Both the position numbers and the translations under genes were made by a program. A stretch of DNA of 64,000 nucleotides, taken from positions 1,736,001 through 1,800,000 of the forward strand of contig JACAAK010000001.1 of NCBI GenBank assembly GCA_025093985.1, written 5' to 3'. This stretch comes from Calvatia gigantea. Lineage: Eukaryota > Basidiomycota > Agaricomycetes > Agaricales > Lycoperdaceae. The notes below the pieces were generated by a model. That model ran no database searches and was not told the DNA's origin. It saw only the letters and a program-made list of their open reading frames with translations. Of the stretch, positions 1 to 64,000 are shown piece by piece. Each line of letters opens with the position of its first letter. Positions within the stretch are counted from its first letter, which is position 1.

Positions 1-2
1 TC

Positions 3-1408
3 GCCCATGCCATTTTACAAAGCCACCTCGGAGATTTGATTCGTGATGCTGACCCATCTGAACTCGGTCTCTTCTCCCTTGTCCAGCCCGAAGAGGCCTC
101 CGTCCACGAGAAGCTTGTCGAAATCGAAAGGGTAAATTTCAACGGTGCTACACCACTCAAGAGGCCCAATACACGTCGCGACGATACATCACACCTGCGA
201 GACGATCCCGATGTTTATGCCGGAGCAGCGTTAAAATATATGGACCGATAGTATGTCCCCTTTCCTCATACCCACTCCACGAGCACTTACTTTGTCTCAC
301 CTAGCAAACTTGTCCGGCCCATGCCCCGAGCTCGAGTTGAGGTTCAGGCAATTCTTGAACGGATTCCTATTCTCAGACGAAACATCGAGGATCTCACCGA
401 CGCTTTACATCAGCTTGAACAGGTGTGTGGCCCTTCAAAACCCTTACTACCCCATACCCACTCTACCATGATAGACGCGGGCCCCAATGGGGTTCGATTA
501 CAAACGTAAACTTGAAGAAGAGGAGCGACGCATCCGTGAATTACGCACCAAGCTAACTCAGCTCACCAATAAGGTTGCCCAACCCATTTGCATTTCTTCC
601 GATCTAATATTCAGTTTCAAACAGCGTTTAGCACTCACCAAGGCAAAGAAGTCTCACCTTGACCTCACAGAGAGCAAGAATACAACTCCCAGACCTTTCG
701 TTTCCGCGAAAACTAACCCTGAAGAACATGAGTTCTGGAATACCCCTGGGGCATCCACTCGCACATTCAAGTTCAGTGGCGACAATCTGCTCACAGAACA
801 AGGCGTCGATTTCACGGACATCAGTACCATCTCGTTTTCCGCAAGTCCGACTCTATCAAAGGCGGCTCCCAATATCTTCACAGAAAATGCTTTAAGTCTT
901 TCCGTTGAAAACCCTGGGCGCCAATCCTTCCAAGCTTCAGGTATTTCCCAAGATAAAGATTTACCCTCGAGATCCTCGCGCGTGCAATCCGCAGAATCGT
1001 CGTGCGGCCCAACCCAAGATGTCCCCATACAGAATAATGTAAACATAAGTCTACCCGTCAGAAATCCTGAGCAACTGGACTCCAGCAAAACGGGCAATGT
1101 AGTACTCGAAAACGCGCCCAGCATCACAATCACCCAAGAAGTTGAAACTATTACGGTATGTTCCTCGTTCTACCCTCCTTAAGTGCCATGACAAGCTAGA
1201 GGCAGGTTAAAATTTGGTCTGTGATGAGTGACCTCATTATTGCTGCCGCTGGAACAAACGTTGGGCTGAACAGCAAGCCCTCTACCCGAGAAATCATGTA
1301 AGTGGACACCAGTCACCATGAGCTCTCAACCAACCCACTTTGAAGCAATTACCTAGAGACGATGCAAAAGTCCACGCCGTCAGATGGTCTATCGATAACC
1401 GCGAATGA
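3..1408 (+). CDS. SPC34: DASH complex subunit Spc34, 5' end cut by the window
   Basis: Spc34 is part of the DASH/Dam1 ring that couples kinetochores to spindle microtubules. The first visible exon reads AHAILQSHLGDLIRDADP, which fits the family's N-terminal pattern (alternating small/hydrophobic residues, then LIRD, then a short acidic turn before LFSL). Exon 2 reads YKLVRPMPRARVEV followed by a helix with RIPILRR, matching the Spc34 segment just before the coiled coil. Exon 3 begins with a charged coiled coil (KRKLEEEERRIRELR) and continues into a Ser/Thr-rich tail. Proposed exons are 3-250, 305-422, 475-1155, 1206-1297 and 1357-1408; all joins keep frame. The start codon lies left of the window. 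The last two exons are the least certain, because another frame is also open there. Family assignment rests on remembered pattern, not an alignment. Confidence 0.66.
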
Positions 1409-2310
1409 TGGTCCATCGTTGCAACAAGTTCTAACTGCATCTTTGTTGGTCGGTCTATTGGCATCTCCCGTCCGCTATTCCTTGCCTCTCAGCAGGGTGA
1501 AAGTGTTACTTGCTGCCCAGACCCATGGGGCAAATCCGTCACATTCCAATACCTCCCGTATTGTTTACGGTTGCGTTGCCAAACGCCTTTTGAAGATTGA
1601 TAGAACAGGCGGTGAACAGATTGTTGCTTTCGACGTTTAGGCCAGGAGGGAACAGGATCGCTGGGTCAGAGGACTGCTTCATGGTCAACATGGTGTCGAC
1701 TTCTCCCCCAATAGTCATATATGATGCTGTGAACTATTTATGGGACGAGAAATCACTTACGCAATCGGTGATGAGGTAACTGTCGACGCACAAAGAATGT
1801 CGCATCGTATAAGGTGCCGAGTTGGACGCCCTTCGACACACGTTCTTCGTCAATTTTGTTGGGGTGTTGTAGACTTAGTACTCAAGTATTGAATAGTGAG
1901 TTCACTGGCAGCGCTCACGCGATGGCCACTGCCACCTCCATTGCTATCGTTTTTATATGGGCGGTGGGGATGGGGGATTCTACGGCTAGCGTTAGGTGGT
2001 AAAACCGAGCGAAGACGCTCGCTCTCTCTTCACAATTTGTCTCTCGTGAGAACTTAACACCTTCAAGGGTCTTGGTGATGACCCTGGCAGGGTGAACTTT
2101 AGGACGGTGTTCTCTACTCGTTGCACTTGAACACTAAAAAGACAGAGGGGCAAGTGCGTTGAGTCCTCTGGTGGGAGAGGTACTTGTTTTCATTTCGGGA
2201 CTTATCTATTGAACATTGTTCTCGAATAAAGCGCGAATACATATAACAATGTTTAACCCTCCGAAGGAATAACGGGAGACAATTTAGGACGAGACAAATT
2301 GCCATCAGAA
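1409..2310. other. intergenic region between SPC34 and ATG5
   Basis: About 900 bp separating the tail of SPC34 from the stop codon of ATG5 (convergent 3' ends). Several short ORFs of 60-92 codons occur but none shows domain-like composition or a plausible splice chain. I see no RNA gene or repeat. It probably holds the two 3' UTRs and terminators. Confidence 0.5.
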
Positions 2311-3554
2311 TCAGTTCCGGTCCAGACCAATACAAATATTGAGCCAACCATCTGCTCCTGCAAGGCATGCCCCCAACCAAGCTATCTCGGCTTCCGGCGG
2401 TGATACGACACCCTGCACCAGGGCATAAGCCAGTTCAGAATTGCTCTGTGTTGTGTTAACTCGGGATGATACAACGGGTGTCGAGCTTGGTGAGAATAGC
2501 AAAGGTAAATGGGTTGACAAGAATTGGTAAAGGGTATGGGGAGTGCCTATAAGGCAGCGACGTAAGTGAAAGAGGATTCGGGACTCGTGGACGGCGCCTA
2601 CCATCTTCAAGTAGCGGTGGAACAAGTTCCTGTATGAATGGGCCGTCTGGGAGGTAGATCCTGACAGGGATACATCGCACGGTATAAGCGCTGTCACGTT
2701 CAGGGACACCACCCGCATCGATAGATGGAGGCCGAACATGCATGGACGCATTACCAGGTGATCCGATGGAGGGAGTAGGTGTGGCAGAAGGCGTCACCTT
2801 GGATGCGATGCGCCAATACTCGTCGAAATTATCTGATGAAAGCATGTGTACGTGCGGAACTTTTATCAAGACAGGATGTACGTACGCTCCTTAATGCTTT
2901 CCCATAGACCGTCTTGTTCGGCTTTTCGCAAGCCAGTAATGCGTTTGGTATTTCCCCAGCGGATGAAATCAGCTTCTTTGAGCTGGCCCATGAAGGCTTG
3001 TTTGCATGCCTCCGGAGAAGGGGCCAGCATGAGCTTTTCTGTGGGGGGAGAAACGAGATGGAGGATGATTCGTAGAGGAAGTGATGGTGAGGATTGTCGA
3101 TGCGATGCAGCAGCGCGAACCGAGGCAGATATAGTATGGTTGTCATATATAAGACCGATTGGCCAATGCCTAACGGATAAATCTCAGTGTGCCGCTAAAG
3201 GGGTGAGATAGAGAGGGATGGTGACCATTTCAGCAGTGTGCCTTCTTCTGTTTCAAACCACCAATCTTCTTCTTTGAGGCCACTAGCGGCAGCTTCATCA
3301 AAGACAACATCCATGAGATAGCGACGGACCTCAGGCACGAGGAGGGGCAAGTAGCTGACACGAGGGGCTTGGACATAGTAGCACTCGAGACCTCTGTTTG
3401 AGTTTGCGGGAAGCTCCTTTGTATCGACACGGATTTCAAGAGGAACAGTTCCCTCCCATGTGAGTCGACGGAAGAGAATAGTGTGATAGTCGGTAATCCT
3501 GTCCTTTGCAGCCCCTTGCGCAGGATGGTGTCGTGTGGTTGCGTAGCCAGCCAT
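2311..3554 (-). CDS. ATG5: Autophagy protein 5 (Atg5)
   Basis: Atg5 is the acceptor of the ubiquitin-like Atg12; the Atg12-Atg5-Atg16 complex drives Atg8 lipidation during autophagosome growth. Four exons: 3554-3226, 3169-2886, 2832-2602, 2546-2311, giving 359 aa. All three introns are 53-56 bp with GT..AG ends. Diagnostic stretches are RRLTWEGTVPLEIRVD and CYYVQAPRVSYLPLLVPEVR in the first ubiquitin-like domain, LLKWHWPIGLIYD across the first splice, FMGQLKEADFIRWGNTKR (the lysine near residue 174 is the expected Atg12 attachment site), HNFDEYWRIASKV across the second splice, and the C-terminal AWLGACLAGADGWLNICI. Length is normal for fungi and no break is seen. Divergent from DBF4 on the upstream side. 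Confidence 0.96.
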
Positions 3555-3923
3555 TGACTCCCCGCATTAACCGCAATCCTCGTCACAAACAGGAATATCA
3601 GTGTCATGTCACGTGACAAAAACGCGTGACTCTCCCGTCTTCTTCACAAATTTAAATTATACGACCATTTCTACCTCAGGCCTCAAAGTGCATTGGAAGA
3701 GAACTGGTTACAGAAAGAAGCAACCCCTGTGCAACTAAGCAGCTAATTTATACTTAATCAGAGTCGATCCAAGGAATCCCTTCCCTGGGCTTGACTTCAT
3801 GGACGCGTCACGCGTCTGATGCGCGTGACAGACTGACAAGTTGAAGGACGTCACGTTGAACTTAACCTCATCGCAGACTACGAGTTGCGCTGACACGTCC
3901 TCTATTTTCTTTCCTGTTCCAAC
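3555..3923. promoter_or_regulatory. divergent ATG5/DBF4 promoter with MluI cell-cycle boxes
   Basis: The 369 bp between the two start codons contain three ACGCGT cores: 3622-3627, 3803-3808 and 3810-3815, the last two one base apart and about 110-120 bp upstream of the DBF4 ATG. A CACGTG box lies at 3610-3615. ACGCGT is the core bound by the fungal MBF factor at G1/S genes, and DBF4 is a known kind of MBF target. Binding here is inferred from motif match only. Confidence 0.55.
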
Positions 3924-5824
3924 ATGACCAGCGTCAACCGTCGACCACTCGCGATTCGCCCCTCGCAGCCCCTTGCAGCTGCACTTTCTCCTGTCTGTTA
4001 CCTCAAATCTCAATTGCCCAAGCGACCAAGATCTCCAGACTCCGCGGTCCATAATCTTGGTTCATTGATCAAGCGGCATAAGCCCACAGCAACAACCGCG
4101 CCATTCAACATCGCCAAAAAGGACCGCAAGCCAGAGCATACCAAACAGAAGGACCTTCAAAGAGCAGAACGTGAACAGCAAAGGTTGGAGTTCAAGGAGA
4201 AATATTGCCGGGCTTTCCCCAATTGGATATTTCACTTTGACACCGAATCATTGGAGAATGAGCATCAACTAGAATTGTTCCAGTCGAGGATCCGCCAACT
4301 TGGAGCGGTACGCCTTGGGCCCGTCTGAGTCACTTTTTCCTCATCCGCCTTGCAGATAACTGAGCCCTTTTTCTCTCGTGAAACGACACACTTGATATCC
4401 AACCGCCCTGTCCCCGGTCAATCTAATAATTCTGAAAAAGAAAATACATACAAGGGTCGAATATCGTCGAAACCGGTGCAAATATCGAGAAGCCCTATAA
4501 AGATGCGGTCACGGTGAGCTCCAGTTGGGACCTAGAACATGAATTTACTTATCGTATCGGGTAGCCAGCAAGAAGACCAGGAACCAACCGATCTAATAGG
4601 AAATGCTCTCAAGTTTAACATCAAGATCTGGAATACGACAAAACTTGAAAGCGTGCTGGCACGCTGCCTTGAAGAATCCCCAAACACCACGACTTCTTTG
4701 AGTTCAAATTTCAAACAGCGAAACCCCAATAGTCTTTCCAAACTTTTGCAATCAGAGCGCATACATGGACTTAGTGAGCGCGACCCCATGCAGAAACGAC
4801 ACGATTTCCACTATTTCGGTCGTGGAAGTTATTTTGTCCTCATCGAGGACATACATGGTGAACTCGCAACCATCGCCGCCCATGAATATCCCTCATATAA
4901 AGAACGTGAGGGCGAGAACCCCCCTTGGCCGACATTATATTGTCACCCACACGCGCGCGGACCATTCATACCGTTCGATAGCCGGGAGAAGCGGAGGTGG
5001 GAACGATTACAACAAGCAGAACGGAAGGACAATGAAGAAAGAAGGACGCGCCACGAGGCATTTCTCAAAAGGCATTTGATGGAGAAGCGGACAGATGTGG
5101 GTCCGCCTGTCCGGAAAGGTGGAGACCTTCGACGTTCGGTTTCGATGAATAACATACGCAACGCCAATGCGTTGGAAAACCCGATGTTCGAGCACGATGG
5201 CGAGGGAGATGCAGTTGAATCCGCCAATCCATCTGGTTATCTTGGCTCTGGTCTTGCGGGGTATGTGGCTGCATCAGGAAATAGCGTTGGCATCACCTCT
5301 ACCACTGGGACAACTTCAACCGTTCATTACACGTCACGTAATCTGCAAGTACCTTTCAACCTTAATGGACGGGCACGCCTAGAGGTTGTGATGCGAAAAC
5401 AACCCCAAGAAAAGTTGTTGCGCGCGAAGACGATGGCTCCCCCAGCGGATATTCCTTCACGAGCCCTAGTCTTGAGGAAGAGCAAAAGTACGAACACACT
5501 AAAGCTGCCAAAGCGCGAGGAAGGAAGTAAACCTGGATATTGCGAAAGCTGTCGGCAAAAGTTTGAGGATTTCAAAGAGGTAATACACTGCCTTCGTCCG
5601 GGCCCAAAAACTAAATGCTCCTATCCTAGCATATCCAAGGCCGTAGGCATCGCAGGTTCGCAGAAGACAACAGCAACTTCCTGCAACTTGATTATATCCT
5701 GGAGCGCGTTCAAAGGAGGACCTTGACGGAGCTCCAGGCACTGAACCGACAACATGTCGATATCTGTCGTTCGGTAATAGAACAGGACCACTTTGACTTT
5801 GATCATATTCTCGCTGAAGACTGA
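3924..5824 (+). CDS. DBF4: Dbf4/Dfp1 regulatory subunit of Cdc7-type kinase
   Basis: Dbf4 activates Cdc7 (DDK), which phosphorylates the MCM helicase to fire replication origins. Exons 3924-4307, 4356-4513, 4565-5579 and 5630-5824 join in frame to 583 aa; introns are 48-51 bp. An N-terminal BRCT-like segment spans about residues 108-215 (FPNWIFHFDTES; THLISNRPVPGQ; DLIGNALKFNIKIW). Motif M is near 258-319 (HDFHYFGRGSYFVLIEDI, then PPWPTLYCHPHARGPFIPFD). The C-terminal DBF zinc finger is near 503-545: PGYCESCRQKFEDF, with Cys-x2-Cys followed across the last splice by His-x5-His and then NNFLQLD-like residues (here SNFLQLD). All three hallmarks are present. The short spacer at 4514-4564 is best read as an intron because it removes a stop and restores the BRCT frame. 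Confidence 0.95.
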
Positions 5825-6017
5825 GGTACAGGGTCAGACTCAAGCCCTCGTCCTAGCATGTCCACTTCCATTTCAATGATAGATCTCCATCCTCGTTTGT
5901 AACCTGTAAAATGTCCCACCGAGCCACACCTTCCGGTTATTTTATACCAGATTCCCGTCAACTCAAGTGACAACATATGTAACATCTTGTATAATACACA
6001 CAGGCAATCATGACTAA

Positions 6018-7152
6018 TTAAATGATCGTCACGGTTAGAAGGGTCACAACTCCGTCAATTGCGATTCCATGATTAATTCTAAAGACCTGGTCGGTTCTAC
6101 TCATACCCAAAAACACGGATAAGAAACCCACCCAACTGTGCCAACAGGGAGGAGGCCAACCAGATCCTCGGCGACCGTACTGTAATTTACACCCCCAAAA
6201 GATTTGTCCCCGACAGCATTAGCGACAAAGTTATCGCGTCCTGTAAGTAAGAATCAGAAGGTGGACGAGCGGCTTACAAGGTAATGACCTTGGTTGTAAC
6301 CGTCCGGCGAAATGGTATGACTTTCAGTAGCAGGCTGAAAGAACGGGCATCACTCAGTGAATGATTTTGAAGTAGACAATGATACCTCTTCTTGCGAAAC
6401 GCTATACGAAAGTAAATTAGGCATTTGTGCTTGTACCAGATGAATTGTAATCCACACATACGCTAAGAACAGTGCATTAGTGGTCGCTAATGGACCATTT
6501 TGCCTGAAAACTCTACCAGTACAATGTCAGTGTTGGGGCCGCTCTTCAAAGGCCGGGACAAACCGGAAATGGTTTCCACCTATCAAACTTTCAAGGCAAG
6601 TACCAGCATTGGAGTCACCATAATCTTGACGTAATTCCACCTAGAAATATGCATTCAAATGTTGCTTCGACTCGAAACGGGGAATGTACTGTTTGATTCC
6701 GGGCCCCATTCCCATCGCCGAGATTTGCAGATTGTGGGTCCCCGATGTGAATACCGAGACACTCCGTTGAGCTAGGAGAGCTAAGCAAGTGCAGATGACA
6801 GAAGGCCAGTATACTAACAAACCAACAGCTCTAGCAAAATTGATGATTCCAGAGTCCGTGAGCACTGCGGGTGAACTTAACCCCGAAATGATGACCTAGG
6901 TGGCCTTAAGTTCGCAGTCTGATATACTGCGGAGAATATGTACGTTGAGTGGCTCGCCCCCACCACTCCCAGCTGAAGCAACAATTGAAAATTGGAAGAA
7001 CTGTCAGAGAGAGTATGCGAACCATTGTCGAGCATCGAGCCACCGTTGATGTGGGGGTCAACAAAAGCGATTGCTCGTTGTTTTAGGGCGGCCGGGATAG
7101 CACCAGCGTGAAAGATTAAGGAAAATGCAACCACAAACTGGCCTAGCTGCAT
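6018..7152 (-). CDS. secreted fungal protein of unknown function, ten exons
   Basis: Reconstructed purely by splicing; no single frame shows it. Exons (minus): 7152-7023, 6972-6944, 6895-6819, 6771-6690, 6640-6564, 6503-6462, 6401-6386, 6334-6289, 6240-6132, 6078-6018, total 669 nt, 222 aa. Every join keeps frame, and exon 7 is only 16 nt. The product starts with a hydrophobic leader (FVVAFSLIFHAGAIP) followed by DPHINGGSMLDNAGSGGGEP, then VIISGLSSPAVLTDSGIINF, ECLGIHIGDPQSANLGDGNG, LRQDYGDSNAGTCLESLIGG, FRQNGPLATTNALFLAVS, DGYNQGRDNFVANA, and ends GIAIDGVVTLLTVTII. I recall this pattern from hypothetical secreted proteins of basidiomycetes; no biochemical function is known to me. Some donors are weak (GTTCGC, GTCATT, GTACAT), but the protein logic is strong. 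ATG chosen at 7152 because an in-frame TTG lies just upstream. Confidence 0.85.
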
Positions 7153-9583
7153 GATCGCCAAAACGTGGGGTCTAGAAAAGATATTTTTCAGGCATTATAA
7201 GCTTTCACCGCTGAGGAGCGTGTCCGTCGCAAAACCCGCGAGAAGAAGTACTAAGCTTCTTGTCCATATGGTGCTGGGATTCTGGGGAGTCAGGCCTTCG
7301 GTCTTGTGGTCTTGGGAGCATAGTGGGCCATATTCGGAAACTGAAAGAAGTCATATCCTGAGTTTGTTCGGTTGATATCTAGCACAAAGCGATACGCGTT
7401 CCGGACGTTTTCACGTTTTTATGGACGTCGAATCCCATCCAATCCTTGCTGGTGGAAGGGAAGTCGTACCGTAGCCCAAAGGTCCATGGGGACGTGTCAT
7501 TCCCTGAGAGCTGAAGGTCGCACGTTTATATCTTAACCGCGCCGTCCCACGTCAATGTCCTCTCAAAGGGAGACTTTTGGTGCAGCCCGGGAGGACCCTA
7601 TGGTGAGTTGCGCTTCCGATATCCTCCAATGGTCAAATGATTGGCCTACAAAAGCTCTGAAGATATGTCATTGTAACCTTGAGCTTCTTTTATGACCGCA
7701 ATCGGACCAAACCACGCGCGCAAATGAGTCCCTGCAAACCAGATACCAGGTTCCGAGGGGTAAGCGCTTAAGCCTTTTGGTATGGTTGTTCTCCCCAAAG
7801 GAAGGCTTCCTGCGGTCACGGGGCTTTCCTACGTTTCGGATAGTCCCAGGTGTGCGCGGGCCCTAACATCTAACTAGAACTAGCTGCACATTTGGAACCG
7901 TCGACGAATCACTCGATTCGGGGATCGCCGTCCGGCCGTCTATAGAGAGTTGACATGGACATCGTGCATGCTTCTTGTGCCGGTTTGTGACAAGGGGTCT
8001 ATCGCCGTGATAAGGAATAGAAGACGTACTGTATCGGACCCAACGTTCGGCCACTGGACCCATCGCAAGCCCGTAAGCTCACTAAGATGACGACTACTAC
8101 TCACAACTACACCAGAAGATGGGTAGTATTCTCGGGAGTCTATATGAAAAGATACACATTTGGTACAAGCAGAGATGGTGACGTTACCTACTGGTAAGAG
8201 CGAGTGTGTCACGCCTGTGACGCGTCACAGGCGTACGGTCACCAACTCGTCTCAATCTCTAATTATATGTAAGTAAGTGTGTGCGTATACATTTCTCATT
8301 CGCTAGTTTCTTCTGGCTATAGTTAGACACTGCCGCCATGGCTCCGGGTCCAAACCAATCGCAATTCACTCCTCGTTCAGCCGATGTTCTACGAAGCTAA
8401 CCAGCACGTCGGTCACGACACCCACCGCGTCTTAGCAGAGATGCCCATCGCCATCAATAACGTCAGTCACGTGAACTTGAAGTCCTCAGTGGAAGCAGGG
8501 CAAGCATGTCACATACGCAAGACAGGCTACCAAGACCTACCGCCCGACCTGCCGGCATATCGTTGCATCAACATGTGGTGGGTTGTTCAGCGCTGGTAAA
8601 ACGACAGTAAAACGAGATGATGTTCACGGCCCCCCTTCTCATATGGTTCTTACTTATTATTTTCCTTCAAAGCCGCGCCGCACCTGTTCTCTTTCTCACA
8701 AGGATTGGTTTACTTTTTGCATTAATTGAGCTGTCAAGAAGTCCTAATCAACGATAGGTTGTGTTTTGAATACTTAGTGACATGGTGGCCATCTTATACA
8801 TCCTTTGACTTGAGATACGTACAGGGAATTTGGCATTTACACGCAGAGATTTGTGGTATAGGTGAGTTTCAAAGGGACAGAAATATGGCCCTTTCCGAAT
8901 CTGTTCAGCTCCGCTGAAACCATAAACCTCACAAATTCCCACGCGAGCCCTTGACTCTTGTCTGGTCATGCTGAACTACGTTGTCTATAAATGGCAGGTT
9001 GCTGCATTCAGTCCATCGCGGGCAAAGTAAAATTAATGTATAAATTGAACATATTTAATGAATATTCTTGTGTTACAGTATAAACATTTGCTATTTACAA
9101 AGATGAGGAATTATGGAGATAGGTTGAGTCCAATGCCATGATTGTCGGATTTCTGGCAGAAATCTGGGCTAGTCACTCTGATGTCACGTCACAGGTTTGC
9201 TTTGAAGGTTCCCAAGTTCAGAGCTCCATCGGCCACCTTTTGAGCCCCTTACAATACTTCTGTTCTTCTTACGTGTTCTGAAACGGGACAGCGACCTGCT
9301 ATTTCTGTGAGTCCAGCATCTTTTCCCTGGTTGATTCAGCTTATCCTCGCCGTAATCACTTTTGGGACTCGGTGCCTTGGCTCTCCTTCGCTGCCTTCAA
9401 TAACTGAGAGCGTTGGGATTTTTTAGTGCCTTAGCTCCGATATAATTCGCCGGAAAGTGGGTGGTGTGTAAATTCTTTTTCGTTATTCCGGGGGACTGCG
9501 GAACATATCTAATGAATGCTGCAACCGTTCCGTCTGATATCTAGGTGCCTGTCTACGGTCCCAGGGAACCCTCACTGTATCAG
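7153..9583. other. gene-poor intergenic region
   Basis: About 2.4 kb in which I could not assemble a convincing gene. A small ATG with good context at 8338 (CCGCCATGG) opens only 20 codons; a 71-codon ORF at 8384-8599 overlaps it in another frame and looks random. A perfect palindrome is listed separately. An AG at 9543-9544 just upstream of the zinc-cluster gene could be the acceptor of a 5' UTR intron. Confidence 0.5.
8211..8234. repeat. perfect 24 bp palindrome
   Basis: The 12-mer ACGCCTGTGACG is followed immediately by its exact reverse complement CGTCACAGGCGT, with an ACGCGT core at the centre. It lies in the gene-poor region, about 100 bp upstream of a strong-context ATG. It could be a dimeric transcription factor site or simply a footprint of an excised element. 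Confidence 0.85.
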
Positions 9584-11123
9584 ATGGCTTCTCCAACCTT
9601 TAAGAGCGAAGCGCGGAATCTTCCTGCGGATGATAATCAGCTGACTATCCGGATTCCAAACCCAAAGGTGTACATGGCACGGCAGTCGCTTTGGATAGGA
9701 CATCGAGGCAAACCGAGGTGTGACCATTGTCGTGTTAACAATCTGAAGGTATGTTCTATGTCTTGGGCTATGATTTTTACCTTGAAGCTACGGTGCAGTG
9801 CGATCGAGTGCTTCCTACGTGCAACCATTGTTCATGGGCTGCGGGTAGGGAATGCAAATATACCCCTTTACCTACCCCTGCTCACCGGGGAATTCCAAGA
9901 TGTGATAGGTGTCGTCTCAAAAATCTCAAGGTCGGCAATGGCTCAAAAATTGAGGTCGCTTGGTCTTCTTGACTTACACCTAACTCTTCAATATCCAGTG
10001 TGATCGGAATCTCCCTATCTGCAATCATTGCAGTGAACAAGATGAGATGGACTGCAACTATACTCCCAAGAAACGAAACAAGCTCTCTGTAGACCACACA
10101 ATGACCCTGAACGGACCCGACGACCTGGGCGGTGTAAATCATCCCTTTTTTGTGGCCACTCGTCAGCCAGCCACACCCGCTCACACGTTCTACGGCCAGA
10201 ATATTGCATCATCTTCCAAAACTGCTGAATTTAGAAAAACGCCTTCCCCCGTTGTTTCCGAAGGTGCTATCACTGATTCAGAGGTCCCCAGACCTCATAC
10301 TGGCCGTTTCACTGCTGACCTGATCCGGCCGGGTATCGCCAAACCGCTGAGTTCGTCCGTCATCTCTCGTACAAATTCATTACCTTTCGTCTCCCATTCT
10401 TTCGCCCCGGAACAGGCAGTCATCCTTAACAGTTCTGTGGTAGAGCCCTGGAGCAACCCAGCGTTCCCGCCTCTTCCAGCGTTTATCACGCACCGCCTCC
10501 GACTTATTAACTCGGTAGAGATACCATCTCGAGAGGCATTCACAGCTGCCCTTCGAACATTTTTGGACAGCTTGATAACAGAACTCAAGGAAACTACCTG
10601 TTTATCGCCCGATATCTATAGTCGAATAGCCAAGTCCCTCCAAAAAGGTGATCTGCAAGACCTTCCCGACGGAGTCCAAACTTGGATCAACTTGCATCGA
10701 CTATGCAGTGGTTCAACACGGTATCATCTCATCTTAGTGCCTCGCGACGCCGCATACGCGATGTCTGAAACAGAGTTTGAGAAGGGGCGGCGACTGTATT
10801 GCCAGAAAATCGACCATTCCTCAACGGCCTCCGGGAAAGGTGATGCAGACGAGACATTATTTGATCGCCTTCTACTTCAGCCGCAGGTTTATGACATCTT
10901 GAGCTTTGCTCATAGGTCTCATGCTCCCCTGCCTGAAATGCTTGGGGAAATCAAAGAACTTGGTTTTGTAGGTCTTTGTGTCACCTCAATTTCGAACCTC
11001 ACTTTTTACCTGAGTGTGCAGGGTTCGATCACTTGGCCGATCATAGAAATGTATGCCCGATTATGCCCACTGTGCACGATTCAGCACAGGCACGACGCGC
11101 ACAGGGTGAAACGGGAAGATTGA
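9584..11123 (+). CDS. transcription factor with two tandem Zn2Cys6 clusters
   Basis: Exons 9584-9748, 9799-9930, 9999-10967 and 11022-11123 give 455 aa. The first zinc cluster reads CDHCRVNNLK|CDRVLPTCNHC and ends in CKYTP. The second reads CDRCRLKNLK|CDRNLPICNHC and ends in CNYTP, where | marks an intron. Each cluster has the six-cysteine fungal binuclear spacing. A Lys-Arg linker (PKKRNK) and a long Ser/Pro-rich middle follow, then a helical region (FTAALRTFLDSLITELKE) and a conserved tail GSITWPIIEMYARLCPLC. The ATG at 9584 is the first in frame. DNA binding is inferred from the clusters; target genes are unknown. The fourth exon depends on a 54 bp intron (divisible by three), so an unspliced reading is also open. 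Confidence 0.85.
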
Positions 11124-11490
11124 ACTTCGTCGCACTGTTTATGGAGCCTCTGCGTTGTTGACTTTGTTCCCTAATACTCTACCCACATATTCATTCCCTA
11201 ATGCAGCGATGTTAATTCTCGGACAAGTAGGCGCGGATAGGGTGTATGAACGGGGATTGATTTAATAGGATCACGTATTGATAGCGGCGGGGGTTATGTC
11301 TACACCTTGGTTTTTATCAAGAGACACGGGCGCAGGCAGTGGCAGAGCCACATTGCCGCTGAAGCACTGCTAGGCAGTGAATTGAATGTAGCTAGAAAAC
11401 TAATATAATTATAAATCGTACACAAGTCGCAACTGTTTATAGGGATTTAAGAGAGTCTGTCGGGGGATAGACGATGGTAGATGTTCGAGT
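11124..11490. other. convergent intergenic spacer
   Basis: A 367 bp stretch between the stops of the zinc-cluster gene and SPE2, which face each other. A/T-rich segments near 11390-11430 could serve as polyadenylation regions. No ORF or repeat is visible. Confidence 0.5.
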
Positions 11491-12807
11491 TCAGGAGGTA
11501 AGTTCAAATGATGCGAAGGCGAGATCATAATCGCCAAATGCATAATTTATCTTATCCGTCCTTCGGTATATGCCAGAATGTTCATCATCACTAGTGCCAT
11601 TTCTATCAGGCCTTGCTGAAGCTAAAGCGGCACGGAACGCTTTTTGAGCGTTCTCGACCGTACTGTCTGACTCGTCTTCGTCGTCCTTGCTCGAGATGAA
11701 CAGAGTGAGAGTAATGCGACCCGGCTGGAAAATGGACACGACGCGCCTGACGAGCGTCGTTATGTCTGGTATCATCCTTGGGTTATTCCCTCCGTGGTAG
11801 GAGGGAGCCAAGGGAACATTACACTCGAAGCTGGCATATGACCAACCTTCTTCGGGAGTCACATGAATGGTGAAGTAACCTTCTTTTAGATTATGATTGG
11901 GGGGTAAATGAAGTGATTCTAACAAAGTCTCGTCTCCCCATCTGATGAGTGCGTTGGAAGAATACCCACATGGGGTGAAAGCATAGGCATCCAAAGACGT
12001 GAGGTGGGAGGGGAATATATTGTTAATGCCGAGCTCATGGGATATGTCTAGAGCGAGCGTGGATGGAGATTTACTAGCGAGCTCTTCGCTGAAATAGAAC
12101 GAGTCTCGCGAGGTTCCCCGGAGGTCGCTCATCAAGATTTCAATGGTATAATCGGGTGTTTGCGGGGAGCTGGGGGAGATTGTCCGATTGGTTGAAGGGG
12201 AATCCGTAATGGAGCCAACTTGGGAGGCCATGTAAAGCAACCAGTGGTCGCCGTTAACTTTACCAATGGTATAAGCCGCGCCGTCCTTGAAGATGCCGTC
12301 AAGGAACTCGACTTCTTGTTTCCAATCGCGATGAGGTCCCTTCTGGCGCTCGGGAAACATAAAGGATTTGCGGGAATAGAAACAACGATAGACGGTGGAC
12401 ATATTGGCGTACTGTGCAGCTATCTCGAGGATGCGGGTTACGCCAAGGAGGTTAAGAGTAGTACCGCAGGTCTTGAGGATAAGTTTGTGAGGGGATACGA
12501 ACAATGACGATTCACTGTTAAGTTTGCGTCGTGAGTGCGCTGTAGCGAGCGGTCTGAAAAATTAAGATAACCTGAGTAGGTAAGCGTCGATCTCGACACC
12601 CTCCATCACACTAAGAACCTTGCACTTGACTATATTGAGCATATCCTCCCATATTTTACGATCGACTCGGCGTAGGCCCGTCCTACCATTGAAACTGGGA
12701 GGGCCAGGCACGAGTGCGGCGGACGGGGCGAACCATATTTCGAGGAGCTTTTCTGGGCCCTCAAATGGGCCGGACGCTTGGTAGTCGTCGTTGTTGTCAG
12801 GCGCCAT
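11491..12807 (-). CDS. SPE2: S-adenosylmethionine decarboxylase proenzyme
   Basis: The enzyme makes decarboxylated AdoMet, the aminopropyl donor for spermidine and spermine. Two exons, 12807-12572 and 12514-11491, give 419 aa. FEGPEKLLEIWFAP near the N-terminus contains the glutamates of the active site. The self-cleavage site LSESS is formed exactly across the intron: the codon of its first serine is split AG|T. Cleavage is expected between Glu80 and Ser81, making Ser81 the pyruvoyl group of the alpha chain. LKTCGTT supplies the catalytic cysteine (about 95), followed by RCFYSRKSFMFPERQ and, further on, FTPCGYSSNAL and EGYFTIHVTPEEGWSYASFE. Longer than the human enzyme but close to yeast. 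A short uORF precedes it. Confidence 0.96.
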
Positions 12808-12818
12808 TTAGAAATATA

Positions 12819-12869
12819 TCAACGCTCTCGAGAAAGATAAGCGAGGGAGTTGGCGGAAGCAGAATGCAT
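12819..12869 (-). promoter_or_regulatory. possible 16-codon uORF ahead of SPE2
   Basis: An upstream ATG at 12869 opens MHSASANSLAYLSRER and stops 11 nt before the SPE2 start codon. A second upstream ATG further out, in another frame, opens an ORF that overlaps the main start. Animal and plant AdoMet decarboxylase mRNAs are polyamine-controlled through uORFs. Whether these triplets are in the transcript here is not visible. Confidence 0.35.
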
Positions 12870-13002
12870 GTAAGGGAAAGACGAGAGCAGCCGTTGGAGC
12901 CCAACATGATTTTTAAAATCGATGGATACTACTTTCCCTTTTTGGAGAAGATCGAATGATGTGTTGTGCCCGTGTTACGTCGTCCGACGGCTCATTCGGC
13001 AC

Positions 13003-13707
13003 ATGCCGATCGTTATTTCTCTTTCTTCCATGCCTGTGCCCATCGTCCGTGGCATCCTCCCTCGCATTAACTTCCTCAGAGTCGTTGCGCCTAGAGTTGC
13101 GGCTCCTCTTCTTCCAACAGCATCAAGGACGCGTGTCGTTCTTACGAACCCATCGTCCCGCAACTACCAGACGAGACTCTTCCACCACTTTCCAGCACGA
13201 CTCACCAACTCAGCGCCCTCATCGCCGCAATTTTCTCCGGACCCATTACCACAGAATGCAACTCTATCGCAGCGCTTGAAACACCTGATTAAGTCATACG
13301 GCTGGTACGCCCTTGGCGTCTACCTGATACTCTCTGTGTTGGATTTTGGTGTCGCGTTTGTTGGGATTAATTTGCTAGGGGCAGAATATGTGTCTCGTGT
13401 AGCAGCTCATGCGAAGGGCCTTGTCTACGATGTTTTACACTCGAAACCCGCAGAGCCAGGGCTTCATGAAATTGACAGGGCAACCCATCAGAATCAAGGG
13501 GGTTCCGAGGGACTTTGGGCGATGTTGGTATTGGCTTACACAGTGCACAAGACACTCTTTTTGCCCGTGCGTGTGGGACTGACTGCAGCGTTCACGCCGC
13601 GGCTGGTTGGGTGGTTGCGACAGAGGGGATGGGTTGGTAGTGCAGGGACACGGCGGGCTGCTTCAGAGGTGCGGGAGATGCTACGGGAGAGGAGGAACAG
13701 GGACTGA
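13003..13707 (+). CDS. mitochondrial FAM210/DUF1279-like membrane protein
   Basis: Intronless, 234 aa from the ATG at 13003; in-frame ATGs at 12922 and 13030 are alternatives. The N-terminus is rich in Arg, Val and Pro without acidic residues (VRGILPRINFLRVVAPR), as expected of a mitochondrial presequence. The core LKHLIKSYGWYALGVYLIL followed by a hydrophobic segment with DFGVAFVGINLLGAEYV is the DUF1279/FAM210 signature: a short amphipathic helix, then a membrane span. A second conserved part near the C-terminus (LAYTVHKTLFLPVRVGLTAAF, TPRLVGWLRQRGW) matches the same family. FAM210-type proteins sit in the inner mitochondrial membrane and affect mitochondrial translation. Start is divergent from SPE2, about 200 bp apart. 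Confidence 0.8.
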   Translation: MPIVISLSSMPVPIVRGILPRINFLRVVAPRVAAPLLPTASRTRVVLTNPSSRNYQTRLFHHFPARLTNSAPSSPQFSPDPLPQNATLSQRLKHLIKSYGWYALGVYLILSVLDFGVAFVGINLLGAEYVSRVAAHAKGLVYDVLHSKPAEPGLHEIDRATHQNQGGSEGLWAMLVLAYTVHKTLFLPVRVGLTAAFTPRLVGWLRQRGWVGSAGTRRAASEVREMLRERRNRD

Positions 13708-13879
13708 ACACTGCGTTACTGTATCATGGCGTTGGCGTTGAGGCCTTGAGGAGGCTAGTTGGTCAATAATACTTATACTCTACTTAATAATTGATATCGT
13801 GAACGTTTAAACCTTGGAGTTTATTGATCAAATGCCAAATGGCCTTCGGCTCTTGCCGGCTTCCCCTTTCACTTCTTCC

Positions 13880-14301
13880 ATGTTGTTAATCAGAGCAACA
13901 CGCTCCTTGGGTTTTGCTCACAGGCAACTTGCTGCGCCTTTTCGCAGACACGCTTCTTCAGGCCACGGTGAAGAACATGCTAGTTTTCCTAAAGAAGGTC
14001 AATACCCATACGCAATTGTCGCGTTGACCAGAAAAACTGAATGAAAGTAGACTTCGCCACGCCATTTTGGCGCAACGCACTCATAGTCGTTGGCCTCGCC
14101 GTAGCCGCGTACAAATACGTTCCAGAGCCTGGAGATAATGTCTATCTCACCCGCTGGATTGCCATGTACACGCCGCGCCCTGAAAAATGGTTAAACCTAA
14201 ATGCGAAACACGCTGCACAGCAGGAGGTCGAGGCCGAAAATGCCCGGCTCGTGATGAGTGCCAGGCAACCGCCAGTGCACCGGTATCGCTATCCTCAGTG
14301 A
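13880..14301 (+). CDS. small mitochondrial membrane protein, probable complex I accessory subunit
   Basis: Exons 13880-13997 and 14051-14301 give 122 aa; an in-frame ATG at 13832 would add 16 residues. The N-terminus (MLLIRATRSLGFAHRQLAAP then FRRHASSGHGEEHASFPKE) looks like a cleavable mitochondrial targeting signal. The intron joins E|DFATPFWRNALIVVG, leading into one membrane span (ALIVVGLAVAAYKYVPEPGD). The tail contains WIAMYTPRPEKWLNLNAKH and ends PPVHRYRYPQ. I associate this layout (presequence, FWRN, single span, RYPQ end) with a fungal NADH:ubiquinone oxidoreductase accessory subunit, but I cannot name the subunit with certainty. Confidence 0.6.
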
Positions 14302-14617
14302 GCTTACTTGTTTTTTTTTTGTGGACATGGCCAAAGCAGATACTAATGAGTTACAGGCTGTTTGAGCAAGCATCGCCGTTCCTGGTAGGAGTGGGAACCC
14401 AGGTCGACTTGAGCAACCTTGTTGTGAAGAGTACTTAACTACAATGAATAGATAGTTTTGAGCAATGTGATCATGGGAATAAATATCCTAATATAGAGTG
14501 TGGGTGGTAACCACGCGTTTGTTGTTGGGACGTTTTCCTCGAGTTGTCCGTTCTCCATCACGTCGCTCCCTCCTCCCCTTATCTTGCATGTATACCCTAA
14601 TTGTCTAAGTCAATCCC
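14302..14617. other. intergenic spacer before RAX2
   Basis: A 316 bp stretch with a T-run after the preceding stop (near 14310) and a pyrimidine-rich segment just before the RAX2 ATG (14530-14600), typical of fungal 5' leaders. No other feature seen. Confidence 0.45.
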
Positions 14618-17600
14618 ATGCCCCAATTACCACCGCGTTCTCTTCTCCTCGTCGCGTTTTACGCCCTCTCTGCCCATGCAGCTCTTCCCCAGGTCGATTT
14701 CGACCGCATGGGCAAGGTTGGTCTTGCCGGCGCCTTCGCTGGCTTTGACTTCTTCTCAAATTCCTCCATCGCGTTCGACCCAGCCACCTCCTCTCTCCTC
14801 TCCCGCTCCTTGGACGGTTCATTGACGCACCTCGCCTCGACCAGCTCCGGAGGCAGAATCAATGCTGCCTGTGAGCTTGATGGTGTTGCCTATTTCGCAG
14901 GCTCTTTCTCCTCCCTTGCGGGCGTCTCTGCCAACAACATTGTTTCTTACAATCCAGTCGCCAATTCTTTCTCTCCTCTTACATCCAACACTCCCAACGG
15001 TGAAGTTCATTCGCTCCTGTGTGACCAACAGGACAAAAAAGTCTGGGCTGGCGGTAGCTTTACGTCCCCTGGGTCTGCTGTCGCTATATGGGACCCCCAC
15101 GCTCAGTCCTGGAACCCTCCGCCTTTCAAAGGCTTTTCCGGTGCCCAGTCGACGAGAGTGAACTCCATCACTACCAACTCCTCCAACAACAGCATCTTTT
15201 TCGCAGGTTCCTTCATCACCGCATATGGTACGGGCACCCTCAATGCTACAAATAACCCGAACGTCCCGTTTTCTGCAGGGGCTACTCCTTTTTCTTCTTC
15301 CTTGGTACCTATTCCTTTGAAAGGCGCAGAGGTTAATGGCGCCCCGTCAGCCGATGATCCTGGCTTTGCTGACATCAACAATATCCTTTGTCCAACTGGA
15401 CCAGATGGGCCTGGTAGTTCCTGGTTCGCAGTTGCCAATGGTATACCTCTCATCACTATTCGGGCGTTTTCCTTCATCTCGGCTCATGGTGTGCGCCTTG
15501 GCAACACCTTCCAACCTGATCATGGAACAACTGCCTTCAGGTAAGTTTCCATCATTGTTAATTCAGGTCGTCATTGTATTAACATGTCCTAGTGTTACGA
15601 CCATCCCTGACAATCAAGTCCGCACCCTTACCTATGTCGATCCATCAACGGGCCAAAATCAGACGTGCTCTGACCCCTGTCCCCTATCGACCGACTCGTC
15701 CCTCCTATACCAGGATTTCCTCTTTGAGTCTACCGTTTCTATCACTGGCGTTCAGATTAAACTATCCGGTTTCACTGGCCGCAGTCCTGGTCTACATATT
15801 CTCCAACTGCTTTCCTCTGGTGCATTCGCTTCTTCAGTCGAAACCAATAACGGACAATCTTGCTTTGCCCCTAACCCTTCCAATACAACGCGAACAGGGG
15901 ATTGGGTTGCGAAGGTTGCGAATACCGGAATTGCAGCCACCACACAGACCGTCCTCGTTTCGGTGGTTGATGTTGGCGTATCGCCGGCTTCTGGCCCCAG
16001 CTTCACCTGGATTCCATATGTATCTGCGGCAGGCATTTATGATGTCAGCCTCTTAATTCCTGGATGCACCAACTTCCAAGACTGTGACTCCCGAACCAGC
16101 GTCAAAGTGACCATTTTCCCAGGAGAGGGACTTCCCCCATCGGTTAGCACGATCTCCCAACGGAATACCGACGACGCCGTGGTTCCAATTTATAGCGGTC
16201 CGATTGTGCCTTCTGGCCCCAATTTTGTTACTACCATTACTATGACCTTGGCAGATCAGCCTGAAGGTTCCGGGAAGAACGGCAAATATGAAATGATCGC
16301 CGACCGAATTCAGCTGTCTCTAAAATCAGTCAACTTTTCACCTTCCGGCAATTCCTCCAGCTCTCTCCAAGGCTTACAACGCGGCTTCGGGTTTTTTGAA
16401 TGGCCACGATCTGCCGTAGTTAGCGATGCGTCCCAAAGTCTTTCCAACACCACCCTGACACCGCTGGATGGTATCAGCATTCAGATGCACACCGCCATTG
16501 GAAATTCTAGTCAGCTCAATGCTGCCAATATCACAGCGGTGGCCCATCATCCCTCAGGGGTCATCTTCATTGGAGGTACCTTCCACCTTTCTTCTGGTTC
16601 CGCCTCTGGTGCGTCGGGTATTGTGATGTTCAGGAATGGTGCATTGGTATCCATTGCGGACAATGGTTTGGATGGAGCGGTCTCTGCACTGCTAATTGAC
16701 CGGAATCGCCTGTATGTTGGTGGCGACTTCCATGATACGGCTGCTGGAACTACCAACGGTCGGTTACGAGGCATCGCCGCCTATGAGATCAATCGAAATG
16801 TCTGGACACCTCTTGGTTCGGGTGTCAATGGTCACGTCACTGGCTTGAGCTCAACCAATGGAAACATCCAAGTTGTAGGCTCCTTCTCCTCCGCCGGTGA
16901 CAACGATGCGTCCGGTGTCGCTGTCTGGGATACCGCCTCCAATGTCTGGACAGGGAGTGGTGGATTTGTGGTTGGCGACATGACATTTATTACCAATGGC
17001 ACATCAGGACAATGGCTCGCGGGGAATGTTATTAGCTACAAGAAGTTTGGCGCTGATGGCATTGTCATGCTCCAAAATGGAGATGAGAATGGGCCGCGAG
17101 TGAATCCTGTTCAAGTGGCGTTGTCTGGTATTCGCCTCCCCACTAACTCGACTACTTTCAATAACCCTCGTTCGTATGCCCCCCGCTCAACTTGGATCGC
17201 TCATGTACCATTCCGCCGCCTTTTCAGAAGACAATCGTCTGCTCAGCCTGAGGAATCCTTGTCATCTCCACCTCTCACTCCCGCACCATCTGTCCTTACT
17301 GGCGCTTTCTGGACAAATGGCTCATCCTCAACTGAAATCATGATCCTTGGTGGCAATTTCACCCATACTTCTGAGAGGAATGTTATCTCGAGCGTTCTCC
17401 TCTATAACCCAAAGACTGGGTCCTCCTCTGGTTTGACCGGTGCTCAGATCGACGGTACCGTTCGGACACTCTTAGTTGATGGCAACCGTCTCTACGTCGG
17501 CGGACAGTTCACTATTCCTGGTACAAACGCGAACGGTCTGGCTATCTATGATTTGCTTGGCAAGCAATGGGATCTTGCCAACCTACAACCATTACAATCC

Positions 17601-19109
17601 AGTGGAAATGACACCGTTGTTCGTGCCATCACGAAATCTACTACTCAAACCAATAAGATAATCGTGGTTGGTACTTTCGCACAGGCAGGATCACTTCGTT
17701 GCGAAGCAGTCTGCGTTTATGACACGAACAGCAACCAATGGAATGCTCCAGGTGCCGGAATCTCGGGCCAAGCTGCTACTGTTGCACATGCTGGGGTAAG
17801 CGTGAATACCTTCAACAATTCTCTCTGCTAATATGTACGCCTCCAAAGAATAACCAAGAGTATCTGATCGTCGGAGGCTCACTCACTGTTGGGGACACGC
17901 CTGTTAGCGTTGCCCAGTTTGATCTCGTCAATTCAACTTGGACGACTCTAGGCACTGGTTTAGATATCCCTGGTCCCGTCACCGCTATCGAGGTCAATGG
18001 GGGCAATGCAAGCAGTATCTTTGCAGCCGGGAGGTAAGGATTTTGATCTACCTGTCCTCGTTGTTACTAATATGTTTGAAGGGCAACCGATGGTTCTCAC
18101 TCGTTTTTATCCTTCTGGGACGGCGCCTCATGGATAGCTCTTGGTGTGTTCATTCCCAGACAATAACTCATTACATCCTAATCCACTTGCAAGGTTCAAA
18201 CCTTAACTCTGACACAACCGTCTCCCAACTTACAATGGTGCCTGTGCAAGATACACATCCTGCACAGGGAGTCATAGAATCTGACCGCATGCTGATGATG
18301 ACCGGGGTTCTGGTCGATCCGAACTATGGAAATGCTTCATCTGTCCTTTTCGATGGACAGGCATTCATCCCATACATTGTATCCACTATGGCAAATGGGC
18401 ACACGGGCTTCATCGCGTCTTTATTCCACTCGTTCGCCAAATTCGGTTTTGCACAACGTAGTGCGTGTCTTTTATTATTTATTTGGGATAGCTCACATTT
18501 ATTTCTTGTCTTAGAATTTTTGGCGACTGGCGTTGTCATCCTCATTTCGATTGCCATCGCTGCTGGTGTCGTCTTCCTTCTAGCATTGATTGGCATTCTT
18601 TGGACTCTCTTCTCCCGTCGTGACGACAAACTCAAGTACGACGTAACCGAGGATGATGATGACTCAACGCACCACCGCCCGTCGTCACTTCTTGAACATA
18701 TCAATGCTGCCACCCGCACAACAATTTTGGGAACAAGTCCGTTTAGTAACTACAATGCTGAAAAGGAAGAAGAGAAGTCTGGCAGAGACGGAGATCAGGA
18801 TCCGTTCGGTCCAGATGCCAGTAACTATCTTCGAGCAGAAACCCCATCCGATGCAGTTGGTGGACTCTTACCAGAGGAAAGCAGTCGCATTGCCCACGTT
18901 AGATATGATTTTGTTCCTGATGGAGAGGGTGAGCTCCCTCTACAAGCTGGGGCAGAAGTCGAAATTCTAGATGACAAAGATCATGCGTAAGTCGGCAGTT
19001 TATTTATGGCTGTTCAGTGCACTGATAATCTTTATTTGGCAGGTGGTGGTATGCTCGCGACCTTCGGACGGGACGCGAGGGCATAGTTCCTGCGGCATAT
19101 CTGTACTAG
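14618..19109 (+). CDS. RAX2: Rax2-like cortical membrane protein with C-terminal SH3 domain
   Basis: Rax2 marks sites of polarized growth at the cell cortex. Exons 14618-15540, 15593-17795, 17849-18033, 18082-18143, 18194-18457, 18515-18986 and 19043-19109 join to 1,391 aa. A signal peptide (LLLVAFYALSAHAALPQ) leads a large extracellular part with repeated kelch-like blades: YFAGSFSSLAGV..NIVSYN, VWAGGSFTSPGSAVAIWD, LYVGGDFHDTAAG, LYVGGQFTIPGT, and many N-glycosylation sites. A membrane span lies near residues 1214-1243 (LATGVVILISIAIAAGVVFL). The cytoplasmic tail ends in an SH3 domain, about 1338-1391: VRYDFVPDGEGELPLQAGAE, then DHAWWYAR across the last splice and GIVPAAYLY. Classical yeast Rax2 has no SH3 domain that I recall, so the tail is the unusual part. 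Confidence 0.9.
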
Positions 19110-19291
19110 ACATGAGTTATTATTCTTATTCCGCCCGCATCGTTTCACGTAGTATGGCTTATACCTTAAATACCCTCTGGAAATTTATCAACTCACTTGC
19201 GTCGTATATTATCGCATTGCCATACTACCGAGTCCCTTGGTCTCGAAAATTAGGTTTACTATCCGAAGCTAACCAGTTACACCAGTGACAA

Positions 19292-20774
19292 TTATTGAAG
19301 CACTGGGAAAAGAAACGGCGACTGAGTGGGGCTTGCAATTTCAAAGAGAATGAAGAACATACGGGGGTCCCTATAGTGCTTCTGGGAATTATGTCTGAAT
19401 CCAACCTTAGTCTTGAAAGTCTCCTGTCGTTGTTGGTCACGGAATTCACGGATATGTCGGCCAGCCTCTCTAGCCTCACCGCGATTTCGTGCTTTAATGA
19501 CCTCCGTCCCTGCACCGTAGGCACCGAATCCGCCCTTCCGAGGAATTAGTGCTGAATTCTTGTCTGCCAATAATCGGCGGACGAGAGCGGAACCAGAGTT
19601 GGGGTCTTCTGGTTTGCCTCCCCTTGGAACACCAGGGAATGATTGTGCATAATAACGCTTCAACGATCGATGGCCAATGCGTGCACCAGAGGGCAGAACA
19701 AGTTCAAGGTGTGAATCGCCGTGGGTGATTTGATTGTCAGGAAGATCTTCAGACCCTGACCCTGATGACTCGTCATGGCTAACAATCTCATCCACTCGGT
19801 CTGACTCAACGTCATCGTCATCTTCCCACTCCTTGTCAGCACCGGGAACGATTTTCTCGGCATTTAAGTAAGAATTGGTGAAATCGTAGAAATCAGAGAC
19901 CTCTAATCGTTCGTTCTCGGTGTCATACGCAATTTTGCAGTGACTCTTATCGACCATGTGTTTGCGGACGGCATTCAGGCTGCGGAACTCCCTTCCTTTT
20001 CCATTGCAGTAGATGCAGACGTTTCCGACGGCGATCTTTTCGCCAAGGTAGGTGATCAAACCGGTAATGTCGACGAGATACTCTGCATCAGGAATGAAAA
20101 AGGAGTGTATGGTGGACATGTGGGTCAAGTTATCCTCGAGCCCATCGGATTGATGGGAACAGAAGAGACAGTGGGACGGGGAGAGGCGAGCCCGAGCGAC
20201 TGCAATCTTTTCATCTATTGTGCGATTTATTTCCTCCTCCGTCGCCCCTTGGTCTACAACAAGGGATGAAAGTTTCTTCTCTATGTCATCGAGAGTCGTG
20301 TCTGGTTCTCCCTTAGGCAGAGAAACCTGTGGCTGTGGTTGTGGAGGTGCGGATCTTAATGTAGAGGCAACACGGACTTGATTCTCCTTGTGCTTTTTGG
20401 ATTGCAGGTGGGAGCGATAAGAATTTTCTGTTGTATAGACCTTACTGCAAAAAAGGAGTTCAAAAGCAGGAGATGGGCCTGGCTGCGCAGTGACTCACTT
20501 GCAGACCTCGCAAACCGATCCTCTTGGAGAATTTATTGTTGCTGTCTCCTCCTTGCGATCCAGAACCTTTTGATTGAACAGGGTAATGGTAACGGGGGGT
20601 AGACCGGCGACGCGACGTTTCATGTTGTAACGATGGTGGTCGGATTTGTAGTGGTCGCCTGTGGGGAGATTGTCAGTCGGGAGTTTCGGTAGATGGAAGT
20701 GACCTACGTTGTTCCTCTGGTGAGAGAAAAGCAATGGAGCATGACAAACAAGTGTAGAGGGCGGGTTCGTCCAT
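19292..20774 (-). CDS. REI1: cytoplasmic 60S maturation factor Rei1 (ZNF622)
   Basis: Rei1 acts late in 60S ribosome maturation, releasing Arx1 and probing the exit tunnel. Exons 20774-20708, 20658-20499, 20444-19363 and an 11 nt last exon 19302-19292 give 439 aa. The first C2H2 finger (CLSCSIAF, then HYKSDHHRYNMKRR) is completed across intron 1. The second (CEVCNKVYTTENSYRSHLQS) is completed across intron 2. A third (CLFCSH..LTHMSTIH) and a fourth (CIYCNGKG, RKHMVDKSH) follow, then an acidic stretch and the conserved SGARIGHRSLKRYYAQ. The C-terminus FKTKVGFRHNSQKHYRDP gains LLQ only after splicing, giving the usual family end. REI1 and the downstream-numbered PP2C gene lie head to tail on the minus strand, 95 bp apart. 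Confidence 0.95.
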
Positions 20775-20869
20775 GGTCGTTGAACGTTGAACGTTGAAGG
20801 AGGGGGGAAATAAGATTGAATAATCTCGGGAATCTATTATTTTCAAGCTGATGATGACAAAGCGGTGCA

Positions 20870-22260
20870 CTAAATTCTTTGGACTAATATCGTAGTATCA
20901 TCCATCCACTTGAATGCTGTTTCTACTGTGAGATTTCTAGATACTTTTTCGGTGTCCCCTCCTCCGAGGGCGTGGCGCAGGAGGGCCAATGCAAGATTGT
21001 TATAGGTTTCGAGAGATTTATCGCGGTTGTCAATAGCATACAGCCAGACCTCTGCGAGTTGGCTGAGGCCAAGGGCTTCAGAATCGTCCCAGTAGAGGTC
21101 TAGGAGACCATCTGAGCACATAATCAGCCTAGTCTCTTGGTATTGGTCGCGATCCGTTAAGGTGACGTGTTTGACGTCTGGACGATTGGACAAGTAAGGA
21201 GGGGTGCGGTTGCGTGCGAGAAAGTCTTCAAGATTGGTCGCTGAAAATGTAAAGCCGGGATTGGTACGTGCGAACACGCGATCCGTAAAAACGGGGGGCA
21301 ACTTGAATTCGTGGTCACCGAGGGCTGGGTAATGATTAGTTGTGGGTAGAGGGACAGGTAGAGGGAGTGAATGGGATCTGACCTCTGGTAACGGCAATAG
21401 CACCAAGAACTCTGTGATTATGCACACATTCGAATTCACCCGGGTGTTGCTGACGGATACGGTGAACTTCGGTTTCATCGCGGCCATTGTGGAAGCCACT
21501 GAGAACAGACGTCGACCACTTCCCGAAGTTATCCCTCTGACCGAGAGCTTGAAGGGGAAAATCATCACGGAGGCTGGTTGGAGGGAAAGAGGTGACATAC
21601 CTGCTTGACAGTCCCCGAGGCTAACAACCCAAAGGCTGTGTCTAGGCGGGTCGAGGAGGGCGATAAGGGCAGTACTGCCGTGCATACATCGCTTGAGGGA
21701 TGTGGTATGTTCTGGAGATGATTCCAAGTCGTGAGTCATGGTCGTTAGTTGGTCGTCTGTCATATGTGCAATAGTTTCGGCGTCGGGTACGAGACGAAGA
21801 AAGTCTTGGGCGATGCTATCGTCAAAGGCGACGATAGCATCGGCGAGGGCTTCGGATATGCGATCGGGATTACGGGAAGTGGTGAGCTCCAGTTTCTGCC
21901 TGACTTGACCTGGCAGGGTCTGAGTTGCATAATCGACGGTAGCATGGCCGGCATGACCTGGAGGGGGATAATTCAAATAAAACAGGGATTGGAGGAGAGG
22001 GAAGACACACCATCGAATATGGCACGGAATGACCAGAGACCGTCGTCGAGAGGCCAGTCCTGGATGACATAGCGATCCTGGTTTGCACTGTCTGGATTAG
22101 GGCAGGGCTGGAAGGTGACAACATCTGAGTCTCCGATTGATTTGGCGAAGGAAAGTCGGGCAAGCTCTGAAGTGAGAAGGGGTTCTGTGAGTGAGGTGTA
22201 CTTCCAGAGAGCGTCGTCTTCTGGACGACCCATGTCAGTGTATTTAGTGGTGGAAGACAT
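20870..22260 (-). CDS. PP2C-type Ser/Thr protein phosphatase
   Basis: Exons 22260-22011, 21957-21601, 21547-21383 and 21324-20870 give 408 aa. Manganese-binding and structural motifs appear in order: NQDRYVIQD, then FDGHAGH formed across intron 1, then GSTALIALLD, SLGDCQA, the basic/acidic HNHRVLGAIAVTRALGDHEF across intron 3, CSDGLLDLYWDD, and WMDDTTILV at the C-terminus. The stretch DQYQETRLIMCSDGLLD resembles the mitochondrial pyruvate dehydrogenase phosphatase branch, but no clear presequence is visible, so substrate and location are open. The ATG at 22260 gives MSSTTKYTD; an earlier non-ATG extension looks spurious. Confidence 0.92.
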
Positions 22261-22384
22261 GAAGAAGACTGAAAAGAGTAAAAAGGACAAGTCGGGGTGA
22301 GTATCTGATTAATTTCCTTTCGGGGCAGGACCCTGATGGTAAGAAGAAAAGATTGTATTTGGGGACAGTATTCAAATATACAAG

Positions 22385-22829
22385 CTAGGACGACGCGTCC
22401 TGAGGATGGATGGGTAAGCCGGGGATGGGGGAGAGATAGGAATAAGAGGACATACAGGTGCTTTGGTGGCGAAGCGCTCTGCACGCTTTCTCCGTTTCTC
22501 GAGTTCCTCTGGATCGACGGGGGGTGAATCTGGGGTTGATCTTTTCATGGAGTTGTTGATGCCGAAACGGGCCGCGCGTGCCTCGAGCTTGCCTGGATCC
22601 TAAGGGGAAGGGGAAGGATTTCTTGTGGGTGAGCAAGGAAAGTGGGCAAGGTAATAGATAACGCACGTCTGGAACAGATCCCTTTGCGGTGGCAGGTTGA
22701 ACAAGAGGGATGCCAAAACGGACCGCGCGTGCTTTGCGCTTTTCGAGCTCTAGATCCTCGAGAGAGAGAGGGTTGGCTGGTTGTTGTGCTGATGATGGTG
22801 ATGATGGTGAGAGTGCAGGTACAGGACAC
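22385..22829 (-). pseudogene. C-terminal exons of a THO1/SARNP-like RNA-binding protein, 5' part missing
   Basis: Three exons can be read: about 22829-22667, 22599-22456 and 22399-22385. They encode LEDLELEKRKARAVRFGIP, then DPGKLEARAARFGINNSMK, then PEELEKRRKRAERFATKAPD and a stop. The repeated E-K-R-x-R-A-x-R-F-G blocks are typical of the Tho1/CIP29/SARNP tail, which binds RNA and works in mRNA export. The family's N-terminal SAP domain should lie at higher coordinates on the minus strand, but I find no SAP-like sequence up to 23,264, where repeats begin. Either the 5' exons are far upstream across the repeat nest or the gene was cut by insertion. The left limit of the first exon is uncertain. 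Confidence 0.55.
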
Positions 22830-23264
22830 CTCCAAACATTTCAGTGTTTAACTGGGGTGAGTTACAGTCAGGAACCTTCCAGTAACAGTCACGTGATCCT
22901 TGACCCTTTGGAACACTCTGCTGATGAGTCAATGTGACACAGGTCATACGAAATCATACTGACCTTAAAGTGTGGCCCGATATGGGTATTTGTGTAAATA
23001 AATAAATCAATTCTTTGTTTCTGGGGACATTACTACAATTAATTGGAGGACTAAGGTACACAGCCAGTCCTAGGAAATGTGACAGGTGCATAAAAAGCCC
23101 AGGTTAACCTGAGCTGGTGCCCTGTATTAGCAACATCTTCTTGGCATCTCATGTCAACATAAATTTGGCTATTCCACTACAGGATCAGTTTCCTGTGGCC
23201 ATTTATGTGGCATCCAGGTTTCTTCAGAACACTACAGCTAGCCAATCTGTCATGTACACTACAC
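22830..23264. other. transition from gene space to the repeat nest
   Basis: No ORF or splice chain was found. Base composition shifts to A/T-rich by about 22,970 (runs such as TAAATAAATAAAT). I cannot place the exact junction between host flank and old repeat. Confidence 0.4.
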
Positions 23265-23285
23265 TAATGTTGCTGTGGCTCAGCT

Positions 23286-23828
23286 TGTTGAGAGAACGAG
23301 TAGACATCCCAATATAAGTTCACACTACCTTAGCGTGTAAGCGTCAGCGGTGGAGGGTAGTTGTATTCATCCGGGAGACGGTCCAGTAGGAGAGGCGTAT
23401 GGTAGCGGACATAGTCCTGCTTATACCATCGTACTCAGAGAGTCTTGAGGAGAGGGGAAGCGATGCTTAGAGAAGCTAGCGTAGAGGAGAGAAGACATAG
23501 TGTCTTACCCCGAAGGGTCCATCCAAAAGGATTACATACAGGGAATCTACATAGGTATTATATACTATTAGTCCCTGGTCTGTGCACTCTAAACCCTTAT
23601 ACGGGTGAGGTCTAACTACCAGTAGCATAATGTGTGCATACTGTGCATGTCCGCATGTACTAGAAGGTTTCATGCGTAGTATCTACCTGCTACTTACAGT
23701 GCGGTATCCTACATGCGTAGTCCATAATAGTGTCCGTTATTATCGACCCTCTGAAGGTGAAATACTCGAACCCCGTTTCAGCTATAAATAGACTGAACCA
23801 ACGTAGTGGTACGGAGCGAGATTCAACA
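23286..23828 (-). repeat. 3' LTR of the noncoding element
   Basis: 543 bp with short inverted ends TGTTGA/TCAACA. It appears identical to the other LTR and is related to the solo LTR at 52607-53151. Being next to the purine tract marks it as the 3' LTR for the minus-strand orientation. Confidence 0.93.
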
Positions 23829-23840
23829 CTCCTCCTCACT
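23829..23840 (-). promoter_or_regulatory. polypurine tract of the noncoding element
   Basis: On the minus strand AGTGAGGAGGAG runs directly into the LTR. Such a tract primes plus-strand DNA synthesis during reverse transcription, so it supports both orientation and competence in trans. Confidence 0.6.
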
Positions 23841-24299
23841 TGAAGGGGGGAAGATTAACGCTTCAATAATCTAGCGGTATTGAAACCAGACTTAGACATT
23901 GGAATCTTTAACAAAAGAGCGGCAAAGCCGAACATCAAATGTCAGAGTCATCAACGATCATGCGGAATTAACCAGCTTTTGAAGGTTGGAAAAGCATTCC
24001 TGTAGCGGAGAGGAATTGATGCTAGCATTTGCTATGATGGCCATAAAGGACGCAACAACAATTGCTTTTGAGCTATCAAATATCCTTTAACTCAACTTTT
24101 AAACTCCCGCGACTAACGTCTAAGAGTAAGGAGTAGGAAAGCCTAAAAAGGCTCCTCCAGAAATTGTAAACAGCAATTCTTTCGAAGCGTTCAACAAGTC
24201 TGTTTTTCCGCATAGGTGCAAAATACAAAAAACCATTTTTGCTTATTCAGCATGCGATTATTGTGAGATCAGGAAAGCGGCAGTACTAAGCCAGCGTAA

Positions 24300-24382
24300 C
24301 CAAGGCCGTCACTTTGCGGTTATGTAGATCAATCAGCCGCGGCAGTCCTGTGAGCCGGCGAAGCAATGAAGCTACAAGCCTT
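24300..24382 (+). repeat. 85 bp interior repeat, copy 1
   Basis: Shares with 26270-26354 the words CCAAGGCCGTCACTTT, GGTTATGTAGATCAATC, a GC-rich GCxGCGGCAGTC and, later, CTACAAGCCTT. The two copies lie about 2 kb apart inside the noncoding element. Confidence 0.75.
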
Positions 24383-24531
24383 GTTCTGATTTTTAACTCG
24401 AACAAATTCCAAATTAATGGATTCGCAAATGGAAGTGGTCTCATGCAATTTTCCTCCATGCAAAAGGCATTGCGGCCGATGCGGATTAAGGATTCAGTCC
24501 CAAGGAATGCATACACACTTTTTGTTATTTC

Positions 24532-25215
24532 CCATCAACTCCGAAAAGGAGGGAGGAACTGTTAAGTCCCGTATTTGTTTTTCCATACAACTCCGAAGAG
24601 GTGGAAGGATCTTGAAATTGACCCCGTATATTTTTCCGGACTCTCGATGTGAGGCGGATGGATAAATTCCATGTAGATGTTTTACCGTAGACTCACGAAG
24701 AGGTGGAAGGTTACATTCAAAACCTATGGAGTTTTTCCTCAATCTTGTAAAAGAGAGAAGGGATCGTTAGACCCTATCTTATTTTTATCTTGCGAAAGGA
24801 ATAAGTTCCTGCCATATTTTTACAGTAGACTCTTGAACGAGTGTGAAGGAATATGTTCCTGATTTATTTTATCCAACAACTTCGTAAGAGGTGGAAAGGT
24901 AAAAGCGTAAACCTTATAATATTTTCTCCTACAACTCGTAAAAGGAGGAAGGAATAATTTCCTGATGTTATTTTTGCCTAAGATGCTCAACTTGAGACGT
25001 CGGCGGGGATAACTCCCCAGTTGTTTTATCAGCGACTCGCGAGAGGCGATAGGAACAATTGAAAGTCCTATGAATATATTTTTCCAGCGACTGTGGCGGA
25101 AAGGAATATTTCTAAACCTAATATTTTTATCCAAGCATCTTCATATGAAGGCGGAAAGGAATATCATGTCCTTTGTATTTTCCCATCGACTCCGAAGAGG
25201 AGGGCTCGCAATGAC
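24532..25215 (+). repeat. array of about 14 imperfect units, each with two potential hairpins
   Basis: Units of about 35-55 bp repeat a loose pattern: ACTCCGAAGAGGTGGAAGG, a short spacer, TTCC, then TATTTTT. Each can form a first stem around the CTC..GAG part and a second around GGAA..TTCC. The stems vary but stay paired. First stem examples: CTCCgaaaaGGAG, ACTCttgaacGAGT, CTTcgtAAG, CTCAAcTTGAG, CTCGCGAG, CTTCATATGAAG. Second stem examples: AGGAAtaagTTCCT, AAGGT..ACCTT, GGGG..CCCC, ATAGGA..TCCTAT, AAAGGA..TCCTTT, AGGTT..AACCT. One unit near 25086 has a poor first stem. Strand of function is unknown; since the element is read leftward, the transcript would carry the complement, in which most of these stems also pair. 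No coding role is apparent. Confidence 0.75.
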
Positions 25216-25234
25216 GTAGGAATCGGTATCATGT

Positions 25235-25296
25235 TGTGGCAGTCACTCGAGCCAGCTAGTTACATCGCATTCGCAGCAATCGCTCGAGCCAGCTAG
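25235..25296 (+). repeat. dispersed 20 bp motif of the noncoding element, two adjacent copies
   Basis: GGCAGTCACTCGAGCCAGC and CAGCAATCGCTCGAGCCAGC follow each other, both leading into TAGTT. Related copies occur near 24343 (GGCAGTCCTGTGAGCCGGC), 26311 (GGCAGTCACTTGAGCCAGC) and 28481 (GGCAATCGCTCGGGCCAGC). Confidence 0.65.
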
Positions 25297-28200
25297 TTGC
25301 GGATTCGTTAGACTTTATTGTCAAAGCGAGGTCGACGAAGTGGTTTTGGAAAATGCGGATAAAGTCCAGCGTAATCACATGAAGGCGGATTAAATCCAGC
25401 TCAATCAAGGATTGAAGAATCCTTCCACATAACACGTATAGTGCTCGTCTGGTGTCATTCAAACTCTCTTCTTATCTGGTAAGCCGAAGCCCTTCAGATT
25501 ATTCCAGTGTATCTTCTCATCCAGTCTGCAAAAGCAGTTTTTGTCATCAACGCTAAGCATTTCTCACATGCGCGGATAACTGGAGAATTAAATCACAAAA
25601 GCGATGCCTTCAACTTAATGAAATTCCTTTGCTGTGAAGCGCAGGATAAGGCGGTCATCGGATTTGGAGTAAGAATACTGTATCCGTTGTTCTCCTCCAT
25701 GCTTTTCAGCATGTTAAGTTTCCTAATACATGTTACTCAATTATATCGCTTTTTAGGGCTTGGAGAGTGTTTATCATGTTACGAACCACCGCGGCGCACA
25801 TCAATTAAGACGGACCGGCGAAGTGTAGCTATTGAAAGCTTTAATCGTATGCGGTTATTTACCAGCGATTAAGAACTTGTTTTACTGTACTCCTCCCTCA
25901 GCGACGAGTGTTTTCGATTTAAATGTCAACGCGCATTGTTAATGGCGGATCATTATCGATGCAATTCCAGAAATAAAAGAATTTTCTCGTAAGTTTGTTA
26001 AGCTCTGCGAGGCGAAGGCTCATATGGAGGTATAACCATCACATATTTTTAGGATGATATATCCGAGCTGTTGCGCTTTTCTGGTAGACGCTAGCGTGAA
26101 CGCTTAGCAAGTCTTATGCTTGTCCAACTCTAGTCGGTGAGTCCAAACGAGTTCTTCTTGAAATTGGACGCCTAATCCATTATAGTCTTCCTGTAGGTGA
26201 CCCGCGTAATGAACGGTGCGGTCTTTTCCTAGTCAGGTTCAATTGTGCAATGCGTTTTAACCAGCATTTCCAAGGCCGTCACTTTTTACGGTTATGTAGA
26301 TCAATCGGCTGCGGCAGTCACTTGAGCCAGCAAATTTATGATACTACAAGCCTTTTTAAGCGGTAGAAATCCTGTAAAGGATGCGCATATTATGCATCAA
26401 ATTGGCGAATATGTCAGCGTAAGACATAGGATGTGATAGGCGGAGATTTCTCGAATGGAAATGGAAAGGAATCAGGAGGTGATCGTGGAGTATAATGGAA
26501 TATATCCTGCGACATCCAAAGATGGCGGATAAAGAAATTGCTATTTCTTGCTTCGTGCAGGTTTTGCTCTCTTCTTTGCAAATGAATTGGTTTTACTGCT
26601 ATCCAGTTGCTGAATCATGACGTTTAAGGGTATATTCCCTCATCGAGTAAGGCATCCAAAATGTGGATTGTTCGTAGAACGTTAAGCCTTTCTGTGTGCC
26701 GCTTGAACTCAAAAGTTCTCGTTGATCAAACGATCGAGGTATGTTACATCTCGAATAAGCGATCATGTTTGGGCGGTCATCATGTTAACTGATGCGCCGC
26801 GAAGCCAAACCCACAGTACAGAACCAATTTAATGGTTTATCCCTTGATTCACACAATTAAGTGTCTTCCACTATAAACATTTGGACTGGCGTGTTACGCT
26901 CTAGTCAACGCTTAAACTATCACTGAGACGGGTAAGACATTCCCGTTGCCATAAAGCTTTTAGGCTCTCAAAGTGTAGTGCGGATCAGTCTCTCTACATC
27001 AACCGTTGCGGAAGCATTGGGAGTAGGAGGTTTAAGTGGGTTATTCATGCCACGAATATTTGCTATTGCTCTCGTTTAGACAAACTCTCCTCCATAATCA
27101 GTTGCGACATTGGCCATTGTCAGCTATTACTGTAGAGGTTTCTCTAATGAATCTTAGAGCCTCATAACTTCTTTTGAAGGAGGACAACTATCATCATGAG
27201 ATAAGAAGTCATAGAGTAGCGTCGTAATAGACGACTAGCAATTCCATCAAGTCCGAGTATTACACTCAAGGACGAGGATATTCGTATAAAAGATTCTGGA
27301 TAAAGGTACTGATGCAGTTTCCCTTGTGAAATAATCCAGAGTGGCGATGAAATAATGCAATCATCTCGACAAGTCATAAAAGACGAGTGGAGAAGGCATA
27401 ATCATGGGAAGTTCTGTTCGATGATGTCAAACGATATAGTCTAGTAGGCGTAATGTTCAACAACCATTCATCTCCTTGCTTATAATCGCAAGTTCGTGTA
27501 CAACGATGAGATTGGGTGAACTCATACAGCTCTGCATGACTTTTTGCAAAGGTGGTGACCTTTAACGATTGCCTCAAAAGCATTACACTCGAGGACATAC
27601 GTTATAAGATTTTCTCGATATAGATCGGCCGCACACTAATGTGGCGCTGCAAATCTTTGTCCCTAATGTCATAGACAAATGCTGGAATATCAAAGCAGCT
27701 CAGATACTTGTCGTTCCCGTAGGATTCCAGTTTCTTGCCTCAAGCCTAATATAAAGCGGCGAGGTCTAAGAATTAAACTTGGTGACATAGTACTGAAGCT
27801 CAACCGTTATACGTTGGGAGCTATTCTGCTAATTCCTAGACGTGTCGTAATTTCCTTTCTTTGTAATGATGCGATTCACGAGATCCTTAAAAGGATATTC
27901 TTCTCAAGTGAATAGAGTGACTTGCTCCCGCTATCATCTTCATATGATCCGTAAGGATTTCTCACTTGTTGCGTGGAAAAGGATTTATAGCCAGCGCTTA
28001 CATCTCACGCGGCACACCATTATTCATAGCATTTATCAAGGAGTATGAAGTCGAAAGTACTACCGTATATCCATCCATTGGTTATCAAGGTCAGCGACAT
28101 CTGAAGATGGCGACGCAAGAACTCCTCCGGCGCCAAGCTCCATAAAGAGCGGTCAAAAGGATTTCTTAAGGAATTCGTCGGCGTGTTGCATCGTATGGTG

Positions 28201-29465
28201 CTATACTCATCCTCTTTCTCAATTATAGTTGCTAAATGGTGCGCTCGAGTCCTAATAATGGACGGCAACTTCCATGAAGTCAAACTTCCTTAAAGCAATC
28301 ATTGTTATTCCTGTAGTTGGCGGACAAAGCATTTTAATGTGCTCGTCCATGCTCTGACTTAAAACAGGTCTTCTAACTTGGGCGCGTGGACTTGCGCTTA
28401 ACACAAGTGAAGGAACGTTGATGCTAGAAGCAGGGCGCGATATATAGCGACGCAGCTCCTCTATAAGAGAAATAGTATATGGCGGCAATCGCTCGGGCCA
28501 GCGGCATATTTAAACTATATTCTGAAGTATTTCCTGAAACGACATAATGGCAGTTTTTCCGGCTCATTATCCTTCTCCCCTTATTTCCCAGCTGCAAGGA
28601 CGCGATTAGCATTCTTCTCCTTGCTATCTTCTTTGGATATTTTTGCGAATGCTGCAAGTGCTGCTGCAACGTAAGCGCTGCAAATGCGGCGGCCCACTGC
28701 CTTAGCATGGCATAAAGTGCTTATAGCACATGAGCTATTCGTAGAAAGAGTAAAGCGGTAGTCGAATAGACGTGGAAGGGGTAAAGAGTTGAAGCCTGTA
28801 GTGAAGGAACAAACGGCGGACTTCTCAAAGATATTTTCTATATCCCAGCTTTATTTGATTAAGCGGGCCTTAGCGGCTTATAGCTGCCAGCTTAAGTGGG
28901 TCAAATAGCTCAGGTATATGCTCGTGGTGTGTTATTCTACTCAAGGCGGGACTTGCCCAGTCGACTTGAAACACAAGAACACAAGGCTTATAATTTGCCT
29001 GACACTGCGGTATTATTGCGGTCACGAAGACCAGCTAATTTACCAGCAAAGCGGAGCGTAGTGCTCAGCATAGATGATACATCATATAGTGAATTACTGA
29101 GGCGGATCTGAAGAGAATCCCAGAAAGCCCAAAGCGTTGTCGTCGATCAGAGAGGATACCAGAACAGAGGTGGAGCAACCAGAGCGGAACAGTTCTGCTG
29201 CAATCCAGAATGGAGAGCGGACCTAAAGCGGTCGAACCAGACCGGAGATGACGGTTTGCCAGATCAAAAACCAAGAACGGGTAACAACGTGTCAGCATCA
29301 TGTAGGACTGCTGTGCGTAGTGCACGCGTTCACAACATGGGTCAGACAGGGTATCAAGTGGACCAAAGGCACCACTGTCTCCCAGGTTGAAAGCGACCGT
29401 AGCCTCCTCAAACTCTACCAGCGTGCTAACGCGGTCCGAGTGAGCGGCGGTCGGGGCCCATAACC
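25297..29465. other. remaining interior of the noncoding element
   Basis: About 4.2 kb without recognizable protein. Small direct or inverted words recur, for example GGATaaaGTCC and GGATtaaATCC, about 30 bp apart near 25360-25400, then GGATTgaagAATCC near 25410. The words GCGGA and GGCGG are frequent. Minus-strand sequence beside the right LTR (29446-29465) contains TGGGCCCCGACC, a weak primer-binding-site candidate. Confidence 0.5.
26270..26354 (+). repeat. 85 bp interior repeat, copy 2
   Basis: Second copy of the block at 24300-24382, with scattered substitutions and small indels but the same order of words. Confidence 0.75.
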
Positions 29466-30008
29466 TGTTGAGAGAACGAGTAGACATCCCAATATAAGTT
29501 CACACTACCTTAGCGTGTAAGCGTCAGCGGTGGAGGGTAGTTGTATTCATCCGGGAGACGGTCCAGTAGGAGAGGCGTATGGTAGCGGACATAGTCCTGC
29601 TTATACCATCGTACTCAGAGAGTCTTGAGGAGAGGGGAAGCGATGCTTAGAGAAGCTAGCGTAGAGGAGAGAAGACATAGTGTCTTACCCCGAAGGGTCC
29701 ATCCAAAAGGATTACATACAGGGAATCTACATAGGTATTATATACTATTAGTCCCTGGTCTGTGCACTCTAAACCCTTATACGGGTGAGGTCTAACTACC
29801 AGTAGCATAATGTGTGCATACTGTGCATGTCCGCATGTACTAGAAGGTTTCATGCGTAGTATCTACCTGCTACTTACAGTGCGGTATCCTACATGCGTAG
29901 TCCATAATAGTGTCCGTTATTATCGACCCTCTGAAGGTGAAATACTCGAACCCCGTTTCAGCTATAAATAGACTGAACCAACGTAGTGGTACGGAGCGAG
30001 ATTCAACA
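29466..30008 (-). repeat. 5' LTR of the noncoding element
   Basis: Same sequence as 23286-23828. The right-hand target duplication CAGCT follows at 30009-30013. The promoter for the leftward genomic RNA should lie in this copy. Confidence 0.93.
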
Positions 30009-30067
30009 CAGCTTGGCTCAGCTTGGCTCAGCTCAGGCACAGCTTGGCTTTATCATAGCTCAGAAGC

Positions 30068-30177
30068 TGTTATGACCTTAGTCTGGCTGAACCTCAGGTT
30101 GCAACTTGGGCTAAGACTTGAGGGCAAGTAAGGGAAGAGAAACTATAGATGGTTAAGCATACTGAATATAGGAGGTG
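30068..30177 (+). repeat. fragment of the 308 bp TGTTATGACC LTR family
   Basis: Starts TGTTATGACCTTAGTC and continues through words shared with 59216-59523 (CTCAGGTTGCA, CTTGAGGGC, AGTAAGGGA, GATGGTTAAGC). It is cut after about 110 bp, where the Tc1-like element begins. Confidence 0.75.
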
Positions 30178-30179
30178 TA

Positions 30180-31784
30180 CAGTAAGGGACAAAACCCTTC
30201 CAATGATTTTGACTTTTTCATGAAATCTCAAATAACTCAGCAACCACTAAGCCAATTCATTTCAAATTTTAAATGAAGGTAGTCATGCTTCTTATCTACA
30301 AATATGTTTAAGCATTTAATATTATACTTTGTTTCTATGGAGATATGAATTATTGAATATTATGAGTGCATTGGAAGGGTTTTGTCCCTCATTTTCTCCA
30401 GGCACATAACTCTGTTTACTGCTCTCAAACAAATTCAAATAAAATCATATGATGAGAGTAGATTGTGTATAAAGATGAAAGCTTACTTCTCCAGGCCAAA
30501 GTAACCCAATAACTTATCTTCTGTTGACATGAAACCTCTCTCTTCTTCTCAGATTGATCATATCCTCTTTCTCCTTGACAAAGGACATACTGCTACCCAA
30601 ATTGCTTCCACTACTGGTTATTCCCTCAGTACTATCTCTAGAGTTCGCTCTAAACATAGGCCAACAATTTCCAAATCCACTGGTGGCCGTCCAAGCAAGC
30701 TTTCCCCCTCTGATACCAAATATGCCATTTGACTTCTCACCTCTTGCAAGGCCGATAATGCCTCTCAGGTCACAAAGGCCCTCCAAAATATTACCAACCA
30801 ACCTGTTTCATCCAAAACAATTCGAAGGACACTCAAAAGGGCAGGGATGAAGGCTGTAGTGAAGAGAAAACAGCCTTTACTCGCTAGGGTTCACAAGCAG
30901 AAGAGGCTGGTGTTTGCAAAAACATATGCAAACTGGACTGTGGAGGACTGGAAGCAGGTAGTTTGGACAGATGAGACTAAAATCAATTGGATGGGGTCGG
31001 ATGGAAGGCATTGGGTGTGGAAAACAGCAGGAGAGGGGCTTAGTAACAGGCTGGTGAATGGAACTGTCAAGTTTAGAGGAGGTTCTTGCATGATATGGGG
31101 GTGCATGCTATGGCAGGGGCCTAGCCATATACACCACATTGAAGGTACCATGGATGGTGACCTTTATGTTCACATTTTGGATGACAAACTTTACCAAAGT
31201 CTCAAGAAATACAGGAAGAAGAAGTGGCAAGTCCTTTTCCAACAGGACAATGACCCCAAACACACAAGCAAAAAAGCAAAAATGTGGCTTGAAAACAGTG
31301 GTTTAAAGGTTATGGAGTGGCCACTACAGTCCCCAGACCTTAATCCCATTGAACAGCTCTGGACTTATGTCAAAAACAGGCTAGAAGAGTATGAAAACTA
31401 CCCTTCCAGCATAACTGAACTCAGAGAAAGGGTGGATATAGAATAGGGCAAAATTCCTGCATCAGTGTGTCAGAATTTGATAGAGAGTATGCCTAGGAGG
31501 GTTCAGGCTGTTTTACAGGCCAAAGGGGGCTATACAAAGTACTAGAGAACTGATTTTGTGTAGTTTCAGACAGAGGGACAAAACCCTTCCAATGGACTCA
31601 TAATGTTGATTAATTCATATCACCACAGGAACTTAATATTACATAATGCTGTTTATACCTATTTGTAGATAAGATACAAGACTACCTACATTTAAATTCT
31701 GAAGTGGATACCTTTACTGGTTGCTGAGTTATTTGAGATTTCATGAAAAAGTCAAAATCATTGGAAGGGTTTTGTCCCTTACTG
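30180..31784 (+). mobile_element. Tc1/mariner element, 1,605 bp
   Basis: Outer termini are inverted copies: CAGTAAGGGACAAAACCC at the left and its complement at the right, continuing through a TCAAATAACTCAGCAACCA-type word over at least 80 bp. TA dinucleotides flank both ends (30178-30179 and 31785-31786), the Tc1/mariner hallmark. About 190 bp in from each end an inverted copy of the terminal word recurs (near 30368-30394 and 31572-31597), so each end is itself a foldback. The transposase inside has two stops. Confidence 0.93.
30529..31545 (+). pseudogene. Tc1-type DDE transposase with two in-frame stops
   Basis: The frame from 30529 to 31545 encodes 338 residues apart from a TGA after KYAI (near 30730) and a TAG after VDIE (near 31444). 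The N-terminal helix-turn-helix reads DHILFLLDKGHTATQIAS and TTGYSLSTISRVRSKHRP. The catalytic triad is visible as WTDETKINW, FQQDNDPKHTS and SPDLNPIEQLW, a Tc1-like layout with Glu as third residue. Both stops are single transitions from sense codons expected at those places (CGA Arg and TGG Trp). The enzyme cannot be made full length from this copy. Confidence 0.93.
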
Positions 31785-31786
31785 TA

Positions 31787-32643
31787 TAGTTGACTGAAAT
31801 TTGAGGACAATTTATAGTGTACTGGGATCAAATATGAAGATAAATGCATGGTATTACTGTGATTGGGCACCAGAGGTTGGGAAGATGGACCCAGAGGTTA
31901 TTAATGGGTTTCTGCCTGAGTGGGTCCCCTCCAGGGGCTCTTGTGAGCTTGACCATGATAGTGTATATGCCAAACAAAGTCAAGTATGTGACATGTGACC
32001 ACTGAGATGTAGGTGTATTATTACCTAATGCTTGATTACACTATATTGTGGTTAATTAGGCTGCATGAAAATTACTACCGCTAGTTGTAGGAATGTAATA
32101 TTTTCATATTATATGTATTTAACTGAATAATATCATGGTTTTGGTTTTGGAATCTACTGTTTTATTTTGACCTATAATGGCTAATTTTATTACTGGCTCA
32201 AGCTGGCTGAGCCATGACTTGAGTGGCTTTAGAGCTGAGCTAATTACTATTAAGCCATGAGCCAAAAATTTTGTTGGCTCAGCTAAAAGTCAGCTTAGTT
32301 CGGCTGGCTTGCAGCTTTGAGCTGAGCCTATAGCAACACTATACTACATACTGGTCAAATATTATGGAAATATGAATGATTGAGCCTAACCTGTGAGTAA
32401 GTTTTTGGATCACCTGATTTTTTTTGCTATTTAAATGAGTCAAACCCTGTTTGAACAAGTTTGAACAGTTTGTTTACTTTCTACAACATTGCCTAGGGCT
32501 TGGGTCAATAACTTTACCTTGCTTTTGACCTTACCTTTAAGCTTTGTCACTAAGGGGGTATAGTGCCTTCAGATGAGAGATGAGTAAGTGTTATACAAAC
32601 AAAGAAAACAAATGAATTGAACTGGAATTTTGAATATAGCCAC
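31787..32643. other. old interior sequence and spacer
   Basis: Contains a 65-codon open stretch (31801-31998) without recognizable motifs, the GAGCCA/GGCTCA-rich right end of the hAT-like element (to 32341), then A/T-rich DNA with no feature I can name. Confidence 0.4.
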
Positions 32644-32949
32644 TGTTGTAAACTTTCGCCTATTTGTGTCCACCCCATGTTCATCTTCATTCTGATATGT
32701 CCAATATCTGTTTCATCTATTCCAGTATCAGTGATCTCCAAGTATTGACTCATAAGACTACTATGCCATTATCGTCGGATGTTTCATGTAGTTACCTCCA
32801 TCTGTTCAACTGGATGTCTATCGTATTTAAGTGTACATACATACTCCTGTATTTGGTACACTTAACCACCTAGTTCTCCCTTCCCTTACTCGCCCTCAAG
32901 TCTTAGCCTAAGTTGCAATCTGAGGTTTACTCAGACTAAGGTCATAACA
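32644..32949 (-). repeat. LTR of the TGTTATGACC family, reverse orientation
   Basis: 306 bp from TGTTGTAAACT to GGTCATAACA. Shares ordered words with 40445-40752 and with 59216-59523 (reverse complement): GTTTCATGTAGTTACC, TTCAACTGGATG, GGTACACTTAACC-like, CCCTCAAGTCTTAGCC. No matching 5 bp flanks, so it may be the remaining end of a larger copy. Confidence 0.75.
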
Positions 32950-33601
32950 GGGAAGGGAGAAAGTGCTCTGTCTCTTCAATCTCTACTGGGAGACCTTCTA
33001 CTGGGAGGTCTTCATGTTCCGATTCCAAATATTGGGGTTGATGTTCTGGAAGGTGGTTGGTCTGGGGGTGGCTAAGTACTTGTTTGAGTTTGAGTTTGAG
33101 TTGAAGTAGCCATTGTTTCAGTTTCTGGATGTACTGGTTCTTGGGATTTGAAACTAGGAATGTCTGGGTATTCAAGAGTGTCTGGAGTGTATATAAGGTG
33201 AGTTCCTTTCTTATTTGAGACAACTGATAAGTCATCTGGATGTTCAGGCAGCTGGTGGAATATTTCATTGTCTAAGTTGTCTTTGAGGATAGATGGTAAT
33301 ATCTGGGGGTTTTCAATTCCAAATTAGGAAGGAAATATGGCTCTAGATGGTGTTTGTGGTGGTAATTCCTGCAATGGGCATTGTTCAGGTGAGTTGGGTC
33401 AAAAATATTTGAATTTGCCACTTTGAGATGGCTTAGGGGGTTCAGGTTCATTGAATTTCCTTGTAGGTGCAGGTAATTCTTGTAGTAGCTTTGGTTTTTG
33501 AGATCTTGTGTGTAGGGTGTAATAGATTCTTTCCAGGTAAGGTGCTGAAGGTCCTTCTGGTTGGTAGGCATGTTGGGGTGGTGGTGTAGTAGGTGATTCA
33601 A
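32950..33601 (-). pseudogene. low-complexity remnant beside an LTR
   Basis: Two overlapping minus-strand open stretches (32942-33268 and 33272-33601) are rich in Leu, His, Gln and Pro. They might be decayed N-terminal gag sequence of an element once attached to the LTR at 32644-32949. No zinc knuckle or enzyme motif is present. Confidence 0.3.
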
Positions 33602-36600
33602 AGAAATGTTGAGTTGGGGTGTGGAATAATTGTTTAGGAGAGGAAGGAGGGTGTAAGGGATATTTCCCTTTTCAAGATGTGGTGAAGAAAAATCAGAAAG
33701 TAGTGATTAGGCCTGCTCTACTCAATGCTACTAGGTGGAGGCTTCTCAATGTGCCAATACACAGAGGATTAATAGAGAATAGCAAACTAGTAGTGAACAG
33801 TCCCACTCTTCTTGATGTTATTTAGTGGAGGATAAAACAAAACCAGTAGACCTGAAGTTCTACTCTTTTTAACACTATTACCAGAAAGGCTTCTTGATGT
33901 CAACTGGATGGAGGAATAATTGGTAGAAGCCATAAGAAACAGAAGTTATATAGAAATGAGAGAAGGGGTAAGGTTATTCTTATGTTACATGCATTACCTT
34001 ACTTTGCAACTAGACCTGGATCATCTCCACTCAGGGAGAGGTTCAATGCTATAGTCCAGGAGTATATGACAAGTCTCAATGACTTCTGTGCAGACTTCAG
34101 ATCACTCCCTCAAGTAGAAGCTCATGCTTGTCTGAAAAGTCTAAGTTAAATGTCACTGCAGTCCCCAAGGTTGTTAACCTTGTAGCACATGAGCAAAGAT
34201 AAGGAAGCTTGTTACTAGAATAACCTAAGGTAATACAGATGTACTACTTAAGGTTTATATACTAGCTACACATAAGAGATGAGTAATTACATAGTAAGGA
34301 GATATAAGTCAATAGGAGACTACTATGGGTTAATTGGTAATCTAAGAAGTCATAGGGAATAGAAAAGAAGTAGTATGAGTCATAGAAAGATGGAGATGAG
34401 TAAATAGAAGTCTGATAATGGAAAATAGAGAAGGTGAAACAGAAACATGACTCAGAATGAGTTATAAGAAGTAAAGGTAGAAGTACATATGATAAATAAA
34501 TAAAGAACAGACCAGGGTATAGAGAAGGAAATGGGAAAGTCTGAATAGAAGGTTAATACATGAATAGAAAAAGTCCAGGGATGTGGTAAGTTTGTAACAG
34601 TAAGGTAATAGGGGTGGGGTCCCTGGGAGTCTCTTCCAGGTTTACCTTAGTGGTCTCCCTTTCTTGGGGTGGGCCCTTGGCAGCTCTGTGGCAGAAGGAG
34701 TAATCGAATAGGGGTGGGGTCCTCAGGTGGTGGTGTGGGTTCATCCTGCTAAGCTGTCTTCCTGGCATTTAACTTTGGTGATGCATTGGGATTCTATCCT
34801 TGCCATAGTATCATTGAAAGTCTGTTCTGGGTATATATCCTCCAGTCTGGGACATTTGGGATAGGATGGCTCCAAGCATGGGCCTTCTACACCAGCTCTT
34901 TTTACTATATCTGTCCCTTTGTAGGCACTCAGCCACTGTTACTACTGGGCTTACTGCTCAAGAAATGATCAGGACACTGTTGCTGCATGATAATATAACA
35001 CTGGATGTACACCACAAGACCTAGACAACTGGGTCTTCAACAGTGTGATGGGTATTTTGGGAAACTGGGGAATTTGGCCAGTAGGAGGTGGTTTGGTCTG
35101 GTCTAGGTTTACACTTGGATTGGGTTGGGCTACCTCTGAATAGTAGATTACTCTCAACTCATCAGATATTGTAGTATGGGCTTTGTACTTTGCTACATAT
35201 TAAAGAGGTAGAAATGGAATACAAGTGTGTGATAGGGATGTGCTACTTAGATTAAGCTGACAGAATAGATATTTAAAGATTTCTACACAATACAAGTTCA
35301 TAGGGAGGCAATCTGACAATATGAGGGACAATTCCACAAAATAATGTGAAACAATGATGTGTAGAGAACACTAGAATAGCTAACTACCTTCACTAAGAAG
35401 AGTAAAGTGAAGTTATACTGTAAAGAGTGCAACTTGCATCCCTTATCTAAGAAGTTAACAAGACACAGAACCTCAGGTACTCTCTAAGATTCACCCTTAT
35501 CAAGTCAACAACCAGAAGTGCACTGTCCTACACTTGTAATACTCCAAGTACCAGGGTGCAGTGATGCAATACACTCTTAATCTAAGCTCACTTTGCAAGT
35601 AAGCCTGAGGTCTTCTTCTTAGATTACAAAGGTCTCAACCTTAGCTCAAGTCACTTAATCCAGTTAATCTCAAAAGAACTTATTACTTTGCTTCACTCAG
35701 GCACAATAGATCACTTTTCACTATGCTCTGAAGGCTAGGCAATGGCTAGTAGGTTCCTTGCCATGTCTGACATTTCAGAGGGGGTTTATATATTATTTGG
35801 ATACTTGTTATGACAAGATAATAATTACACAACTAGGAATATATTATCAAGCAAGGTACAAACTAGTAGATTAGATTGTGTGCCAAGAGAGCTGCAACCT
35901 GTTAGATTAGTGAAACATTGGAAATATAGGCAGATTCTAGGTATCCATTTGTTCTGGGCTATATTTTAGCCCATTCTCTGGGTCTGCATTTTTTCCTAAA
36001 TATGTAGAATATCTAAGATTTCAGACATCACATAAACTGTTCTCCTATGTATTCCTGTGATTTGTATGCACATATGTCCATATGCATTATTAGTGTTGAG
36101 TGATGTTCATTAATCTAATAATAGTGGCATTTCCTTGTGAACATGCTAATCATCCTTTTAGATTAAGCATATCAGACTTATTTCTTGAGTCTAGGCTCAT
36201 TAGAGGGGTCCTGTAGCTCTGTATAGATGCATTGGAATGGTTTTACTGCCTGGTCTGGCTAGAATCACAACTGGTCATATAGTACACTATTAGAATTGCT
36301 TTTAGTTAAGCACAGTAGTCATCCCATAGCCACTGCTATCCATCATCAATGGCTATAGTGTTCTACAGTGATTGAGTACTCTTTTATTATACTGTTGGGC
36401 TTCTTAGATTAGGTCATACTACTATAGGAAGGTTTGATGTAATTGTTAGATTAGGCTTGTATGCCTTAGATTAGCAATCTTCAAGCATGAAAATGGCTTT
36501 GCCATTACATCTCCCCCTCACTATAGATGACTGCCCTCAGTCCTCCATTAAGTCTGACATGATCATTAAGTAGCAACTTTGCTTTCTCTCTATTTGCTGA

Positions 36601-37025
36601 TCTTTAAGTGTGCACAGAAGTGCCTAGTTCAATCAACTGGAAGTATTTTCATGCTTCACAGTAAAGTCTTTGAGGGATGATCTGATTTCACCCCCTTCAA
36701 TGTCAAGTTCCCCTTTTGGTAACTCTATCACCATTAGCAGCTAATGCTTCTCACAGCTAATATCTGCTGTTGCTATCTAAAGCCTTTTATAGCTGCCTAT
36801 TATTCTAAACATTTTTATATGTTTTGTGTATATCTTAGATACATTCCCTTTGCTAAGTATGATCCTGGGTTGTAGAATCTTGCTCATCCATTTTGGACTG
36901 TGAGATTAAGAACCCGGCTTCATCACATTGTATTAGCTTAACCTTTCCTTGATTGTACTGTATATAAGAATGGCACTTGGAGTTTTACATGTTTCTCTTT
37001 ATAATCTCATACTTCCTTCATTGTT
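33602..37025. other. 3.4 kb of A/T-rich decayed repeat without genes
   Basis: No open frame above about 70 codons with protein-like composition. A retroelement-like phrase occurs near 33990-34150 in which gag-like residues can be read with stops. A C-rich stretch (CTCCCCCTCACTATAG, near 36510) resembles leaders seen in fungal LTR elements. Boundaries cannot be set by eye. Confidence 0.4.
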
Positions 37026-39143
37026 ATGTCTACTCCACACAACTCCAACATGAATCTGGTCACTCTAGCCTCAATTCATAACAGCCTGGTGGCTCATAGT
37101 CTTGAAGGAGAGGAATTGGAGAACCAAGTGACTGAAATGGTGGATATGCTGTGTCCAGGGTGGACAGGTATACCCCTCTTTTTCTTCTCTGGCATTCAGT
37201 GTGCTAATCTTCACCTCTAATCTCAGGCAGACTGCTTTGAGCACCCATGCTGCTTATTTGGCCAGCACATACATTTATTGTGCTGGCCCCTACCATTAGT
37301 CTCCTACTGAATAAAACATTTATGTTCCCTCCATTCAGACCTCCTTCAATGCTTCTGGGCCTTCGATTAGGCTGCAGCCCATTATCTATCACCCAGGAAC
37401 TGGTGTCTGTATTCCTCCAGGCATACAGGCTGTGATGCCACTGCCAGCACCTATTGGTGCTTTTCTTTTTACTCTATTTTGTTATTCTTGAACTGACTTG
37501 TGATCTTAGCCATACATCAGTCATCGCTGTCCTCTTCTAAGCCAAAGAAGTCCCAGAAGTATACTAGAAAGGCACATCATTTGTCTATTTTAACTGTATT
37601 TCTTGTTTGACCACTTATCTGACAGGACCTTGACATCCCAACCCCAACTCCAGTAGTCCCATCTGCCTCTACTGACCCCTCAACATCTTCCATGGCAATA
37701 GGAGGACCTATTGCAACCAGCTGGCCTTCTTGCATAGCTGCTCCCAAGACTTCCAGTGCCCTCATTGATGTAAGTCATTTGGTTTACAACTATTTTTATC
37801 TTAATCTAATTTCATTCATCTAGCCTGCAGCCACTTGGCTTGCACTGTGGGCTGCTCAAGCTAAGGCAAAGGCCCAGACTTGTCAATGAGCTACAAATGT
37901 GTCACTGGATGACACTCTACCCAAGAAATATGCTTATGAGGCTGTTGCCTTGGCCAAGAAGACCCTCACTACTCCTGCCCTCTCTGTATCATCATCTGTC
38001 TCTACAATGAACTCTTCCAAACTAAAATCTTGGCAGGTGATCTTGAAGATCCTCCATCAGGAAGGAAACAGTAACTGCTCTTTCTAAGGCTCTTTCAGAG
38101 ACCATTCATCCCGCCTCTTCACCAGTAGGAGAAGTTGACATCGAGGAGGTTGAAAAGCCCCCCAGGAACATTCTAGAGCCTTCAGAGCCCCAAACCTGTT
38201 GTCTTCATAAGTCTTTTTTCATTAATTCTGGTTTTTTCTTGCTAATCTAACAGGTGCTACTCATCATATGGACAAGGACTTTGTTGAGGAGTACAGCTTG
38301 AAGACAGCTGTCTCCTTCTTTTCTAATGTTGGACTGGCATTCTCACTACTCAACACTGAGCCTTATATGAGTAATTTCTACAGAATTTACACCTTAATCT
38401 AATACCTTTCTAGGGCAGTGCCAGACAGCTTCAATGCCTGAATTGCATGAAGCTGTTCTTGCCTGACTACACTTCTGGTGGCAAGGACCAGGATGGTAAA
38501 ACTCACAAGTGCAAGCAATGCCTTGCCTAGAACACCACCCACTATTTGGACACCAAGCTGGCACCCCTCCTTCAGTACTAGGCTGAAGGTGCTCAACTTT
38601 GCTCCCTGACCAGTGACCACTGTAAGTCATCTTTATTCTTTTATCTAAGTTGTTATGTTGGCTGACCAACACTACTTCTTGTTAATCTAGACCTCACTAA
38701 CTGATTCTGGAACCTAATGGTGGCCCATGCTCAAGTTTTCAGGCCTGAAACTTTCCTGGACATGGCTTATGTGAACTACCATGCCCTCATCTACTCGTTT
38801 GTGAAGGACATCCAAATTGCATGTCAACTTCATAGTCACAACTCTTCCTTCTAGGTTGAATCTAGGCTCTGCAAGATCCAAAGTGATGCCTCTGACCTGT
38901 TTACCTTTGTCAACAGATTCTTCAATAAAGTTCATGCTTCAGAAGACTCTGATCTTGCCCACTGGTCTTACTTTGCTCACAGCCACTTCCTCAATGTGCT
39001 GTCTGGTTTGTGTGGAGAGGTACCCAGGACATGGTCTGGCATGCCTCCTACCCCATCTTTCACTTTGAAACATGCTGACTTCACTGATCTCCCCATCCCT
39101 CATGCCAAGAAGATGTGCTTCACCAAATCTAAAGGGAAACAGT
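37026..39143 (+). pseudogene. decayed intron-bearing gene with a cysteine cluster
   Basis: Starts MSTPHNSNMNLVTLASIHNS at 37026 and can be followed through several exons. Candidate introns end in a TAATCTAA-type branch word shortly before AG (for example near 37800-37823, 38240-38252 and 38680-38690). One exon (near 38410-38540) reads LQCLNCMKLFLPDY, then GKTHKCKQCLA, giving Cys-x2-Cys twice, and is then broken by TAG. A later exon (38700-39140) reads FWNLMVAHAQVFRPETFLDM, VNYHALIYSF and DLFTFVNRFFNKVHASED, with a TAG in the middle. Stops occur in at least three exons. I do not recognize the family; it is probably a gene carried by a mobile element. Confidence 0.45.
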
Positions 39144-39864
39144 AAGCAGCATCACCCCCTCCTTCCTTGAGCCTGCCTATCAGTGAGGAGGAGTTCAATT
39201 CCAGGGACAATGCAGTGGCATCTGCTGACTATGAATCCTGAGGTTTGTGCAGTGTTTTCTCTTGTTATATTTTGGCAGTCTTTGGAGTAGATACATTACC
39301 ATAGTAGTGTATTCTGCTCCCCCAACATTTTGCTAGGTATCTAGGTACATCATACTTAGATACATGTTTTTACTTTAGTCTATCTACATCTTTGGGTGGT
39401 ATCCTGGATGCCTAATTCAATCTGCTTGTGCACATTTTTGTATGAACCCAGTAACTCTTAATCTTTTCAGAAATAAGTGTGTGGACTCACTCAGACCCAC
39501 ACAAATTTGCCAAAATTTTGTACTATTGCATGTATATTCAAATTTAAGTCTCTGCAGTACACACTCCCCTCCACTAAAATGGATGGGTGCCTTTGCCCTT
39601 ATGCTGTCCATTTCAGAGACATGTGAGAGGTGTCATTATGACATATTTCAAATCTCAGTGACTTTTTGCAATTTCAAAGTGCTGCAGCTCATTGTTCAAA
39701 ATCTGCCAAAAAACAGCTGAATTTTTCATTCTTATCCTACACAGGTTTTTCCACTAATCTCAAGGTCTTTGTAATCAGCAGTTTAAGCTGTATTTCTAGA
39801 TAGACCCTTTTTTTGATGTAGCTACATATAATCTAAACATAGGGAACTTGTACTTCAGTTCTCC

Positions 39865-41667
39865 TTGTTGTATATCTCGCTAGGATCTCTAGTCATTCTT
39901 CTCATGTCTGCTGATACTGTCAACACTTGTATTGAGCTAGACAATGTGATTAGTACCTTCCAGCACCAATTGCAATGTTTTCAGCATCAGGAGAGCACAC
40001 AGGCTTCTATGTTTAATGCTTTGAACAATGCTACTGCCCCAGCCATAAGCCTTAGATTAGTACCCCTGACTGTTGTCATTGACAGCTACCATGTTTATCT
40101 TTTCAGTCTCAGTTCCTTTGTCAACTTTCAGGTGATGCTGCTAGTTTAGAGAATGAGAAGAATATTAATCTTATTTTCCGCACTCACAAGATCTTTGAGA
40201 CCTGGCAGAACAAACATGACAAGGCTTTCAAGATGCCAGAAGTTTACAAGAAACTTCAAGACTTCTGTGCTCAGTACCAGTGCTCCAAAGCTAAAGCTAA
40301 GTTAAGTTCATCTGGCCCAGCAAGCCCTGCCACAACTTCCACATCTATGACAACCACTGCTAGCTCAAGTCTTCCAACCAAAAAAGTGCATAGAATTTTT
40401 AATCTAAGTTGATCCATTGTTATCTCAATAATGTCCTCTAGTATTGTTATGGTTTCTCACCAATCATATCGTGTTCCATCCTTGTCTGCATTTCTATACT
40501 GTTAGTACATCTGTTTCACCTATTTCTGTTGAGCGATTTCCGGCCATGACTTGTAGTAACTACTACACCTACCTTACTGGATGTTTCACGTAGTTACCCC
40601 ATCCATTCAACTGGATGACTTTCCATATGTAAGCATACATACATCCACTGTATTTGGTATGCTTAACCATCTCTTGTTCTTCTCCCCTTACTTGCCCTCA
40701 AGTCTTAGCCCAAAGTTGCAACCTGAGGTAAACTCAGACTAAGGTCATAACAAGTATCATTGCAGCAAGCAAGTCATTTCTCCTGAGACTGTTGATGACT
40801 CTGACAAAGAGGAGACATTGAGGACTGTAAGTTATTCTGATATCTCCTATTCCTTTAATCTAATATTGTTTTTGCCATAGGAAACTATGCAAGTTGATGA
40901 TTCTGGTCCCTCAGGAACAGTCATTTCCCCTGATGATGACTGAAACAGTAGTGCAATAGTGCTTGAGCTTTAAATCATCACTACTACTGTTAACCAGGTA
41001 AATTATTCTTTCTCCCATTGCCACAGCACTGTTGGAATCTGTGATGTCACATGGTCAAACTCCTCCCTGTTGCCTTGCCTACTACACATGCTATCATACA
41101 TATATACCCTACCCCCCCCCCACCTAGTTTACCTTGCTCATTTGTATCCCTCCATAGTGCTGAATACCACTCATCCTCATAGCTCCTGCTATTATCTCTT
41201 CAAGCACATCGTTCTCAGCTGTAGTTCATCTTGCTTTCTTCATTAATATTGGTTAGCTACTGCTAAGACTCATTAATCTATGCTTGCAGGAGACAGCTGT
41301 GGCTAGTACTTGTGCTGAGATAGTGTGTATACCTTATGCCTTTGTGCCTGGCTTAGATATCAGCAGTAGCACTTATAAGTAAGCTATACAGCTTACTACC
41401 AGTGCGAAGCATGTTCATTTTTTGCCTTCCACTCCAGAACAAGGTCAGCTTTTCAGAACACCTTAGTGTGTCATAGCTGATAAGTTGTGGCTCTAGCAAA
41501 GGTTATTGAGTTGTTGACTCTCAAGAACTGTGAGCTCTATGCTTACTACATCACTTGTTGTGAGAGCACTGTGCTTCAGACTAGTCTCCTCAGCACTAGT
41601 TCCAAGTTAATCTCAGCTGCCCAGGCTTTGGAGGCTGCTGCTCACCACTATGAAGTCTTAGCTAAAT
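39865..41667 (+). pseudogene. decayed intron-bearing gene, copy A
   Basis: Exon fragments encode VNTCIELDNVISTFQHQLQC, then after an intron ending CTTTTCAG, GDAASLENEKNINLIFRTHK and FETWQNKHDKAFKMPEVYKK, then a Ser/Thr-rich stretch, a solo LTR insertion, an acidic exon (DDSDKEETL-like) and finally ELLTLKNCELYAYYITCCES with AQALEAAAHHYEVLAK. Spacers carry TTAATCTAA-type words before AG. The 3' part is interrupted by stops. Coiled-coil and acidic character are visible but the family is unknown to me. Confidence 0.4.
40445..40752 (-). repeat. solo LTR of the TGTTATGACC family, copy A
   Basis: 308 bp from TGTTATGG to CATAACA, flanked by the 5 bp duplication AGTAT (40440-40444 and 40753-40757). 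It interrupts the decayed gene. Confidence 0.92.
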
Positions 41668-42211
41668 AGCAGGAACATCTCCTTGTTCAGTTAGAGAAGT
41701 TATCAGACCATTCTGCTTAGATTACATTTAACTTCTCATTAATCACCTGTTTTACTTAGATAGTTTTTACCCTCAGTTTGTACATGTTCACACAAACAGA
41801 GTTTCTATCTTACAACAAACTTCGGTGTGATCATGTCAGTTCTCAATGTCTGAGTCTGTTAGCTTTGCCTCTGACTCATCTTCCATGATTAATCTATCTA
41901 AACCATCCTTAGATAGGTCAATTAAGTATTCAATTTTCTTGTCCAGCATTAGCTTAGACCGTGCTAAGTAAGATATTACTCTAAAAGCTGCAACCTTATT
42001 TTGCCACACAGATCCATTGTTAAGCATGGGTCATGCGGGTGAGATGACTGGAGTCTAGACACCTGGGAATGATGCGTGGATGTGGACAAAGATGGATGAA
42101 GTGGGCGAACTCAGGAGAACTATGGCTTCAATGTATGTATTGTGCCCTCCTGCCAACAAGTGGTCTTAACTTCAGAATAAGGGACGAGGACAGAGTCAGA
42201 GGCAGAGACAG

Positions 42212-42357
42212 ATTACATAATCATACTTTGCATATGATTAGATAAGATACTGGACTATCTACAATTAAATTAGGAAGTGCACAGCCACAGTAGTCCTTGA
42301 GTTATGAGCTGATCTTCTGAAAAGTTCAAAACATTGGAACGGTTTTGTCCCTTACTG
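42212..42357 (+). mobile_element. right-end remnant of a Tc1-like element
   Basis: 146 bp that match in order the last part of the Tc1 element at 30180-31784 (GATAAGATAC, an ATTAAAT-type word, TTGAGTTAT, then CATTGGAACGGTTTTGTCCC, TTACTG) and end at a TA (42358-42359). It sits exactly between the two copies of the 2.57 kb block. Confidence 0.8.
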
Positions 42358-42578
42358 TATTTCAAATCTCAGTGACTTTTTGCAATTTCAAAGTGCTGCA
42401 GCTCATTGTTCAAAATCTGCCAAAAAACAGCTGAATTTTTCATTCTTATCCTACACAGGTTTTTCCACTAATCTCAAGGTCTTTGTAATCAGCAGTTTAA
42501 GCTGTATTTCTAGATAGACCCTTTTTTTGATGTAGCTACATATAATCTAAACATAGGGAACTTGTACTTCAGTTCTCC

Positions 42579-44380
42579 TTGTTGTATATCTCGCTAGGAT
42601 CTCTAGTCATTCTTCTCATGTCTGCTGATACTGTCAACACTTGTATTGAGCTAGACAATGTGATTAGTACCTTCCAGCACCAATTGCAATGTTTTCAGCA
42701 TCAGGAGAGCACACAGGCTTCTATGTTTAATGCTTTGAACAATGCTACTGCCCCAGCCATAAGCCTTAGATTAGTACCCCTGACTGTTGTCATTGACAGC
42801 TACCATGTTTATCTTTTCAGTCTCAGTTCCTTTGTCAACTTTCAGGTGATGCTGCTGGTTTAGAGAATGAGAAGAATATTAATCTTATTTTCCACACTCA
42901 CAAGATCTTTGAGACCTGGCAGAACAAACATGACAAGGCTTTCAAGATGCTAGAAGTTTACAAGAAACTTCAAGACTTCTGTGCTCAGTACCAGTGCTCC
43001 AAAGCTAAAGCTAAGTTAAGTTCATCTGGCCCAGCAAGCCCTGCCACAACTTCCACATCTATGACAACCACTGCTAGCTCAAGTCTTCCAACCAAAAAAG
43101 TGCATAGAATTTTTAATCTAAGTTGATCCATTGTTATCTCAATAATGTCCTCTAGTATTGTTATGGTTTCTCACCAATCACATCGTGTTCCATCCTTGTC
43201 TGCATTTCTATACTGTTAGTACATCTATTTCACCTATTCCTGTTGAGCGATTTCCGGCCATGACTTGTAGTAACTACTACACTTACCTTACTGGACGTTT
43301 CATGTAGTTACCCCATCCATTCAACTGGATGACTTTCCATATTTAAGCATACATACATCCACTGTATTTGGTATGCTTAACCATCTCTTGTTCTTCTCCC
43401 CTTACTCGCCCTCAAGTCTTAGCCCAAAGTTGCAACCTGAGGTAAACTCAGACTAAGGTCATAACAAGTATCATTGCAGCAAGCAAGTCATTTCTCCTGA
43501 GACTGTTGATGACTCTGACAAAGAGGAGACATTGAGGACTGTAAGTTATTCTGATATCTCCTATTCCTTTAATCTAATATTGTTTTCGCCATAGGAAACT
43601 ATGCAAGTTGATGATTCTGGTCCCTCAGGAACAGTCATTTCCCCTGATGATGACTGAAACAGTAGTGCAATAGTGCTTGAGCTTTAAATCATCACTACTA
43701 CTGTTAACCAGGTAAATTATTCTTTCTCCCATTGCCACAGCACTGTTGGAATCTGTGATGTCACATGGTCAAACTCCTCCCTGTTGCCTCGCCTACTACA
43801 CATGCTATCATACATATATACCCTACCCCCCCCCACCTAGTTTACCTTGCTCGTTTGTACCCCTCCATAGTGCTGAATACCACTCATCCTCATAGCTCCT
43901 GCTATTATCTCTTCAAGCACATCGTTCTCAGCTGTGGTTCATCTTGCTTTCTTCATTAATATTGGTTAGCTACTGCTAAGACTCATTAATCTATGCTTGC
44001 AGGAGACAGCTGTGGCTAGTACTTGTGCTGAGATAGTGTGTATACCTTATGCCTTTGTGCCTGGCTTAGATATCAGCAGTAGCACTTATAAGTAAGCTAT
44101 ACAGCTTACTACCAGTGCAAAGCATGTTCATTTTTTGCCTTCCACTCCAGAACAAGGTCAGCTTTTCAGAACACCTTAGTGTGTCATAGCTGATAAGTTG
44201 TGGCTCTAGCAAAGGTTATTGAGTTGTTGACTCTCAAGAACTGTGAGCTCTATGCTTACTACATCACTTGTTGTGAGAGCACTGTGCTTCAGACTAGTCT
44301 CCTCAGCACTAGTTCCAAGTTAATCTCAGCTGCCCAGGCTTTGGAGGCTGCTGCTCACCACTATGAAGTCTTAGCTAAAT
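42579..44380 (+). pseudogene. decayed intron-bearing gene, copy B
   Basis: Nearly the same as 39865-41667, with the same stops and the same solo LTR inside, so it was already dead when duplicated. Small differences such as MPEVYKK versus MLEVYKK are substitutions after duplication. Confidence 0.4.
43159..43466 (-). repeat. solo LTR of the TGTTATGACC family, copy B
   Basis: Same LTR and same AGTAT flanks (43154-43158 and 43467-43471) as copy A: the insertion predates the block duplication. Confidence 0.92.
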
Positions 44381-44730
44381 AGCAGGAACATCTCTTTGTT
44401 CAGTTAGAGAAGTTATCAGGCCATTCTGCTTAGATTACATTTAACTTCTCATTAATCACCTGTTTTACTTAGATAGTTTTTACCCTCAGTTTGTACATGT
44501 TCACACAAACAGAGTTTCTATCTTACAACAAACTTCGGTGTGATCATGTCAGTTCTCAATGTCTGAGTCTGTTAGCTTTGCCTCTGACTCATCTTCTATG
44601 ATTAATCTATCTAAACCATCCTTAGATAGGTCAATTAAGTATTCAATTTTCTTGTCCAGCATTAGCTTAGACCATGCTAAGTAAGATATTACTCTAAAAG
44701 CTGCAACCTTATTTTGCCACACAGATCCAT

Positions 44731-45353
44731 TGTTAAGCACGGGTCATGCGGGTGAGATGACCGGAGTCTAGACACCTGGGAATGATGCGTGGATGTGGAT
44801 GAAGATGGATGAAGCGGGCGAACTCAGGAGGACCATGGCTTCAATGTATGTGTTGTGCCCTCCTGCCAACAAGTGGTCTTAACTTCAGAATAAGGGACGA
44901 GGACAGAGTCAGAGGCGGAGACAGAGACAAAGACAGAGGTAGAATAGAAGTAGCATGTCGCTAAGTAGATTTCAGACTGAGGATTACAGGCAAAGTAGCT
45001 ATGGTTTATATATGCAAGGAAGTGTGGTTCTACAAAAGGAAACTACTATGACTTCAGGTGCGGGCCAGGTATGGCTGCTAGATAAAAACACCAGGAATGC
45101 AACTAGCTAAAAGGAATAAGGTGAAACAGGAATGATATGAATGGTAAAAGGGATTGCAAGGGAAACAGGAGTAGGTATGACGACTGGAGAAATGTACAAG
45201 GAGGATAATTGGAAATTAACATCAGACATAATAGTAAGAATGGAGAGCGGGGGAGATGGGGGAGAGCGGGTGAGAGCGAATGGTAAATAAAATATAAAGT
45301 ATAGTCCGGGTAAGAGCAGGTGAAGCAGGTAAGCACATGTATGGGTTGTGATA
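44731..45353 (-). repeat. 3' LTR of the gypsy element
   Basis: 623 bp. On the minus strand the tract AAGGGAGGAATAC directly precedes it (45354-45366), marking it as the 3' LTR. Further truncated copies of this LTR are at 42018-42211 and about 57888-58203. Confidence 0.92.
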
Positions 45354-45490
45354 GTATTCCTCCCTTAGGGCCAAGCCCTCAAGGCCATGAAGGTGTTGTG
45401 GGAAATGGAGTTGAAAAATTTGATGCGGGCATAAGATTCACACTTTTGAAAAATTTTCCTTTGCTTGCCTCTTGACCTCCTACTACCACT

Positions 45491-46650
45491 ATGCCTCCCA
45501 AGACCACTGCCCAACTACAAGCCGAACTCGAGGAGAAACATGAACGTGCCAGACTTCAGCGCGAGCAGGAGGAAGAGGAAGAGCACAGGTTGATTGTGAA
45601 CCTTGCCACTGCTGAAGCCAAAGAAAGAGCAGATAGGTAGAAGCGCGAAGAGGAGGAGAAGAAGAGGTGCGATGAGGAGAGGAAATGGGAGGAGGCGAAG
45701 AAGCATGACGAGCAGAAGAAGCAGCTTGAGGAGGCGGCATGTAAGAAAAGGGAGGAGCAAGAGGAGGAGAATGCAGAGGAATGACGATGTAGGAAGGGAA
45801 AGGCCCAGGAGAAACTGGTAGCAGGTCCCAGCCAATTGAGGAAACGGCCGAGGGTGGAGGATTCGGACAAAGAGGACGATGCACCAGGGTCATTGAATGA
45901 GGAGGAAGAGGAGGTTCAGCTGCAGGTGCGCATTCCCATGGGTGGGGACAACCCCTGCAAGCACTGCATCGACATGGGTATCAGGTGTCAACCCGGACAG
46001 ACCCATTCCAAGTAAGTGCAGCCTCTTCCTGTTGAATATTAAGCTGAGAAGTCCTTAGCCGGGTTACTACCAAATATGCAACTTGCGTCAAGGGCAAGTG
46101 AAAGTATGAGCCACCGGGTGGGAGTGCCAAGGTCTCGAATTCCCATGTTCTCATGTGACATCTCAACTGATTTGCGACCGCACTTGAAGAGAACACCCTA
46201 TGCCTCAACAAAATCATCATTTTATTGCGTCAGCAGAATGCGTGGATGGCACACGAGTCCCAATACCAAGAACATGATACCCGCAATTTGGCCGCGATCT
46301 TGAGGGAGACCATTGCAAATGGAGAGGAGTTCCATGCCCTCAGCCTGGTGGTGAGTCAACAGGATCCTCCGCACACAGGAAGAACTGAATGTCCAGGACA
46401 GATTGCAGAACGACTGCCTGGTGCGGATATCTGACGGCATGTGGATGAGGCAGGTGACATCGACATCAAGGACCAGGGTGAGGGGCTGTCACGACCAGTG
46501 CGAGAAGGGGGTGAGCAGATGGACTTGGATGAGGAAGAGAAGGGAAATAGTAGTAGTGGAGAGGAAGGAAGTGAAGAAAGTGTGGAGGAGAGTGGAGAAA
46601 AAGAAGATGGTGCGGAAGAGGGTGTGGAAGGGGGCCAGCATGAGGATTGA
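45491..46650 (+). pseudogene. antisense accessory gene of the gypsy element: coiled coil and cysteine cluster
   Basis: On the strand opposite to pol, a gene starts MPPKTTAQLQAELEEKHERA at 45491. A long Glu/Lys/Arg coiled coil follows with a TAG and a TGA in frame (near 45640 and 45782), then RKRPRVEDSDKEDDAP and CKHCIDMGIRCQPG. A GTAAGT donor at 46012 leads to an exon containing CVKGKCKYEPPGG, then LRQQNAWMAHESQYQEHDTR and ILRETIANGEEFHAL, a second intron at about 46351-46378, and a very acidic tail (DLDEEEKGNSSSGEEGSEES) ending about 46650. The cysteines suggest a zinc cluster split by an intron, as in nuclear DNA-binding proteins. The 3' part is repeated at 49200-49631. Confidence 0.6.
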
Positions 46651-48943
46651 GGGTGTGCAGGTGAACGCGGCTTTTCTCACTCCTTGTGATTTTGATGTTT
46701 AATAAAGTTGAATGTCCAATAAAAAAAAAGTCTGTCCATGAATAAGAGTGAAAATAAGTCCATTAAGTGTTACAAAGAATGTAAGGGACCAGGCTTAGCA
46801 GGATAAGCTGTATGGAAATCTGCCACAAGTTCAGCTGCATGCTCTAATTCAGTAGCAGACAGCCAAGAAGACTCTTCTTTAGTATCCTCATAACCCAACC
46901 AAATGACCTTGTATAATAACTTGCAGGCATGTCGACGGTCGATCTTCGAGTCAACAATGTGGGCGATTTCATACTCCGGCTCACCTTTGACTTCAACAGG
47001 TAGAGGAGGTGGGTCAGAGCAGCCGTCAAATGGGTTAGGTATGGCAGGTTCAAGTATTGAAATGTGGAATACTAGGTGAATGGCACGCATTGAGTCAGGT
47101 AAGTGTAGAGTATAAGAAATGGAACCAGGTTGAGTGATAATCTCATAAGGACCCAAATACTTTTCCGAGAGTTTCTTCGACGGTCGAGTCATGTGGAAGA
47201 ACTGCACCTTAACGAAGACCTTTTGCCCAACTGTGAAGTTAGGTGTGGGTGTCCAGTAGGCATCAGCGGATGACTGGTACCGTTCTTGAGCTTGCTTGAT
47301 CTTGGATTTGGGTACTGTGTAGAGTTCATCAAGGTCGACAATGAATTGACATGCATGTGTGGACGCCAAGTCGCGTTCCAGATAGACTGTGATATTGGGA
47401 TGATAGCCTTTATTAGCAAAGAATGGGGAGACACCAGTAGTGGCACTAGGAGCGTTGTTATAGGCAAACTCAGCTAGTGGCAGTAACTCAGCCCAGTTGT
47501 CCTGCTGGTAGTTACAGTAGATGTGGAGGTATTGCTCGAAAGTTTGGTTAGTCTGTTCAGTTTGTCCATCGCCCTTAGGGTGATACCCAGAGGTGAAGTG
47601 TAACTTCATATCCAGTGCTTGTCCAAGTGAGCAGAAGAAGTGTGAAACGAATTCAGAGCCGCGATCAGATGTAACATGTTCGGGAACGCCATGTTTCAAG
47701 AATACATGAATGACAAATAGGCGGGCGAGTTCGGCCAAGGTGATGGTGTCATGAGTGGGAATGAACAAAGATTGCTTGGTGAGGCAATCAATGATAACAA
47801 GGATAGTGTCGTAGCTGGAAGATGTGGGAAGTTTCTCAATGAAGTCCATAGAGATAGAGTTCCATGGCCATTCAGGAATGGGGAGCTGCTTGAGGTTTCC
47901 ATAAGGTCAGTGTTATTGTGGCTTAGAGCACATGCAGGTGATGCAGGATTTGCAGAAATCTTTGACTGTCATGCGGATTTCGGGCCAAGTGTAATCACAT
48001 CGGACTAACTCTAGAGTCTTGTTCTGACTGAAGTGTCCAGAAAGGATATGATTGTGCTTGTACTGTAGAACGCGAAGTTGAAGATTGTCAACATTGGGAA
48101 CATAGATCCTGTCGTCAAGGTGGAGAAAACCAGATGAATCTACAGTCCAGTGTCCTTTAAGTTTGGCTAGGTGTTGAGCTGCAGTCAGGTCTTGCGGAAG
48201 AGATGAAAGGATGTCAGAATGCAGCTGATCGAGGTCAATGATCATGGCTGTGCAAAGGGAAGGGGTATAAAGATAAGTAGCGCAGATGGAGGCTGCAAGT
48301 TGTTCATGAGTAAAGACTGGATGGAAGTTGTGAGGATTGACTGTAGCGTAGCCATTATTCCCCCCTTTAGGGTAGACATCCCATTGTCTAGTTAAAGCGT
48401 CGGGCTTCGTACCAAGTTGGCCAGGGCGAAAGCAGATGGTGAGATTGAACTGTGACAAGAATTTGGACCAGCGAGCTTGATAGTGGGTGAGGATTTTAGT
48501 GGTGCAGAAGTATTCCAGATTCTTATGATCAGTGACAACATCAATGGGAAGGGGAGCACCTTCAAGATAATGCTGCCAGATCCTAAAGGCTTCAAAGATA
48601 GCCAGTAGTTCCTTGTCATGTGTGTTGTAGTTCAACTCAGCCGAAGTGAATGTACAGGAATGGAAAGCCATAGGGTGAACTTCACCATCCTCAGTGACAA
48701 TAGAGAGGATGGTGGCTAGTGCGTAGTCAGATGTGTCTGTCTTGACAATGATTTGAGCATCAGGGATCCAGTGGGTCAGGATAGGAGCAGAGGTGAAAGC
48801 GTCCTTCAATGATTGGAAAGCCTCTTGACATTTATCATTGAAGTTCCAAGGAATACCCTTGCAGGTAAGGCGGGTGAGAGGAACTACAATATCAGAGTAG
48901 TTATAAATGAAGCGACGATAGAAATTGGCAAAACCTAAGAAGG
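45963..48943. repeat. 2,981 bp tandem duplication, unit 1
   Basis: Unit 1 begins in the antisense gene at the word ACTG and ends in RT/RNase H. Unit 2 follows directly (48944-51924) and has exactly the same length, so no indel has accumulated; differences are scattered transitions. Confidence 0.93.
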
Positions 48944-48956
48944 ACTGCATCGACAT
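46770..48956 (-). pseudogene. gypsy pol fragment in unit 1 (RT end, RNase H, integrase, chromodomain)
   Basis: Minus-strand frame from 48956 reads LGFANFYRRFIYNYSDIVVP, KTDTSDYALATILS (RNase H Asp), TDHKNLEYF, the integrase zinc finger with HNHILSGHF and CKSCITCMCSKPQ, two stops, then from 47849 MDFIEKLPTSSSYDTILVII, TSDRGSEFVSHFF and KGDGQTEQTNQTFEQY (integrase D, D, E) and a chromodomain YEIAHIVDSKIDRRHACKLL. Missing the catalytic RT part, which lies only in unit 2 and upstream. The break between zinc finger and core is two TGA codons. Confidence 0.92.
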
Positions 48957-51924
48957 GGGTATCAGGTGTCAACCCGGACAGACCCATTCCAAGTAAGTGC
49001 AGCCTCTTCCTGTTGAATATTAAGCTGAGAAGTCCTTAGCCGGGTTACCACCAAATATGCGACTTGCATCAAGGGCAAGTGAAAGTATGAGCCACCGGGT
49101 GGGAGCGCCAAGGTCTCGAATTCCCATGTTCTCGTGTGACATCTCAACTGATTCGTGACCGCACTTGAAGAGAACACCCTATGCCTCAACGAAATCATCA
49201 TTTTATTGCGTCAGCAGAATGCGTGGATGGCACATGAGTCCCAATACCAAGAACATGATACCCGCAATTTGGCCGTGATCTTGAGGGAGACCATTGCAAA
49301 TGGAGAGGAGTTCCATGCCCTCAGCCTGGTGGTGAGTCAACAAGATCCTCCACACACAGGAAGGACTGAATGTCCAGGACAGATTGCAGAACGACTGTCT
49401 GGTGCGGATATCTGACGGCATGTGGATGAGGCAGGTGACATTGACATCAAGGACCAGGGTGAGGGGCTGTCATGACCAGTGCGAGAAGGGGGTGAGCAGA
49501 TAGACTTGGATGAGGAAGAGAAGGGAAATGGTAGTAGTGGAGAGGAAGGAAGTGAAGAAAGTGCAGAGGAGAGTGGAGAAAAAGAAGATGGTGTGGAAGA
49601 GGGTGTGGAAGGGGGCCAGCATGAGGATTGAGGGTGTGCAGGTGAATGCAGCTTTCCTCACTCCTTGTGATTTTGATGTTTAATAAAGTTGAATGTCCAA
49701 TAAAAAAAAAGTCTGTCCATGAATAAGAGTGAAAATAAGTCCATTAAGTGTTACAAAGAATGTAAGGGACCAGGCTTAGCAGGATAAGCTGTATGGAAAT
49801 CTGCCACAAGTTCAGCTGCATGCTCTAATTCAGTAGCAGGCAGCCAAGAAAACTCTTCTTTAGTATCCTCATAACCCAACCAAATGACCTTGTATAATAA
49901 CTTGCAGGCATGTCGACAGTCAATCTTCGAGTCAACAATGTGGGCGATTTCATACTCCAGCTCGCCTTCGACTTCAACGGGTAGAGGAGGTGGGTCAGAG
50001 CGGCTGTCAAATGGGTTAGGTATGGCAGGTTCAAGCATTGAAACGTGGAATACTAGGTGAACGGCACGCATTGAGTCAGGTAAGTGTAGAGTATAAGAAA
50101 CGGAACCAGGTTGAGTGATAATCTCATAAGGACCCAAATACTTTTCTGAGAGTTTCTTTGATGGTCGAGTCATGTGGAAGAACTGCACCTTAACGAAGAC
50201 CTTTTGCCCAACTGTGAAGTTAGGTGTGGGTGTCCAGCAGACATCAGTGGATGACTGGTACTATTCTTGAGCTTGCTTGATCTTGGATTTGAGTACTGTG
50301 TGGAGTTCATCGAGGTTGACAATGAATTGACATGCATGTGCGGACGCCAAGTCGTGTTCCAGGTAGACTGTAATATTGGGATGATAGCCTTTATTAGCAA
50401 AGAATGGGGAGACACCAGTAGTGGCACTAGGAGCGTTGTTATAGGCAAACTCAGCTAGTGGCAGTAACTCAGCCCAGTTGTCCTACTGGTAGTTACAGTA
50501 GATGCGGAGGTATTGCTCGAAAGTTTGGTTAGTCTGTTCAGTTTGTCCATCGCCCTTAGGGTGATACCCAGAGGTGAAGTGTAACTTCATGTCCAGTGCT
50601 TGTCCAAGTGAGCAGAAGAAGTGTGAAATGAATTCGGAGCCGCAATCGGATGTAACATGTTTGGGAACACCATGTTTCGAGAATACATGAATAACAAATA
50701 GGCGGGTGAGTTCGGCCAAGGTGATGGTGTCATGAGTGGGAATGAACAAAGATTGCTTGGTGAGGCAATCAACGATAACAAGGATAGTGTCGTAGCTGGA
50801 AGATGTGGGAAGTTTCTCGATGAAGTCCATAGAGATAGAGTTCCATGGCCATTCAGGAATGGGGAGCTGCTTGAGGTTTCCATAAGGTCAGTGTCATTGT
50901 GGCTTAGAGCGCATACAGGTGATGCAGGATTTGCAGAAATCTTTGACTGTCGTGCAGATTTCGGGCCAAGTGTAATCACGTCGGACTAACTCCAGAGTCT
51001 TGTTCTGACTGAAGTGTCCAGAAAGGATATGATTGTGCTTGTACTGTAGAACGCGAAGTTGAAGATTGTCAATATTGGGAACATAGATCCTGTCATCAAG
51101 GCAGAGAAAACCAGATGAATCTACAGTCCAGTGTCCTTCAGGTTTGGCTAGGTGTTGAGCTGCAGTCAGGTCTTGCAGAAGAGATGAAAGGATGTCAGAA
51201 TGCAGCTGATTGAGGTCAATGATCATGGCTGTGCGAAGGGAAGGGGTATAAAGATAAGTAGCGCAGATGGAGGCTGCAAGTTGTTCATGAGTAAAGACTG
51301 GATGGAAGTTGTGAGGATTGACCGTAGCGTAGCCATTATTCCCCCCTTTAGGGTAGACATCCCATTGTCTAGTTAAAGTGTTGGGCTTCGTACCAAGTCG
51401 GCCAGGGCGAAAGCAGATGGTGAGATTGAACTGTGACAAGAATTTGGACCAGCGAGCTTGATGGTGGGTGAGAATTTTAGTGGTGCAGAAGTATTCCAGA
51501 TTCTTATGATCAGTGACAACATTAATGGGAAGAGAAGCACCTTCAAGATAATGCCGCCAGATCCTAAAGGCTTCAAAGATAGCCAGTAGTTCCTTGTCAT
51601 GTGTGTCATAGTTCAACTTGGCTGAAGTGAATGTGCAGGAATGGAAAGCCATGGGGTGAACTTCACCATCCTCAGTGACAATAGAGAGGATGGCGGCTAG
51701 TGCATAGTCAGATGTGTCTGTCTTGATGATGATTTGAGCATCAGGGATCCAGTGGGTCAGGATAGGAGCAGAGGTAAAAGCGTCCTTCAATGATTGGAAA
51801 GCCTCTTGACATTTATCATTGAAGTTCCAAGGAATACCCTTGCGGGTAAGGCGGGTGAGAGGAACTACAATGTCAGAGTAGTTATAAATGAAGTGACAAT
51901 AGAAATTGGCAAAACCTAAGAAGA
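48944..51924. repeat. 2,981 bp tandem duplication, unit 2
   Basis: Same content as unit 1. At 48944 the RT sequence is fused to the antisense gene at ACTG; the original RT sequence continues only at 51925. This four-base microhomology marks the duplication junction. Confidence 0.93.
49200..49631 (+). pseudogene. 3' part of the antisense accessory gene, duplicated copy
   Basis: Repeats the LRQQNAWMAHESQYQEHDTR exon and the acidic tail of the copy at 45491-46650 without its coiled-coil start, because the duplication began inside the gene. Confidence 0.6.
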
Positions 51925-53240
51925 ACTGTATGTCCTTGATCTTCTTCAGTTCTGGCCAGTCCTGGATAATCTTGACCTTGTCTTCAGACATCTTGAGACC
52001 ATCAGGGGAAAGAATGTAACCAAGATATTCAACCGTGTCAGACTCGAATTCACACTTATCTGCGTAGGCATAGAGACCGTTCTGCCTAAGCCGCTTAAGA
52101 ACCTCATGGACTTGCTTGCAGTGTACGCTGATGTCGTCAGAATAGATGAGTATGTCATCAAGATAGACCATAACGCAGACATCTAAGAGATCTTTGAAGA
52201 TGTCGTTCATGAACCGCTGGAAGGCAGCAGGTGCATTGGTAAGGCTGAAAGGCATAATGAGCCACTCAAACAATCCGTAGCAGGTTCGGAAGGCCGTTTT
52301 CCATTCATCACCTTCTGTGATGCAGACAAGGTGATAAGCATGGCATAGGTCAATCTTGGTATAGATGTGGGCTTTGCGGGGTGAATCGAGTAGGTCGGAT
52401 ATGAGAGGAAGGGAGTAGTGATCCTTCTTGGTAATGCGGTTGAGACCTTGGAAGTCGACGCACAAATGGAGCAAGCCATCCTTTTTCTTGACAAAGAGGA
52501 CAGAGGCTCCATGAGAAGAGTTGGAGGGACGGATGAATCCGATAGCAAGGTTTTCATCAATGAATTTGCATAGAGCCTCTAGTTCAACCTGAGATAGGGA
52601 ATAGATTGTTGAGAGAACGAGTAGACATCCCAATATAAGTTCACACTACCTAAGCGTGTAGGCGTCAGCGGTGGAGGGTAGTCGTATTCATCCGGGAGAC
52701 GGTCCAATAGGAGAGGCGCATGGTAGCGGACATAGTCCTGCTTATACCACCGTACTCAGAGAGTCTTGAAAAGAAGGGAAGCGATGCTTAGTGAAGCTAG
52801 CGTAGAGGTGAGAAGACATATAGTCTTACACCAAAGGGCGTAGCTCAAAAGCCTTACATACTACAATGCTACATAGGGTATATATACTAATATCCCTGGT
52901 CTGTGCACTCTAAACCCTTATACGGGTGAGGTCTAACTACCAGTAGCATAAGTGGAGCATACTGTGTACGACGCATGTACTAGAAGATTCCATGCAGAGG
53001 GTATAACTGACTACCAGAAGGGCGGTACAACTACTGCGTACGTAGTCCGTGATGGTCCGTTATTATTGACCCTCTGAAGGTGAAATACTCGAACCCTGTT
53101 TCAGCTATAAATAGACTGAACCAACGTAGTGGTACGGAGCGAGATTCAACATAGATGGTACCAACTGGTGGTTGGCCACCTTCTTTGAGATTGATCTGGA
53201 GGTCGTACAGCCAATGCGGGGCAAGCTTGTCAGCCTTCAT
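49751..53240 (-). pseudogene. gypsy pol (RT, RNase H, integrase, chromodomain), interrupted
   Basis: From 53240: WLYDLQINLKEGGQPPVGTI, then a solo LTR insertion (52607-53151), then YSLSQVELEALCKFIDENLA and the RT core: KKKDGLLHLCVDFQGLN, TKIDLCHAYHLVCI, LTNAPAAFQRFMND and the active site VYLDDILIYSDD. RNase H shows KTDTSDYALAAILS. The integrase zinc finger ends CITCMRSKPQ and is followed by two TGA codons before the catalytic core (50830 on), where the second Asp motif reads TSDCGSEF. The chromodomain ends near 49751. Another stop interrupts after RIYCNYQ. Confidence 0.93.
52607..53151. repeat. solo LTR of the noncoding-element family
   Basis: 545 bp from TGTTGAG to TTCAACA, clearly related to the 543 bp LTRs at 23286 and 29466 but with many substitutions and small indels. 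Target duplication TAGAT on both sides (52602-52606 and 53152-53156). It splits the RT gene of the gypsy element. Confidence 0.94.
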
Positions 53241-53704
53241 TTTACTGAAGATGTCAGCAAAATTGCAGTACTCTTCTGGGATATGGGACCAGTCATCCTA
53301 AGGCTCCTCAACAGAGGCGGAGGAAGCTGTTATAGATGGGTCATTGAGATTGAGGCTATACTAAACTGAACCAGGGAGGCGAGGCACAGAGGAAGGCGGT
53401 GGCGTTAACCAGTGAGACGTGTGGATGAGCTGCGTCAACTGTGCCCATAACAGAAGTAGCAGAAGAAGCAGATGGTGACGACTGTGAGGTGACAGATGGG
53501 GCAGCTAAGTGGACACTGCAGAGGATGCAGGTACAACTGGAATGGACGCACTGCGAGCAGAAGTGGCAGGAAGTTCAGGCTGAAGCAGTCGGAAAGTGAT
53601 ATGGCCCAGAACCCAGTCAATCAACAGATTGTAGTAGGTGAGCTAGTTATATCCAAGAACCACAGAGCAAGAAGAGTCAAGCCGGATGACGTAAAAGTCC
53701 AGAG

Positions 53705-54061
53705 TCATACTGTAGATTCACCACAGTCAAAGGTAACAGGAAACTTCACTAGTTCAGTAATGTATGCATTAGATGAGCCATCAAAGAGACAAAGTTCAAT
53801 AGGAGAAATGGGCGTGGTTGGAAGATCATATGAATGTACAAAGTCAGAGTCCACGAAGCAATGGGTAGACCCACTATCAACAAGAGCCTTGAAGCAGATG
53901 AGATCGGATGAAGCGGATGAAGAAACAGAAGGGGAAGTGAGATAGAGCTGCAGAGAATTTGGGTTAGAAAGAGTGGAAGTGTTGAGTCGAAAACACTCTG
54001 TGGCACAGGTGAGTTCAATGTAGTCCTCAGCCTGTGCAAAGTCCTGAGGACTGCCACTCAT
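53705..54061 (-). pseudogene. gypsy aspartic protease segment
   Basis: The minus frame contains CFKALVDSGSTHCFVDSDFV, the retroviral-type Asp-Ser-Gly active site, followed by LCLFDGSSNAYITELVKFPV. The linker between it and RT (53241-53704) is frame-shifted or stopped, so protease and RT are no longer continuous. Confidence 0.85.
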
Positions 54062-55637
54062 TTTTCCAAGCTCTTTTCAGAGCTCTCCCCAACCACTTCG
54101 GCCTTGTGGACAACAGCCTTTGCAGTCAAAGCAGCTTTCTTCCTACACTCGCTAACCTTGTGGCCAGCGTTGCCACAGAACAGGCAGAGGTTGTTGTCGA
54201 GGTGGCGCTTGCATTCTTCAGTAGTCAGCCTGCCATCCTTGCCAAGTTTGTTGGATAAGTTGGGTTTAGCGGGGGAGGACGATTTGGTGGGTGTGGAGGA
54301 GGATGGGGTAGTGTTGGCAGGTTTGTTCGAGGTGTTGCCCTTGCTGCTGCTGTGGTTGGGTTTGTTGCTGTTGCTGTTGTTGTTGTTGCTGTTGCTGTTG
54401 TTACTGTTGTTGTTGTTGCTGCTGGCCTTGTTCGAGGAAGGTCTAAGGTTGTTACCTGACTTCCTGTTGAGAGAAGCAGACGCCAATTTGGCCGCTTCCT
54501 TTGCATGGGTCTTCTTGCGTTGACATTCCCAATAGTGACTATTGAGGATGATGGCTGCTTCACGTATTTCGTTGAATGAGGTGGGCTTGCCATTGGGGCG
54601 AAAAGATAGGGCATCTTGGAGATGATCAGGGAGGCCTTTGTAGTAGCAGTAGCAGAGGACGTCATCACCCCATCGAAGTCAGGATGAGAGCCGCATGAAT
54701 TCAACGTTATAGGTGGTGATCTTCTCACCATGCTTCATCTTCAGATTCTCCAGGAGTTTGGCCAATTCGCCCTTCAGGTCGGCTACACCAAAGTTGGTCT
54801 TGATCTCAGTGGTGAACTCATCCCAGTCGGTGGACCAGGCATGGGATATGCCTTGAGTCTCTTCCTGGTCAATGCCAGTTTCAAACCAGTGAAGAGCGAC
54901 ATCAGTGAGGAAGGTGAGGGCAAAGTTGACCTTGGTGGTATCAGATGTGAATTGTGTAGGGTTGGTGTGGAAGTAAAGTCAACATTGGAAAAGGAAGCGA
55001 GGAAGGTCATCGGGGTTGGCACTGCTGAATGGTTCGGGTTTGTGGGCCTTAGTACGGGGAGGTCGAGGAGGCTGGGGTGGCTGAGAGCGGGCACAATCGT
55101 CTATGGTATTAGCGAGGGATCTAATAGTGCGGGCCAGGGGGTGATCAAGTCCCCGACAGCCACGTGGCTCACTAGTGCTTGTTTCATCATCACTATTGTC
55201 ATCATCGTCTGATAGGTTCCTTGGGTTCGTCATTGTCCTCCAGGCCCATTGCCTCCACCATTATTGGGATTGGGGTAAGGGTAATCGGCATATTCTAGAC
55301 CATCGTTCTGGTCATCGCCATAGTTGTCTTCATCATTAATACCATAGTCACCACCGCCCAGGTAGCCAGGATCTCCAGGTGGGACTGTGCCACCTACACT
55401 GTTTCCACTACTCAGGCCCCAAGGTGGGCCAGAGCTATGTTCAGGAAGTTCCTCCCAGATCGGCTCTGTGAAGGGGTTAGGGGAGTTTTGCGGGAAGTCA
55501 CCTGGAACAGATAGGTGAGACCGTTTTGATCTCTGAGTTCTGGGGGTGGATTGGGTTGATGAAGGGGTTTGTTTGGAATTGTTGCAAAGGGACCAACAAA
55601 TGGTTGCGCCAGTCTTAGTTCTGACAAATGTAGCCAT
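54058..55637 (-). pseudogene. gypsy gag with zinc knuckle and Asn/Ser-rich tract
   Basis: An upstream ORF (55637-55230, MATFVRTKTGATICWSL, acidic and Gly/Asn-rich) ends in TGA overlapping the next ATG as ATGA. The following frame (from 55233, MTNPRNLSDDDDNSDDE) reads through a TGA after FLFQC into NFALTFLTDVALHWFETGI (capsid-like) and ELANSLENLKMKHGEKITTY, and, after a second break, a tail with a long Asn/Ser run (54350-54430) and the CCHC knuckle CLFCGNAGHKVSEC near 54150. The Asn run is encoded by CAA/AAC-type microsatellite DNA. Confidence 0.85.
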
Positions 55638-55687
55638 AGTAAGTGAAGGAATAGAAATCGACAGCAGGAGTTGGGAGTCTGAAATAC

Positions 55688-56311
55688 TGTTAAGCGCAGG
55701 TCACATGGGTGAGACAACCGGAGTCTAGACACCTGGGAATGATGCGTGGATGCGGATGAAGATGGATGAAGTGGGCGAACTCAGGAGGACCATGGCTTCA
55801 ATGTATGTGTTGCGCCCTCCTGCCAACGAGTGGTCCTAACTTCAGAATAAGGGACGAGGACAGAGTCAGAGGCAGGAGACAGAGACAGAGACAGAGGTAG
55901 AATAGGAGTAGTGTGTCGCTAAGTAGATTTCAGACTGAGGATTACAGGCGAAGTAGCTATGGTTTATATACGTGAGGAAGTGTGGTTCTACAAAAGGAAA
56001 CTACTATGACTTCAGGTGCAGGCCAGGTATGGCTGCTAGATAAAAACACTGGGAATGCAACTAGCTAAAAGGAATAAGGTGAAATAGGAATGATATGAAT
56101 GGTAAAAGGGATTGCAAGGGAAACAGGAGTAGGTATGACGACTGGAGAAATGTACAAGGAGGATAATCGGAAATTAACATCAGACATAATAGTAAGAATG
56201 GAGAGCAGAGGAGATGGGGGAGAGCGGGTGAGAGCGAATGGTAAATAAAATATAAAGTATAGTCCAAGTAAGAGCGGGTGAAGCAGGTGAGCATGTGTAT
56301 GGGTTGTGACA
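55688..56311 (-). repeat. 5' LTR of the gypsy element
   Basis: 624 bp, closely similar to 44731-45353. Right-hand TCCAT duplication follows at 56312-56316. Confidence 0.92.
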
Positions 56312-56316
56312 TCCAT

Positions 56317-57887
56317 CCAGTTCTGCTAAGATTGTTACACACCATCTTAAGTCACTGAATCACTACAAGGTCCTAGATACTTGGCTTCATTTGAACCATG
56401 ACATTGTATGGTGAATTTTACTAAGACTAATGACCTAGCTTGAAAGTCTTTTATCTATATTTTTCTCTTCTGTTTCAACACCCTATTTAACATTTTGTTA
56501 AAGATGTTTCACATTTCATCTAGTGGCTATTTTTAGCTAATGCTAGCTATGACGTAAGTCTTCGAATAGGAAGTGTTCTGGGTATTAACTAATCATGTGT
56601 CATATATCTGCCAATTGGTTGTCCCATTGCCTAAAGAAGGTGAGCATTCTGTCCCTTTCTATGTTCTATTGGCCACTACTGTGAATCAGTCTTTTTCTGA
56701 ATTGCCATTTGTGGCCTTAACAGCATTTTCTAACATTCCAGTTGGGTCTTCTTTCTTGCTTGTGAGTTATAGGAAGAGTAGTATCCTTACCCTAGTTCAG
56801 TAACAGCTCAATCCTTCTTGAAGGTGAGCCTTGTCTGACATTTCACAAGACTCCCATTGCGGAATCTTCAAAAGCCATTGTTGATGAGTGGCATTCCTTT
56901 CGCATATCATGGCCATCGAGGATAAGGCTAGCATTGTGAAAATAGGAAGCCGTTGAGGCAGAGTCATATGTATGATGAAGATTTGGATAAAGAATGGATT
57001 TGTTCACCAGTGGCTTTCTAAGCCAGCTTTGCTAATTGCCAGGTGCAGGCTTCCCATACCTTGTTGATGCCTCCATTTACTACCAGTCGTCCGAGCTGAT
57101 ATGTGACATATCCTCTCAGTGCCCAGCTTATTATGAAAGGTTAAAGCACCAATGTCTAGTAGCTAGGAGGTTTCCACCATCACGATTTTGTTAATGCCAT
57201 TGTCACTAGAAAGTGTGAGCTGCCCCCAAATTTGTTGATAATGCCTGTACTATGTCAATCCTTTGGGATTGAACTTTCCAGTTTGCTGCATTATCCATGC
57301 TTTTAGCGTCTAAGCTTGGGCTCATAGGGGTGCAGTTCCTCATCAGGTCTTTCAACTTTTACTTAGTAGTCACTATCTAGAAGTTGAGCATAGGGTATTT
57401 TTCCAGGTTGCTATCATTATTGGCTTGCTTTTGGAGATTCTTCATTTTAGTCATTTTGGAAACTACTGATCAGATTCTTGTGCACCTGTCGATTACATTG
57501 CTTACAGAAATCTTCAATCATGGTCTTCATTCTTCTGAGGCCCTTAGATGGAAAAAGTAGTTCTGATTCTCAGACATCATCAAAAAAGTTAGGGCCCCTG
57601 GGTCCAGGCTTATAGATGTAGCCCAAGGCTTACTTCTGGGAAATTAAGATGGAAGGGGTTTATATAAATGTAGCCAGAATTTATTCATGTTGGCAGCTTT
57701 GGGTGTATCCATAAATACGGATTACTCAATGTTGGAGTCTGAAACCTCAACGATAAGGTCGTTTCAAGGGATCTTAACACAAGCTGCTTAAGTTGTGATG
57801 CGATATGATTGTCAAATGAAAATCAGCTCCATAAAATGTTTGGATCCTCTTCCTTTAATACAGATAAACTACGTCAGGACAGTATGA
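56317..57887. other. decayed repeat without genes
   Basis: The DNA into which the gypsy element inserted. A 76-codon open stretch at 56573-56803 has no recognizable motif. No terminal repeats could be assigned. Confidence 0.4.
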
Positions 57888-58203
57888 GGCAGAGACAGAG
57901 ACAGAGACAGAGGTAGAATAGGAGTTAGTGTGTCGCCTAAGTAGATTTCAGACTGAGGATTACAGGCGAAGTAGCTATGGTTTATATACGTGAGGAAGTG
58001 TGGTTCTACAAATGGAAACTACTATGACTTCAGGTGCAGGCCAGGTATGGCTGCTAGATAAAAACACTGGGAATGCAACTAGCTAAAGAATAAGTTGAAA
58101 TAGGAATGATATGAATGGTAAAAGGGATTTGCAAAGGGAAACAGGAGTAGGTATGACGACTGGAGAAATGTACAAGGAGGATAATCGGAAATTAACATCA
58201 GAC
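57888..58203. repeat. truncated LTR of the gypsy (TGTTAAGC) family
   Basis: Matches the interior of the 44731/55688 LTR from the GACAGAGACAGAGGTAGAAT word to the AATTAACATCAGACA word, lacking both ends, with small insertions. Confidence 0.8.
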
Positions 58204-59215
58204 AATGCCATAACACCCACAACTATACCCAGTGGGAAAGGCTTAGTGCCAGACTCCAGATTCTTCGATGGTACCTGAACCAAAATTGATGATTGGTGGA
58301 GAGCAATGATGCTCTTTATGAAATTTAACAAGATAGTCATGGCAGATGACAAAGCTATAGCAGTACTGGCTAGGCTATGAGGAGGAACGGCTGGAGCATA
58401 TGCTGCCATGAAAGCACCAACAATCTTAGACTTAGAAGACTCAGTAGACTGGGTAAAATTCTCAGACGACTTCAAGAAGACCTTCTCAAATGATGCCTTG
58501 AATAGCAAAGCAGAATGGCAGATCAAAAAATTCAAACAAGGCAATAAGAACACAGCAGACTACCTGATCAAGTTTGAGGTCTTAAGAAGCAGGGCAAAAA
58601 CTGACAGCAAACATGCTATATTTTTACTCAAGAAAAATGCTAGACAAGACATCATCCACACTATCACAGGATACTCACCCATCACCAGGCCAGACACCTA
58701 TGCCAAATGAAAAGAGGCTATACTCTCCATCGGACAAGGATATGAGGCCTCCAAATACTGCAGAGACAAGAAAACCAGCACTGACACCACATACAGAGGA
58801 ATGGGAGAACCCATGGAGATAGGAAGCTGATGCCACATTTTCAATGCTGAAGGGAAACCCAAATGCTATAACTGTGGCATCTTTGGACACATGGCAAAAG
58901 ATTGCAAGAAACCCAAAGAGTTAACCTGCTACAATTATAGTAAAATGGGCCATATAGCAAAGGCCTGTACTACACCCAAGAAGATACAGGTCTGAGGAGT
59001 TGAAGAAGTTGGTGATGAAGAAAAGAAGGATTTTTCCGAAGACTCTGAGTAGGCACTACCTCGAGAGTCAAAAAGCTTGTATCTAGGATATCAGACAAAT
59101 CTTACACGATTCCTTAGAGAAGAAAGTGTGAACTAAATCTAAAAGGAAAAATACAAACAGCAAAAAAGGAGATAACAGTGGACATAATTGTCGACTCGGG
59201 ATATACAACCAGCAG
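58204..59215 (+). pseudogene. gag and protease start of a gypsy relative, cut by the next insertion
   Basis: Plus-strand frame: RFFDGT, FMKFNKIVMADDKAIAVLA, then an open stretch 58408-58710 (DWVKFSDDFKKTFSNDALNS, KFKQGNKNTADYLIKFEVLR), a CCHC knuckle CYNCGIFGHMAKDC and a second CYNYSKMGHIAKAC whose second Cys is lost to Tyr. Near 59180-59215 the protease begins (ITVDIIVDSGYTTSS) and is cut exactly by the LTR at 59216. TGA codons interrupt the frame at about five places. The protease start resembles that of the element at the right edge (TIVDSGCTTSS), so they are one family. Confidence 0.88.
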
Positions 59216-59523
59216 TGTTATGACCTTAGTCAATTTAGACCTCAGGTTGCAGCTCTGGCTAAGTCTTGAGGGCGAGTAAGGGAAAGAGAACAGAAGATGG
59301 TTAAGCGTACCGAATACAGCAGGGTGTATGTACGCTTAAATACGTCTAGAGCTATCTGGTTGAACGGATGGAGTAACTACATGAAACATCCGGTCAAGGC
59401 ATGGTAGTTGGTACGAGTCATATCTTCGGAGAATGCTGGACTAGAATAACTGAAACAGGTACACAGATAGTTAGGAATGTAGAATAGCACGGAACTCGTT
59501 ATGATCGGTGGAAACTCATAACA
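59216..59523 (-). repeat. 3' LTR of the second gypsy element
   Basis: 308 bp from TGTTATGACC to CTCATAACA. On the minus strand AATCGGAGGGTAT immediately precedes it (59524-59536) and is the likely polypurine tract. Solo and truncated copies occur at 30068, 32644, 40445 and 43159, so this gypsy family is the source of those LTRs. Confidence 0.9.
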
Positions 59524-59541
59524 ATACCCTCCGATTAGACT

Positions 59542-60528
59542 TCATGCCTCAGGAAGTTCGTCGAACTCTCCATTGACTACGGCTGCGGCGAGGGCTTTCT
59601 TGGTGGCTCTGATGAGGTACTTTCCTTTGTTGGAGCGCGCGAAGAAGACGGGCAAGTGGCTGCGGCCATCTTGATGGATAGGGACTGGGACTCCATTGAA
59701 GGGGAACTCGGTGATGGTTGAATTGTCCCAGTAGCTCTTGACTATCGCTTTCCAATAATGTTAGTCCTTTTCTTGGCCTGGTAGTACACTGCAGAATCTT
59801 GCTGGTGGGAGAAAAACCGATACGATCTGTGGTGGGGTGATGGTCTTTATGAATCGTCGGAGTACATTGACTTCCTCCTTCATTGAGACGGTGGTTTCTT
59901 CGTCCATGGGCGTGTCTGCTCATTTGGCTGGTGGGGAACGGATGGTGGTGTGTAGGTCAGCGAGGGTGATTCCGATGTGTGTAACGAGTTGGTCGATGTC
60001 TGGGTCTTCTGTGGTCTTGTCGCGTCCTAGTAAGTTCATAGCGACATCTGCGAGTTCTAGGAAGATGTCGGCGATATCGAGGTGGTTGAATACCTCTAGA
60101 GCGAGGTCAACACGGCTCTGAAGACTGTGAACCCGGTTTTGTTCGCTGGGTGTAAGGGTGGATAATTCTAATGCGCAGAAGATGGCGGGGATATGCTGGC
60201 TTGTGGAGGACAATGCATTGGTGAACCCGGCATACATGTCTGCGAAAGTGATGCAAGCGGTGGCGAGGGTGATATGGCGGTTTACTGCGAGTCGTTTGTT
60301 TTGGGCTGTGATTGTTTCTACTTCGTCGTTTGTGGCTTTGTTGACATCTTTGAAGAGGGCCTCGAGGAGTCCTTGTGCTGGGGACGGGGTGGTTGCGAGG
60401 TTGTAACGGATACCTTGGGGTGCGGGTGCGTGGCTATTGCCTGGCTTTGGGAGGGGGACTGAGGAGATCGTAGTCGGGTTGGGGTGGACGAGGGAGTTGA
60501 TAGAGATGCAGTTGGCTTGGGAGGACAT
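59542..60528 (-). pseudogene. extra ORF between pol and 3' LTR, two in-frame stops
   Basis: A frame of 328 codons starts MSSQANCISINSLVHPNPTT at 60528, six bases after the pol stop, and ends GEFDELPEA at 59542, about 18 bp before the LTR. It is interrupted by a TGA (after SPPAK, 59920-59922) and a TAA (after GQEKD, near 59763), both explainable as C-to-T changes. The N-terminal two thirds are helical (DVNKATNDEVETITAQNKRL, FADMYAGFTNALSSTSQHIP, DLALEVFNHLDIADIFLELA). The C-terminal part is richer in strands (WKAIVKSYWDNSTITEFPFN, GKYLIRATKKALAAAVVNGE). I do not recognize a family; it lacks integrase, RT or knuckle motifs. Confidence 0.7.
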
Positions 60529-60534
60529 GTTTGG

Positions 60535-63500
60535 CTAGTATCTCTGTCTGGGGGTTGACTTGGCTGATGGTTTTCTGGATTTCTTGCCCCCCTTTTTATA
60601 GGTATCCTCCGGATGCCTTTTGTGGTACTCCGCTATCGCGTCTTGGGCGTTTTGCAAGTTTGACTCCGCTATCCACGTATCTTCTTCATTACTGTATCCT
60701 TTCCAGTGTATAAGGAATTGATATCCCCTTCCTTTTCGTCATTTCCCTCGGACTTCTCCTACTTCATACTCCTCTTCATTGTTGATGATCATTGGCTCGG
60801 GCGCTGGTGCTTCTTTCTGGATGTGGAATGATGCTTTTTGTATTGGGGTTAACAGCTGTTCATTGAATACATCGTGGATGGCCCATCCTTCTGGTATCGC
60901 TAGCTGATATGCCGCTTCTCCTATTTTTTCCTTAATTTGGAAAGGTCCATACCTTTTCTGGCCTAGCTTCTTTGATGGCTGATTGGTATGGATGTTGGTG
61001 TTCTCTAACCATACTTCATCGTTGATCTGGTATGTCTTTGTGTTCATCTTGCTATTATCATGTGTCTGTTTCATCTTTTCTTGATATGATCGTAGTGCGG
61101 AAGCGGCGTTATTTCTTGCGTTTTGGAGCTGTTTTAGGAACTCCATACTGCTAGGGTTGTTCGTCGTTCCGTTTTCTTTTCCTTTCCAGGGGTGTCTGCC
61201 GTAGTTTAGGTAGAATGGTGTTGCCTGTGTGCCGCTGTGTTTCTTGTCATTGTATTGGAATTCGGCCATGGGTAGCCATTTTGTCCAGTCGTTTTGGTCG
61301 TAGTTGCAGTATATCCTCAAGTATGTTTCAACTTCTCTGTTGATCCTCTCTGTTTGTCTGTCGGTTTGTGGGTGGTAGGCCGTTGACAGGTTTCGTTCTA
61401 TCCCTAGTCCTTTGAATAGTTTGCCGGTGAATTCGGATGCAAACTGTGGTCCTCGGTCACTAAGGACTTTCCTCAGCATTCCGTGTAGCTTCCATATTTT
61501 GTCCCGGTAGTGCTGTGCTAGTTCCTTTGAGGAAACATCCGTCCTTGTCGCTATGAGTCGTATCATTTTTGAGAAGCGATCGACAATGACTAGGATGGCG
61601 TCTTTTCCTTCTGATTCGGGCAGTGGCCCAATGAGGTCGATACTCACTTCTTCCCATGGACCGTTGGGGATGGGAAGCGGGTGTAGAGGTGTCTTCAGAG
61701 GTGTCTTGCATGGCTTGTTTCGTTGGCAACTCTGGCAACCTTTGATGTACTTTTGGGCGTCCATTCGGATTGCTGGCCACCAGTAATCTCTGGTTACTAA
61801 CTCAATCATTTGGTGTTGTCCTGGGTGTCCTGCATCAGGGGCATTGTGGTATTGGTGTAGTATTTCCTCTCTGAGTGCCAGTTCGGGTGGCACATACATG
61901 CTAGTATTTTTGTAGATTATTCCGTCGTGTTCAGTGATGTCAGGGTCTTGGTCATGTATTTTTTTGGTGATGGCTGTTTCTCTTCTTTTGTTCACCTTGA
62001 TTCGTTCTTTGAAGGTGGGTTCCACAAATAGCTCGGCACGGAGTAGGATGGTTCCTTCTGATGGTTCGTCATTCTTTTCGTTCGTCAACCAAGCGTCTCG
62101 GATCATGGTGACTAGTTTCTCTTCTTCTTGTTCTGGTTCTTGGTAGATTCTGGAAAGGAGGTCCGCTTTTGTATTTGTTTTTCCCAGTATGTGACGCAGT
62201 GTGAAATCGTAGTCTTGTAACTGTAGGTACCATCTTGCTTGTTGGCCATTTAGTTTTTGGGGTTCCCTGTAGTATTTCAGGTTTTCATGGTCGGTCCAGA
62301 TTTCGAATCTCTCTTCTGCGTCTAGTAGGTAGTGTCACCATTCTTTTAGTGCGTGCATGATGGCCAGTAGTTCTTTGTCGTAGATTTCATAATTTCGTTC
62401 TGCTGGTGATAGTGTGCGGGACGTGAATGCAATTGGGTGCCATTTTGAATGTTGTTCTTGTGAGAGTACTCCCCCTAGTGCGTAGTTTGATGCGTCGACT
62501 TCTACCCGGAATTGACCTTTCCTCTGGGGTAGTGTTAGGGTGGGTTCTTCTGTGATTCGTTGTTTTAGTTCGTCGAATGCGGATTGTTGTTCTTCTCTCC
62601 ACTCCCACTCTTCTGATCCTTTTAGTTTGTTCAATGGGGCTGCTATTTTGCTGAAGTTTTTAATAAATCGGCGGTAGTAGTTGGCGAACCCGAGGAATCT
62701 TTGTATTCCTTTCTTGTTGTGCGGTTGGGGCCATTCTCGTACCGATTTTACTTTTTCGGCCTCCATTTCGATGTGTCCATGTCCTACTGTTACTCCTAGC
62801 ATTGGGATTTCTTCAGCGTCGAAGATGCATTTGGATCGTTTGAAGCATAGGTTGTGTTCAGCTGCTCTTTCTAGGAATCGGATTGTTCATTCTTGTAATT
62901 GTTCTTTAGTGTCACCTGGAATTGCAAAATCGTCCATGTAGTTTACTATATCTCCGTTGCATAACAGGTCTCGGAAGATGCTTGCCATCATTCTTGAGAA
63001 CGTTCCTGGTGAATTGCTGAGCCCGAAGAACATTACTGTAGGTTCGAATAGCCCTTCGTTGGTCAGGAAGGCTGCTTTCCACTCGTCTCCTTCTTTGATA
63101 CGGACATTGTTGTAGCCCCAAATGATGTCTAGTTTGTTGAAGTACAGTATTTGGCTTTTCCTAATTTGTTAATGACTTCTCCAATTTGAGGCAACGGTGT
63201 TTTATCCTTGATGACTATGTTATTCAACCATCGGTAATCTTGAATGAGTCGTTTTGAGCCATCCTTTTTTGGGATGAAAAAGGTGGGTGCGGCGTATGGC
63301 GATTTCGATGGTCGTATTCGTCCTGATTCGAGGTTCTCTTTAACAAATGTCTTGAGTTCGTCCTGTTCCTTGATCGTCATGTTGTAAGTTCCTGCATTGA
63401 TTTCTTTGGGTGCGTCTTCTGTTAGGATTATCTCGTGGTCCCATTCTGTTCGTTCGGGTAGTTTGTTGAATGTAGTTTTGTTGAATAGATGTGTGAATGG

Positions 63501-64000
63501 CTGGACGTAGTCCGGTAGGTCTGATGGTTTGGTGGGGTCGGGTTCTTCTTCTTCTTCCCATATATCCTCGGTGGTGGCCATGCTCCAGATCTTGTCTGTT
63601 ACCTGGATGTTTTGGTGTGGGACTTTGCAGTCCTTTGGGCATCGATTGAACTTTATCTCTCCTGTTCGCCAGTTTACTTCTAGGTTGTGTTTGATGAGCC
63701 AGTCGTGCCCTAGAAATATTTCTGCTCTGTCTTGGAGTTGTACGACCGATGCTTCGAGTGTCTCTTTGTGTCCTTCAATTTCCACCTGTATAGTTGCTTT
63801 TTCTGTGACCTTTCCTCCTTGGTTTGTTGTTCTGTCTATGTTAAGTACCATGATTTCTTGTCCTAGTTTTTCTGTGGGGATTCTTTCTTTGTCTACCAGT
63901 CTTTTGCTGATGCTGCTGGTGGTGCACCCCGAGTCGACTATAGTGTTTACTGTTATCCTTTTTGTCGGGGTCTGGATTTTCCCTTTTAGGTTTAGTTCGC
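60535..64000 (-). pseudogene. pol of the second gypsy element (protease, RT, RNase H, integrase, chromodomain)
   Basis: From the right edge: protease TIVDSGCTTSS, then LQDRAEIFLGHDWLIKHNLE. RT: FFIPKKDGSKRLIQDYRWLN; after GKAKY a 5-base insertion (near 63148) shifts frame; then DIIWGYNNVRIKEGDEWKAA, GLSNSPGTFSRMMASIF and active site YMDDF. A TGA follows in QE*TIRFLERA. RNase H: RVEVDASNYALGGVLS, with a TGA after LKEW. Integrase: zinc finger H..H, CQSCQRNKP; core SIDLIGPLPES, LSDRGPQFASEF and a Glu in QTERINRE. The chromodomain EEEYEVGEVRGK is interrupted by TGA and continues YQFLIHWKGYSNEEDTWI. The frame from 62106 to 60739 is 455 codons without a break. Pol stop is at 60535-60537. Confidence 0.94.

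Follow-up and report, generated by a model that had tools for sequence, protein, structure and literature searches.

A tandem array of short hairpins with conserved base pairing in a non-coding, LARD-like LTR retrotransposon of Calvatia gigantea

Introduction

The requirements that a non-coding LTR element must satisfy for others to copy it are little known. The element described here bears on this question. A preliminary description of its sequence had reported about 14 diverged units at 24532-25215, each with two short hairpins, and had proposed that selection acts on pairing and not on sequence. Are the stems of this array kept by selection, and what might they do in an element that makes no protein? 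The dead gag-pol serves here as a yardstick and, together with about 110 copies of the element and the coding relative that the genome also contains, shows which parts are under selection; in the array, the selected part is the stems rather than any sequence. All coordinates refer to the window, the whole 64,000-nucleotide stretch of DNA that was analysed.

Results

Structure of the element

The element spans 23286 to 30008 of the window. Its two LTRs are identical across the 544 bases compared (543 within TG..CA) and are flanked by a CAGCT target-site duplication, as expected from the recent movement that had been proposed for it. Its features are listed below.

23281-23285, left copy of the target-site duplication CAGCT
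23286-23828, minus strand, LTR (3′ LTR in sense), TG..CA, identical to the other LTR
23829-23837, minus strand, purine tract GAGGAGGAG, preceding the sense 3′ LTR
23830-23904, minus strand, terminal part of the gag-pol frame with the purine tract region, 79% identity to the coding relative
24496-24525, nearly invariant stretch adjoining the array
25391-29278, minus strand, decayed gag-pol in separate collinear blocks with stops and frameshifts, 67-92% identity to the coding relative
29279-29465, minus strand, leader, 86% identity to the coding copia relative
29452-29465, minus strand, primer binding site GGTTATGGGCCCCG, immediately following the sense 5′ LTR
29466-30008, minus strand, LTR (5′ LTR in sense)
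30009-30013, right copy of the target-site duplication CAGCT

The coding relative, at locus L067, has one intact frame of 1931 codons with RVT_2, SH3, rve, gag and other domains; a C-X2-C-X4-H-X4-C knuckle was not found in this frame. The primer site and purine tract, in sense orientation, are common to both elements, and we take the primer site to resemble the anticodon arm of the initiator tRNA. A minus-strand sequence inside the right-hand LTR, AACAGGTTATGGGCCCCG, has 312 occurrences in the genome with at most one mismatch, and it follows the LTR of the intact copia element at L067, the one locus examined in full. The 5′ LTR contains a sense TATA-like site at LTR position 265, which has a counterpart in the coding relative.

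Comparison of the internal region with the coding relative gave 12 blastn blocks, of which 10 were collinear, and no blocks were obtained when the control sequence was reversed or reverse-complemented. Protein matches to copia gag-pol were weak (best E 7e-4); 10 of 15 rows were collinear and the other five were at E 4.8 or worse. The primer site and purine tract, together with this collinearity, place the sense strand of the element on the minus strand of the window. Across eight blocks aligned with the relative, mismatches at codon positions 1, 2 and 3 amounted to 18, 21 and 26 percent, and 11 of 18 gaps were of a single base. The parts best kept relative to the coding element were the leader (86 percent), the start of the LTR and the 3′ end (79 percent). 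The longest stop-to-stop frame of the element is 144 codons, in agreement with the earlier statement that it makes no protein, and 108 stops were counted in one sense frame. The "non-coding" element is thus a gag-pol that died long ago and persists through its cis signals.

Several further features were noted in the element. The antisense sequence TATAAATA at 23783-23790 (sense LTR position 40), which might be part of an antisense promoter, sits in a 60-nucleotide stretch that is nearly identical between the non-coding and coding LTRs. A possible stem-loop lies at 23644-23716 of the LTR, where two pairs differ on both sides between copies: 23646/23715 is C-G in 15 copies and T-A in 11, and 23648/23713 is C-G in 14, T-A in 9 and something else in 3. 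The sense purine tract GAGGGAGGAGTA at 25884-25908 looks like a central polypurine tract; it lies in a 22-mer that shows no difference among the 27 copies covering it, and 23 of its 25 bases match the coding relative. The element also contains a 73-nucleotide direct repeat (24313-24385 and 26285-26357, 81%).

Layout of the array

The array occupies 24531-25202 and consists of 13 diverged units of about 50 nucleotides and a half unit, most of them with two short hairpins. It is flanked by blocks that match positions 4885 and 5922 of the coding relative, which span the region from within reverse transcriptase to the end of the frame, where the usual copia order puts RNase H. The array itself had no match in the relative at L067. 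Units were defined by cuts at T-runs, which gave 13 units of 37-56 nucleotides (24531-25181) and a half unit ending at 25202, much as first described. We annotated 24 of the 28 possible hairpins (99 pairs) and omitted U2b, U9a, U12a and U14b, which have no clear stem.

Unit 1, 24531-24582, hairpins 24539-24551 and 24551-24570 (one base in common)
Unit 2, 24583-24635, hairpin 24591-24600, no clear second stem
Unit 3, 24636-24683, hairpins 24641-24653 and 24658-24672
Unit 4, 24684-24736, hairpins 24692-24702 and 24708-24725
Unit 5, 24737-24784, hairpins 24743-24754 and 24759-24775
Unit 6, 24785-24821, hairpins 24789-24798 and 24797-24810 (two-base overlap)
Unit 7, 24822-24869, hairpins 24829-24842 and 24847-24860
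Unit 8, 24870-24925, hairpins 24880-24888 and 24896-24915
Unit 9, 24926-24973, hairpin 24950-24963, first stem unclear
Unit 10, 24974-25027, hairpins 24986-24996 and 25005-25018
Unit 11, 25028-25083, hairpins 25036-25045 and 25049-25071
Unit 12, 25084-25128, second hairpin 25102-25119 (3 bp), first stem unclear
Unit 13, 25129-25181, hairpins 25139-25150 and 25155-25174
Half unit 14, 25182-25202, first hairpin 25190-25202

Tandem Repeats Finder reported no repeat in the array even at score 30; the units are therefore alike in plan rather than in letters. All the stem versions quoted in the preliminary description are present in the window, namely CTC/GAG, CTT/AAG, CTCAA/TTGAG and CTTCAT/ATGAAG for the first stem, and AGGAA/TTCCT, AAGGT/ACCTT, GGGG/CCCC, ATAGGA/TCCTAT and AGGTT/AACCT for the second. 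The long first stems are found in few copies of the element: of 40 copies, 2 carry CTCAA/TTGAG and 8 carry CTTCAT/ATGAAG, and the rest have only the CTC/GAG or CTTC/GAAG core. One core pair of unit 5 is G-C in the window copy and A-C in 38 of 40 copies. The U-rich linkers described between units hold for the strand on which they were first read; since that strand is the antisense, the linkers of the genomic RNA are rich in A.

Covariation between units

Units of common descent would make a single inherited hairpin look like many. Each unit's arm was therefore tested against its own partner in comparison with the partners of other units, using 20000 permutations. For stem 2, scored by Watson-Crick pairing, 0, 121 and 780 permutations equalled the observed fit at three ways of splitting the units, the second and third of which (121 and 780) cut into the arms. 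With RNA energies the same splits gave 93, 3922 and 4111 on the plus strand, and 5, 51 and 2437 on the minus strand. When the Watson-Crick test was repeated for each copy of the element (39 of 40 copies testable, the copies not being independent), the largest fraction was 0.0066; as the copies are related, this shows only that the result does not depend on bases private to the window copy.

Stem 2 was also aligned on its core GG/CC in 13 units and six pairs. Paired cells made up 75.6% of this alignment against 65.6% after shuffling (0 of 500 shuffles), and the covariation score was 0.293 against 0.117 (0 of 500), with lower values in six sliding controls. In 8 of 13 units the outermost of the six pairs does not form, and the same number holds for the innermost; without these two, the remaining four were 94.2 percent paired against 81.5 percent (0 of 500). 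In the flanking pairs, A-U is replaced on both sides by U-A or G-C, and there is one G-U pair. The numbers of pairs with two-sided changes (103 of 500 shuffles) and of further pair types (57 of 500) were not unusual. Covariation proposed from inspection thus exceeded shuffled controls in paired cells and covariation score, but not in these two counts, and the statement that both strands of a stem change together holds for stem 2 in that its arms fit their own partners best (0 of 20000 at the best split).

The core CTC/GAG of hairpin 1 varies little between units. Crude splits gave a weak result for this hairpin (333 to 4224 of 20000 permutations). With loop centres placed by eye, nine settings gave 0-373 on the plus strand and 80-6508 on the minus strand, and in tests of 39 single copies the fraction was below 0.05 in 38 on plus and in 30 on minus.

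Sparing of stems between copies

Searches of the genome with up to three mismatches gave 112 hits for a motif from unit 4 of the array, 110 for a 24-mer adjoining the array and 113 for a motif from another part of the element. These three counts, which agree in number and were not matched copy by copy, indicate a family of about 110 copies. Of 128 array candidates we scored 40, namely that of the window and 39 further copies with 93-96 percent identity. Column statistics used 29 other copies and the window copy over 23286-26760, and loop variants were taken from all 40. A column was called variable when a variant was common to at least two of the 30 copies, CpG being excluded. The stem annotation came from pairing in the window copy and was fixed after the list of variable columns had been seen.

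In stems, 5 of 187 columns were variable, compared with 26 of 123 in loops and 36 of 293 in the remainder of the array (Fisher p 2e-6), so that stems compared with all non-stem array columns gave 5/187 against 62/416. When labels were permuted inside trinucleotide classes, 12 of 10000 permutations were as low, and among 56 shifted annotations the lowest variable fraction was 0.038, compared with 0.027 for the true stems. As a neutral yardstick we took the dead gag-pol together with further sequence next to the array, in which 213 of 1928 columns were variable. Stems were about four times less variable than this background, and are therefore not being lost at the neutral rate, while the loops of hairpin 2 were at background (9 of 85). 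T-runs of the array were variable in 2 of 60 columns, against 8 of 61 in T-runs elsewhere (p 0.057 against background). The loops of hairpin 1 were about four times more variable than background (17/38 against 213/1928).

Stems chosen greedily in the array also varied little (14/193, p 0.029), but a mirror-repeat control did likewise (8/133, p 0.022), and this procedure was rejected; only the unit-anchored annotation separates stems from the mirror-repeat control. Paired columns of stems outside the array were not spared. These results, together with the better fit of arms to their own partners between units, therefore indicate that the array stems are kept by selection on base pairing and that the loops are free, and two tests of different kind thus support the selection on pairing first proposed for this array.

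Compensatory double changes between copies were not in excess (36 pairs, compared with 37-47 in shifted context). Such a result is expected if breaks are removed in a young family, which is a matter of consistency and not positive evidence. No inverted loops between copies were found in the 24 hairpins.

At least eight copies with a shorter array occurred among the matches listed, as judged from spacings read by eye. The four that were fetched had lost approximately 53, 53, 102 and 117 nucleotides. Two of them are without one unit and one is without two, joined at roughly corresponding points of two units; in the fourth (L071, 117 nucleotides lost) the join is not at corresponding points. Since copies with fewer units exist, the exact unit number is not essential to the persistence of an inserted copy. 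In a different part of the element, near 28667, an insertion of 61-68 nucleotides relative to the window copy interrupts 8 of the 40 copies that were scored.

Folding of the array

Folding energies of 120-nucleotide segments were barely unusual, with mean z of -0.83 (plus) and -0.31 (minus) in the array and -0.20 and -0.26 in the flanks. Watson-Crick stems were enriched in the array, with 44 stems against 31.7 for arms of at least 4, and 16 against 8.5 for arms of at least 5 (5 of 200 shuffles in each case). Arms of at least 6 (3 against 2.4) and stems tolerating G-U were not enriched. Consensus folding of 30 rows gave the array z scores of -7.0 (plus) and -5.2 (minus) against column shuffles, and -6.4 and -5.3 against shuffles of three-column blocks. 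Other segments ranged from -1.2 to -3.4 on plus and from -2.1 to -5.4 on minus. The array thus stands out on the plus strand and on the minus strand lies within the range of the remaining internal segments (z -3.0 to -5.4). Outside the array, the sense strand of the element gave better folding than the plus strand. A gapped alignment of 40 copies gave z -6.7 (plus) and -7.3 (minus) for the array.

GCGG is over-represented on the plus strand (50, against 9 CCGC). CCAGC followed by GCGG was found in 11 of 18 cases, a number reached in 2 of 777 shifts, and the reverse order was as frequent (12; 4 of 777). The excess looks mostly inherited from the coding ancestor, because the relative's sense strand has CCGC 42 times compared with 50 here. 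The idea that the whole internal region is one hairpin array was rejected, as hairpins beside GCGG outside the array occurred at chance level. A search of 22500-32500 against Rfam gave no match above gathering score, and the two matches obtained were both far below it.

Discussion

What the array may do

We tentatively prefer the explanation that this is a non-autonomous copia-type LTR retrotransposon, copied in trans, whose selected hairpin array would most likely serve as a folded module of its genomic RNA. The gag-pol is no longer usable, the LTR ends, primer site, leader and purine tract are kept, and the element would be copied by the proteins of coding relatives. About 14 tandem units, most of them with a double hairpin, have arisen between what is left of reverse transcriptase and the point where the dead frame ends. 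Its likeliest use, suggested by its form, would be as a multivalent module of the genomic RNA (minus strand) that may help a translation-dead RNA to be recruited, compacted or protected in the particles of its partner. Because a translation-dead RNA must compete for Gag in trans, a folded module of this kind would be a sensible adaptation.

Several observations weigh against this explanation. Mini-Ty1, for which the trans mobilisation of gene-less derivatives is established, needs only terminal sequences, and up to 5 kb of internal Ty1 sequence is dispensable when proteins come in trans, which speaks against the packaging part, although the same review considers that scattered sites may contribute to packaging (PMC4974528). 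Compensatory changes between copies were not in excess, some copies have a shorter array, and no knuckle of the type sought was found in the relative's frame. On the minus strand the folding of the array (z -5.2) is within the range of the rest of the internal region. A more ambitious version, in which a protein-less retrotransposon evolved a hairpin scaffold in its dead pol to capture the machinery of its relatives, as a selfish RNA by shape alone, we regard as unlikely.

A serious rival to a role in packaging, if on the whole a rather unlikely account, is that the array is selected at the RNA level for stability, nuclear export or escape from decay of a stop-rich RNA. The 108 stops in one sense frame and the sparing of the stems fit such a role. 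It is moreover the leader, and not the array, that is the best common part with the coding relative, so packaging may already reside there.

The sense RNA was taken as the acting strand by default, because the genomic RNA of the element must be that strand. It is also conceivable, though improbable, that the acting molecule is an antisense RNA or the first-strand cDNA, with the plus sequence of the window. The advantage of own arms in hairpin 1 had a larger z on plus in all nine settings, and its median over 39 copies was 3.30 (plus) against 2.32 (minus). Three of five tetraloops (U5a, U6a and U11a) are GNRA on plus in most copies, and consensus folding of the array in 30 rows was better on plus. 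The antisense TATAAATA at LTR position 40 lies, as noted above, in a stretch nearly identical in the coding relative. Against a plus-sequence molecule, the RNA energies of stem 2 fit minus better, and consensus folding of the gapped alignment recovered 68 of the 99 annotated pairs on minus and 50 of 99 on plus. Wobble changes, with GT at 9 sites and AC at 8, favour neither strand.

Quite improbable, in our estimate, is the absence of selection, with the hairpins perfected by template switching during reverse transcription or with mutation avoiding paired bases. The stems are almost purely Watson-Crick, with G-U not enriched, three of the four fetched unit losses look like switches between corresponding points, and hairpin 1 loops exceed the background in variability (17/38). 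Correction should, however, leave two-sided stem changes among copies, and among the pairs listed for 30 copies, where one stem was wrongly set, none reaches a second standard pair by a two-sided change. Stems that arose by chance outside the array show no sparing. A sparing of paired bases by mutation would itself need the hairpins to form, and it leaves the covariation between units unexplained.

That the array is an ordinary diverged tandem repeat with inherited or chance stems is very improbable: single-sequence folding is weak and greedily chosen stems dip no more than their mirror-repeat control, but the own-versus-swapped tests remove inherited pairing, and the low variation of unit-anchored stems (5/187 against 62/416) survives trinucleotide matching and 56 shifted annotations.

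Relation to known elements

With its selected hairpin array, the element is LARD-like and non-autonomous. LARDs (large retrotransposon derivatives) are LTR derivatives without coding capacity whose RNA structure is conserved (PMC7215508), and they have been reported in the mushroom Laccaria bicolor (PMC3411680). The present element resembles them as an LTR element with a large internal domain of several kb and no coding capacity, assumed to be mobilised in trans. Conserved RNA structure of the internal domain was found in the array; outside it, such structure was indicated only by consensus folding, chance stems there not being spared. The approximately 110 copies and the identical LTRs of the window copy bear on mobility. 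The element differs from LARDs in that its internal domain can still be recognised as decayed gag-pol and contains covarying hairpins arranged in tandem. The open-licence literature searched yielded no description of an array of this kind in a LARD, so that the earlier remark of knowing no described family like it stands for the array in that literature and falls for the class, which is that of the LARDs.

The element has the Ty1/copia characters of TG..CA LTRs with a short target duplication, a collinear gag-pol, and a common primer site and purine tract, and copia relatives in the same genome have its primer site. It differs from Ty1 in that the array lies towards the 3′ end, whereas the Ty1 packaging region is near the 5′ end (PMC4974528).

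Two other systems resemble the array in form. Double-hairpin elements of fungal mitochondria have two adjacent short hairpins as a repeated unit, and are mitochondrial and dispersed. The array has the two-hairpin unit in common with them, but its units stand in tandem and lie within an LTR element. RNA phages and plant viruses have dispersed packaging hairpins that are many, weak, and alike in form but unlike in sequence. The same likeness of form over sequence is seen here, with the difference that the hairpin 1 loop is the most variable part. No relatives of the element were found in viral contigs with two exact patterns and one protein as queries.

Other features were observed in the window. 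A Dbf4-like protein has 78 percent identity to a protein of Macrolepiota fuliginosa in the search listing, which places the host among the agaric mushrooms. Next to the element, 30178-31786 is a Tc1/mariner-like transposon remnant with a DDE_3 frame between inverted repeats. Gypsy-type retrotransposon frames, with reverse transcriptase and RNase H, parts of integrase, and a chromodomain, lie at 46770-52633 and 60739-62106.
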